The notes beneath the pieces are model-generated. The model was not told where the DNA came from and searched no databases. It saw nothing but the letters and a program-made list of their open reading frames with translations. Shown here piece after piece: positions 1-41,106 of a stretch of DNA of 41,106 bases. The number at the start of each line of letters is the position of its first letter. Position 1 is the first letter of the stretch. The stretch spans positions 1-41,106 of the forward strand of contig JAMOBD010000021.1 of assembly GCA_039908345.1 (NCBI GenBank), in the 5' to 3' direction. The stretch comes from Magnetospirillum sp. WYHS-4 (lineage in GTDB: Bacteria; Pseudomonadota; Alphaproteobacteria; Rhodospirillales; GLO-3). The translations under genes were made by a program, and so were the position numbers.

Positions 1-130
1 GACGCGGGCGGCGGCGCTGGCGGTCCTGGTCGGCGCCGGGGCGGCGGCCTTCTTGCTGTTCGCCCACCTGACCGGCGCGGCCCGCCTGTCGGACCTGCGG
101 ACCCTGATGCGGGGGCGCAACAACGGTTGA
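1..130 (+). CDS. murJ: MurJ lipid II flippase, C-terminal end (partial)
   Basis: Only the last 42 codons are in the window, in the frame starting at base 2 and ending with TGA at 128-130. They encode an Ala/Gly/Leu/Val-rich membrane helix followed by a short basic tail (LMRGRNNG). This fits the final transmembrane segment of the MATE-like flippase MurJ/MviN, which moves lipid II across the inner membrane for peptidoglycan synthesis. The name rests mainly on context, because murJ directly upstream of trpS is a common alphaproteobacterial order. The fragment alone would only say 'C-terminus of a membrane protein'. Confidence 0.6.
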
Positions 131-188
131 CCGGGGGGACGGGCCGTGCCATGACACGGCCGCTCGCCATCCCCACAGGGTTTTCGTC

Positions 189-1187
189 ATGAACCGTATC
201 TTTTCGGGCGTGCAGCCCACCGGCAACCTGCATCTCGGCAACTACCTGGGCGCCATCCGCAACTGGGTGCGGCTGCAGGAATCCTACGAGTGCATCTTCT
301 GCGTGGTCGATCTGCACGCGATCACCGTCTGGCAGGACCCGGCCCAACTGCGCGCCAGCACCCGCGAGGTGACGGCCGGGCTGATCGCCGCCGGCATCGA
401 CCCGAAAAAGCAGATCGTCTTCAACCAGAGCATGGTCTCCGGCCATGCCGAACTGGCCTGGATCTTCAACTGCGTGGCTCGCCTGGGCTGGCTGAACCGC
501 ATGACCCAGTTCAAGGAGAAGGCGGGCAAGCACAAGGAGAACGCCTCGGTCGGGCTCTACGCCTATCCCAACCTGATGGCGGCCGACATCCTGCTTTACC
601 GCGCCACCCACGTGCCGGTGGGCGAGGATCAGAAGCAGCACCTGGAACTGACCCGCGACATCGCCATCAAGTTCAACAACGACTTCAAGACCGACTTCTT
701 CCCGGTGCCCGAGCCCCTGATCTTCGGCGCCGCCACCCGGGTGATGAGTCTCCGCGACGGGACCAGGAAGATGAGCAAGTCGGACGAATCCGACTATTCG
801 CGCATCAACATGACCGACAACGCCGATACCATCGCCTTGAAGATCAGGAAGGCCAAGACCGACCCCTTGCCCTTGCCGGAAACCAAGGAAGGTTTCGAGG
901 GCCGGCCCGAGGCGGCCAACCTGATGGGCATCTACGCCGCCCTGTCGGACACCACGCTGGAAGACGTGCTGGCCAAGTTCGGCGGCGAGCCCTTTTCCAC
1001 CTTCAAGCAGCACCTGGCCGACCTGGCGGTATCCGTCCTGGGCCCCATCGACCGCGAGATGGCGCGCCTGATGCAGGACCCGGTCACGGTGGACGCGGTG
1101 CTGAAGGACGGCGCCGAGCGAGCCGCCGCCCTCGCCGCGCCCATCCTGGACCAGGTCAAGGACATCGTCGGGTTCCTGCGGCCTTGA
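189..1187 (+). CDS. trpS: Tryptophanyl-tRNA synthetase
   Basis: Class Ic aminoacyl-tRNA synthetase that charges tRNA-Trp with tryptophan using ATP, in the cytoplasm. The 332-residue length is normal for bacterial TrpRS. The HIGH-type signature is visible as [13 protein letters not shown] (about residues 10-22) and the KMSKS loop is exact at residues 194-198. Between them the Rossmann fold contains the conserved stretch [17 protein letters not shown], which belongs to the active site. The ATG at 189 fits the usual N-terminus ([12 protein letters not shown]), although the upstream ribosome binding site is weak (CAGGG at 177-181). It lies 58 bp after murJ and 55 bp before the Nfu gene, probably in the same transcript. 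Identification is secure. Confidence 0.97.
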
Positions 1188-1242
1188 CGTGGCGGAAAAC
1201 ACAGCCCATTTCTTGGGCAACGTAAATCACAGGTGACGATCC

Positions 1243-1788
1243 ATGTTCATCCAGACCGAGCCCACCCCGAATCCCGCGACGCTCAAGTTCCTGCCCGGCT
1301 GCGGGGTGATGGCGCAGGGGTCCGCCGATTTCCAGAGCGCCCAGGCCGCGGCGCGGTCGCCGCTGGCGTCCCGGCTGTTCGAGATCGACGGCGTGGGCGG
1401 GGTGTTCCTGGGGTCGGATTTCATCACCGTGACCAAGGCCGGCGCCGGCGATTGGGGGGTGCTGAAGCCCCAGATCCTGGGCGCCATCATGGACCATTTC
1501 ACTTCCGGACGCCCGACGATCGAGGGCGAGGAAGCCGCCGACGAGGGCGGGGCCGACAGCGCCATCGTCAAGAAGATCAAGGAACTGCTGGACACCCGCA
1601 TTCGCCCGGCCGTGGCCCAGGACGGGGGCGATATCGTGTTCCGCAAGTTCGAGGACGGCGTGGTCTATCTGAACATGCAGGGTGCCTGCTCGGGCTGCCC
1701 CAGCGCCAGCGCCACCTTGCGCAACGGCGTCGAGAATATGCTCCGCCATTATGTTCCAGAGGTTAAGGAAGTTCGTCAAGTCTGCTGA
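1243..1788 (+). CDS. NifU-family (Nfu) iron-sulfur cluster carrier
   Basis: A 181-residue protein with the two-domain layout of alphaproteobacterial and mitochondrial Nfu1. The N-terminal Nfu_N domain starts at residue 1 (MFIQTEPTPNPATLKFLPG). The C-terminal NifU-like domain (about 105-181) carries the cluster-binding pair C149-S-G-C152 in GACSGCPSAS. Nfu proteins hold a [4Fe-4S] cluster bridged between two monomers and pass it to target enzymes. The ATG at 1243 is preceded by CAGGTGACG and reproduces the family's N-terminus. Placement after trpS is seen in related genomes. No iron-responsive site is evident nearby. Confidence 0.93.
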   Translation: MFIQTEPTPNPATLKFLPGCGVMAQGSADFQSAQAAARSPLASRLFEIDGVGGVFLGSDFITVTKAGAGDWGVLKPQILGAIMDHFTSGRPTIEGEEAADEGGADSAIVKKIKELLDTRIRPAVAQDGGDIVFRKFEDGVVYLNMQGACSGCPSASATLRNGVENMLRHYVPEVKEVRQVC

Positions 1789-1800
1789 GATTACAATGAC

Positions 1801-1830
1801 TTGATAGGGCTATCCTAAGGGGAAAATAAA
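1801..1830 (+). promoter_or_regulatory. Possible sigma-70-type promoter upstream of the glucosaminidase gene
   Basis: TTGATA at 1801-1806 and AATAAA at 1825-1830 are separated by 18 bp, in a conspicuously A+T-rich patch within the 196-bp gap between the Nfu gene and the next gene. It would give a leader of about 150 nt. The -10 box is a poor match, so this is only a candidate. Confidence 0.3.
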
Positions 1831-1865
1831 CCGATAGTTCCTTGGTGCCCAAAGCCGTTATCATT

Positions 1866-1895
1866 GGCTCCCGAACCGGCCGGGGGTTCCGAGCC
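1866..1895 (+). terminator. Imperfect hairpin in the intergenic gap
   Basis: GGCTC (1866-1870) and GAACC (1873-1877) pair with GGTTC (1885-1889) and GAGCC (1891-1895), leaving a small internal loop and a GC-rich apex. There is no U-run after it, so a Rho-independent terminator is doubtful. It could instead fold in the leader of the downstream gene. Confidence 0.25.
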
Positions 1896-1984
1896 GTGTG
1901 GCGTGTCGAGGGGCAGGGGGCCATTCGCGAAGCCTGGGAGACGACTAAGGCCTTTCTAGCGAAGCCGAGGAGATTCGATTCCCC

Positions 1985-2983
1985 ATGATGTCGACCTTCG
2001 AAAGAGCCGCCTTGGCCCTGGTGGGGCTTCTGGTTCTGAGCCTGATGGGCGCCGTCTACGTCAGTCCCCCGGACATGGCGACCGCCTCGCCGCGGGCCGT
2101 GCTGCATATGGCCGCCTCGGCGATGATCCCCACCCGAATTCCCTTTCGCAAGGACGCCGAATACTGGGACCGTCGCGGCCCCGGCCAGTCGTCCCACACC
2201 CTGGCCAATTCCTTCCGCCGTCTGGGCTACGACTTCGAGCAAGTGAAGACCGGCCAGGATTCGGTGCCGCGCGTCTTCCTGGCGAACGTGCCCACCGACC
2301 TGGACAAGGTCCGCGAATCGGACATGCGCAAGGCGCTGTTCATCCAGATGGTGCTGCCCCTGGTCCTCGAGGTGAACGAGGAAATCGAAGCCGACCGGGC
2401 CCGCCTGCTGGAAATCGCGGCGCGCGGCAAGGCCGGCCAGCGCCTGGACGCCATCGACCGGCTGTGGCTGACCGTGGTCGCCGAACGCTACGAGGTGGAA
2501 CGCGACGACATCGAAGGCTTGCTGGAACGCCTCGATATCGTGCCTGTTTCCCTGGCCGTCGCCCAAGCGGCGGCGGAAAGCGGCTGGGGCACCTCGCGCT
2601 TCGTGCGGGAAGGCAACGCCCTGTTCGGCCAGTGGACCACGGAAACCTACGACGGCTTGACCCCCAAGGAGCGGGAAGACGGCGCCTCCCACAAGGTCCG
2701 TGCCTTCGACAGCCTGTCGGACTCCGCGCGGTCCTACGTGCACAACCTCAATACCCACAAGGCCTACCAAGGCCTGCGCAAGGCGCGCGCGGCGATGCGC
2801 GACAAGGGCGAGACCCTGAGCGGCCACAAGCTGGCGGCCGAACTGATCCGCTATTCGGAACGGGGCCTCGACTATGTGGCGGACCTGCGCAATATCATGT
2901 CCGCCAACGACCTGGGCAAGCTGGACAAGGCCCGCCTGCGCGAACGCGAGGCCGGCGCCCCGCCCCGCGACAAGGACGTTTGA
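1985..2983 (+). CDS. Bax/FlgJ-like glucosaminidase-domain protein
   Basis: A 332-residue protein with one N-terminal membrane helix (about residues 8-28, LALVGLLVLSLMGAVYV) and a C-terminal catalytic domain of the glucosaminidase (Bax/FlgJ, GH73-type) family. The family signature is seen in SLAVAQAAAESGWGTSRFV followed by NALFGQW; the Glu in AAAESGWG is the expected catalytic acid. It should be anchored in the inner membrane and cut peptidoglycan glycan strands in the periplasm. A good ribosome binding site (GAGGAG, 1968-1973) precedes two adjacent ATGs (1985 and 1988). It sits alone between the Nfu gene and the ccm operon, which starts 94 bp downstream. The true physiological role is not evident from context. 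Confidence 0.85.
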   Translation: MMSTFERAALALVGLLVLSLMGAVYVSPPDMATASPRAVLHMAASAMIPTRIPFRKDAEYWDRRGPGQSSHTLANSFRRLGYDFEQVKTGQDSVPRVFLANVPTDLDKVRESDMRKALFIQMVLPLVLEVNEEIEADRARLLEIAARGKAGQRLDAIDRLWLTVVAERYEVERDDIEGLLERLDIVPVSLAVAQAAAESGWGTSRFVREGNALFGQWTTETYDGLTPKEREDGASHKVRAFDSLSDSARSYVHNLNTHKAYQGLRKARAAMRDKGETLSGHKLAAELIRYSERGLDYVADLRNIMSANDLGKLDKARLREREAGAPPRDKDV

Positions 2984-3077
2984 CCGTCCGATCCGGGCGG
3001 GCCAGCGGCGACTACGGAGCACCTCTCACGGAAAGTCTACTGGAAATGCCGGCCGGGGGGCGCTAAAACACCGGCCC

Positions 3078-3806
3078 ATGTTCGGTTACGCCAACCCCAC
3101 CCGTTTTACCCGCCTCGCCACGGCCTTGACGCCGTGGCTGGCCGGAGCCACCGCCCTGCTGCTGGGGGCGGGGCTCTACATGACCTTCTTCACCGCGCCG
3201 CCCGACTACCAGCAGGGCGAAAGCGTGCGCATCATGTATGTGCACGTGCCGGCCGCCTGGATGGCGCTGTTCTGCTACGTCTCCATGGCGATTTCGGCCG
3301 CCGTCGGCTTGATCTGGAAGCATCCGCTGGCCGATCTGGCCGCCAAGGCCACCGCGCCCGTGGGCGCCGCCTTCTGCTTTCTCGCCTTGTTTACCGGCTC
3401 GCTCTGGGGCAAGCCCATGTGGGGCACCTTCTGGGTCTGGGACGCACGGCTGACCTCCATGCTGGTGCTGTTATTCCTCTACCTCGGCTACATGGCCTTG
3501 GTGAACGCCTTCGACGACCCGGCGCGCGGCATCAAGGCGTCCTCCATCCTGGTGCTGGTCGGGGTGGTCAACGTGCCAATCATCAAGTTCTCGGTGGATT
3601 GGTGGAACACCTTGCACCAGCCGGCTTCCATCATCAAGAAGGGCGGACCTTCCATCCATTCCAGCATGTTGTGGCCGCTGCTGTTCATGGCGCTGGGCTT
3701 CACGGCGTACTATCTATGGGTTCTGGCGGTGCGCGTCCGGGCCGAGATCCTGGCCAACAAGATCCGTGCGCTACGCCTCCGTCAGGTCCACGCGGGGGGC
3801 GACTAA
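3078..3806 (+). CDS. ccmC: Cytochrome c maturation protein CcmC (heme handling)
   Basis: A 242-residue integral membrane protein with six predicted helices. The tryptophan-rich heme-binding motif WGTFWVWDARLT lies at residues 115-126, flanked by the conserved periplasmic histidines in YVHVPAAW and in NTLHQPAS. CcmC presents heme to the chaperone CcmE in System I cytochrome c biogenesis. The ATG at 3078 gives the usual start, a short cytoplasmic segment before helix 1. It is the first gene of a tightly overlapping operon. The ABC-type partners ccmA and ccmB are not in the 94 bp upstream, nor anywhere else in the window, so they must be elsewhere. Identification is secure. Confidence 0.96.
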   Translation: MFGYANPTRFTRLATALTPWLAGATALLLGAGLYMTFFTAPPDYQQGESVRIMYVHVPAAWMALFCYVSMAISAAVGLIWKHPLADLAAKATAPVGAAFCFLALFTGSLWGKPMWGTFWVWDARLTSMLVLLFLYLGYMALVNAFDDPARGIKASSILVLVGVVNVPIIKFSVDWWNTLHQPASIIKKGGPSIHSSMLWPLLFMALGFTAYYLWVLAVRVRAEILANKIRALRLRQVHAGGD

Positions 3807-3809
3807 GCC

Positions 3810-3983
3810 ATGGCCGAATTCCTCGCCATGGGCGGCTATGCCGCCTTCGTCTGGCCCAGCTTCGGCGTCACCGCCCTGGTGATGGCGGTCGTGCTTGCCG
3901 TCTCGTTGCGCGGCCTGAAGGAAAACCAGCGGGCTCTCGATGCCCTCAAGTCCCAGGAAGGGGCAGATGAAGCGGAAGCATAA
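3810..3983 (+). CDS. ccmD: Heme exporter protein CcmD (small)
   Basis: A 57-residue protein with a single transmembrane helix (about residues 12-34) preceded by the typical MAEFLAMGGYAAFVWPSFG, where the Tyr-Ala-Ala-Phe-Val-Trp-Pro-Ser pattern is the CcmD hallmark. It ends in a charged cytoplasmic tail. CcmD stabilises the CcmABC-CcmE complex and helps release holo-CcmE. The ATG at 3810 begins 3 bp after the ccmC stop, and the end overlaps ccmE by 17 bp, so translation is probably coupled. Position and sequence make the call firm despite the small size. Confidence 0.92.
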   Translation: MAEFLAMGGYAAFVWPSFGVTALVMAVVLAVSLRGLKENQRALDALKSQEGADEAEA

Positions 3984-4455
3984 ACGCCTGACCTTCGTCC
4001 TGATCGCGCTGGGTCTCCTGGCCTCCGCGGTGGGCTTGGTGCTATCGGCGTTGGACGAGAACATCGCCTTCTTCTTCGGGCCCACCGACGTGCTGGCCAA
4101 GAACCCGTCGCCCGACCGCCGCCTCAGGGTCGGCGGCTTGGTGGAACAAGGCAGCGTCAAGAAGGCGGCGGGCTCTTCCGAGACCAATTTCCGCATCACC
4201 GACCTGAATGCCGCCGTGCCGGTGGTCTACAAGGGCATCCTGCCCGACCTGTTCCGCGAGGGCCAGGGCGTGGTTGCCGAGGGCCGCATGCGGGATGGCG
4301 TCTTCGTGGCCGACGAAGTGCTGGCCAAACACGACGAGAACTACATGCCGCCCGAAGTCGCCGACGCGCTGAAGAAGTCCGGCCAGTGGCAGCACGTGAA
4401 GGATTCACTCGAACAATCGGGGCAGATGCCCCCGAAGGACGGGACCGCGAAATGA
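3967..4455 (+). CDS. ccmE: Heme chaperone CcmE
   Basis: A 162-residue periplasmic heme chaperone. A basic N-terminus (MKRKHKR) and a signal anchor (about residues 8-28) lead into an OB-fold domain. The heme-attachment histidine is H122 in VLAKHDENYMPPEV, with the conserved tyrosine four residues later. The tail is hydrophilic. CcmE takes heme from CcmC and delivers it to CcmF/H. The start at 3967, inside the end of ccmD, is chosen because MKRKHKRLTFVLI matches the family N-terminus and GAAGGGGCAG at 3959-3966 includes a ribosome binding site. It overlaps ccmF by 4 bp (ATGA). Confidence 0.96.
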   Translation: MKRKHKRLTFVLIALGLLASAVGLVLSALDENIAFFFGPTDVLAKNPSPDRRLRVGGLVEQGSVKKAAGSSETNFRITDLNAAVPVVYKGILPDLFREGQGVVAEGRMRDGVFVADEVLAKHDENYMPPEVADALKKSGQWQHVKDSLEQSGQMPPKDGTAK

Positions 4456-6416
4456 TCGTCGAAGCCGGCCATTTCGCCCTGATCCTGGCTCTTTTGATCG
4501 CCGCCGTGCAGGCGGTCGTCCCCATGGTGGGCGCGGCGCGCGGCAACGCCGTCTGGATGGCGATGGGCCGCTCCGCCGCCGTCATGCAACTGGCGATGAT
4601 CGGTCTCGCTTTCGCGGCGCTGACTTACGCCTACGTGACTTCCGATTTCTCGGTGGAGAACGTCTTCCGCAACAGCCATTCCGACAAGCCGATGCTTTAC
4701 AAGGTGTCGGGCGTCTGGGCCAACCACGAGGGCTCGATGCTGCTCTGGGTGACGGTGTTGGCGGCGTTTTCCGCTTCCGTCGCCCTGTTCGGCCGCAACC
4801 TGCCGCCCAGTCTGAAGGCTCGGGTCCTGGCCATCCAGGGGTTGATCTCCGTGGGCTTTCTGCTGTTCATCCTGCTCACGTCCAATCCCTTCGTCCGGAT
4901 GATGCCGGCGCCCGAGAACGGCAAGGGGCTCAATCCCCTCCTGCAGGACCCCGGCTTGGCTTTCCACCCGCCCTTCCTGTACCTGGGCTACGTCGGCTTC
5001 TCGGTGGCTTTCTCGTTCGCCATGGCGGCCCTGATCGAGGGCCGGGTGGACGCCGCGTGGGCCCGCTGGGTGCGGCCCTGGACGCTGGCCGCCTGGGCCT
5101 TTCTCACGATCGGCATCGTGCTCGGGTCCTGGTGGGCCTATTACGAATTGGGCTGGGGCGGCTGGTGGTATTGGGACCCGGTGGAGAACGCCTCCTTCAT
5201 GCCCTGGCTGGCGGGCACCGCCCTGCTGCATTCCTCCATCGTGGTGGAGAAGCGCAACGCGCTCAAGGGTTGGACCGTCTTCCTGGCCATCGTCGCCTTC
5301 GCCATGAGCTTGCTGGGGACCTTCCTGGTGCGCTCGGGCGTGCTGACCAGCGTGCATGCCTTCGCCACCGATCCCGAGCGCGGCGTCTTCATCCTGATCC
5401 TGCTGATGGGCTTCATCGGCGGCGGCTTTTCCCTATTCGCCCTGCGTGGGCCCAGCCTGAAGGCCGGCAGCCTGTTCCAGCCGATGTCCCGGGAAGGCAG
5501 CCTGCTGCTCAACAACCTCCTGATGACGACGGCGGCCGGCGTGGTGCTGCTGGGCACCCTCTATCCGCTGCTGCTGGACGCCCTGGGCGGCGGCAAGGTC
5601 TCGGTGGGCCCGCCCTTCTTCAACGCCGTCTTCGTGCCCTTGATGATTCCCATGGTGCTTGCCATGGCGGCCGGGCCCTTCCTGTCGTGGAAGCGGGGCG
5701 AGGCCCTGCCGGTTCTGGCGAAGCTGCGCCTGGCCGGCGGCTTGGCGTTGGCGGCGGCCCTGGCCACCGGCTACGTCTGGGGCGGCCAGCCTCTCCTCGC
5801 CCTGCTGGGCATGGCCCTGGCGTTCTGGCTGTTTGCCGGTACCCTCACGGAACTGGCCGACCGCATCCGGCTGTTCCGCGCGTCTCTGGCCGAAAGCCTG
5901 CGCCTACTGGCCCGGGTGCCGCGTGCCGCCTGGGGCATGACCGTGGCCCATGCCGGCTTGGCGGTGGCCATCGTCGGCATCACCGGGTCTTCCGCCTGGA
6001 AGGTCGAGCATATCCAAGTGATGCGGCCGGGCGACACCGTCCAGGTCGCTGGCTACGACTATACCTTCCATGGCGCCCGCGACACCGAAGGTCCCAACTA
6101 CATCGCCACCGTCGGCAATTTCACGGTCAGCCGGGGCGGAAAGGAAATCGTCAAGCTGGAGCCCGAGAAGCGGGTCTATCCGGTCGAGGGCCGCCCCTCC
6201 ACCGAAGCCGCCATCCACAGCATGGTGTCGGGCGACCTCTACGCGGTCATCGGCGACGAGGACAAGGGCGGCGGTTACGTCACCCGGCTTTACTTCAATC
6301 CCCTGGTGGCCTGGATCTGGGCCGGCTCGGCGCTGCTGGTGCTGGGGGCGACGATCAGCCTGTCCGACCGCCGCCATCGCATCGGCGCCCCGCGCCGGAA
6401 GGTGGCCGGGGCATGA
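4452..6416 (+). CDS. ccmF: Heme lyase subunit CcmF
   Basis: A 654-residue multi-spanning membrane protein of the heme-handling family. The WWD motif WGGWWYWDP is at residues 235-243, and conserved histidines appear in NHEGSMLLW, AFHPPFLYLGY, ALLHSSI and SVHAFATDP. CcmF with CcmH attaches heme to apocytochrome c CXXCH motifs on the periplasmic side. The ATG at 4452 overlaps the ccmE stop (ATGA), and MIVEAGHFALILAL is the standard start. The periplasmic C-terminal region (about 525-620) precedes the last helix. Length and motifs are complete. Confidence 0.97.
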   Translation: MIVEAGHFALILALLIAAVQAVVPMVGAARGNAVWMAMGRSAAVMQLAMIGLAFAALTYAYVTSDFSVENVFRNSHSDKPMLYKVSGVWANHEGSMLLWVTVLAAFSASVALFGRNLPPSLKARVLAIQGLISVGFLLFILLTSNPFVRMMPAPENGKGLNPLLQDPGLAFHPPFLYLGYVGFSVAFSFAMAALIEGRVDAAWARWVRPWTLAAWAFLTIGIVLGSWWAYYELGWGGWWYWDPVENASFMPWLAGTALLHSSIVVEKRNALKGWTVFLAIVAFAMSLLGTFLVRSGVLTSVHAFATDPERGVFILILLMGFIGGGFSLFALRGPSLKAGSLFQPMSREGSLLLNNLLMTTAAGVVLLGTLYPLLLDALGGGKVSVGPPFFNAVFVPLMIPMVLAMAAGPFLSWKRGEALPVLAKLRLAGGLALAAALATGYVWGGQPLLALLGMALAFWLFAGTLTELADRIRLFRASLAESLRLLARVPRAAWGMTVAHAGLAVAIVGITGSSAWKVEHIQVMRPGDTVQVAGYDYTFHGARDTEGPNYIATVGNFTVSRGGKEIVKLEPEKRVYPVEGRPSTEAAIHSMVSGDLYAVIGDEDKGGGYVTRLYFNPLVAWIWAGSALLVLGATISLSDRRHRIGAPRRKVAGA

Positions 6417-6949
6417 AGCGGGTCGTCTATTTCCTGCCGCTGATCGTTCTGGCGATCCTGGGCGGCTTCTTCCTCAAGGGGTTCGACCTCAACCCGCGCG
6501 AACTGGCCAAGATGCTGGAGGGCCAGCCGGTTCCCGAGTTCGACCTCAAGCCGATCAAGGGCCGCGACGACGGGTTCAAGAATACCGACCTGCTGGGCGA
6601 GGTGAGCCTGGTCAACATCTTCGGGTCCTGGTGCGTCTCCTGCCAGGTCGAGCATCCCTTCCTCATGGAGATCAAGAAGAAGGGTCTGGTGCCCATCCAC
6701 GGCATCGACTGGCGCGAAAGGAATCCCGACGACGGCCCGCGCTGGCTGGCCAAGCACGGCGATCCCTACACCCGGGTGGGCGACGACCCGGAAAGCAAGG
6801 CTGCCATCGCCTTCGGTGTCTCCGGGGCGCCGGAAAGCTTCCTTGTCGATAAGCAGGGCATCGTGCGCTACAAGCACGTGGGGCCGGTGACGCCGGATGT
6901 CTGGCAAAAGGTCCTTTGGCCCCTGATTCAGGAGTTGCGCAAGCGATGA
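6413..6949 (+). CDS. ccmG: Thiol:disulfide interchange protein CcmG/DsbE
   Basis: A 178-residue membrane-anchored periplasmic thioredoxin-like protein. The N-terminal anchor is about residues 4-23, and the redox centre is W73-C74-V-S-C77 in GSWCVSCQVEHPFL. The family's GVSGAPESFLVD segment, holding the cis-proline loop, follows near residue 140. It keeps apocytochrome c (and CcmH) cysteines reduced before heme ligation. The ATG at 6413 overlaps the ccmF stop (ATGA), so translational coupling is likely, and the 3' end overlaps ccmH in the same way. Confidence 0.96.
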   Translation: MKRVVYFLPLIVLAILGGFFLKGFDLNPRELAKMLEGQPVPEFDLKPIKGRDDGFKNTDLLGEVSLVNIFGSWCVSCQVEHPFLMEIKKKGLVPIHGIDWRERNPDDGPRWLAKHGDPYTRVGDDPESKAAIAFGVSGAPESFLVDKQGIVRYKHVGPVTPDVWQKVLWPLIQELRKR

Positions 6950-7422
6950 CCCGCCTCGCCCTCCTTCTGGCCGCCCTGCTCGCGACCCTTCCCGCCTTCG
7001 CGGTGGAGCCCAACGAGATTCTCAAGGACCCGGCGCTGGAACACCGCGCCCGCGACGTGGGGCAAGCCTTGCGTTGCGTCGTCTGCCAGAACCAGTCCAT
7101 CGACGATTCCAACGCCGAACTGGCGCGCGACATGCGCATCCTGGTGCGCGAGCGCATCCTGAAGGGAGACAGCGACCGGCAGGTGCTCGACTACATGGTG
7201 TCGCGCTACGGCGACTTCGTGTTGCTCGATCCGCCCTTCAAGGCGACCACCTATGCCCTGTGGTTCGGCGCGCCCCTGATCGTCCTGCTCGGCCTCGGCG
7301 GCGTCCTGCTGTTCTATCGCCGCCGCAACGCCGACGGGGCGGAAATCCCGGACGAGCCCGCCCCCCTCAGTGCCGAGGAAAAGCGCCGCCTGGAGGCGCT
7401 GTTCAAGGAGGACGGCCGGTGA
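6946..7422 (+). CDS. ccmH: Cytochrome c maturation protein CcmH (CcmH/CycL)
   Basis: A 158-residue protein with a cleavable signal peptide (MTRLALLLAALLATLPAFA), then the redox motif LRC44VVC47QNQSIDDSNAELA, a short helical domain, one membrane helix (about 104-124) and a cytoplasmic tail. It resolves disulfides on apocytochrome c for heme attachment with CcmF. The ATG at 6946 overlaps the ccmG stop (ATGA), and the signal peptide supports this start. The short, single-domain form (no fused TPR part) agrees with a separate ccmI immediately downstream. Confidence 0.95.
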   Translation: MTRLALLLAALLATLPAFAVEPNEILKDPALEHRARDVGQALRCVVCQNQSIDDSNAELARDMRILVRERILKGDSDRQVLDYMVSRYGDFVLLDPPFKATTYALWFGAPLIVLLGLGGVLLFYRRRNADGAEIPDEPAPLSAEEKRRLEALFKEDGR

Positions 7423-8522
7423 TCAACCTCTGGATCTTCATGGCCTGCGCTTCGGCGGTGGCCCTGATCGGCGTGCTGATGCCCGTCTTCCGGCGCCAGG
7501 CGGAGGTCCAGCCCGACCGCGCCGAGTACGATCTGGCGGTCTATCGCGATCAGCTCTTGGAAATCGACGGCGACCTGGAACGGGGCCTGATGGCGCCGGC
7601 TCAGGCCGACGCCGCCCGTACCGAGATCCAGCGCCGCATGCTGGCCGTGGCGCCGGCCCAAGCCGTCGTTCCCGCGGCCCCGGGATCGGGGCGCGACATG
7701 CTGCTGGCCATCGGCCTGGCGATCGCCGTGCCGGTGGCGGCCATCGCGCTCTATACCAAGCTGGGCTCGCCCGGCCTGCCCGACCTGCCTCTCTCGGCCC
7801 GCAACCTGGGCCAGGAGCGGGTGGCCGACCGCCAGGCGGACATGGAAAAACTGGTGGCCCAGCTTGCCGAACGGCTGAAGAAGAATCCCGACGACCTCAA
7901 GGGCTGGATGGTGTTGGCGCGGTCGCTTGACGGCATGGAACGCTTCGGCGAATCTGTCGAGGCCTATGCCAGGGCGGTGGAATTGTCGAACCGCCAGCCG
8001 GAAATCGTCGGCGACTATGCCGAAGCCCTGGTCCAGGCCGGCGGCGGTGACGCCATTCCCGACCAGGCCCTCGTCCTGTTCGAGGAGGTGCGCGCCAAGG
8101 ACCCGCAGGACCCGCGTCCCTACTTCTACAAGGGCGCCAGCCTGGGCCGGAAGGGCGATCTTAAGGGCGCCGTGCAGGAATGGACCGATCTGGTGGCGGT
8201 TTCCCCGCCGGATGCGCCCTGGCTGGCGCAGGTCAGGCAAAGTCTGGCGGCGGCGACCGAAAAGCTGGGCCTGGGCCCCGATGCGGTCAAGCCGCGCATC
8301 CAGGGCGAGGCGCCGGCGCCGTCCGCCGCCGCTCCGGCCGAGATGAGCGCCGAAGAACAGCAGGCCTTCATCCGTCAGATGGTGGAACGCCTGGAAAGCC
8401 GTCTGAAGGAGAATCCCGGCGATAAGGACGGCTGGGAACGGCTGGGCCGCGCCTACGATGTGCTGGGCGAGCCGATGAAATCCCTGGAAGCCTACAAGAA
8501 GGCGCGGGCGCTGGAGAAGTAG
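7419..8522 (+). CDS. ccmI: Cytochrome c biogenesis protein CcmI, TPR-containing
   Basis: A 367-residue protein. Two membrane helices (about residues 3-21 and 90-109) flank a cytoplasmic loop with the family pattern EYDLAVYRDQLLEIDGDLERGL. A periplasmic TPR domain follows (for example DLKGWMVLARSLDGMERFGE) and a final TPR-like segment near residue 335. CcmI binds C-terminal helices of apocytochrome c and delivers them to CcmFH. The start is GTG at 7419, overlapping the ccmH stop (GTGA), with GGAGGACGG upstream. It is the last gene of the operon and converges with pleD, only 1 bp apart, so no separate terminator fits between them. Confidence 0.93.
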   Translation: MINLWIFMACASAVALIGVLMPVFRRQAEVQPDRAEYDLAVYRDQLLEIDGDLERGLMAPAQADAARTEIQRRMLAVAPAQAVVPAAPGSGRDMLLAIGLAIAVPVAAIALYTKLGSPGLPDLPLSARNLGQERVADRQADMEKLVAQLAERLKKNPDDLKGWMVLARSLDGMERFGESVEAYARAVELSNRQPEIVGDYAEALVQAGGGDAIPDQALVLFEEVRAKDPQDPRPYFYKGASLGRKGDLKGAVQEWTDLVAVSPPDAPWLAQVRQSLAAATEKLGLGPDAVKPRIQGEAPAPSAAAPAEMSAEEQQAFIRQMVERLESRLKENPGDKDGWERLGRAYDVLGEPMKSLEAYKKARALEK

Positions 8523-8523
8523 G

Positions 8524-9933
8524 TCAGCCGGGAATGATCTCGCCCGTCGGCACGATGCCTTCGCCGGGTTCGGGGACGACGCGGTCGCGACCGCCGTTTT
8601 TCGCTTCGTAGAGCGCGACGTCGGCGGCCCGGATGAGGGCGTCGCAATCCAAGCTGCCCAGCGGATTCTCCGCCACCCCGATGCTGACCGTCAGCGCCAA
8701 GTCCTTGTCCAGCCCCCTGGGGCGGAAAGGTTCGGCGGCTACCTTGGCGCGCAGCCGTTCGGCCACCGCCACCGCCACCGCCAGCGAGGTGTCGGGCATC
8801 ACCACCACGAATTCTTCGCCGCCGTAACGCGCCGCCATGTCGAAGCCGCGGATGTTGCGGCCGATGCGCCCGGCCATTTCGACCAATACCTCGTCGCCCA
8901 CCGGGTGTCCGAGGGTGTCGTTGACCTGCTTGAAGTGGTCGATGTCGGCCATCAGCAGGCTGACCGGCTTGCCCGCCCCCGCCATCCGCTTGAGGATCGC
9001 CTCCAGGTGGACCTGGAGGTAGCGGCGGTTGTGCAGTCCGGTCAGGCTGTCGGTGAGCGCCAGCGACAGGCTATGCAGGAAGTTGGTGCGCAGCCGGTCC
9101 TGGTAGCGCTTACGCTTGACCTGGGTACGCACCCGCGCCAACAACTCGTGGGTCTCGATGGGCCGTAGCAGGTAGTCGTTGACCCCCAATTCCAGGGCCT
9201 TTATCAGGCGGTCCATGTCGTCGTCGTCGCCAATCAGAAGGATCGGCGTCTGGCGCGTGGCCTCGAACGAGCGCAGCTGCGAGGCCAGGCGCAGGGGCCC
9301 TTCACGGTCGCCTTCCAGGCCGATCAGGACCACGTCGGGGTTGACCGCCGCCACCGCCTCGGGCAGATCGCCGCTGGGGTTCAGGACCGTGGTGTCATTA
9401 TGGTCCGCGGCCAGGAATCGGCGAACGTTCTCCGCCTCGATGGCGCTGCCGTCCACCAGCACCACCCGCGCGTCGCCGCCGTGGGTGGGATCGGGTTCCA
9501 GCCCCAGCGCCAGCCCGAGGCTCTGGGTGGTCTCCTCGCGCAGTCGCCACTGGTCGAGCATGCGCTTGAGCCGCACCAGGGAGCGAACGCGGGCGAACAA
9601 GGTGGTGTCGACCACCGGCTTGGTCAGGAAATCGTCGGCTCCGGCATCCAGGCCGCGCACGCGGTCGTCGGTGCCGCTGAGCGCCGTCACCATGACCACC
9701 GGGATGTGGGTGGTGGTGGGATCGGCCTTGATGCGCCGACAGACCTCGAAACCGTCCATCCCCGGCATCATGACATCGAGCAGCACGAGATCGGGATTGA
9801 CCTCGGGCACGGCGTCCAGGGCCGCTTGCCCATTATTGGCGGTATGGACCTCGTAGTATTCCGCCGACAGTTTTGCCGCCAGCATCTTGAGGCTGGGCAG
9901 CATGTCGTCGACTACGAGGATTCTTGCGGACAT
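8524..9933 (-). CDS. pleD: PleD-type response regulator diguanylate cyclase (REC-REC-GGDEF)
   Basis: A 469-residue protein. REC1 (residues about 1-120) has the phospho-acceptor D53 in LVLLDVMMPG and the acidic pair D9-D10. REC2 (about 155-275) is degenerate: the phospho-acceptor position reads PDVVLIGLEG without Asp. The GGDEF domain has its active site G371-G-E-E-F375, preceded by the RxxD inhibitory site (RGFD, five residues before GGEEF) where c-di-GMP would bind. It makes c-di-GMP upon REC1 phosphorylation and dimerisation. It lies 22 bp downstream of divK on the same strand. In Caulobacter PleD and DivK share kinases in cell-cycle and polarity control; that role here is inferred. Confidence 0.94.
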   Translation of the reverse strand: MSARILVVDDMLPSLKMLAAKLSAEYYEVHTANNGQAALDAVPEVNPDLVLLDVMMPGMDGFEVCRRIKADPTTTHIPVVMVTALSGTDDRVRGLDAGADDFLTKPVVDTTLFARVRSLVRLKRMLDQWRLREETTQSLGLALGLEPDPTHGGDARVVLVDGSAIEAENVRRFLAADHNDTTVLNPSGDLPEAVAAVNPDVVLIGLEGDREGPLRLASQLRSFEATRQTPILLIGDDDDMDRLIKALELGVNDYLLRPIETHELLARVRTQVKRKRYQDRLRTNFLHSLSLALTDSLTGLHNRRYLQVHLEAILKRMAGAGKPVSLLMADIDHFKQVNDTLGHPVGDEVLVEMAGRIGRNIRGFDMAARYGGEEFVVVMPDTSLAVAVAVAERLRAKVAAEPFRPRGLDKDLALTVSIGVAENPLGSLDCDALIRAADVALYEAKNGGRDRVVPEPGEGIVPTGEIIPG

Positions 9934-9955
9934 GCGCCTGCCGCCCCAATCCGGC

Positions 9956-10321
9956 TCAGCCGAGGAACTGGGCGATGGTCTGCAGGAAGCTGGGCACCGA
10001 GATCGGCTTGGCGATGTACCCGTTACAGCCGCCTTCGCGGATTTTCTCTTCGTCGCCCTTCATCGCGAAGGCGGTCACCGCGATCACCGGTATGGCCTTC
10101 AGGGCGTCGTCGCCCTTCAGGATGCGGGTGATTTCCAGCCCCGAAATTTCCGGCAACTGGATATCCATCAGAATCAGGTCCGGCCTGTGTTCGCGGGCCA
10201 AGTCGACGGCGGAACGGCCATCCTTGGTCTGCACGGTATTGTAGCCGTGCGCCTGCAGAAGGTCGTTGAACAGCTTCATATTCAGATCGTTGTCTTCGAC
10301 GATCAGGATGGTCTTCGACAT
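9956..10321 (-). CDS. divK: Single-domain response regulator DivK
   Basis: A 121-residue stand-alone receiver domain. The acidic pocket (E9-D10), phospho-acceptor D53 in [13 protein letters not shown], switch Thr in VIAVTAFAM and Lys in YIAKPIS are all present. The [10 protein letters not shown] stretch and the very short linker to the stop are typical of DivK. With no output domain it acts by protein contacts, in Caulobacter on histidine kinases controlling the CtrA pathway. The gene is directly upstream of pleD, the conserved alphaproteobacterial order. The 120-bp gap on its upstream side probably contains its promoter. Confidence 0.93.
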
Positions 10322-10441
10322 CGGCCGCTCCCGCGCACCACGAACTTCCCTGCCCCAGGTCCGGATTTCCCGGTTCCCTCCGCAAGCCTCGGAAGATCAT
10401 GGAGGATTCGCCGCCCCGAGTCAAACGGGCCGGCCGGTCCG

Positions 10442-10531
10442 TCAGAAACTCGTCATATCGAAGCCGGCACCCGTGGCCCAGGCCAACACCAGAAGCGACA
10501 GCGCAACGCCGAATGCCTTCAGATTATCCAT
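10442..10531 (-). CDS. Putative 29-residue single-pass membrane peptide
   Basis: Unrecognised small gene in the gap between the Crp-like regulator and divK. ATG at 10531 (read on the minus strand) is preceded by GGGAGGGCGTC, a strong Shine-Dalgarno sequence at suitable spacing. The peptide starts MDNLKAFG, continues with a hydrophobic helix (about residues 7-23, VALSLLVLAWATGAG) and ends FDMTSF before TGA at 10442. The composition is that of small membrane proteins that accompany larger complexes, but no family could be recognised. Gaps of 83 bp (to the regulator) and 120 bp (to divK) would allow its own promoter or cotranscription. A chance open frame cannot be excluded. Confidence 0.5.
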   Translation of the reverse strand: MDNLKAFGVALSLLVLAWATGAGFDMTSF

Positions 10532-10614
10532 GACGCCCTCCCATCCGCGTGGGTCGGGACGATCATGCCGCGACGACCGGCCGGCGTCTGTGAAACCGAT
10601 CACGGAAACGGGGG

Positions 10615-11313
10615 TCACTCGCCCCGCACTTCCTCGACCAAGTCCTGCAGACGCTCCACATCGGGAATCGCCAAGCAGTCCTTCTTGCGCTCCAGCACTT
10701 TCTGGCGGGCCAGATCGTTCATCACCCGGGCCACGGTCTCGCGGGTGGTGCTGACCCGGCTGGCGATGTCGCCGTGCACCGGGATCGGCTTGATGACGGC
10801 GCTGTTTTCGCCGGTCATGTTGGTGCGGGCCTGGCGCAGCAGTTCGGCATGCACCCGGTTGTTGGCGCCCAGGGTGCTGAGGTCCATGATGCGGTCGGTC
10901 GACACGCGGACCACGTTGGCCAAACGCCGCATCACCTTGAGCGCCATGGCCGGATGGCGCTCGAGGGTCTTGAGGAAGTGATCGGGCGGCAGGGTGGCGA
11001 TCAGGCATTCGGTCAAGGCCATGACGCTGGCGGACCGGGGCTGGCCGTCGAGGGCGGCCAACTCGCCGAAGTAGTTGCCCTCGGCGATGTCGTCCAGGGT
11101 GATCTCCCGTCCGGACAACGAGTAATTCACCACCCGTACACGGCCGCGCACCACGAAGCAGATATCGCGCGTGTCGCTCTGGCGATCGATGATCTGTTCC
11201 TGCGGCGCGTAACGCTTCCAGCGGCAGGCCTGCTCGACCGCCAGTCGTTCGTCGGCGCTCAGGCCGGCCAGAAGGTCGACCCCCGCCAAGTTGTTCGAAC
11301 CGCCTTCCGCCAT
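10615..11313 (-). CDS. Crp/Fnr-family transcription regulator
   Basis: A 232-residue protein with an N-terminal cyclic-nucleotide-binding fold (about 25-140). Its phosphate-cassette region reads GNYFGELAALDGQPRSASV, close to the cAMP-binding RSA pattern (FGELALL...PRSA) of Crp. The C-terminal winged helix (about 160-228) contains the recognition segment DIASRVSTTRETVARVMNDL. There is no N-terminal cysteine cluster, so it is not an oxygen-sensing Fnr. cAMP is a plausible ligand but this is inferred from the cassette. It is transcribed away from the adjacent glycosyltransferase gene (98-bp divergent gap). Its targets are unknown from the sequence. Confidence 0.9.
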   Translation of the reverse strand: MAEGGSNNLAGVDLLAGLSADERLAVEQACRWKRYAPQEQIIDRQSDTRDICFVVRGRVRVVNYSLSGREITLDDIAEGNYFGELAALDGQPRSASVMALTECLIATLPPDHFLKTLERHPAMALKVMRRLANVVRVSTDRIMDLSTLGANNRVHAELLRQARTNMTGENSAVIKPIPVHGDIASRVSTTRETVARVMNDLARQKVLERKKDCLAIPDVERLQDLVEEVRGE

Positions 11314-11411
11314 TTCCCCCTCCCCGATCCTCCCGGTTCTATAGCACGGGGTCCATCCGGAAGCGAGGCCCGGTCTTGCTCGTCCCCCGCTTCCCCGATT
11401 ATCCTGGCGCC

Positions 11412-12356
11412 ATGAAACTTGCCGTCGTCATCCCTTGCTTCCGCGAGAAGGCCCATATCCTCGATGTGCTGGAGCGCATCGGGCCGGAAGTCGACCATAT
11501 CCTGGTCGTCGACGACGCCTGCCCCGACGGCACCGGAGCCTTCGTGCGCGAGTCCTGCCGCGATCCGCGCGTCGAGGTCCTTGTTCACGAACGCAACCAG
11601 GGGGTCGGCGGGGCGACGCTGACCGGCTACCAGCGGGCCCTGGATCTGGGTGCCGAAGCGATGGTCAAGCTGGACGGCGACGGCCAGATGGACCCGGCCC
11701 TGATCGGCGCCATCGCGGCGCCGGTGCTGAAGGGCCGCGCCGACTACGCCAAGGGCAACCGCTTCCACGACTTGGCCGGCCTGGAACAGATGCCCGGCTA
11801 CCGAATCTTCGGCAATCTGGCCCTGTCCTTCGCCACCAAGCTGTCCAGCGGCTACTGGGACGTCTTCGATCCCACCAACGGCTTCACCGCCATCCACGCC
11901 GCCGCCGCCCGCCGCCTGCCCTTCGACAAGATCAGCCGGTCCTATTTCTTCGAATCGGACATGCTGTTCCGGCTCTATCTGGCCCGCGCGGTGGTGGAAG
12001 ACGTGCCGATGGCGGCCCGCTACGGCACCGAGACCAGCCACATCCGCCTGGGTCGCACGCTGGCGGAATTCGCCGCCAAGCATGTCCGCAACATCATGAA
12101 GCGGATCTTCTATTCCTACTTCCTGCGCGACTTCAACATCGCCTCCATCGAACTGGTGCTGGGCAAGCTGCTGTTCCTGTTCGGCTTGGCCTACGGCGGT
12201 TTCCGCTGGTGGCAGAGCGAGGCGACCGGCATCCCGGCCACCGCCGGCACGGTCCTGCTGGCCGGCCTGCCGGTGATCCTGGGCACCCAGATGCTGCTGG
12301 GCTTCCTCGACTACGACACCCGCAACATCCCAAGACGGCCGCTGCAGTCCCTGTAG
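11412..12356 (+). CDS. Family 2 glycosyltransferase, polyprenyl-phosphate mannosyltransferase-like
   Basis: A 314-residue GT2 enzyme. It begins MKLAVVIPCFREKAHILDVLERI, with the nucleotide-sugar-binding acidic residues in VVDDACPDGTG and the metal-binding motif KLDGDGQMDP. It then resembles dolichol- or undecaprenyl-phosphate sugar transferases (DPM1-like) and ends with two hydrophobic helices (about 247-264 and 277-300). Such enzymes move a sugar from a nucleotide donor to a polyprenyl phosphate at the inner membrane. The ATG at 11412 gives the standard start. Donor, acceptor and pathway are not shown by neighbours, because no other surface-glycan gene is in the window. Confidence 0.87.
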   Translation: MKLAVVIPCFREKAHILDVLERIGPEVDHILVVDDACPDGTGAFVRESCRDPRVEVLVHERNQGVGGATLTGYQRALDLGAEAMVKLDGDGQMDPALIGAIAAPVLKGRADYAKGNRFHDLAGLEQMPGYRIFGNLALSFATKLSSGYWDVFDPTNGFTAIHAAAARRLPFDKISRSYFFESDMLFRLYLARAVVEDVPMAARYGTETSHIRLGRTLAEFAAKHVRNIMKRIFYSYFLRDFNIASIELVLGKLLFLFGLAYGGFRWWQSEATGIPATAGTVLLAGLPVILGTQMLLGFLDYDTRNIPRRPLQSL

Positions 12357-12413
12357 GGCGCGGGCGAGCATTCCGCGGATGACGGCGGCCGCGTTCCCCG
12401 CTATGATCGATGC

Positions 12414-12632
12414 ATGACCGATACGGATCGCGACATTGCGGACATCAAGGCCACCCTGGCCCGGCTGGAGCCCATGCTGGCGAAGCTGATGGATGGTCAA
12501 GCCGCCATGAACGAACGCTTGGCAAGGCTGGAAGGGCGGATCGAGGGCCAGGGCCAGTGGCTCCAGTCCATGGACCAGCGCTTCACCGCCCTCATGCATC
12601 CCTACGAGCCCCGCAAGCCTGCGGCGGAGTAA
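12414..12632 (+). CDS. Small coiled-coil protein, unknown function
   Basis: A 72-residue, charged, cysteine-free protein with a clear heptad pattern over most of its length ([19 protein letters not shown], then [15 protein letters not shown]), so a helical coiled coil is expected. No family was recognised. It starts at ATG 12414, 57 bp after the glycosyltransferase, without an obvious ribosome binding site. Its last 13 codons overlap, in antisense, the end of the convergent mutS coding region (12592-12632). The regular heptads argue for a real gene, and the missing ribosome binding site argues against. Confidence 0.6.
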
Positions 12633-15297
12633 CCTGCCTACAGAGCAGCCCCTTCAGCCGGTACAGCGCCTCCAGCGCCTCGCGGGGACTGAGGTCGTCG
12701 GGGTTGAGCGCCCGGAGGGCTTCCTCGGCTGGCGACGGCTTGGGTGGTGCCGCGGGCGGGGGGGCGGCGCGGGCGGCGGCGAACAGGGGCAGATCGTCGG
12801 CCAGACGCGCCACCGCGCCCGAGGAATCGCCCTGTTCCAAGGTCGCCAGCACTTCCTCCGCCCGGTCCACCGCCGCCTTGGGCAGGCCGGCCAGGCGCGC
12901 CACGTGGATGCCGTAGGACCGGTCGGCGGCGCCCGGCGCCACTTCGTGCAGGAACACCACCTCGCCCTGCCATTCCTTGACCCGCATGGTGTGGCAGGCC
13001 AGCCCGTCCAGGCGGGCGGCCAGGTGGGTGAGTTCGTGATAGTGGGTGGCGAACAGGGCCCGGCAACGGTTCGCCTGGGCCAGATGCTCGACCACCGCCC
13101 AGGCGATGGACAGGCCGTCGAAGGTGGCGGTGCCGCGTCCGATCTCGTCCAGGATCACCAGGGCCCGTTCACCCGCCTGGTTGAGGATGGTCGCCGTTTC
13201 CACCATCTCGACCATGAAGGTCGACCGCCCGCGCGCCAGGTCGTCGGCGGCGCCGACCCGCGAGAACAGCCGGTCCACCACCCCGATGCGGGCGCTTTCC
13301 GCCGGCACGAAGGCGCCCATCTGCGCCATCAGGGCGATCAGGGCGTTCTGACGCAAAAAGGTACTCTTGCCCGCCATGTTGGGGCCGGTGAGCAGCCACA
13401 GCCGGCCGTCCGGGTTCAAGGTACAGCCGTTGGCGACGAAGGCGCCGGACCCGGTTTCCTCCAGCGCCGCCTCGACCACCGGATGGCGGCCGCCGACGAT
13501 GTGGAAATCGCGGCTGGAATCGACCGTCGGACGCACGTGGCGCCGTTCCACCGCCAGTTCCGCCAGGGCTGCCGCCAGGTCGAGAGCGGCCAGGGCGCGG
13601 GCTGCCGCCGCCACCGCGTCCGCCCGCCCGATCGCCTCGCTCACCAGTTCGCGGAACAGGTCCTCCTCCAAGGCCAAGGCTTGCCCGGCGGCGCTGGCCA
13701 TCTTCCCTTCCAACTCGCCCAGTTCCACCGTGTTGAAGCGCATGGCACCGGCCATGGTCTGGCGGTGGATGAAGGGATCGCCCGGACCGCAGGGCATCTT
13801 GTCCGCCTGCTTGGCCGGCACCTCGATGAAATAGCCCAGCACGTTGTTGTGCTTGATGCGCAAGGTGGCGATGCCGGTCCGTTCCGCATAGCGGGCCTGC
13901 ATGCCGGCGATGACCCGGACGCTTTCGTCGCGGAAGGTGCGCAACTCGTCCAGGCGCGGCGAATATTCGGGCGCGATGAAGCCCCCGTCGCGGGCCAGCA
14001 GGGGCAGATCGGGCCCCAGGGCACCGGTCAGGCGCTCGACCAGGGCGTCGTGCTGGCCCAGAGCCTCCAAGGTCGCCTCCAGGCCTTGCGGCAGGCCCCC
14101 GAAGCCTTCCGAATAGAGATGCAGGCGCAGCCTTCCGGTAAGCCCCAGGCCGTCGCGCATGGCCGCCAGGTCGCGCGGGCCGCCGCGCCCCAGGGTCAGA
14201 CGCGACAGGGCACGTTCGATATCCGGGCAGCGGGCCAACATCTCGCGCAGCCCCGAACGCAGACGTTCCCGTTCCACGAAGAACTGGACCATGTCGAGGC
14301 GGCGGTCGATGGCCGCCGGATCGGTCAGCGGCGCCCCCAGGTGGGACGCCAGAAGCCGCGCTCCGCCCCCGGTGACGGTGCGGTCGAGAGTGGCCAGCAG
14401 GCTGCCCTTGAGTCCACCGGACAGGGTCTCGGTCAGTTCCAGGTTGCGCCGCGTGGCGGCGTCGATTTCCATCACCGCCCCCAGGGCGAGGCGGCGCGGC
14501 GCATTCAGGCGCGGCAGGCGGCCTTTCTGGGTCAGTTCGATATAGTCGACCAGGGCCCCGGCGGCGCCCAGTTCGGCCCGCCCGAAGTCGCCGAAGGCAT
14601 CCAGCACCTTGACCTGGAAAAGGGTCTCCAGCCGTCGGCGCCCGTTCTCCGAATCGAACCGGGCGGCAGGCTGGGGGGTCAGGCGGTCGCGCCAGTCGCG
14701 GAACAGGTCCGCCAAGTCGGGTTTCGACAACAGGACGTCGGGGACCAGAAGCTCGCCCGGCCCCACCCGGGCCAGCAGGGCGGCCAGGGAAGCGCGGTCG
14801 GTGGCCTGGGTCTGGAAGTCGCCGGTGGAGACGTCGATCCAGGCTGCCGCCAAGTCGCCCCGAACTTCGGCCAAGGCGGCCAGATAGTTGTGGCGCCGCG
14901 CATCCAGCAGGCTGTCCTCGGTCAGCGTGCCCGCCGTGATGACCCGGATGACGTCGCGCCTGACCACGGACTTGGCGCCCCGCTTGCGGGCCTCCTCGGG
15001 GTCTTCCATCTGCTCGCAGACCGCCACCCGGAAACCCCGGCGGATCAAGCGCGACAGATAGGCCTCGTGGCTTTTCACCGGCACCCCGCACATGGGGATG
15101 TCCTCGCCCAGGTGCCGGCCGCGCTTGGTCAGCGCGATGTCCAACGCCGCCGACGCCTTGGCCGCGTCGTCGAAGAACAGTTCGTAGAAGTCCCCCATGC
15201 GGTAGAACAGCAGCGCGTCGGGATAATCCCGCTTGACGGCCAGGTATTGGGCCATCATCGGGGTCACTTGCGCGTCGGAAAGGCTGTCGTCGGTCAC
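12592..15297 (-). CDS. mutS: DNA mismatch repair protein MutS
   Basis: A 901-residue mismatch-recognition ATPase. Domain I has the mismatch-stacking Phe-x-Glu in [12 protein letters not shown]. The core and clamp domains follow, and then the ATPase domain with Walker A G638-[27 protein letters not shown] (ABC-type signature region) and Walker [14 protein letters not shown]-terminal helix-turn-helix follows an Ala/Pro-rich linker. It recognises mispairs and recruits MutL. I prefer the GTG at 15297, giving a [10 protein letters not shown] start read as Met; another GTG at 15336 would add 13 residues, and neither has a clear ribosome binding site. It overlaps a small convergent gene by 41 bp at its 3' end. 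Confidence 0.96.
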
Positions 15298-15413
15298 GGC
15301 GGGGTCGTCTTGCTGAGGGTGCGGGGACCTTAGCACGGCGGCGTGGGGGAAGACTATGAATCCCGCTCGTCCTCGTGCAATATGGGCGAAACAACATCGT
15401 CCATGGGGGACCC

Positions 15414-15905
15414 GTGACCGATACCGCCGCCATTCCCACCCGCGAGGTCGTCGGCTTGTTCGCCGACCGCCAGTCCTTCGAATCCGCCGTCAACGCCCTG
15501 CTGGAAGTCGGGTTCGAGCGTGCCGACCTGAGCGTGCTCGGCTCCCACGAATCCCTGGACGCCGCCGGCAAGCCGGGTAAGCCCTGGGGCGACGTGCTGA
15601 CCGCCCTGGTGGGCGAGATCAAGTTCGAGGTACCGCTGGTCGCGTCCGGCGCCATCTTCCTGTTCGGCGGGCCGTTCGCCGCCACCATCGCCGGCGTGGT
15701 TGGCGCGGCGACCGCCGGCATGGCGTTGAAGGAAGTGGTGGGCGAGGTGACTTCGACCCCCCACACCGACGACTTCGCCCGCGCGCTCACCGCCGGCAGC
15801 GTCATTCTCTGGGTAAGCGCCGAGACGCCGGAGCGGGAACATACGGCCATCGGCCTGTTGACCGCCCACGGCGGCGCCAACGTCCATCTGCACGAACATG
15901 CCTGA
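15414..15905 (+). CDS. YflT/GSP17M-like stress protein with hydrophobic centre
   Basis: A 163-residue protein. The N-terminal part ([20 protein letters not shown] and the following ADLSVLGSH) resembles the heat-stress YflT / general stress protein 17M domain. The middle (about residues 75-108) is a Gly/Ala-rich hydrophobic stretch ([20 protein letters not shown]), which could be a membrane hairpin or glycine zipper. The C-terminus ends in a His-rich HLHEHA. The start is taken as GTG 15414, because GGGGGA precedes it; an upstream in-frame ATG at 15375 is possible. Its last bases lie 16 bp before the malic enzyme start, suggesting cotranscription. Function is not known; only family resemblance is offered. 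Confidence 0.7.
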
Positions 15906-15921
15906 CAAAGGGGGCAAGGGA

Positions 15922-18204
15922 ATGGACGACGACAAACCGAGCGCCGTGCTGGCGCGGGAATCCTTGCGCCTGCATGCCTCGGGCCGGCCCGGCAAGATCG
16001 AGATCCATCCCACCAAGCCGCTCACCACCCAGCGCGACCTGTCGCTCGCCTATTCGCCGGGCGTCGCCGCGCCCTGCCTGGAAATCGAAAAGGACCCGTC
16101 CACCGCCTACGACTACACCGCCAAGGGCAACCTGGTGGCCGTCATCTCCAACGGCACGGCGGTGCTGGGTTTGGGCGACCTGGGAGCACTGGCGGGCAAG
16201 CCGGTGATGGAAGGCAAGGCGGTGCTGTTCAAGCGCTTCGCCGACGTGGACGCCATCGACCTGGAGGTCGATACCCGCGACGTGGACGAATTCGTCAACT
16301 GCGTGCGCTTCCTGGGCCCCACCTTCGGCGGCATCAACCTGGAAGACATCAAGGCCCCGGAATGCTTCATCATCGAGCAGCGCCTGCGCGAGTTGATGGA
16401 TATTCCGGTCTTCCACGACGACCAGCACGGCACGGCGATCATCACGCTGGCCGGCGTCATCAACGCCTGCGACCTGACGGGGCGCGACCCGGGCGACCTC
16501 AAGCTGGTGGTCAACGGGGCCGGCGCGGCGGCCATCGCCTGCGTCGAACTGATAAAGCGCCACGGCGTCCGCCACGAGAACGTCACCCTCTGCGATACCA
16601 AGGGCGTGGTCTACCAGGGGCGCACCGAGGGCATGAACCAGTGGAAGTCGGCCCATGCCATCGCGACCAAGGCCCGGACCCTGATCGAGGCCATGGAAGG
16701 CGCCGACATGTTCCTCGGCCTCTCGGTCAAGGGCGCGGTGACGCCCGAGATGGTCGCCGGCATGGCGTCCAAGCCCATCGTTTTCGCCTGTGCCAATCCG
16801 GACCCTGAAATCCTGCCGGAAGACGTCAAGGCGGTGCGGCCCGAGGCCATCGTGGCTACCGGCAGGTCAGATTATCCCAACCAGATCAACAACGTACTGG
16901 GCTTTCCCTACATTTTCCGGGGCGCGCTGGACGTGCGGGCCCGCACCATCAACGACGAGATGAAGCTGGCGGCCGCCCGTGCCATCGCCGAACTGGCCCG
17001 CCAGGACGTGCCCGACGAGGTGGGCGCCGCCTATTCGGGCGGCCATCTGCGTTACGGTCCAGAATACCTGATTCCCGCCCCCTTCGATCCGCGCCTGATC
17101 ACCGCCGTGCCGTTGGCGGTGGCGCGGGCCGCCATGGATTCCGGCATCGCCCGGCGGCCGGTCATGGACATGGGGGCCTACGCCGCCGAGTTGTCGGCCC
17201 GACTCGATCCCACGGTAGGCAGCCTGAACGCCATCCTGCAGGAAGTGCAGGCCAACCCGCAGCGTGTCGTTTTCGCCGAAGGCGAGGAGGAAAAGACCGT
17301 CCGCGCCGCCGTGGCCTTCCTGAACGCCGGCTACGGCACGCCGGTTTTGGTGGGCGAGGAGGACCGCATCGCCCAGGCCATGGAACGCCTGGGCTTCACC
17401 GGCGTGGAGGGTATCGAGATCCATAACGCCCGCCTGGACACCGATACCCGTGACTACATCGACTATCTGTACGGCCGCCTGCAGCGCAAGGGCTACCTGT
17501 TGCGCGACTGCCAGCGGATGGTCAACCGGGGCCGCAACTTCTTCGCCGCCTGCATGGTGGCGCTGGGCAAGGCCGACGCCATGGTCACCGGCCTGACCCG
17601 CACCTACCATACGGCGCTGGACGAAATCACCAAGGCCCTGGACCCCAAGCCGGGGGCGCGGGTGATTTTCGGCCTGTCCATGCTGTTCTCGCACGGGCGG
17701 ACGGTGTTCGTCGCCGATACAGCGGTGCATGCGCTGCCCGATTCGCGCCAGTTGGCCGCCATCGCCCACCAGGCGGCGGCCGAGGTGCGGCGCCTGGGCC
17801 ACGAACCGCGGGTGGCCCTGGTCTCGTTCTCCAACTTCGGCCAGGTGATGCCCGACCGGGTGAAGACCATCCACGAGGCGGTGCGCATCCTGGACGCCTC
17901 GGAAGCCGACTTCGAATACGACGGCGAAATGAACGCCGAGGTCGCGCTCAGCCACGAACTGATGGCCGAGGCCTACCCCTTCAGCCGCCTGTCGGGACCG
18001 GCCAACGTGCTGGTCATGCCGGGCCTGAATTCGGCGACGCTGTCGGCGCAACTGGTGCAGATCCTGGGCGGGGCGACGGTGATCGGCCCGTTGCTGATCG
18101 GGCTGTCGAAGCCGGCCCAGATCGTCACCATGGGCGCCACGGTCTCCAACATGGTGACCATGGCCGCCCTGGCCGCCCACGAGGCGGCGGCCAAGCGGCG
18201 GTAG
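15922..18204 (+). CDS. maeB: NADP-dependent malic enzyme with phosphotransacetylase-like domain
   Basis: A 760-residue MaeB-type enzyme converting malate to pyruvate and CO2 with NADP reduction. The malic N-terminal domain carries YSPGVAAPCLEI and the catalytic region GKAVLFKRFADVDAIDLEV. EDIKAPECFIIE and FHDDQHGTAII are the metal- and substrate-binding motifs. The Rossmann domain has the dinucleotide loop VNGAGAAAIA. The C-terminal third (about 425-755) is a phosphate acetyl/butyryltransferase-like domain, usually regulatory (acetyl-CoA) rather than catalytic. The ATG at 15922 has AAGGGGGCAAGGG upstream; an alternative ATG at 15898 adds 8 residues and overlaps the previous gene. It converges with ppa, leaving 1 bp between them. 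Confidence 0.95.
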   Translation: MDDDKPSAVLARESLRLHASGRPGKIEIHPTKPLTTQRDLSLAYSPGVAAPCLEIEKDPSTAYDYTAKGNLVAVISNGTAVLGLGDLGALAGKPVMEGKAVLFKRFADVDAIDLEVDTRDVDEFVNCVRFLGPTFGGINLEDIKAPECFIIEQRLRELMDIPVFHDDQHGTAIITLAGVINACDLTGRDPGDLKLVVNGAGAAAIACVELIKRHGVRHENVTLCDTKGVVYQGRTEGMNQWKSAHAIATKARTLIEAMEGADMFLGLSVKGAVTPEMVAGMASKPIVFACANPDPEILPEDVKAVRPEAIVATGRSDYPNQINNVLGFPYIFRGALDVRARTINDEMKLAAARAIAELARQDVPDEVGAAYSGGHLRYGPEYLIPAPFDPRLITAVPLAVARAAMDSGIARRPVMDMGAYAAELSARLDPTVGSLNAILQEVQANPQRVVFAEGEEEKTVRAAVAFLNAGYGTPVLVGEEDRIAQAMERLGFTGVEGIEIHNARLDTDTRDYIDYLYGRLQRKGYLLRDCQRMVNRGRNFFAACMVALGKADAMVTGLTRTYHTALDEITKALDPKPGARVIFGLSMLFSHGRTVFVADTAVHALPDSRQLAAIAHQAAAEVRRLGHEPRVALVSFSNFGQVMPDRVKTIHEAVRILDASEADFEYDGEMNAEVALSHELMAEAYPFSRLSGPANVLVMPGLNSATLSAQLVQILGGATVIGPLLIGLSKPAQIVTMGATVSNMVTMAALAAHEAAAKRR

Positions 18205-18205
18205 G

Positions 18206-18814
18206 CTATTTCTTCTTCTTGGACTTCTTGTCCTTCTTGGCGGGATCGCCGACCACCTCGTTGTCACGGCCGGGATTCTCCACCATGGTGCCGCCGGCGC
18301 GCCGGACGCCTTCGCGGATCAGGTCCAGGGCCTCTTCCTTTTCGCCCCAGCGCTTGACCTGGACCCACTTGCCCTTTTCCAGGTCTTTGTAGTGGCCGAA
18401 GAAGTGGGCGATCTGTTCCAGCAGGATGGCCGGCAGGTCACGGTAGGAAGCGACGTTGGCGTAGTAGGGATGCAGGTCGTCGACGGGGACGCAGAGCATT
18501 TTCTCGTCCAGGCCGGCTTCGTCTTCCATCAACAGTACCCCGATGGGCCGCGAGCGGATGACGACGCCGGGCGCCACCGGCACGTTGCCCAGCACCGCGG
18601 CGTCGATGGGATCGCCGTCTTCCGACAAAGTGTGGGGGATGAAACCGTAGTTGAACGGGTAGTACATCGCCGTGTGCAGGAAGCGGTCGACGAACATGGC
18701 GCCCGACTTCTTGTCCAGTTCGTACTTGACCGGGCTGCCGCCCACCGGGATCTCGATAACCACGTTGACATCGTACGGCGGGTTCTTGCCCACCGGGATC
18801 TTGGAAATATCCAT
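18206..18814 (-). CDS. ppa: Inorganic pyrophosphatase (family I)
   Basis: A 202-residue soluble pyrophosphatase that hydrolyses PPi to phosphate and drives biosynthetic reactions. The metal-binding signature D66-G-D68-P-I-D71 is intact in SEDGDPIDAAVLGNVP, and the substrate-binding residues KYELDKKSG and YYPFNYGFIP are conserved. The C-terminus carries an unusual lysine-rich extension (DPAKKDKKSKKKK) beyond the normal fold. The ATG at 18814 follows AAGGAGGG, a strong ribosome binding site. It lies 66 bp downstream of the YkgJ-like gene on the same strand and may have its own promoter in that short A+T-richer gap (GCATTATAAT on the minus strand). Confidence 0.96.
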   Translation of the reverse strand: MDISKIPVGKNPPYDVNVVIEIPVGGSPVKYELDKKSGAMFVDRFLHTAMYYPFNYGFIPHTLSEDGDPIDAAVLGNVPVAPGVVIRSRPIGVLLMEDEAGLDEKMLCVPVDDLHPYYANVASYRDLPAILLEQIAHFFGHYKDLEKGKWVQVKRWGEKEEALDLIREGVRRAGGTMVENPGRDNEVVGDPAKKDKKSKKKK

Positions 18815-18880
18815 GTGCCGGGCCCTCCTTGGGAAAGCCCGGAATTATAATGCTGCGTTGCAGCAAGACCAGTGGGAAAT

Positions 18881-19633
18881 TTACCGGGCACCCAGCTCGG
18901 CAGCGCATTCCCGGTAGCGGCGATGGTAGTCGGTCAGGGCGGCGATACCGGCCGTCCGGGCCGCGAATTCCACCATCAGGGGAGCCTGCTTCGCCGTGAA
19001 GTCGCCCATATCGACCTTGGGAAGGTGGGGAAGCAGCGTGGCGAAATTGACGATCACGTGCCCTCCGGCCGGTTTGGCTGCCATCTTCAGGAGATTCTCC
19101 ATCAGCGGCGGACTGGCGGCCAAAAGCCAATCGGCATAGCGCCTTAAGATCGGGGCCTGATCCAATAGCGCCTTGCGCTCCCGGTCGAAGTCCTGACGGG
19201 ACACGATTTCCTTGTCACGATAAGCCACCGGAGCGGCGGCTGAGACGTCGCAGTCCCAGCCGGGCCGGGGAACCAGCAGGTCCCTTTGGTCGGCTTCTTC
19301 CCGGTAAGCCGAAAAGGGCATGGTGCGGCAGCGCGTGGGTTTGACATCCTGGATGGCACAAAGCCCGTCCGTCGTCAGGGCGGGACAGGCCAGCGCCGGC
19401 GGAATATAGGAGGTCGGCACGACGCCGACGGCAAACTCCTTCCTCTTGCCCAGCCGAACGGTGGTTCCCAGTCGCGCGGTCAGGGAGAACGCCCGCGCCC
19501 CTTGACGCAGGGGCGTCCAGACGAGCACGAGAGGAAAGCGGCCTGCGTGGACCAGGGCTTCGTCGAGAGTCAGGGGCAGCCAGCCGTAACAGCACTTGCC
19601 GCAGGCCGTGCAGGTAAAATGCCGTTCCGCCAT
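18881..19633 (-). CDS. YkgJ-family cysteine-cluster protein
   Basis: A 250-residue protein with the CxxCxxCC motif near the start (FTCTACGKCCYGW, residues 8-15) and further cysteines in ACPALTTDGLCAIQDVKPTRCRTMPF. This is the arrangement of the YkgJ/UPF0153 putative zinc- or iron-binding family. The cysteines could ligate a metal or an Fe-S cluster. No reaction is established. It begins 4 bp after the YchJ-like gene and forms an operon with it and typA. Two other metal-ligand-rich small proteins (YchJ-like, YcgN-like) are in the window. The family call is good but the function is unknown. Confidence 0.82.
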   Translation of the reverse strand: MAERHFTCTACGKCCYGWLPLTLDEALVHAGRFPLVLVWTPLRQGARAFSLTARLGTTVRLGKRKEFAVGVVPTSYIPPALACPALTTDGLCAIQDVKPTRCRTMPFSAYREEADQRDLLVPRPGWDCDVSAAAPVAYRDKEIVSRQDFDRERKALLDQAPILRRYADWLLAASPPLMENLLKMAAKPAGGHVIVNFATLLPHLPKVDMGDFTAKQAPLMVEFAARTAGIAALTDYHRRYRECAAELGAR

Positions 19634-19637
19634 GGCA

Positions 19638-20126
19638 TCAGGTGCCGCAACACTTCTTGTACTTCTTTCCCGACCCGCAAGGGCAGGGATCGTTCCGGCC
19701 CACCTTGACCACGTGGCGTGGCGGCGGCTTGGGATTCATCTTGCCGTCGACGTAGACCCAGATTCCCTGCTCGCGCCGGAAGCTGGCCAATTCGTGATGG
19801 ATCTGTTCCTGGCCTTGACGGGAAAAGCGGGCGGCGAATTCCACGGCGCCCGTCTGATCGTCGGGTCCGCCGCCTTCCACGCCGCGGATTTCCAGTCCCA
19901 GCCATTCCACCTGATCGGCCAGGCTTTCGGCCGCGGAGCGGCTGAAATCTCCCTGGATCTCCGGGGCGTGGGTCCGCTCCAGGTAGTCGAAGGTCCGGTG
20001 CACGAAGGCGCTGTAGCGGGACCGCATCAGCGCTTCGGCCGTAGGGGCCGGCGCGCCCGCGATCAAGGGACCGCAACAGGTATCGAATCCTTGGCCTGAG
20101 CCGCAGGGACAAGAGATCGTCGTCAT
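19638..20126 (-). CDS. YchJ-family protein with two SEC-C motifs
   Basis: A 162-residue protein. An N-terminal SEC-C-type zinc motif ([17 protein letters not shown], residues 4-20) and a C-terminal one ([17 protein letters not shown]) bracket a central NTF2-like domain beginning [12 protein letters not shown]. This is the YchJ layout. SEC-C motifs bind zinc, and in SecA contact SecB and ribosomes. No activity can be named for YchJ. It starts 2 bp after the typA stop and ends 4 bp before the YkgJ-like gene, so it is in the typA operon. The association with a ribosome-linked GTPase is suggestive only. Confidence 0.88.
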
Positions 20127-20128
20127 GT

Positions 20129-21958
20129 CTACCGCCTTTCGATCTCCGCCGCCTTTTCCGCCTTCTTGCGCTCGTTGGGGTCCAGGTAGCGCTTGCGCAG
20201 CCGGATGGATTTGGGCGTCACTTCCACCAGTTCGTCGTCGCCGATGTAGGCGATGGCCTGTTCCAGGCTCATGCGCCGGGGCGGCGTCAGGCGGATGGCG
20301 TCATCCTTGCCGGCGGCGCGGATGTTGGTCAGCTGCTTGGCCTTCAGAGGGTTGACGTCCAGGTCGTTGTCCCGGGTATGCTCGCCGATGATCATGCCCT
20401 GGTAGACCCGGATGCCCGGATCGATGAACAGCGGACCCCGCCCTTCCAGGGTGTTCAGCGCGTAGGCTACCGAATTGCCGTCCCCGTTCGAGATCAGCAC
20501 GCCGTTGCGCCGGCCGGGCACCGTGCCACGGAAGGCCCCGTAGGAATGGAAGACGCGGCTCATCACGCCGGTGCCCCGGGTTTCGGTGAGGAACTCGCCG
20601 TGATAGCCGATCAGGCCCCGCGACGGCGCCAGGAAGACCAGGCGGGTCTTTCCGCCGCCCGAGGGGCGCATTTCCTTCAACTCGCCCTTGCGGACGCTGA
20701 TCGCCTCGACGACGATGCCGGCGAAGGCCTCGTCCACGTCGACCTGGACTTCCTCCAGGGGCTCCAGGGTCTCGCCGGTGGTTTCATCCTTGCGCAGCAG
20801 CACGCGCGGCCGGCTGATGGACAGCTCGAAGCCCTCGCGGCGCATGGTCTCGATCAGCACGCCCAACTGCAATTCGCCGCGCCCGGCCACCTCGAAGGCG
20901 TCCTTGTCGGGGCTTTCGGCGATGCGGATGGCGACATTGCCTTCCGCCTCGCGCAACAGGCGGTCGCGGATCACCCGTGAGGTCACCTTGTCGCCTTCCT
21001 GGCCCGCCAGGGGCGAATCGTTGATGGTGAAGGTCATCGTCAGGGTCGGCGGGTCGATGGGATTGGCCTTGATCGGCTCGGCGACTTCCAGCGCGCAAAG
21101 GGTGTCGGCCACCGTCGCCACCTGAAGCCCCGACAGGGCCACGATGTCGCCCGCGTCGGCCGATGGAACCGCCATCCGCTGCAAGCCGCGGAAGGCCAGG
21201 ATCTTGGTCACGCGGGTGCGTTCCAACTCGCGGCCGTCGCGGCTGAGCGCCTTGATGGTGGCGTTGGGAGGCAGGCTGCCCGAAAACACCCGCCCGGTCA
21301 GGACCCGGCCCAGGAAGGGATCGGATTCCAGGGTGGTGACCAGCATGCGGAAGGGGCCTTCCTCCACCTTGGGCGGGCGCACGTGGGAGACGATGCAGTC
21401 GAACATCGGCGTCAGGTCGCCGCCCTGCTGGTTCTGGTCGGTGCTGGCCCAGCCATTGCGGCCCGAGGCGTAAAGCAGCGGAAAATCGAGCTGTTCGTCG
21501 TTGGCGTCCAGGGCGGCGAAAAGGTCGAAGACCTCCTCGTGCACCTCGTCGATGCGGGCGTCGGGGCGGTCCACCTTGTTGATGACCACGATGGGCCGGA
21601 GCCCCAGCTTCAAGGCCTTCATGGTGACGAACTTGGTTTGCGGCATGGGGCCTTCGGCGGCATCCACCAGCAGGATCACGCCGTCCACCATGCCCAGGAT
21701 GCGCTCCACCTCGCCGCCGAAATCGGCGTGCCCCGGCGTGTCGACGATGTTGACCCGGATTCCCTTCCATTCCACCGAGGTGCACTTGGCCAGGATGGTG
21801 ATGCCGCGTTCGCGCTCCAGTTCGTTGGAGTCCATGGCGCGTTCGGCCACCTGCTGGCCGGTGCGGAAGGTTCCCGCCTGCTTCAGAAGTTCGTCCACCA
21901 GGGTGGTCTTGCCGTGGTCGACGTGAGCGATGATGGCGATGTTGCGCAGTTCGGTCAT
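20129..21958 (-). CDS. typA: Translational GTPase TypA/BipA
   Basis: A 609-residue ribosome-binding GTPase. The G1 motif is [11 protein letters not shown] (about 10-20), the switch region [13 protein letters not shown]3 [14 protein letters not shown] and G4 [12 protein letters not shown]-like domains II, III and V and the BipA-specific C-terminal domain ([19 protein letters not shown] onward) follow. It assists 50S subunit assembly and growth under stress such as cold. The ATG at 21958 gives [20 protein letters not shown], the expected start. The open frame extends 161 codons upstream, but that part is antisense to the pentapeptide-repeat gene and is not coding. It is first in an operon with YchJ-like and YkgJ-like genes. 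Confidence 0.96.
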
Positions 21959-22003
21959 GGGGGTTCCGTCCGTTGGGGAAGCCGGAGAAGGACCATTCCC
22001 CGC

Positions 22004-22020
22004 GCCGCTTGTCAAGCGGC
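22004..22020. promoter_or_regulatory. Perfect 7-bp inverted repeat between typA and the pentapeptide-repeat gene
   Basis: GCCGCTT (22004-22010) and AAGCGGC (22014-22020) flank a 3-nt loop, with partly complementary CCCGC and GCGGG outside. It sits in the 108-bp divergent region, 46 bp from the typA start. It may be an operator, a leader hairpin, or chance in GC-rich DNA. Confidence 0.3.
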
Positions 22021-22066
22021 CCTCGGCGGGCGGATAATGGCCGCCTTGGTCGGGGAGGCCAAAACC

Positions 22067-22468
22067 ATGGATCAACGGCAGTTGGATGTAGTGCTCGAGG
22101 CCCACATGCTGTGGGGCCGGTCGCGGGGCGCCCAGGGCACCCGGGCCATGCTGGGCGGGCAGGACCTCAGGGACCTGGACCTGCAGGGCGCCGACCTGCA
22201 GAACGCCGACCTGCGCGGCGCCAACCTGACGGGAGCCAACCTCTCGGGCGCCGACCTGAGGGGCGCCAACCTGGTGTTTTCCGTGCTGCTGAACACCAAG
22301 TTGTGCAGCGCCCTGCTGGCCGGGTCGGACCTGACGGAAGCGGACCTGCGGGGCGCCGACCTGACGGGTGCCGACCTGACGGCGGCGGAACTCTGGCGGG
22401 TCAACATCAAGGGAGCGAAGATCGCGCCGGAGACCCTTCACGCCGCCCTCAACTGCCGGCGGCCGTGA
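22067..22468 (+). CDS. Pentapeptide-repeat protein
   Basis: A 133-residue protein made mostly of A(D/N)LxG-type pentapeptides from about residue 28 to 120 (for example GADLQNADLRGANLTGANL). These repeats fold as a right-handed quadrilateral beta helix. A short helical N-terminus (MDQRQLDVVLEAHMLWG) precedes them. The repeat run is interrupted near residues 71-85 (VFSVLLNTKLCSALL). The ATG at 22067 has GGGGAGG at good spacing; another in-frame ATG at 22037 is less likely. Its stop overlaps the GTG of the next gene. Some pentapeptide proteins protect gyrase by DNA mimicry, but nothing here shows that role. Confidence 0.85.
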   Translation: MDQRQLDVVLEAHMLWGRSRGAQGTRAMLGGQDLRDLDLQGADLQNADLRGANLTGANLSGADLRGANLVFSVLLNTKLCSALLAGSDLTEADLRGADLTGADLTAAELWRVNIKGAKIAPETLHAALNCRRP

Positions 22469-22851
22469 CCGGGGGCGGCTTGCGAATCGACAAGTGGCTC
22501 TGGCATGCCCGTTTCTTCAAGAGCCGGACCCTGGCCGGCAAGGCCTGCACGGCCGGCGGCTTCCGCCTGAACGGCACCCCGACCGGCAAGGCCCATGCCT
22601 TGGTCAAGCCGGGCGATGTGCTGACGTTTCCCTTGGGGCCCCATATTCGGGTGATCCGGGTCGTCGCCCTCGGCACCCGGCGCGGTCCGGCGCCGGAAGC
22701 CCAAGGACTCTACAAGGATCTGGACCCGCCTAGGGCCAAGCCGCCGAATCCCGGCTCTCCGGCCTTGAGGGCCGCTGGCACCGGCCGCCCGACAAAGAAG
22801 GAGCGCCGGGCTATCGAACGGCTACGGTCGGGTTCCGAGCAAGAAACCTGA
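22465..22851 (+). CDS. S4-domain RNA-binding protein, Hsp15 (HslR)-like
   Basis: A 128-residue basic protein. The S4 RNA-binding fold starts LRIDKWLWHARFFKSRTLAG, the Hsp15 signature region. KPGDVLTF follows, and then a basic, proline-rich tail ending in KKERRAIERL. In E. coli, Hsp15 binds free 50S subunits with a stalled nascent chain and helps recycling. The start is GTG at 22465, overlapping the upstream stop (GTGA); there is no separate ribosome binding site, so translation should be coupled. It converges with the PAS gene (27 bp). Confidence 0.87.
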   Translation: MTGGGLRIDKWLWHARFFKSRTLAGKACTAGGFRLNGTPTGKAHALVKPGDVLTFPLGPHIRVIRVVALGTRRGPAPEAQGLYKDLDPPRAKPPNPGSPALRAAGTGRPTKKERRAIERLRSGSEQET

Positions 22852-22878
22852 CCGCCTTGATGGCGGCGCGGATGAACT

Positions 22879-23409
22879 TCAGGTGCCCAGGGCGAAGATC
22901 AACTCGTCGTACCGCATGCCCTTGTCCTTCAGCAGGTTCACCAGCATGGCGTGGGAGGCGTTCATGCCGTCCTTGGCGTTGGAATGCCGGTTCTCTTCCT
23001 GCAGGAGCTGGTTGTAGAGGGGGATGATAGTGGATGTCAGCACCGTCCGGTTGGGCACCCGGCGGTTGGAATGGTAGCCTACCAGGTTGCCCGAACCGTC
23101 GCGGCTCGGGGTGACGTGGGCCAGCACCCAGTAATGGTCGCCGTTGGCCGAGCGGTTGACCACATAGGCGAATATCTCGTGGCCGCCCTGGATGGTGTCC
23201 CAGAGCAGCTTGAAGACGCAACGCGGCATCTCGGGATGACGGATCATGCTGTGGGGCTGGCCGATGGCCTGCCTCTCGGTATAGCCGGCCATACGGAAGA
23301 AGACCTCGTTGCCGTAGGTGATACGGCCCTTCAGGTCCGTCTTGCTGACGATGATCTCGTGTTCGGCGAAGGTCCGCTCGACACCGGTGAGAAAGGTCGC
23401 TTGCACCAT
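22879..23409 (-). CDS. Free-standing Aer-type PAS protein (CetB-like)
   Basis: A 176-residue soluble protein with one PAS domain (about 15-125) that follows E. coli Aer closely: GRITYGNEVFFRMAGYT, IGQPHSMIRHPEMP and NGDHYWVLAHVTP. Counterparts of Aer FAD-pocket residues are N34, R57-H58, W70 and N85; the usual Asp after RHP is Glu (E60). A short helical C-terminal part (about 128-176) replaces the Aer membrane anchor and signalling domain. It begins 15 bp after the chemoreceptor gene on the same strand. I infer that it binds FAD, senses redox state and signals through that receptor, as CetB does with CetA in Campylobacter. Confidence 0.88.
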   Translation of the reverse strand: MVQATFLTGVERTFAEHEIIVSKTDLKGRITYGNEVFFRMAGYTERQAIGQPHSMIRHPEMPRCVFKLLWDTIQGGHEIFAYVVNRSANGDHYWVLAHVTPSRDGSGNLVGYHSNRRVPNRTVLTSTIIPLYNQLLQEENRHSNAKDGMNASHAMLVNLLKDKGMRYDELIFALGT

Positions 23410-23424
23410 GGTAAGGGGTTCCTC

Positions 23425-24723
23425 TCAGACGACTTTACGGAGTTCGGACAGGAAACCGTCCACGGCACGGCGCAGGTTTTCGGCTTGCTCGGACAGTTCG
23501 GCGGCGGCTTGGAGAACTTCGCCGGCGGCATGGCCGGTCTCGGTGGCGGCGGCGGTGACGTCGACGATGTTGGAGGTCACCTCGGTGGTGCCCTGTGAAG
23601 CCTGCTGGACGCTCTGGGCGATCTCGCGGGTGGCGGCGCCCTGTTCCTCGACCGCGGCGGCGATGGTGGTCGCGGCATTTTTGATGCCGGCCATGGAACG
23701 GGTGATTTCGTCGATGGCGTTCACCGCGTCCTGGGTGGCCGACTGGATGCCGCCGATCTGGCCCGAGATTTCCTCGGTCGCCTTGGCGGTCTGGTTGGCC
23801 AGGTTCTTCACCTCCGAGGCGACGACGGCGAAGCCCTTGCCGGCCTCGCCCGCCCTGGCCGCCTCGATGGTGGCGTTGAGCGCCAGCAGGTTGGTCTGGT
23901 CGGCGATATCGGTGATCAGGTTGACCACCTCGCCGATCTTCTGGGCGGCGGCAGCCAGCCCCTTGATCTGCATGTTGGTGCGCTCGGTGCGCGTCATGGC
24001 CTCCTGGGAGGCGTCGGCCGACTGGTTGACCTGGCGGGTGATTTCCTCGACCGAGGCCGAAAGCTCCTCGGTTGCCGCGGCCACGGTCTGGACGTTCTGT
24101 GCCGCGCCTTCGGCGGCGTTCGCCACCACGGTGGCCTGGCGGCTGGTGGTCGAGGCGGTGCTTTCCATGGCCCCGGCCGAGGCCTGCAGTTCGGTGGCGG
24201 CCGAAGCCAGGGTGCCGACCACCTTCTGCACCGATGCCTCGAAGGCGTCCGCGACCTTGCGGAAGTTGGCGACCTTGCCGTTCATGGCGCCGATAGCCGC
24301 GTTGACCGTACGGGCGCCGCTGGTGAAGGCTCCCGTCGTGCCCTTCTCGATGATGCGGCGGAAGTAACGGTTCTGGGCCACGTATTCCATGGCGGCGCCC
24401 GATTCGCGCACGAAGGCGTCGGTGCGGTCGATCATGTTGTTGAGGGTCTTGTGCAGGTCGCCCATGCGGCCCTTGGCGTCGGAAAGCACGATGCGGGCCT
24501 CGAAGTCGCCCTTGTCGATGGCCTTGCAGACCGCCAGGGCCTGGGCGATCTCCGTGTCCACCCTGCGCAGGAAGAAGATGGGCAGAAGGGCTAGAACCAC
24601 CGCGCCCAGCGCCATCGCGGTCTTGATGCCGAAGCCGGAAACGACGATATCCAGCACAATGGAAACGGCGGCCAGGATGGCGACCATTGCCGCCGCGATC
24701 ATGGATTTCGTCAGGTTGCACAT
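23425..24723 (-). CDS. Methyl-accepting chemotaxis protein lacking a periplasmic domain (CetA-like)
   Basis: A 432-residue chemoreceptor. Two adjacent membrane helices (about 8-30 and 34-52) are joined by only a few residues, so there is no periplasmic sensor. A HAMP-like region (about 53-108) and a conserved linker ([20 protein letters not shown]) lead into the cytoplasmic signalling coiled coil. Its hairpin tip reads [21 protein letters not shown] and continues [22 protein letters not shown]. No CheR-docking pentapeptide is at the C-terminus (SELRKVV). The ribosome binding site is very strong (AAGGAGGGGG). With no sensory domain of its own it most likely takes input from the PAS protein encoded 15 bp downstream. 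Confidence 0.93.
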
Positions 24724-24826
24724 GAACTAGCCCCCTCCTTCAAAGCCAAAAAGTACAGTTGGGATAGAGTACCAGATTGCTAAATTTTGTAACTACAATT
24801 GAACGATATGATCTCGCATTATTGAT

Positions 24827-25579
24827 CTACTCCCGCCAGAACCGAAGCAATGCCAAGTCGACAAACGACTTGCCCCGCATATCCGCCGCCACCGGCCGGC
24901 AAGGCGCGTCGGGATCGCCCAGATCGCAGACTACCGCCAGGGCCCCGGTCAGGTCGTCGTGGCGGGTATAGGTCGCAACGGTGGCGACCACGGGCAACCC
25001 GGCGGCCAGGGCGGCGCGCAGGCCGTTGCGGGAGTCTTCCAGGGCCAGGCAGGCGGCAGCAGGCAGGCCCAGCCTTTCCAGCACCCAGAGATAGATGTCG
25101 GGGGCCGGCTTCAGGGCGGGCACGCAGTTGCCGGCGCCGATGACATCGAACCAGTCCCCGGCTTCCGGCCCGCCGCTGGCGGCCAGCAGGGTGGACACAT
25201 TCTCGGGGCTGGTGGTGGTGGCGATGGCGAGCTTCAGGCCGGCCGCCTTGGCTTCGCGGATCAGGCGCACCACGCCCGGCCGGAACGGCACGCCGCCCGA
25301 GCGCAGGCGTTCGTTGTAAAGCGCGGTCTTGCGTTCGTGCAGTTTCCGGGCGAACGCTTCCGCCTCCTGCCCGCCGGGGGGGACGAAACCAACCTCGGCC
25401 ATGTGGCGCAAGATGCGCTGGCGCCCGCCGGTGGTGCCCAGCAGGCGTTCGTAGTCCGCCACCGACCAGTCCCAGGGCAGGCCCGATTCGCGGAAGGTCT
25501 CGTTGAAGGAAAGACGATGGGCTTCCTCGGTTTCGGCGAGGGTGCCGTCGACGTCGAACACCAGGGCTTGCAGAGTCAT
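24827..25579 (-). CDS. HAD-family hydrolase, CbbY-like
   Basis: A 250-residue haloacid dehalogenase superfamily subfamily IA phosphatase. Motif I is VFDVDGTLAETE with the nucleophilic Asp, motif II is the Thr in LAIATTTSPENV, and motifs III and IV are LKPAPDIYLW and CLALEDSRNGLRAA. The helical cap starts at about residue 20 (HRLSFNETFRESGLPWDW) as in CbbY proteins. CbbY of Rhodobacter degrades xylulose-1,5-bisphosphate, but no Rubisco gene is in the window and the true substrate is open. It lies 10 bp downstream of the secreted hypothetical protein's stop-side neighbour region and is read in the same direction as it. Confidence 0.9.
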   Translation of the reverse strand: MTLQALVFDVDGTLAETEEAHRLSFNETFRESGLPWDWSVADYERLLGTTGGRQRILRHMAEVGFVPPGGQEAEAFARKLHERKTALYNERLRSGGVPFRPGVVRLIREAKAAGLKLAIATTTSPENVSTLLAASGGPEAGDWFDVIGAGNCVPALKPAPDIYLWVLERLGLPAAACLALEDSRNGLRAALAAGLPVVATVATYTRHDDLTGALAVVCDLGDPDAPCRPVAADMRGKSFVDLALLRFWRE

Positions 25580-25589
25580 GGCGATCGCC

Positions 25590-26147
25590 TCACTTGGCGA
25601 CGACGGGCGGCTGGGGCGGCTGGCCGGGGGCGGACAGGGAGAAGGCGGCCTGGAACTGGGCCTTGGGCTCGCGGGTGGTGGACACCACCAAGTTCAAGGT
25701 CTCGGCTCCCGCCCGGATCGCGTAATAGCGGCGGGTGAAGACCGTCTGGTGGTCGGAATCCACTTCCGTGGCGGTGAAGAAGCCGCCCTTGAACAGTCTT
25801 TCCAACGCCTCCAGGGTGCGGATTTCGTCGGCCCGCCGGGCGAAGACGCTGCAGGTGCCGTCGTCGCGCAAGGCCAGCGCGAAGGTTCCCTGGTCCTTGC
25901 GCAACAGCCAGGCTTGGCCGGGTGCGGCGCCCAGGAAGACCTGCTCCAGGCCGCCCTTCATCACCGGCAGGAACCATTCCCCGCCCTCGCCCACCTTTCT
26001 TTTCAGGCCGTCGTGGTCGCGGAAGTGCTTCAGACAGGTGCGGTCGAAGAAGCCGACGGCGGTGTCCGCGTGGGCGACGGCATCGCCGTCGGCCCGCGCG
26101 CCATCGGCCAGGAGGAGAGCCGCCAGGGCCAGAATGAAAATACGCAT
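25590..26147 (-). CDS. Secreted protein of unknown function
   Basis: A 185-residue protein with a clear signal peptide (MRIFILALAALLLADGARA, cleavage after Ala19 likely). The mature part has two cysteines, in FFDRTCLKHF and DDGTCSVFAR, which could form one disulfide. The tail is proline-rich (SAPGQPPQPPVVAK). The Cys near the mature N-terminus plus a later G-T-C-S-V-F segment recalls small secreted proteins annotated under the NMCC_0638 name, but I am not sure of this. It starts at ATG 26147 and its stop is 10 bp before the HAD gene start, so both are probably one transcript. It is divergent from the FKBP-rhodanese gene. Confidence 0.65.
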   Translation of the reverse strand: MRIFILALAALLLADGARADGDAVAHADTAVGFFDRTCLKHFRDHDGLKRKVGEGGEWFLPVMKGGLEQVFLGAAPGQAWLLRKDQGTFALALRDDGTCSVFARRADEIRTLEALERLFKGGFFTATEVDSDHQTVFTRRYYAIRAGAETLNLVVSTTREPKAQFQAAFSLSAPGQPPQPPVVAK

Positions 26148-26172
26148 GGTCGCAAGGTCTCCTGCAATTGAT

Positions 26173-26201
26173 TGGCGGGCGATGCGGCCTATGTGTATAA
26201 G
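26173..26201 (+). promoter_or_regulatory. Candidate promoter for the FKBP-rhodanese gene
   Basis: TTGGCG (26173-26178) and GTATAA (26196-26201) are 17 bp apart in the 87-bp divergent gap, giving a leader of about 28 nt before ATG 26235. It fits sigma-70 spacing, but the boxes are imperfect. Confidence 0.35.
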
Positions 26202-26234
26202 CGTCCTCCCATCCCGAAACCAAGGATTCTCGCC

Positions 26235-26996
26235 ATGACCTTCCGCTCCGTCCGCTTCGCCTTCGCGGCCCTTCTGGCTTTCGCGGCCCCGCCGGCCGGT
26301 GCCGCCGGGCCCGAGGTCGCCGTCAAGGAACTGGCCGTCGGCACGGGTGCCGTCGCCAAGCCGGGCGCCACGGTGACCGTCCATTACACGGGCTGGCTGA
26401 TGGACGGCAAGAAGTTCGACTCCAGCCGCGACCGCAAGGAGCCCTTCGACTTCACCCTGGGGGCGGGCGAGGTCATCCCCGGCTGGGAAAAGGGAGTCGA
26501 AGGCATGAAGGTCGGGGCCAAGCGCGAACTGACCATTCCGCCCGAACTGGGTTACGGTCCGGAAGGCGCGGGCGGCGTCATTCCGCCCAACGCGACGCTG
26601 CGGTTCGAGGTGGAACTGCTGGCCGTCGCCGAGGCCAAGTACGACGACGTCGACAATGCCAAGCTCAAGGAACTGCTGGCCAAGGGTGTGAAGATCGTCG
26701 ATATCCGCCGTGACGAGGAATGGCGCCAGACCGGTGTCGTCGAGGGCAGCAAGCTGATCACCTTCTTCGACAAGCGCGGCAAGGTGAACCCGGAATTCGG
26801 CAAGGAGTTCTCCGCCTTCGTCAAGCCGGAAGAACCGGTGATCCTGATCTGCCGCACCGGCAACCGCACCCGGGTGGTGTCCAAGTTCCTCAGTGAGAAG
26901 GTGGGCTACGCCAAGGTCTACAACGTGACCGACGGCATCGTCCGCTGGACCAAGGAAGGCCATCCGGTCGTCAAGGCGCAGTGCCCGGCCTGCTGA
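26235..26996 (+). CDS. Secreted FKBP-type prolyl isomerase fused to a rhodanese domain
   Basis: A 253-residue two-domain periplasmic protein. The signal peptide covers about residues 1-24 (ending AAPPAGAAG). The FKBP domain (about 28-135) has [33 protein letters not shown] and the PPELGYG loop, a complete prolyl isomerase set. The rhodanese domain (about 140-245) has the active-site loop C206-R-T-G-N-R. The last four residues are C250-P-A-C253, a possible redox pair. The predicted role is folding plus thiol or sulfur chemistry in the periplasm; the combination is inferred from domains. ATG 26235 is chosen because it begins the signal peptide. Confidence 0.9.
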
Positions 26997-27000
26997 CGGG

Positions 27001-27141
27001 TCATACCAACCGGCCAATGAGTTGACCGGCTGGCATCTTCATCTTTGCCCTCGCCGGGCGCGCGCATCCGCGCGCTTGGCCGCGGCCGCAATGGCCGCCC
27101 GATACCGGCCAACGAGTCGGATCGAGGGTTGGCCGGTATCA
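27001..27141. repeat. Multi-hairpin intergenic element with related inverted ends (MITE/REP-like)
   Basis: The 141 bp between the convergent FKBP-rhodanese and DUF1150 stops are almost wholly palindromic. Left hairpin: arms 27006-27017 and 27022-27033, two mismatches on the plus strand that become G-U pairs in minus-strand RNA. Middle hairpin: GCGCGC 27060-27065 and 27070-27075, followed by GGCCGC repeats. Right hairpin: a perfect 13-bp stem, 27101-27113 with 27128-27140. ACCGGCCAAYGAGTYG occurs at 27009 and again at 27104, and the outer ends read ATACC...GGCCAA inward from both sides. It may terminate both genes, or be a small dispersed repeat. It overlaps the DUF1150 stop codon. Confidence 0.65.
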
Positions 27142-27369
27142 ATGCAAGGTGGCGAGGCGAACCTCGTTCTCGCGGGCTGCCTCCATCACCTGATTCATGG
27201 ACCCGGCGACGAACAGCGGCGTGCCGTCGGCGGCATGGACGGAAAAGGCCGGGCCTTGGGTGGTGGCGACCGGCCGGACGTAGATGACTTCGTTCAATTG
27301 CCAATGGGCCAAGTCGAAGGCTCCGGGCGAGCCGGACTCGGCGGAGGGAACATTGCGCGCGGCGATCAT
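27139..27369 (-). CDS. DUF1150-family small protein
   Basis: A 76-residue protein matching the alphaproteobacterial DUF1150 pattern: VIYVRPVA in the first half, then FSVHAADGTPLFVAGS, an AARENEV segment and a terminal LATLH. The family's members often lie next to small heat-shock protein genes, but no such gene is here. Function is unknown. ATG 27369 follows GAAGGAC on the minus strand. The stop codon lies inside the right-hand hairpin of the intergenic element, so that hairpin can act as its terminator. Confidence 0.8.
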   Translation of the reverse strand: MIAARNVPSAESGSPGAFDLAHWQLNEVIYVRPVATTQGPAFSVHAADGTPLFVAGSMNQVMEAARENEVRLATLH

Positions 27370-27480
27370 GGAGTCCTTCCTTCAAGGGGCGGCATTGCCC
27401 CTCTTTGTGAATCTAGGAGGATATCCCGCACCGGACCAGGGGGCCGGCCCCGGAAACCATCACTCCTGCGTGAGAAAGCC

Positions 27481-27633
27481 CTAACGGCGGGCATCCGGAC
27501 GCTCCCGGACCGGAACGAGGCGAACGATGGGCACTCCCCGCTTGGTGACCACCAGGGGCTCGCCGCTGGCCGCCACTTCGTCCATCGCCTTCAGGCGCTT
27601 GGCCTTGAATTCTCCGGCCTTCATCGCTCTCAT
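27481..27633 (-). CDS. Orphan Phd/YefM-type antitoxin
   Basis: A 50-residue protein starting MRAMKAGEFKAKRLKAMDEV and continuing GEPLVVTKRGVPIVRLVP, the N-terminal DNA-binding fold of prevent-host-death (Phd/YefM) antitoxins. The normal C-terminal toxin-binding helix is short or missing (it ends VRERPDARR). The ATG at 27633 is chosen because it reproduces the family start; the frame is open to 27684. No toxin gene (PIN/VapC, Doc or RelE) follows in the 111 bp before DUF1150, nor precedes it. It is therefore probably a remnant, or an antitoxin acting against a toxin encoded elsewhere. Confidence 0.75.
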   Translation of the reverse strand: MRAMKAGEFKAKRLKAMDEVAASGEPLVVTKRGVPIVRLVPVRERPDARR

Positions 27634-27692
27634 GGGTTTGGAAGTCCTGCCATGGTCATGATACCACGGGATTCCCGCCGGCAAAAGGACGT

Positions 27693-28112
27693 CTACTCCC
27701 CCGCCAGGTGGGCCACCAGGGTGCGCAGGTGGGCGCGGCTGCGATGTTCGAACAGGTAGACGCCCTGCCAGGTGCCCAGCGCCAGCCGGCCTTCCGACAC
27801 CGGGATGGACAGGGAAACCTGGGTCAATGCCCCCTTGATATGGGCCGGCATGTCGTCGGGGCCCTCGACGGTATGACGTATCCAGCCAGCGTTCTCCGGC
27901 ACCAGACGGCGGAAGAATTCGTCCAGGTCGCGTCGCACGTCGGGATCGGCGTTCTCCTGAATCACCAAACTAGCCGAGGTGTGACGGCAGAACAGGGTGA
28001 GCAGGCCGCACTCCATGCCCTGGGCGCGCGCCCAGGCGGAGACCTCTTCCGTCACCTCATAAAGGCCGGGACCGCGGGTCTGGACCTGGAAGCCGTGCTG
28101 CGCCTGTTTCAT
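27693..28112 (-). CDS. YjbQ-family protein (UPF0047)
   Basis: A 139-residue protein of the YjbQ family. The signature includes GLLTLFCRHTSASLVIQENADPDV, then WIRHTVEGPDDMPAHIKGAL, and the final LGTWQGVYLFEHR. Conserved His and Glu residues in these segments form a metal-like pocket. Members complement thiamine phosphate synthase weakly in E. coli, hence the label 'secondary thiamine-phosphate synthase', but the true reaction is uncertain. The ATG at 28112 gives a normal-length protein. It is transcribed divergently from the GDT1-like gene across 67 bp. Confidence 0.9.
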   Translation of the reverse strand: MKQAQHGFQVQTRGPGLYEVTEEVSAWARAQGMECGLLTLFCRHTSASLVIQENADPDVRRDLDEFFRRLVPENAGWIRHTVEGPDDMPAHIKGALTQVSLSIPVSEGRLALGTWQGVYLFEHRSRAHLRTLVAHLAGE

Positions 28113-28179
28113 GCTGTGCCGTCCGTCCGATTGGTGTAAGGAGAGGCCGCCTTTATGCCAGATCAGGGGTCTAGCCGTC

Positions 28180-28458
28180 ATGTTCGAGATCGCCGCCGTG
28201 TTCGCTTCCGTCTTCCTGGCCGAACTGGGGGACAAGACCCAGCTCGCCACGGTGCTGTTCGCCTCCGAGGGCAAACACCATCCCTTCGCCGTCTTCCTGG
28301 CCGCCGCCGGCGCCCTGGTCGCCTCGACCGCCCTGGCCGTCCTGGTGGGCACCGCCGGGGCCAAATACATCGAAGGCATCCCGCTCAAGCTGATCGCCGG
28401 GATCGGCTTCATCCTGCTGGGCGCCTGGACGGTGATCGGGCACTTCCGGGGGGCGTGA
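28180..28458 (+). CDS. Half-length GDT1/TMEM165 (UPF0016) cation transporter protein
   Basis: A 92-residue membrane protein with three predicted helices and a single copy of the family motif E-x-G-D-K-T in FLAELGDKTQLATVLFAS. Full-length UPF0016 proteins (Gdt1, TMEM165, the manganese exporters MneA/Mnx) carry two copies in two related halves. One-motif bacterial forms presumably work as dimers. Manganese or calcium export is inferred. ATG 28180 begins helix 1 directly. No manganese riboswitch (yybP-ykoY type) could be seen in the 67-bp upstream gap, which is too short to hold one and a promoter. Confidence 0.88.
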   Translation: MFEIAAVFASVFLAELGDKTQLATVLFASEGKHHPFAVFLAAAGALVASTALAVLVGTAGAKYIEGIPLKLIAGIGFILLGAWTVIGHFRGA

Positions 28459-28578
28459 GCCGTCACGAAAGCGCCGTCCCGGCCGTCTATCCCCCAACTT
28501 TCCAAAACGGAGGCGGGCGAGTGGCGCTGGAAGAAGACGGTGCCCAACGCCCGGCGCAACGGCTGCAAAAACGTCTGA

Positions 28579-29283
28579 TCAGCCGTACCCGTGCAAGGCC
28601 GTCCCGTGCCGGTTCAGCCAGGCGCGGGCGGCCTTGGCGTGGGGGGTGAGGTCGTCGACCGTGCGCCAGAAGCGGGGACCGTGGTCCTTGACCTTCAGGT
28701 GGGCCACCTCGTGCGCCACCACGTAGTCGAGCACGAAATCGGGCGCCAGGATCAGGCGCCACGAGAAGTTCAGGTTCCCCGACGCGGCGCAGGACCCCCA
28801 GCGCGAGCGGGTGTCGCGCACCGCCACCCTTCCGGCCTGGCGTCCCAGCAGCAGCGACTTGCGTCGCACCCGTTCGGCGATTTCCCGCCTGGCTTCCCGC
28901 TTCAGCCAGTCGGCGACGCGGCGGGGCAGATGCTCGGCCAGGCCGGCGACCAGGATTTCCCCGTCCTCCCGCCAGACGCCGCCTCGCCGGCCGGGGGCGT
29001 GGCGGATGTGATGCGGCTCGCCCAGCCAGGGAATCTCCGCCCCTTCGGCGAAGGGCACGCGAGGCGGCAGGCGCTTCAATCGGGCCAGCAGCCAGCCCGC
29101 CTTTTCCCGCACCATGGCAAGGGCCGCCGCCTTCGGCACGTGCCAGGGGAGGGTGACCGTGGCCCCGCCGATCTCGGGGGCCAGGCGCAAGATCATCCGC
29201 CGGGCCCGGCGGTTGCGCGTCACCAGGACCGGGATTTCCCGGCCGTCGAGAACGACGACCTCAGGCCGGCCAGTCGACGACAT
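28579..29283 (-). CDS. YgjP-like (SprT/DUF45) putative metallopeptidase
   Basis: A 234-residue protein of the YgjP/DUF45 family. The zinc motif is H191-E-V-A-H195 with a third ligand H201 in [16 protein letters not shown]. Upstream, [20 protein letters not shown] is the family's second signature. The N-terminal half begins with [12 protein letters not shown], typical of these proteins. The substrate is unknown. ATG 29283 overlaps the end of the YcgN-like gene by 23 bp; longer frames upstream read through that gene and are unlikely. It is the last gene of a five-gene minus-strand operon. Confidence 0.87.
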
Positions 29284-29689
29284 GATCTTCCAGGGCCCCC
29301 GCGTCCTTTTCCGCCACCGCCCGCCCGCGCACCGACTGCCCGGCTCCATGGACCGATTCGGGGTCGCCGGTGACGAGCGGATGCCATGCCGGAAGGTCCT
29401 TCCCTTCCGTCAGCAGGCGATAGGCGCAGGTGGTGGGCATCCAGGGCAGCTTCTTCACGTTTTTCGGCGACAGCGGTACGCAGTCGGGTACGAAGCGGCG
29501 CCGTTCCACGTAGTTGCGGCAGCGGCAGGTTTCCAGGTCGAGCAGCCGGCAGGCGACTTCCGTATAGGCGACTTCGCCGGTGTCGACGTCCTCCAGCTTC
29601 TCCAGGCAGCACTTGCCGCAGCCGTCGCAGAGGCTTTCCCATTCCTCCGGCGTCAGGCGGGCCAAGGGCTTGTCGAGCCAGAACGCCAT
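29261..29689 (-). CDS. YcgN-family (UPF0260) cysteine-cluster protein
   Basis: A 142-residue protein with [15 protein letters not shown] (the C-x-x-C-x-x-C-C cluster) followed by [16 protein letters not shown] and PDCVPLSP, the UPF0260/YcgN arrangement. The eight or more cysteines suggest metal or cluster binding. No activity is established. Its start shares one base with the cobB stop (TGATG), and its end overlaps the YgjP-like gene by 23 bp, so it is translated as part of the operon. Confidence 0.9.
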
Positions 29690-31002
29690 CAGGCCTCCCG
29701 GTCGATCAGGTGGATGAAGGAACCGGCGACGCGTCCCGCCGCCAGCCCGGCCGGCCCCCGGTCGGTTCCTTCGGCGTCGGTGCAGCGGAACAGGGCCTGG
29801 CCCGGACCTTCCTCACGGACCACGGAATAATGGAATTCATGGCCCAGAAAGATCGTCCCCGCCTCGCCCAGGGGGCCATCGACCTGCAGCACGGCGCGGC
29901 GGTAGCCCAGGTGCAGGCGCCGTTCGGCGAAGTTCGTCGCCAAGGGCAGCAGGCCCGCCATGGCATGGCTGCGCCCGTTCCCATCCGTCAGGGTCCGTCC
30001 CAGCACCATGTAGCCGCCGCACTCGCCGAAGACGACCTTGGTCCTTGCGGCCTCCTGCAGACCGTCGAGGAAGCGGCGATTGGCCGCCAGGACCTCCGCA
30101 TGCAGTTCGGGATAGCCGCCGGGCAGATAAAGGGCATCGGCATCGGGCGGCGGCGCCTGGTCCCCCAGGGGGGAAAAGAAGGAAATCTCCGCCCCCGCCT
30201 TGCGCCAGCCCTCGAGCACCAGGGGATAGCGGAAGGCGAAAGCCTCGTCGGCCGCCACCCCGATGCGCTGGCCCAAAGGCGGGACGGGCGGCGGCAGGTC
30301 GCATGCCTCAGCCGTGGCCGGCCGGGCCAGCGCGCGGAGCGTCGCCACGTCGACGTGGGCCCCGACCAGTTCTCCCGCCCGGTCCAAGAATTCGTCCAGG
30401 TCCGGATGCTCCACCGCCTGCACCAGGCCCAGGTGCCGGCCAGGCAGGGAAAGGTCCTCGAAGCGCGGCATGAAGCCCAGGATCTTCACCTGGGGCACCG
30501 CCGCGGCGCAGGACTCGGCGAGCAGGCGGGCATGTCGCTCCCCGGCCACGCGGTTGAACACCACCCCCGCGACCTCCATGTCGGGCCGGTGGGAGGCGAA
30601 CCCGCGCACGAGGGCCGCCGCCGAGGCGCCCTGCGCGCGGGCATCCACCACCAGCACCACCGGCCAGCCGAGCGTCGCCGCCAGGTCGGCGGTCGAGCCC
30701 TGAAAGGCGGTGGCGCCGTCGAACAGGCCCATGACGCCCTCGCAGACCACCAGGTCGACCCCTTGCGCAATCTGGCTCGCCACCGCCGCCAGACGGCGGG
30801 GCGCCATCGCCCAAGGGTCCAGATTCGGGCAGGGCCGGCCCGAGGCGGCCTCATGAAAGGCGGGATCGATGTAGTCGGGGCCGGCCTTGGCCGAGGCGAC
30901 CTTCACCTTGTTGCGGTGCAGGTGGCGCAAAAGCCCCAGGGTCAGCACCGTCTTGCCGCTGCCCGACGCCGGCGCGGCAACGACGATGCCGGGCGCGGTC
31001 AC
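29689..31002 (-). CDS. cobB: Cobyrinate a,c-diamide synthase (CobB/CbiA)
   Basis: A 437-residue ATP- and glutamine-dependent amidotransferase. The N-terminal dethiobiotin-synthetase-like domain has the P-loop ASGSGKT (about residues 12-18) and [12 protein letters not shown]. The C-terminal class I glutaminase-like domain (about 240-437) has the [10 protein letters not shown] motif, the nucleophile Cys in [12 protein letters not shown], and a later His in GHEFHYS. It amidates the a and c side chains of the corrin ring. The start is GTG at 31002, overlapping the SCO stop (GTGA). The presence of cbiD in the window supports the CbiA-like, oxygen-independent version of the pathway. Confidence 0.93.
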
Positions 31003-31595
31003 AGAAGTTCCTTGATGCGTTGCGCCATCTCCGCACCGGGCGTGCCGTGGGAGAAGAAGGCGCGGAACTTGCCGTCCGGCCCCATCAGGTAAAGAAGCGC
31101 CGAATGGTCGATCAGGTAGTCCTTGTCGTCGCCGCCGGCCGCCTTGGCATAGAAAGCCTTGTAGGCCTTGGCCGCCCTGGCGACCTGGTCCGGGCTGCCG
31201 GTCAGGCCGCGCAGGCGGGGATGGAATTTCTTGACGTATTCCTTCAGATGGGCGGGCGTGTCGCGGGCCGGATCGACGGACACGAAAACCGGCACCACCT
31301 TCTCGGCGTCCGGTCCCAGGGTGTCCAGGGCTTCCGCCACCAGGCCCAGCGAGGTCGGACAGACGTCGGGGCAGAAGGTATAGCCGAAGAAGATCAGCAG
31401 GAACTTGTCCTTGAAGGCCTGGTCGGTGATGGGTCGGCCGTCTTCGTCGATAAGCGCGAAGGGACCGCCGATGTTGGCCGTTCCGGCGTTGGTGATGGGC
31501 TTGGCCGGCGGCTCGTCGCCCTTGAGCAACAGGCTGGCGCCGAAACCGGCGGCGACGATCACGGCGAACACGGCATAGAAGACGAGTCTATTCAT
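30999..31595 (-). CDS. SCO1/SenC-family copper chaperone
   Basis: A 198-residue membrane-anchored thioredoxin-fold protein. The N-terminal anchor is about residues 5-24. Copper ligands are C75-P-D-V-C79 in FFGYTFCPDVCPTSL and H164 in YLIDHSALLYL. SCO proteins deliver copper to the CuA site of heme-copper oxidase or act as thiol reductants for it. It lies 7 bp after the DsbD_2-like gene and overlaps cobB by 4 bp. No oxidase subunit gene is in the window. Confidence 0.94.
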   Translation of the reverse strand: MNRLVFYAVFAVIVAAGFGASLLLKGDEPPAKPITNAGTANIGGPFALIDEDGRPITDQAFKDKFLLIFFGYTFCPDVCPTSLGLVAEALDTLGPDAEKVVPVFVSVDPARDTPAHLKEYVKKFHPRLRGLTGSPDQVARAAKAYKAFYAKAAGGDDKDYLIDHSALLYLMGPDGKFRAFFSHGTPGAEMAQRIKELL

Positions 31596-31602
31596 CGGTC
31601 CC

Positions 31603-32349
31603 TCAGGTAGTCATTCGCCATGCCATGTAGCATAGCAAGGCGGCATTCGCCACGAGGAGAAACGGAGCGACCCTGCCGACGGTCTCCCGCCAGCGGCTGC
31701 CCGCCACGTGACCGGCCAGTCCGACCGCCAGCAGGGCTGGTATGGTACCGACGGCGAAGGCCAGCATGGCGAAGGCGCCGCCCAGGGAGTCTCCGGCCGA
31801 AGCCGCCGCCGCCAGGGCGCCCCACACCAAGCCGCAAGGCAGGAAACCCAGCGCCACCCCCAGACCATAGGCCCTCGTCCCGACGGGCCGGGCGAACAAT
31901 GGCTTGGCGAGGCGGGAAATCGCGCGGCTCACCGGGCCCTCGGCGGTGGCCGCCAGTCCGGGCAGGGCGAGCCCGAGGCGCCTCAAGCCGTAGCCAAGGA
32001 AGAAGAGTCCCGCCAAGCCGAGGAGCAGGGCGGCCAAAGGGCGAAACCCGGCGGCGTCGACCAGCCCGGCGGCCAGGGCGCCCAGCCCCGCGTAGGTGGT
32101 CGCGCGGCCCAGGTGGTAGGGCACCAGGGCGGCGCCCAGCAGGCGATGGGTCTCGCTCATGGCTCCGGCCGGCAGGGCTTCCAGGCGGGCCATCACCTGG
32201 GCCAGCACGAAGGGCCCGCACATGCCGGCGCAATGGGTGAGGCTGCCGCCCAGCCCGGCCAGGAACAGGCCAAGAATCAGGCCGGAATGATCGTCCACCG
32301 CCACCCGGCAGACCGAGACGAAATCGAACAGCATCGCGTGCGCGTCCAT
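31603..32349 (-). CDS. DsbD_2/TauE-SafE-like membrane protein with conserved Cys pair
   Basis: A 248-residue integral membrane protein with about six helices. The first carries GGSLTHCAGMCGPFVLAQV, the H-C-x-G-M-C-G motif of the DsbD_2 family (often annotated 'sulfite exporter TauE/SafE'). A later helix has FLPCGLVWGAL, a third conserved Cys. Related proteins next to cytochrome oxidase or copper genes are linked to copper or electron transfer across the membrane. Here it leads an operon whose next gene is a SCO copper chaperone. ATG 32349 and 32334 are both possible starts. Confidence 0.85.
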   Translation of the reverse strand: MDAHAMLFDFVSVCRVAVDDHSGLILGLFLAGLGGSLTHCAGMCGPFVLAQVMARLEALPAGAMSETHRLLGAALVPYHLGRATTYAGLGALAAGLVDAAGFRPLAALLLGLAGLFFLGYGLRRLGLALPGLAATAEGPVSRAISRLAKPLFARPVGTRAYGLGVALGFLPCGLVWGALAAAASAGDSLGGAFAMLAFAVGTIPALLAVGLAGHVAGSRWRETVGRVAPFLLVANAALLCYMAWRMTT

Positions 32350-32368
32350 GGGGCGCTATGTTTAGGCC

Positions 32369-33403
32369 ATGACAAGGGACAGGAAAAGACGGGGTTTACG
32401 CCGGGGGTTCACCACCGGGGCCTGCGCGACGGCTGCCGCCGCCGCGGCCTTCGAGGCGTTGGCGAGCGGTGTCTTTCCCGATCCGGTGACGATTCGCCTG
32501 CCGGGGGGCGAGACGCCCTCCTTTCCGCTTGCCCGCAAGGCACTGGGGGACGGGTGGGCGGAAGCCGGCGTGGTCAAGGATGCCGGTGACGACCCCGACG
32601 TCACCCATGGCGCCTTGATTTTGGCTCGCGTAGAGCGGGGCGGGCCGGGCATCGCCTTCCGGGCCGGCGCGGGCGTGGGAACCGTGATGCGCCCCGGCCT
32701 GCCCATCCCCCCCGGCGAGCCGGCCATCAATCCGGTGCCGCGCCGCATGATCGAGGATGCCCTGGGCGGGGCCGATGTCGTGGTTACCCTGTCGATTCCC
32801 GGCGGCGCGGAACTGGCGAAAAGGACTCTGAACGAGCGCCTGGGTATCGTCGGCGGGCTGTCCATCCTGGGCACCACGGGCATCGTCGTGCCCTATTCCT
32901 GCGGCGCCTGGATCGCCGCCATCCGGGCCGGGGTCGATGTGGCGCGGGCGGCCGGCCACGACCATCTCGCCGCCTGCACCGGCCGCACTTCCGAAAGGGC
33001 TGTCCGCGCCCGCCTGAACCTGCCCGAAACGGCCATGATCGACATGGGCGACTTTGCGGGCGGGCTGTTCAAGGTCTTAAGAAAGACCCCCGTCGCCCGC
33101 CTGACCCTGGCCGGCGGCTTCGCCAAGCTGGCCAAACTGGCCCAAGGCGAGACCAACCTTCATTCCGGGGCCTCGCGGGTGGATATGGCCTGGCTGGGTG
33201 GCCTGCTGGCGGACCTGGGCGGCGACGGAAGCGGGGCGGAAACGGGAGCCGGGATGCTGGCGATCGCCCGGCGGGACGGCCTGCCCCTGGGCGATCGGGT
33301 GGCGGCCCTTGCCAGGGGCGTGGCGGCAAGCCATCTTCCAGCCCATACCGACGTCGAGGTCCTGGTGGTGGACCGGGAAGGGGAGGTGGTCGGACATGCC
33401 TAA
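32369..33403 (+). CDS. cbiD: Cobalt-precorrin-5B C1-methyltransferase CbiD
   Basis: A 344-residue protein with the CbiD signature start LRRGFTTGACATAAAAAAFEA, followed by DPDVTHGALILARVE, VGTVMRPGLPI and GEPAINPVPRRMI. It methylates C1 of cobalt-precorrin-5B with S-adenosylmethionine in the oxygen-independent corrin pathway. The C-terminal part contains GDFAGGLFKVLRKTP and ETNLHSGASRVD, also family-typical. ATG 32369 is 19 bp from the divergent operon start, so both promoters must overlap coding DNA or this gene is read from a longer transcript. It overlaps cobK by 8 bp. No cobalamin riboswitch fits in this gap. Confidence 0.95.
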   Translation: MTRDRKRRGLRRGFTTGACATAAAAAAFEALASGVFPDPVTIRLPGGETPSFPLARKALGDGWAEAGVVKDAGDDPDVTHGALILARVERGGPGIAFRAGAGVGTVMRPGLPIPPGEPAINPVPRRMIEDALGGADVVVTLSIPGGAELAKRTLNERLGIVGGLSILGTTGIVVPYSCGAWIAAIRAGVDVARAAGHDHLAACTGRTSERAVRARLNLPETAMIDMGDFAGGLFKVLRKTPVARLTLAGGFAKLAKLAQGETNLHSGASRVDMAWLGGLLADLGGDGSGAETGAGMLAIARRDGLPLGDRVAALARGVAASHLPAHTDVEVLVVDREGEVVGHA

Positions 33404-34145
33404 GAAGGTCCTGATCCTGGGCGGTACGGCACAGGCCAACGAGCTCGCCGCCCTTGCCCACGAGCGCTTGGCCGGACGGGCGGAGGTGGTGCTTTCCTTG
33501 GCTGGCGTGGCGGCACCGCGCCGCAGCCATCCCTGCATCGTCCGCAAGGGCGGCTTCGGCGGCATCGATGGACTGGCGGACTACCTGAAGGCGGAAGGGG
33601 TGACGCTGGTGGTCGATGCCACCCATCCCTTCGCCGAACAAATGTCCAATCACGCCTATTGCGCCTGTCTGGAAGCCGGAACGTCCCGCCTGGCCCTCGT
33701 CCGCCCTCCCTGGCATCCGGAGCCGGGCGACCGCTGGGTGGAAGTGGAAAGCTTCGCCCGCGCCGCCGAGGTCCTGCCGCGCTTCGCCCGGCGGGTGCTG
33801 CTGACCACGGGTCGGCGCGACCTCGGGGCCTTTGCCGGGCTGCCGGGCATCTTTTTCGCCGTGCGGCTGCTGGAGGCCCCGGCGGAGGCGCTGCCGCTCG
33901 ACGCCTACCGGATCGTCGTCGGCGCGCCGCCCCATTCGGTGGAGGACGAACGGCGCCTGATGCGCGACCTGCGGATCGACACCCTGATTACCAAGCAGAG
34001 CGGTGGCGAGGAAGGAAGGGCCAAGCTGGTGGCCGCTCGCGAGGAGCGGGTCAAGGTCGTCCTGATCGCCCGCCCCTACCCGGAACCCGGTCCCCAGGTG
34101 GCGACGGTAGCCGAGGCCATGGCCTGGGTGGAGGCCCAGTTGTGA
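33396..34145 (+). CDS. cobK: Precorrin-6A reductase CobK/CbiJ
   Basis: A 249-residue NADPH-dependent reductase. It begins MPKKVLILGGTAQANELAAL (nucleotide-binding region), then has VVDATHPFAEQMSNHAYCAC, a hallmark of the family. The C-terminal part reads TLITKQSGGEEGRAKLVAARE, also typical. It reduces (cobalt-)precorrin-6A in corrin-ring formation, directly after CbiD in the pathway, consistent with their gene order. ATG 33396 overlaps cbiD by 8 bp, with GGGGAGGTGG upstream. The end overlaps the next gene's GTG. Confidence 0.95.
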   Translation: MPKKVLILGGTAQANELAALAHERLAGRAEVVLSLAGVAAPRRSHPCIVRKGGFGGIDGLADYLKAEGVTLVVDATHPFAEQMSNHAYCACLEAGTSRLALVRPPWHPEPGDRWVEVESFARAAEVLPRFARRVLLTTGRRDLGAFAGLPGIFFAVRLLEAPAEALPLDAYRIVVGAPPHSVEDERRLMRDLRIDTLITKQSGGEEGRAKLVAAREERVKVVLIARPYPEPGPQVATVAEAMAWVEAQL

Positions 34146-35218
34146 TCGACCTTTCCGCCTTTTCCGCCGATTACGCCCAGGCGCGGGCCAAGTTTCTGGA
34201 TGCCGCCAAGGCGGCCGGGGCGCGCTTACGCGAATACCCGAACCCGGAACGCGGTCCCGACGGTGAAGTCCTGGCTGCCGATGCCGCCTGGCTGGGACCG
34301 GAGGACGCCGCGGCCGTCCTGGTCACGCTGTCGGCAACCCACGGGGTCGAAGGCTTCTGCGGCTCGGCCACCCAGGTCCAAGCTCTGCGCCGGCCGCGGC
34401 CGGAAGGCGTTGCCATGCTGCACGTCCATGCGCTGAACCCGCACGGCTTCGCCTGGCTGCGGCGGGTCACCGAGGAAGGAATCGACCTGAACCGCAACTT
34501 TATCGACTTCTCCGGGCCCCTGCCCGAGAACCCGGCCTACGACGTTCTGGCCGATTCCATCCTTCCGCCGTCGTCGGAGCCCCACCTGCTGGCGGCGGCC
34601 CACGCGGCCCTGCAGGCCTACGCGGAAGAAAACGGCCGCAAGGCCCTGGAAGAAGCCGTCACCGGCGGCCAGTACCGTCATCCCCAGGGCCTGTTCTACG
34701 GCGGCGCCGCGCCCTGCTGGTCGCGCCGGACCACGGCGGCGGTCATGGCCGATTTCCGCCTGCGGGAACGGGCGCGGGTGGCGGTGGTGGACTTCCATAC
34801 GGGCCTCGGGCCCTTCGGCTACGGCGAGCCCATCTGCGACCATCCGCCGGGCAGCGCCGCCGTCGCCCGCGCCCGGGCATGGTTCGGCGATTCGGTGACC
34901 GAGCCGGCGCTCGGCACCTCGACCTCGGTGGCCAAGGCGGGCCTGTCCGACTACGGCTGGCAGGACGCCCTGGGCGAAGCGGTGACCTTCGTCGCCCTGG
35001 AATTCGGTACCTATTCCCCGGAAGCCATGTTCGACGTGCTGCGCGACGACCACTTGGCGCACCGGGACGGCCCGCCCGACTGGGCCGCCCCCGCCACCCG
35101 GCGCGTCAAGGAAGCCATCCGCCATCACTTCTACCCGGCCAGCCGCGACTGGCAGGAAATGGTGCTGTTCCGCAGCGCCCAGGTGCTGGGGCAGGCGGCG
35201 GCGGGCGTAAACGGATAG
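34142..35218 (+). CDS. DUF2817-family M14-like zinc peptidase
   Basis: A 358-residue protein of the DUF2817 family, which is related to M14 carboxypeptidases. Candidate zinc ligands are H and E in SATHGVEGFCGSA and a downstream His in VVDFHTGLGPFG. The DLNRNF motif is the M14 substrate-binding segment, and ALEFGTYSPE contains a possible catalytic Glu. The substrate is unknown. The start is GTG at 34142, overlapping the cobK stop (GTGA), so it is translationally coupled to cobalamin genes, although no cobalamin step needs a peptidase. It ends 0 bp before the convergent VapB remnant. Confidence 0.87.
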   Translation: MIDLSAFSADYAQARAKFLDAAKAAGARLREYPNPERGPDGEVLAADAAWLGPEDAAAVLVTLSATHGVEGFCGSATQVQALRRPRPEGVAMLHVHALNPHGFAWLRRVTEEGIDLNRNFIDFSGPLPENPAYDVLADSILPPSSEPHLLAAAHAALQAYAEENGRKALEEAVTGGQYRHPQGLFYGGAAPCWSRRTTAAVMADFRLRERARVAVVDFHTGLGPFGYGEPICDHPPGSAAVARARAWFGDSVTEPALGTSTSVAKAGLSDYGWQDALGEAVTFVALEFGTYSPEAMFDVLRDDHLAHRDGPPDWAAPATRRVKEAIRHHFYPASRDWQEMVLFRSAQVLGQAAAGVNG

Positions 35219-35371
35219 TCAGCGCGGAACAACGGCAGCGCCGATGGCAAGCAGGCGATCCGCCAGATCGATCCCTTGGTGCTGCGCGGCCTGGGTCATG
35301 GTCTCCCCGGTCAGCCGGTCCAGTTCCCCGGCTAGGCGGCGAGTTTTCTCGTTCTTGATGTTCGGGGACAT
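35219..35371 (-). pseudogene. Internally shortened VapB-type (Rv0623-like) antitoxin
   Basis: A 50-residue frame with a good start: MSPNIKNEKTRRLAGELDRL then TGETMTQAA, the classic N-terminus of Rv0623/PSK-type VapB antitoxins. It jumps straight to ADRLLAIGAAVVPR, which resembles the later '...LADRLLAIG' part of full-length family members (about 80-85 residues). The middle helix of arginine-rich sequence is therefore missing, and so is the C-terminal toxin-binding tail. AAGGGG precedes ATG 35371. No VapC toxin follows; the next gene, DUF2817, converges and abuts. It is probably a decayed module, though it could still be translated. Confidence 0.7.
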
Positions 35372-35612
35372 GGGCTTCTACCCCTTCTACCTCACCGTTC
35401 TGCCATAGCAGAACATGGTTCCTCGACGTTTCGAATGGAATTGGCGGATGATCTTGCCGGAAGACCGGAGGCTGCGTTGTCGGCCCTCTCACAAGTGGCG
35501 AGGGGGCTTTCTCATCCGATCTCGACCAACCCATGAACTTCCGAGAATTCCACTTGCGACGTCGAAGAGCCTTTAATCTCCGGTCAAGAATTGTTGACTA
35601 GGATAGGCGGGA
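35372..35612. other. Intergenic region between VapB remnant and type I secretion genes
   Basis: These 241 bp hold the hairpin at 35483-35510 and, near the end, TTGACT (35594-35599) and TATACT-like DNA around 35643, which are too far apart to be one promoter. A 53-codon frame from ATG 35415 is arginine-rich, lacks a ribosome binding site and resembles nothing I know. I see no RNA gene. Confidence 0.5.
35483..35510 (+). terminator. GC-rich hairpin with short T-run (terminator or REP-like)
   Basis: GCCCTC plus TCAC (35483-35492) pairs with GTGG and GAGGGGGC (35495-35507) with one bulge, followed by TTTCTC. It resembles both a Rho-independent terminator and common alphaproteobacterial REP-type palindromes. 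It is 265 bp beyond the DUF2817 stop, so its target is unclear. Confidence 0.3.
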
Positions 35613-37472
35613 ATGCCGCTTTCGCCCTGCGAATCGGCGCAGTATACTGGTGCGCAAATGGCCAATCCGTCCGCCCGATCCTGGCTGGGGCCTTTCGTGA
35701 AGCTCCTGCGGCCGACCTTCCGCGAGGTCGTGGTGATGTCGTTTTTCGTCAACATCCTCGCCCTGGCCGTTCCCGTCTTCGTGATGCAGGTCTACGACCG
35801 CGTCCTTTCCAGCGGCGGTATCAGCACCCTGCAGGGCTTGGTGGTGGGGGTGGGAGTCATCCTGCTGTTCGATTACGTGCTGCGTCAGTCCCGGGCCCGC
35901 ATCATGCAGACGGTGGCGCTCCGGGTCGACGTGCTGGTCGGCCGGCAACTCTTCGAGAAAATCACCGCCCTGCCGTTGCAGATGCTCGAATCCAAGCCGG
36001 CCGGCTATTGGCAATCCCTGTTCCGCGACGTGGACGTGGTGCGCAACACCCTGTCCGGGGCGGCGGCGCTGCTGGTCGCCGATTTGCCCTTCGCGGTGCT
36101 GTTCCTGGTCCTGGCCTTCACCATCGCCCAACCCATCGCCTGGGTCTTCCTGGTCATCATGCCCCTGTTCATGCTGGTCGCCTGGCGTTCGGCCGGGGTC
36201 ATGAACGACGCCAACAAGGCCGAACGGCAAAGCACCCTGTCCCGCGACGCCTTGGTCGCCGAGATCATCGCGGGGCGCACCACCGTGAAGGCCCTGGGGC
36301 TCGATCAGGCCATGCGGCCGATCTGGGAGGACAAGCACGCGGAGAACATCGAAGCCTCGATCCAGCGGGGCGCCAAGACCGACGGCTACGCCAACCTGGG
36401 CCAGACCCTGACCCTGGTCACATCGGTGGTGCTGACGACCGTGGGCTCGATCGCCATCATCGGCCAGCATCTGACCATGGGGGCGCTGATCGCCACCAAC
36501 ATGCTGAGCAGCCGCCTGCTGGGACCCCTGAACCAGTTGGTCGGGCAGTGGCGGGCCTATTCCTCCTTCCGTCAGTCGGTGGAAAGGCTGGGGGAAATCT
36601 TCGAGGCTTCTGCAGATCGCCGCGAGAGCGAGGTGAAACTCCAGCGTCCCAAGGGCAACATCACCCTGGAGAACGTCACCTACGCCTATTCAGAAGGCGC
36701 CAAGCCAGTCGTGGAAGGCGTCCAGTTGTCCATCAAGGCCGGCGGCATCCACGCCCTGGTCGGGCGCAACGGCAGCGGCAAGACCACCCTGCTCAAGTTG
36801 ATCCAGGGACTTTACAAGCCGAAATCGGGCCGGGTGCTGCTGGACGGTGCCGACATCGGCCAGTTCGGTCGTTACGAACTGGCCGACTGGATCGGCTACG
36901 TGCCGCAGGAATGCGTGCTGTTCCAGGGTACGGTCCGTGCCAACATCGCCCACCGCCATCCCGACGCCAGCGACGAGGAAATCGTCCGCGCCGCCACCCA
37001 GGCGGGTGTGCACGAGTTCATCATCGACCTGCCGGACGGCTACGCCAGCGACATCGGCGAGGCGGGCCGTCGTCTGTCGGGCGGCCAGCGCCAGCGCATC
37101 GCCGTGGCCCGTGCCCTGATCGGCGATCCGCCGGTACTGCTGCTGGACGAGCCGTCGAGCAGCCTCGACCGCCAGGCCGAGATCGAACTGCGCGACACCC
37201 TGGTGGCGCTCAGCGCCGAGCGGACCGTGATCATCGTCACCCACAGCCCGATCATGCTCGCGGCCTGCGACAATCTGGTGGCCCTGGACGGCGGCCGGGT
37301 GGCGATCTCGGGCCCGGCCAAGGACATCCTGCCCAAGATCTTCGGCGGTACCGTCACGCCGCGCGGCCCCCGTCCGGTGGGCGGCGATCCGGCCCAGTTC
37401 CGCGGGCGCCCGGCCACGTCGCCGGGCGGCGAGGACGGCGGAAACGTCACCGGCTTCCGGAGGGTGCCATGA
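35613..37472 (+). CDS. Type I secretion ABC transporter (fused permease-ATPase)
   Basis: A 619-residue transporter of the PrtD/HlyB class without a C39 peptidase domain. The membrane domain spans about residues 40-320 and starts VVVMSFFVNILALAVPVFVMQVYDRV, a phrase typical of RTX-type exporters. The ATPase domain has Walker A GRNGSGKTT (from residue 384), signature LSGGQRQR (from residue 488) and Walker B VLLLDEPSS. It should export a protein across both membranes with the adaptor encoded next, and with a TolC-like protein not present here. The start at 35613 has AGGATAGGCGGG upstream; ATG 35658 gives a shorter, more typical N-terminus. No substrate gene (RTX repeats) is in the window. Confidence 0.93.
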   Translation: MPLSPCESAQYTGAQMANPSARSWLGPFVKLLRPTFREVVVMSFFVNILALAVPVFVMQVYDRVLSSGGISTLQGLVVGVGVILLFDYVLRQSRARIMQTVALRVDVLVGRQLFEKITALPLQMLESKPAGYWQSLFRDVDVVRNTLSGAAALLVADLPFAVLFLVLAFTIAQPIAWVFLVIMPLFMLVAWRSAGVMNDANKAERQSTLSRDALVAEIIAGRTTVKALGLDQAMRPIWEDKHAENIEASIQRGAKTDGYANLGQTLTLVTSVVLTTVGSIAIIGQHLTMGALIATNMLSSRLLGPLNQLVGQWRAYSSFRQSVERLGEIFEASADRRESEVKLQRPKGNITLENVTYAYSEGAKPVVEGVQLSIKAGGIHALVGRNGSGKTTLLKLIQGLYKPKSGRVLLDGADIGQFGRYELADWIGYVPQECVLFQGTVRANIAHRHPDASDEEIVRAATQAGVHEFIIDLPDGYASDIGEAGRRLSGGQRQRIAVARALIGDPPVLLLDEPSSSLDRQAEIELRDTLVALSAERTVIIVTHSPIMLAACDNLVALDGGRVAISGPAKDILPKIFGGTVTPRGPRPVGGDPAQFRGRPATSPGGEDGGNVTGFRRVP

Positions 37473-38758
37473 ACCGCCTGGATGCCCTGGTCGCCTCCCA
37501 CCCGCTGCCGACATGGCGCTCGTTGGCCTGGCCGGTGATGATCCTGGTGACCTTGATGGCCGTCTGGTCCCGCTTCGCCCAGTTGGACGAGGTGGCGATC
37601 GCCATCGGCGAAGTGGTTCCCCAGGGCAAGGTGAAGGTCGTCCAGCACCTGGAAGGCGGCATCATTCTGCAAATCTTCGTCACCGAGGGCGCGCGGGTGT
37701 CCGAGGGCGAGCCCTTGCTCCTGCTCGACCTGGGGGCGACGGAGGCCAATCGCGCCGAACTGCAGGTGCGGCTCGACAGCTCGATCCTGGAAAGGGCCCG
37801 CCTGCAGGCCGAAGCCGAAGGCGGCACGCCCAAGTTCCCGCGCGACGTGGCGGAACGCCGTCCCTCGCAGTTGGCTGCCGAAATCAACAACTACGAGGCG
37901 CGCAAGCGCCAGTTGGGCTCCAAGCTCAGCGTGCTGCGCGAACAGGTGCGCCAGAAGGAACTGGAAGTCGACGAATTGGACGCCAAGCGTCGGGCCGCGG
38001 CCCGCAACCTGAAGCTTTCCCAGGAACGGCGCACCATGTCGGAAGGGCTGCTGTCCAAGGGCCTGACCGCCAGGATGGACCATCTGTCCCTGGAAGCCGA
38101 CACCGAACGTCTGCAGGGCGAGGTGAACAGCCTGGAATCCTCGATTCCGCGCACCAAGGCGGCCATCGCGGAAGCCAAGGAGCGCGTCCTGGCGGAGGAG
38201 AACGCCTTCCGCCGCGAGGCCCGCGAGGAACTGGGCAAATCGGAACAGGCCATCGGCCGCGTCCAGGAACTTCTCAACGAGGCCACCCGCCAAGGCGTGC
38301 GCGCCGAAATCAAGAGCCCCATCGACGGCATCGTCAAGAACATGCGCTACCACACCCTGGGCGGCGTGGTGAAGGCGGGCGAGCCGATCCTGGAACTCGT
38401 CCCCATCGGCGAGAATCTGGTCATCGAGGCCAAGCTGAACCCCACCGACCGCGGCTACGTGCGCGAGGATCAGGACGCCATGGTCAAGGTGTCCACCTAC
38501 GACTACGCCCGCTACGGCGGCCTGGAAGGCAAGGTGGTCATGGTGGCCCCCGATTCCAGCACCGACGACAAGGGGAATCCCTTCTTTCGCGTCGTCGTCC
38601 AGACGGACAAGACCTATCTGGGCAAGCACGAGGGCGAACTGCCCATCATGCCCGGCATGCAGGCCACCGTGGATATCCGCACCGGACAGAAGTCGGTGCT
38701 GGAATATCTGGTCAAGCCGGTGCTCAAACTCCGCCACGAGGCTTTCCGGGAACGGTAG
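37469..38758 (+). CDS. HlyD-family type I secretion adaptor (membrane fusion protein)
   Basis: A 429-residue periplasmic adaptor. One membrane helix (about 18-36) is followed by the lipoyl-like half motif VVQHLEGGIILQIFVTEGAR, a long coiled coil (about 95-285) and the second lipoyl half with IKSPIDGIVKNMRYHTLGGV. The beta-barrel portion ends in RTGQKSVLEYLVKPVLKL, the standard HlyD-family C-terminus. It links the inner-membrane ABC exporter to an outer-membrane channel. ATG 37469 overlaps the ABC gene stop (ATGA), with GGAGGGTG upstream. The genes form a two-gene operon. Confidence 0.95.
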   Translation: MNRLDALVASHPLPTWRSLAWPVMILVTLMAVWSRFAQLDEVAIAIGEVVPQGKVKVVQHLEGGIILQIFVTEGARVSEGEPLLLLDLGATEANRAELQVRLDSSILERARLQAEAEGGTPKFPRDVAERRPSQLAAEINNYEARKRQLGSKLSVLREQVRQKELEVDELDAKRRAAARNLKLSQERRTMSEGLLSKGLTARMDHLSLEADTERLQGEVNSLESSIPRTKAAIAEAKERVLAEENAFRREAREELGKSEQAIGRVQELLNEATRQGVRAEIKSPIDGIVKNMRYHTLGGVVKAGEPILELVPIGENLVIEAKLNPTDRGYVREDQDAMVKVSTYDYARYGGLEGKVVMVAPDSSTDDKGNPFFRVVVQTDKTYLGKHEGELPIMPGMQATVDIRTGQKSVLEYLVKPVLKLRHEAFRER

Positions 38759-38777
38759 GGCTTCTTCAGGTCGAACA

Positions 38778-38978
38778 CGCTACGATGCAGCCCTATTGGC
38801 GGTGCTGAAGGAAATCGCCGCCGATCCCTTCGCTCCATGTGCCAAGGCGAAGAAGCTGACCGGCCATCCAGGATTTCGGGCGCGGCATGGCGACTGGCGG
38901 GCGGTCTACCGCTTGGACCTGGAGACCGAGGAAATGGTGGTGGACCGCGTGGGCCATAGACGGGAGGTATACAGATGA
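38778..38978 (+). pseudogene. RelE/ParE-family toxin lacking its 5' end
   Basis: The frame reads RYDAALLAVLKEIAADPF, then KAKKLTGHPGFRARHGDWRA and VYRL...VVDRVGHRREVYR, the C-terminal two-thirds of a RelE-type mRNA interferase. The initial strand and helix (normally about 20-25 residues starting with Met) are absent: upstream DNA in this frame runs into the end of the HlyD gene. The only in-frame start is TTG 38796, without a ribosome binding site. The stop TGA overlaps the ATG of the XRE gene, so toxin-antitoxin coupling is preserved but the toxin is probably inactive. Confidence 0.75.
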
Positions 38979-39358
38979 ACACGATTGTTCCCCTTGTCGA
39001 GACGGCGAAGACCGTCACCCTGAATCGCGCCGACTATGAGGCGCTTTTGGAGGCCCTGGAAGACGCGGAGACCGCCGCCACGCTGAATGCCAACGCCGCG
39101 AAGGAACGGGCAGCCGGGAAGGCGGCCTACCGCGCCGACTGCCTGTCTGTCGGATTGGTCGAGCGGATGCTGGCCGGCGAAAGTCCGGTGCGGGTGTGGC
39201 GTGAGCATCGAGGCTTGACCTCGAAGGCCCTGGCCGAAGCCGCCGGCCTGCCGCGCGGTTACCTGTCCGAGATAGAGACCGGCAAGAAGCCGGGCAGCCT
39301 CTCCGCTCTCAAGAGATTGGCGGAGGTCCTTCGCGTCGGGTTGGATGACATCACGTAA
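38975..39358 (+). CDS. XRE-family antitoxin/regulator
   Basis: A 127-residue protein. The N-terminal half (VTLNRADYEALLEALEDAE, with an Ala/Glu-rich helix) resembles the toxin-binding part of RelB/HigA-like antitoxins. The C-terminal half is a Cro/CI helix-turn-helix: VWREHRGLTSKALAEAAGLP, then RGYLSEIETGKKPGSLSALK. ATG 38975 overlaps the toxin remnant's stop (ATGA), with GGGAGG in the remnant as its ribosome binding site. It should bind its own promoter, but the original promoter upstream of the toxin is probably lost with the toxin's 5' end. Confidence 0.88.
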   Translation: MNTIVPLVETAKTVTLNRADYEALLEALEDAETAATLNANAAKERAAGKAAYRADCLSVGLVERMLAGESPVRVWREHRGLTSKALAEAAGLPRGYLSEIETGKKPGSLSALKRLAEVLRVGLDDIT

Positions 39359-39533
39359 CAGCGAATCGGCGGGAATCCTGCCGCTGAACCTCCTCCGCCG
39401 TCGCCCGGCGGTAAGCCTTCGGCGCCGTTCATCTTTTCTAAATCTTCGTGTAGGTTAATAGCAGAATCGCCGGGCAGCCGTGGCCGGCGCCGTGGCCGGG
39501 GTGTCCCGGCGCGAACGGGGTACGGGGACCAGA

Positions 39534-40328
39534 ATGTCCATCTCCACGATCATCGCCATCGTCCTCTCCTACGTCCTGTTCATCGGGTCGGTGCTGATTT
39601 CCACCAGCAACTGGAAGGCCTTCATCGACCTGCCCAGCGCGGTGATGGTGGTAGGCGGCACCATGGCCGGGACCTTCATGTCCTACGAGGCCCGCTACGT
39701 CATCTTGTCCCTGAAGCTGATCGCCAAGGTCATCGCCACGCCGCGGGTCGGGCGCAACGTGCTGAAGGCCGAAGTCGGACGGATCATCAAGTGGGCTTAC
39801 GCCGTGCAGAAGAACGGCATGCCGGGCCTGGAAGCCGAAGCCGGCAAGGCGGTGAAGGGCGACCGCTTCCTGAAGTTCGGCATGGAGGCCGTGCTTAGCG
39901 GCTACACCGGCCAGGAAGTGCGCGACATCCTCACCACCATGATCGAAAGCACCTACGGCCGCAACACGGTGCCGGTCAACATCCTGAAGAACATGGCCGC
40001 CGCCGCGCCCGCCTTCGGCATGATCGGCACCCTGGTGGGCCTTATCATCATGCTGGACAACATGGGCGGCGATCCGGCGGGGCTGGGCAAGGGCATGGCG
40101 GTGGCCCTCATCACCACGCTCTACGGCGTGCTGTTGGCGCGCCTGGTGTTCCTGCCGGTCGCCTCCAAGGTCTTGCAGCGGGAACAGATCGTGCGTTTCC
40201 GCAACTACCTGGTCATGGAAGGCCTGTGCCTGCTGGCCGACCGCAAGAGCCCGCGCTACATCCAGGATCGCATGAACAGCTTCCTGGATCCGTCCCTGCA
40301 CTTCAACATCGACAAGATGAAGGGCTGA
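39534..40328 (+). CDS. motA: Flagellar motor stator protein MotA/PomA
   Basis: A 264-residue stator with four membrane helices: about residues 5-25 and 31-50, and the later pair AAAPAFGMIGTLVGLIIML and GKGMAVALITTLYGVLLARL. The PAFGMIGTLVGLI segment holds the conserved prolines that contact MotB, and the cytoplasmic loop contains charged residues that touch FliG. The overall form is close to PomA (about 254 residues) rather than the longer E. coli MotA. ATG 39534 has CGGGGACCAG upstream; a GTG at 39480 in frame would add 18 basic residues and is less likely. It is followed 10 bp later by motB. Confidence 0.93.
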   Translation: MSISTIIAIVLSYVLFIGSVLISTSNWKAFIDLPSAVMVVGGTMAGTFMSYEARYVILSLKLIAKVIATPRVGRNVLKAEVGRIIKWAYAVQKNGMPGLEAEAGKAVKGDRFLKFGMEAVLSGYTGQEVRDILTTMIESTYGRNTVPVNILKNMAAAAPAFGMIGTLVGLIIMLDNMGGDPAGLGKGMAVALITTLYGVLLARLVFLPVASKVLQREQIVRFRNYLVMEGLCLLADRKSPRYIQDRMNSFLDPSLHFNIDKMKG

Positions 40329-40338
40329 GGTCGGGACC

Positions 40339-41106
40339 ATGGGCGGCGCATCGGTTCCCGAAGAACAGGAAGAATGCGAAGACTGGCTCGTCACCTATGC
40401 CGACACGGTGACCCTGGTCCTGACGTTCTTCGTGCTGCTGCTCAGCATGGCGGACTTCGACAAGGGCAAGTTCGAGAAGACCATGAACGCCATGACCGAG
40501 GAAATGGGTCTGGGCGCCAAGCAGTCGGACACCTCGATCCTCAAGCAGGCCATGCAGGACATCACCGACACCCTGGACAAGGGCAAGGCGGTGGAACTGG
40601 GCAACGACGAAAAGGGGCTGGTGATGGAATTCGCCAGTTCGGCCTTCTTCAAGATCGGTTCGGCGGAAATCCAGGATGGCGTGACGACCCTCCTGACCGC
40701 CATGGCCGAAACCTTCAGCGAGGAACGCTACAAGGGATTCATCATCGAACTGGAAGGCCATACCGACGACAGTCCGATCAGAAGCGTCCATTTTCCCTCC
40801 AACTGGGAACTGTCGACGGCGCGTGCCGCCAGCGTGGTGCGGTTCCTGGTCTCCAAGGGGGTCGATCCGCGCCGGCTCAAGGCCACCGGCTACGCCGAGA
40901 CGCGCCCCAAGGTGGACAACCGCAATCCCGACAAGACCCCCAATCCCGAGGCCCAGGCGATCAACCGCCGGGTGTTGGCCCGCATCTATCCGATGACGCC
41001 CGAGGAAAAGTCGCGTCTGGTCATCAAGAAGAAGCTGCCGCCCAAGCCCGAAGGCGCCCCGGCCGCCGCACCGCCGCCGCCTGAAGCCGCAGCCCCGGCG
41101 CCGGCC
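40339..41106 (+). CDS. motB: Flagellar motor stator protein MotB (runs off the window)
   Basis: 256 codons are visible with no stop before the window ends. A short charged N-terminus (MGGASVPEEQEECEDW) precedes the single helix TYADTVTLVLTFFVLLLSMA, where D22 is the ion-binding aspartate of MotB/PomB. A plug/linker and then an OmpA-like peptidoglycan-binding domain follow (IIELEGHTDDSPI, NWELSTARAASVVRFL, RLKATGYAETRP). The C-terminus becomes Pro/Ala-rich (PEGAPAAAPPPPEAAAP). With MotA it forms the ion-driven stator. The helix phrase resembles PomB, but sodium versus proton use cannot be decided here. Confidence 0.93.
   Translation, partial: MGGASVPEEQEECEDWLVTYADTVTLVLTFFVLLLSMADFDKGKFEKTMNAMTEEMGLGAKQSDTSILKQAMQDITDTLDKGKAVELGNDEKGLVMEFASSAFFKIGSAEIQDGVTTLLTAMAETFSEERYKGFIIELEGHTDDSPIRSVHFPSNWELSTARAASVVRFLVSKGVDPRRLKATGYAETRPKVDNRNPDKTPNPEAQAINRRVLARIYPMTPEEKSRLVIKKKLPPKPEGAPAAAPPPPEAAAPAPA

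Follow-up and report, generated by a model that had tools for sequence, protein, structure and literature searches.

A putative CetA/CetB-type bipartite energy-taxis receptor with receptor-first gene order in an alphaproteobacterium carrying magnetosome genes

Introduction

The stretch of DNA analyzed here, 41,106 nucleotides from Magnetospirillum sp. WYHS-4 (the window), encodes a membrane chemoreceptor lacking a sensor domain of its own and, directly behind it, a soluble PAS protein, which raises the question of whether the two constitute a single split energy receptor and how such a receptor would relate to those already described. The kind of receptor is known from the CetA/CetB pair of Campylobacter and the CetB2/CetA2 pair of Magnetospirillum gryphiswaldense. 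In Campylobacter jejuni, cetA and cetB are described as co-transcribed and 17 bp apart, CetA as a hairpin membrane protein, and energy taxis as requiring both genes; the evidence for a CetA-CetB interaction is indirect, and 55 HAMP/PAS pairs were counted by the same authors (Elliott and DiRita 2008, PMC2628428). In M. gryphiswaldense, CetB2 is reported to bind FAD and to interact with CetA2, both being required for energy taxis and the pair driving an oxygen-repellent response (Herz et al. 2025, PMC12442639); bipartite receptors are discussed as a class in a 2026 review (PMC13401364). Whether these receptors serve oxygen or magnetic sensing in bacteria with magnetosomes is disputed in print, between the account of CetBA2 (PMC12442639) and the work on Amb0994.

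The first-pass annotation of the window had proposed a CetA/CetB-like receptor in an alphaproteobacterium. As a reading of the locus this is supported by the adjacency of the genes, the conservation of the flavin pocket and an Aer-like predicted fold, but as a novelty it is anticipated by the pair described in M. gryphiswaldense (PMC12442639). We consider it very probable that the window pair is a bipartite energy-taxis receptor of the CetA/CetB type, adding one from another bacterial lineage that carries magnetosome genes.

Locus Organization

The cetA-like gene (23425..24723, minus strand), an open reading frame with a Pfam MCPsignal match (E 1.6e-32), encodes a 432-residue membrane chemoreceptor without its own sensor domain. 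The cetB-like gene (22879..23409, minus strand), recognized by a Pfam PAS_3 match (E 1.6e-12) and a match to Aer 8dik, encodes a 176-residue stand-alone PAS protein with a putative Aer-type FAD pocket. The claim that a gene for a soluble PAS protein lies 15 bp behind a receptor gene is thus borne out by the reading frames (24723..23425 and 23409..22879, both on the minus strand), and the arrangement, adjacent co-directional genes for a sensor-less MCP and a stand-alone PAS protein, is that of a bipartite receptor. The spacer that separates the cetA stop codon from the ATG of cetB (23410..23424, minus strand; 15 bp) reads GAGGAACCCCTTACC and contains, directly after the stop, the stretch GAGGA, which resembles a ribosome-binding site and makes translational coupling of cetA to cetB plausible.

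Upstream of cetA lies an intergenic stretch of 103 bp (24724..24826), presumed to be the promoter region, with GAAGGAGGGGG ahead of the ATG; its GC content is 38% as against 67% for the window, and a scan of the 103 bp for a sigma-70-type promoter consensus returned no match. Downstream of cetB, an S4-domain gene on the opposite strand ends at 22851. The next gene upstream of cetA encodes a HAD-family hydrolase (24827-25579, Pfam), whereas in C. jejuni that place is taken by cetC, a paralogue of cetB (Reuter and van Vliet 2013, PMC3558505).

A Receptor Predicted to Lack a Periplasmic Sensor

Hydropathy places two transmembrane segments near the N-terminus of CetA, at about residues 9-27 (24643..24699, minus strand) and 33-51 (24571..24627, minus strand), separated by a turn of ~5 residues that leaves no room for a periplasmic domain. 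The AlphaFold2 model has helices at residues 2-27 and 31-70, with low confidence near the N-terminus and for the first of them. Hydropathy and structure prediction therefore agree with the earlier description of a receptor with two adjacent membrane helices and no periplasmic sensor, the predicted hairpin being the form expected of a CetA.

The hairpin is followed by a putative HAMP-type region at about residues 53-116 (24376..24567, minus strand), delineated by alignment of 27 CetA-type receptors and by a helix-connector-helix arrangement in the AlphaFold2 model. The window receptor had no Pfam HAMP match even when E values up to 1 were allowed, a threshold at which 23 of the 27 sequences in the alignment are recognized (best E 5.8e-8). 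This region is presumed to be the zone of CetB docking and signal conversion; nine HAMP residues of the CetA family are reportedly defined by Elliott et al. in 2009.

The MCP signaling domain, matched by Pfam at residues 233-390 (23554..24027, minus strand), was also aligned to the candidate for CetA2 introduced below. Residues 164-425 (262 residues) align to that candidate without a gap, and the window CetA therefore probably belongs to the same heptad class, which for CetA2 has been predicted as the 38-heptad class (Herz et al. 2025, PMC12442639). In overall identity the window receptor stands at 57-64% to 9 of 26 aligned receptors from CetB-CetA pairs of the order (Rhodospirillales) and at 37-56% to the other 17, the closest being L011 (64%, genome G050) and L017 (63%, genome G005).

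A Stand-Alone PAS Protein with an Aer-Type Pocket

The best sequence match of the window CetB in the PDB is the PAS domain of Escherichia coli Aer (8dik, E 9.3e-27), followed by a longer Aer chain and MmoS. An AlphaFold2 model built from 36 sequences (pLDDT 92.6) again retrieves Aer 8dik as the top Foldseek match (target-normalized TM 0.94, rmsd 1.1 Å, 39% identity), with NifL second, and points to an Aer-like fold. Sequence, alignment, model and fold match together delimit a PAS core at about residues 20-117 (23059..23352, minus strand) with the presumed FAD contacts H53, R57, F66, W70, N85, V99 and R116; helices predicted at residues 121-175 (22885..23049, minus strand; pLDDT 78-96 by block) lie mostly outside the part matched by Aer.

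The Aer-type pocket residues N34, R57, H58, W70 and N85 noted earlier are all found at those positions, and the pocket varies very little across 112 distinct CetB sequences, the window protein among them: N34, H53, R57, W70 and R116 each occur in 112/112, N85 in 111, F66 in 109 and V99 in 106, while position 58 is His in 98 and Asn in 14. The contacts reported for the Aer structure include H53, R57, M69, W70, N85 and R115 (PMC9668731); the Met is L69 in the window protein and Leu in 109 of the 112. For CetB2 the contacts named are His54, Asn55, Arg58, Phe67, Trp71, Asn86, Val100 and Arg117 (PMC12442639), numbered one higher than in the window CetB, which conserves seven of the eight, Asn55 corresponding to Ser54 (Ser in 88 of the 112 sequences). 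The Glu noted at position 60, in place of the usual Asp of an RHPD motif, is indeed present, but it hardly departs from a usual state, this position being Asp in 54 of the 112 CetBs, Glu in 18, His in 10, Ala in 9, Asn in 8 and other residues in 13. By sequence and predicted fold the pocket is thus of the Aer type, and by analogy the window CetB would bind FAD.

The isolated Aer PAS domain was obtained in soluble form with FAD only after the substitutions S28G, A65V and A99V (PMC9668731). The window CetB natively carries G28, V65 and V99, all three residues engineered into Aer-PAS-GVV. In the set of 112 CetBs, Gly28 is invariant, V99 is frequent as given above, and position 65 is Val in 79, Ile in 31 and Ala in 2. 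Eight one-piece Aer-type receptors, each with an MCP domain in the same open reading frame, have Ala65 in seven, Gly28 in seven and Val99 in six cases; this is a small and partly related sample, four coming from genomes G215 and G139 (see below) and four from named plasmid records. The three residues together were therefore rejected as a mark of free PAS proteins, Gly28 and Val99 being common in one-piece receptors as well, and position 65 alone of the three appears to separate stand-alone CetBs from one-piece receptors. A free PAS domain may need a tighter flavin pocket, and the position-65 pattern invites a simple test by mutation of why a free PAS sensor retains flavin better than the isolated Aer PAS domain does.

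Relation to Characterized Receptors

For comparison with the magnetospirilla we used genomes G215 and G139, which we take to be Magnetospirillum magneticum AMB-1 and M. gryphiswaldense MSR-1, respectively. All 11 CetB-receptor pairs read in the two genomes have the PAS gene first (B-A order), and one CetB stands alone. We infer that locus L252 of G139 is cetBA2, because the numbering of His54, Asn55 and Arg58 fits; locus L244 of G215 is likely Amb0995/0994, because it lies 27-29 kb from a mamK gene, of which type this genome holds two. Locus names remain inexact: five pairs were found in G139, compared with the four pairs and a lone CetB published for M. gryphiswaldense (PMC12442639), and identity between the L244 and L252 receptors is 41-44%, near the published 42.1% for this comparison (PMC12442639), a figure that other G215 receptors nearly share.

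With C. jejuni CetA/CetB, as far as published descriptions allow comparison, the window pair shares its parts, the two-helix hairpin and the cetA-then-cetB order. With CetB2/CetA2 it shares an alphaproteobacterial background with magnetosomes (mam genes in the window host), a sensor-less membrane receptor, a stand-alone Aer-type PAS protein, most FAD-contact residues and, for the candidate locus, a signaling domain alignable without gaps. The order differs, since cetB2 precedes and overlaps cetA2, whereas in the window cetA comes first with a 15-bp gap, and relative to L252, the likely cetBA2, identity is about 39% for the receptors and 59% for the PAS proteins. Amb0994/Amb0995 of M. magneticum AMB-1 are likewise described as a bipartite MCP and PAS pair of a magnetotactic alphaproteobacterium (PMC6056624, PMC12442639); at the likely locus, assigned by its distance to mamK, identity to the window is 46% (receptor) and 56% (PAS protein), and the PAS gene comes first, unlike in the window. 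Furthermore, a set of 14 receptors containing the CetBA2 and Amb0994 candidates is supported by SH-aLRT 99 and excludes the window receptor. On identity, receptor tree and gene order, orthology of the window pair with either CetBA2 or Amb0994/0995 was thus rejected: magnetosome genes are present in the host, yet its pair groups with neither of these likely loci. E. coli Aer, as described for 8dik (PMC9668731), resembles the window system in PAS fold, most FAD contacts, hairpin membrane anchor and cytoplasmic sensing, but is one protein where the window encodes two.

Distribution and Gene Order

The adjacency of the two genes across genomes, which the first-pass annotation had proposed to survey, was examined at 199 distinct CetB genes, obtained after de-duplication by DNA from 111 loci of the order (both host loci plus 109 others drawn from the top matches, among more that exist), 80 named loci that are the best of at least 593 relatives, and 12 loci of G215 and G139. 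CetB matches at E values of at most 1e-25 occur in 161 of 297 genomes of the order; in four of these, which have weak matches only (E 1e-26 to 2e-29), the match may be to a one-piece receptor, and the other 157 reach 1e-53 or better. In a class-level sample of 385 genomes, 58 match at E values of at most 1e-40; the order contributes four of these, one being the host.

A co-directional MCP lies within 300 bp at 180 of the 199 loci, including the window, and an MCP adjoins CetB at 78 of 82 CetB genes from the rest of the class, a count that may overlap the named set and from which two loci of the order were dropped beforehand. The remaining 19 of 199 and 4 of 82 show no MCP within 300 bp in the stretch examined around CetB, so that the pairing is not universal; the loci were fetched through CetB, and the samples favor close relatives of the window CetB. 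The likeness to Campylobacter in parts and order holds, but the order is an exception among the alphaproteobacterial loci examined, where B-A dominates. The PAS gene precedes the receptor gene at 175 of the 199 loci, four have receptors on both sides (L029/L088, L121, L136 and L199), and only the window itself has its receptor solely upstream (A-B order). The 82 class-level genes comprise 72 B-A, three A-B, three with receptors on both sides (L278, L323 and L329) and four with none. The three A-B loci are L259/L304 (10-bp gap), L264/L324 (A-B-B, 8 bp) and L290 (B-A-B, 202-bp gap), and a unique status of the window order was therefore discarded.

Derivation of the A-B order from a tandem B-A-B-A ancestor by loss of the outer genes is a guess: CetB loci flanked by receptors on both sides do occur, but no trace of cetB was detected in the 103 bp upstream of cetA, where comparison with 60 CetBs gave a score of 33, close to the mean of shuffled sequences (32.6) and below their maximum (40). 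In the titles and abstract openings of the literature searched, to which Elliott et al. 2009 did not belong, the gene order of bipartite receptors is absent. The receptor-then-PAS order and the separate place within the family are new details, if modest ones, and the rare order constitutes a natural test of whether gene order and translational coupling matter for assembly.

Phylogeny of the Receptor-First Pair

Receptor trees group the window receptor with those of the A-B loci L259 and L264 (SH-aLRT 98 with 124 rows and 96 with 62 rows), and a more careful tree retains the group with bootstrap 99, not yet settled, and SH-aLRT 83; in a first tree, before the other A-B loci were added, the window receptor was unplaced. 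The L290 receptor (B-A-B) does not join the group in the 124-row tree. L264 forms a long branch, and both L259 and L264 are of odd composition. Without L264 the window and L259 stay together (SH-aLRT 99); without L259 the window is unplaced (support 47) and L264 falls outside its set. We read the receptor trees as good support for common descent of the window receptor and that of L259, both from A-B loci, and as weak support for including L264. Trees of CetB gave no support for any place of the window protein, and an AU test on CetB neither rejected a clade of the window, L259 and L264 (p-AU 0.383) nor lent it support.

Taken jointly, these observations allow a tentative reading, which we hold to be possible rather than probable. 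The A-B order would mark a separate minor alphaproteobacterial lineage, perhaps spread between orders as a two-gene unit, and a bacterium with magnetosome genes would use this lineage in place of that of CetBA2 and Amb0994, so that bacteria of this kind would have recruited bipartite sensors repeatedly. Stand-alone CetBs would have fixed the FAD-stabilizing Val or Ile at position 65 because a PAS domain not covalently joined to a receptor has to retain its flavin unaided. Because only the link to L259 proved firm in the leave-out trees, the weight given to this reading was lowered slightly.

Magnetosome and Chemotaxis Genes of the Host

NCBIfam models identify mamH, mamE, mamK, mamM, mamN, mamO, mamP, mamA and mamQ on contig 56 of the host; MamK scores 509.5 bits against a cut-off of 400, MamE (692) and MamO (753) fall below their curated cut-offs of 800, and the other seven genes, mamK among them, exceed theirs. 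The host mamK was first found by an MreB-family search and matches the actin-like ATPase structure 5ljv, presumably MamK itself, with E 2e-139.

The host genome contains 16 MCP and 8 CheW domain matches and two CetB-type PAS proteins, 62% identical to each other, one in the window and one on contig 25, where the PAS gene comes first and the receptor gene follows and overlaps it (gene starts were set at the first possible codon, and overlap lengths are rough). Ten further PAS matches show 24-33% identity and belong to reading frames 444-1237 residues long. None of these ten lies within an MCP match, so that a one-piece Aer was not found in the host; the same query reaches the one-piece receptors of G215 and G139 at E 1e-27 to 4e-33. 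In G014, the sole other member of the host's family examined, no CetB was found at E 1e-20. Alignment of the second host receptor to the CetA2 candidate requires 20 gap positions, whereas the window receptor needs none, and the two host receptors therefore probably differ in signaling-domain class.

Proposed Mechanism and Alternative Explanations

By analogy with characterized systems, we propose that soluble CetB would bind FAD in its Aer-type pocket, follow the respiratory chain's redox state and dock on the HAMP region of CetA, with one CetB per CetA chain of the dimer if the CetBA2 model of Herz et al. holds. A change in flavin state would alter the PAS-HAMP contact, the change would run down the signaling bundle to CheW and CheA, and the cell would swim towards or away from a given level of oxygen or electron acceptor. 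Of these directions an oxygen-repellent role seems somewhat the likelier, judging from CetBA2, which comes from a bacterium that is both microaerophilic and magnetotactic.

Two other functions may be considered for the pair. As proposed for Amb0994/Amb0995, the receptor could read the torque of the magnetosome chain via MamK, with the PAS protein as an accessory. The host does possess mamK along with eight further mam genes. In the presumed AMB-1 genome, the likely Amb0994 is the top full-length match to the window receptor (48% over residues 31-427), nearly equalled by a second copy at 2.39 Mb. CetB matches are also more common in genomes with MamK: among the 35 of 297 genomes of the order with mamK at E values of at most 1e-60, 28 have a CetB match, compared with 133 of the 262 others (Fisher p 0.001, relatedness ignored; 27/35 vs 130/262 without the four weak-match genomes). 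The same numbers show, against this, that about half of the sampled MamK-negative genomes of the order carry CetB, so that the module is not tied to magnetosomes. Moreover, the window receptor is closer to nine of the 26 aligned receptors (57-64%) than to the likely Amb0994 (46%), its two nearest relatives (L011 and L017) come from genomes outside the 35 with MamK, and CetBA2 is reported to act independently of magnetic fields (PMC12442639). On balance we consider magnetoreception improbable. A LOV-type FMN photosensor feeding blue-light signals into the MCP is the least credible of the alternatives: LOV domains do occur among the PDB matches of CetB, both by sequence and by fold, but they rank below Aer, MmoS and NifL by sequence and below Aer and NifL by fold. 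The LOV photoadduct cysteine lies in the motif GxNCRFLQ, which is absent from the window CetB, where direct reading gives GQPHSMIRHP, and the Aer-type set H53, R57, W70, N85 and R116 is complete. A link of Amb0994, together with a LOV protein, to a response to blue light (cited in PMC13154873) speaks for light sensing but does not, in our view, outweigh these features.

It could also be argued that the two genes lie together by chance and that the PAS protein serves another system, given its place downstream of the receptor, unlike at 175 of the 199 distinct loci, and the lack of resolution in the CetB trees. This we judge a little less probable even than magnetoreception. The spacing of 15 bp on one strand, the same order at two other alphaproteobacterial loci with gaps of 8-10 bp, the grouping of one of their receptors (L259) with that of the window and the lack of a sensor domain in the window receptor itself all favor a CetA/CetB-type pair. 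In the host, each of the two CetB-type PAS proteins adjoins one of the 16 MCP matches, which argues that the pairing is more than chance.

Hydropathy analysis of 165 CetB-paired receptors, using a crude threshold, revealed that the hydrophobic N-terminal segment is missing in 72 of them, for example in L011 and L017, two CetB-receptor pairs of the order, so that two-part receptors of the soluble type seem to be frequent. Of 112 stand-alone CetB proteins, 110 carry Val or Ile at position 65 (CetB numbering), and seven of eight one-piece Aer-type receptors carry Ala there.

The host genome harbors a second bipartite pair on contig 25 (positions 5195-7370 of locus L227), in which cetB overlaps the gene of a 557 aa receptor, with CheW-domain matches located a few kb away. 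Contig 56 carries the magnetosome gene cluster mamH-E-(acidic ORF)-K-M-N-O-P-A-Q (1105-15030), from which WYHS-4 is predicted to be, very probably, magnetotactic. The acidic ORF between mamE and mamK is rich in repeats, and its position and composition suggest a MamJ-like protein.

The presumed M. magneticum AMB-1 genome contains two almost identical PAS-receptor pairs (L244 and L245), one located 27-29 kb away from mamK and the other at 2.39 Mb; the likely amb0994-0995 pair has probably been duplicated recently. G406, a small genome of 1.4 Mb in one contig retrieved in the class-level CetB search, encodes two CetB relatives (contig 1, 345808-346305 and 347619-348116), each interrupted by one internal stop codon, and decay of the CetB system is possible in this genome.

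Elsewhere in the window, Pfam matches place an FKBP-type isomerase domain and a rhodanese domain in one joint ORF (26172-26996, + strand).
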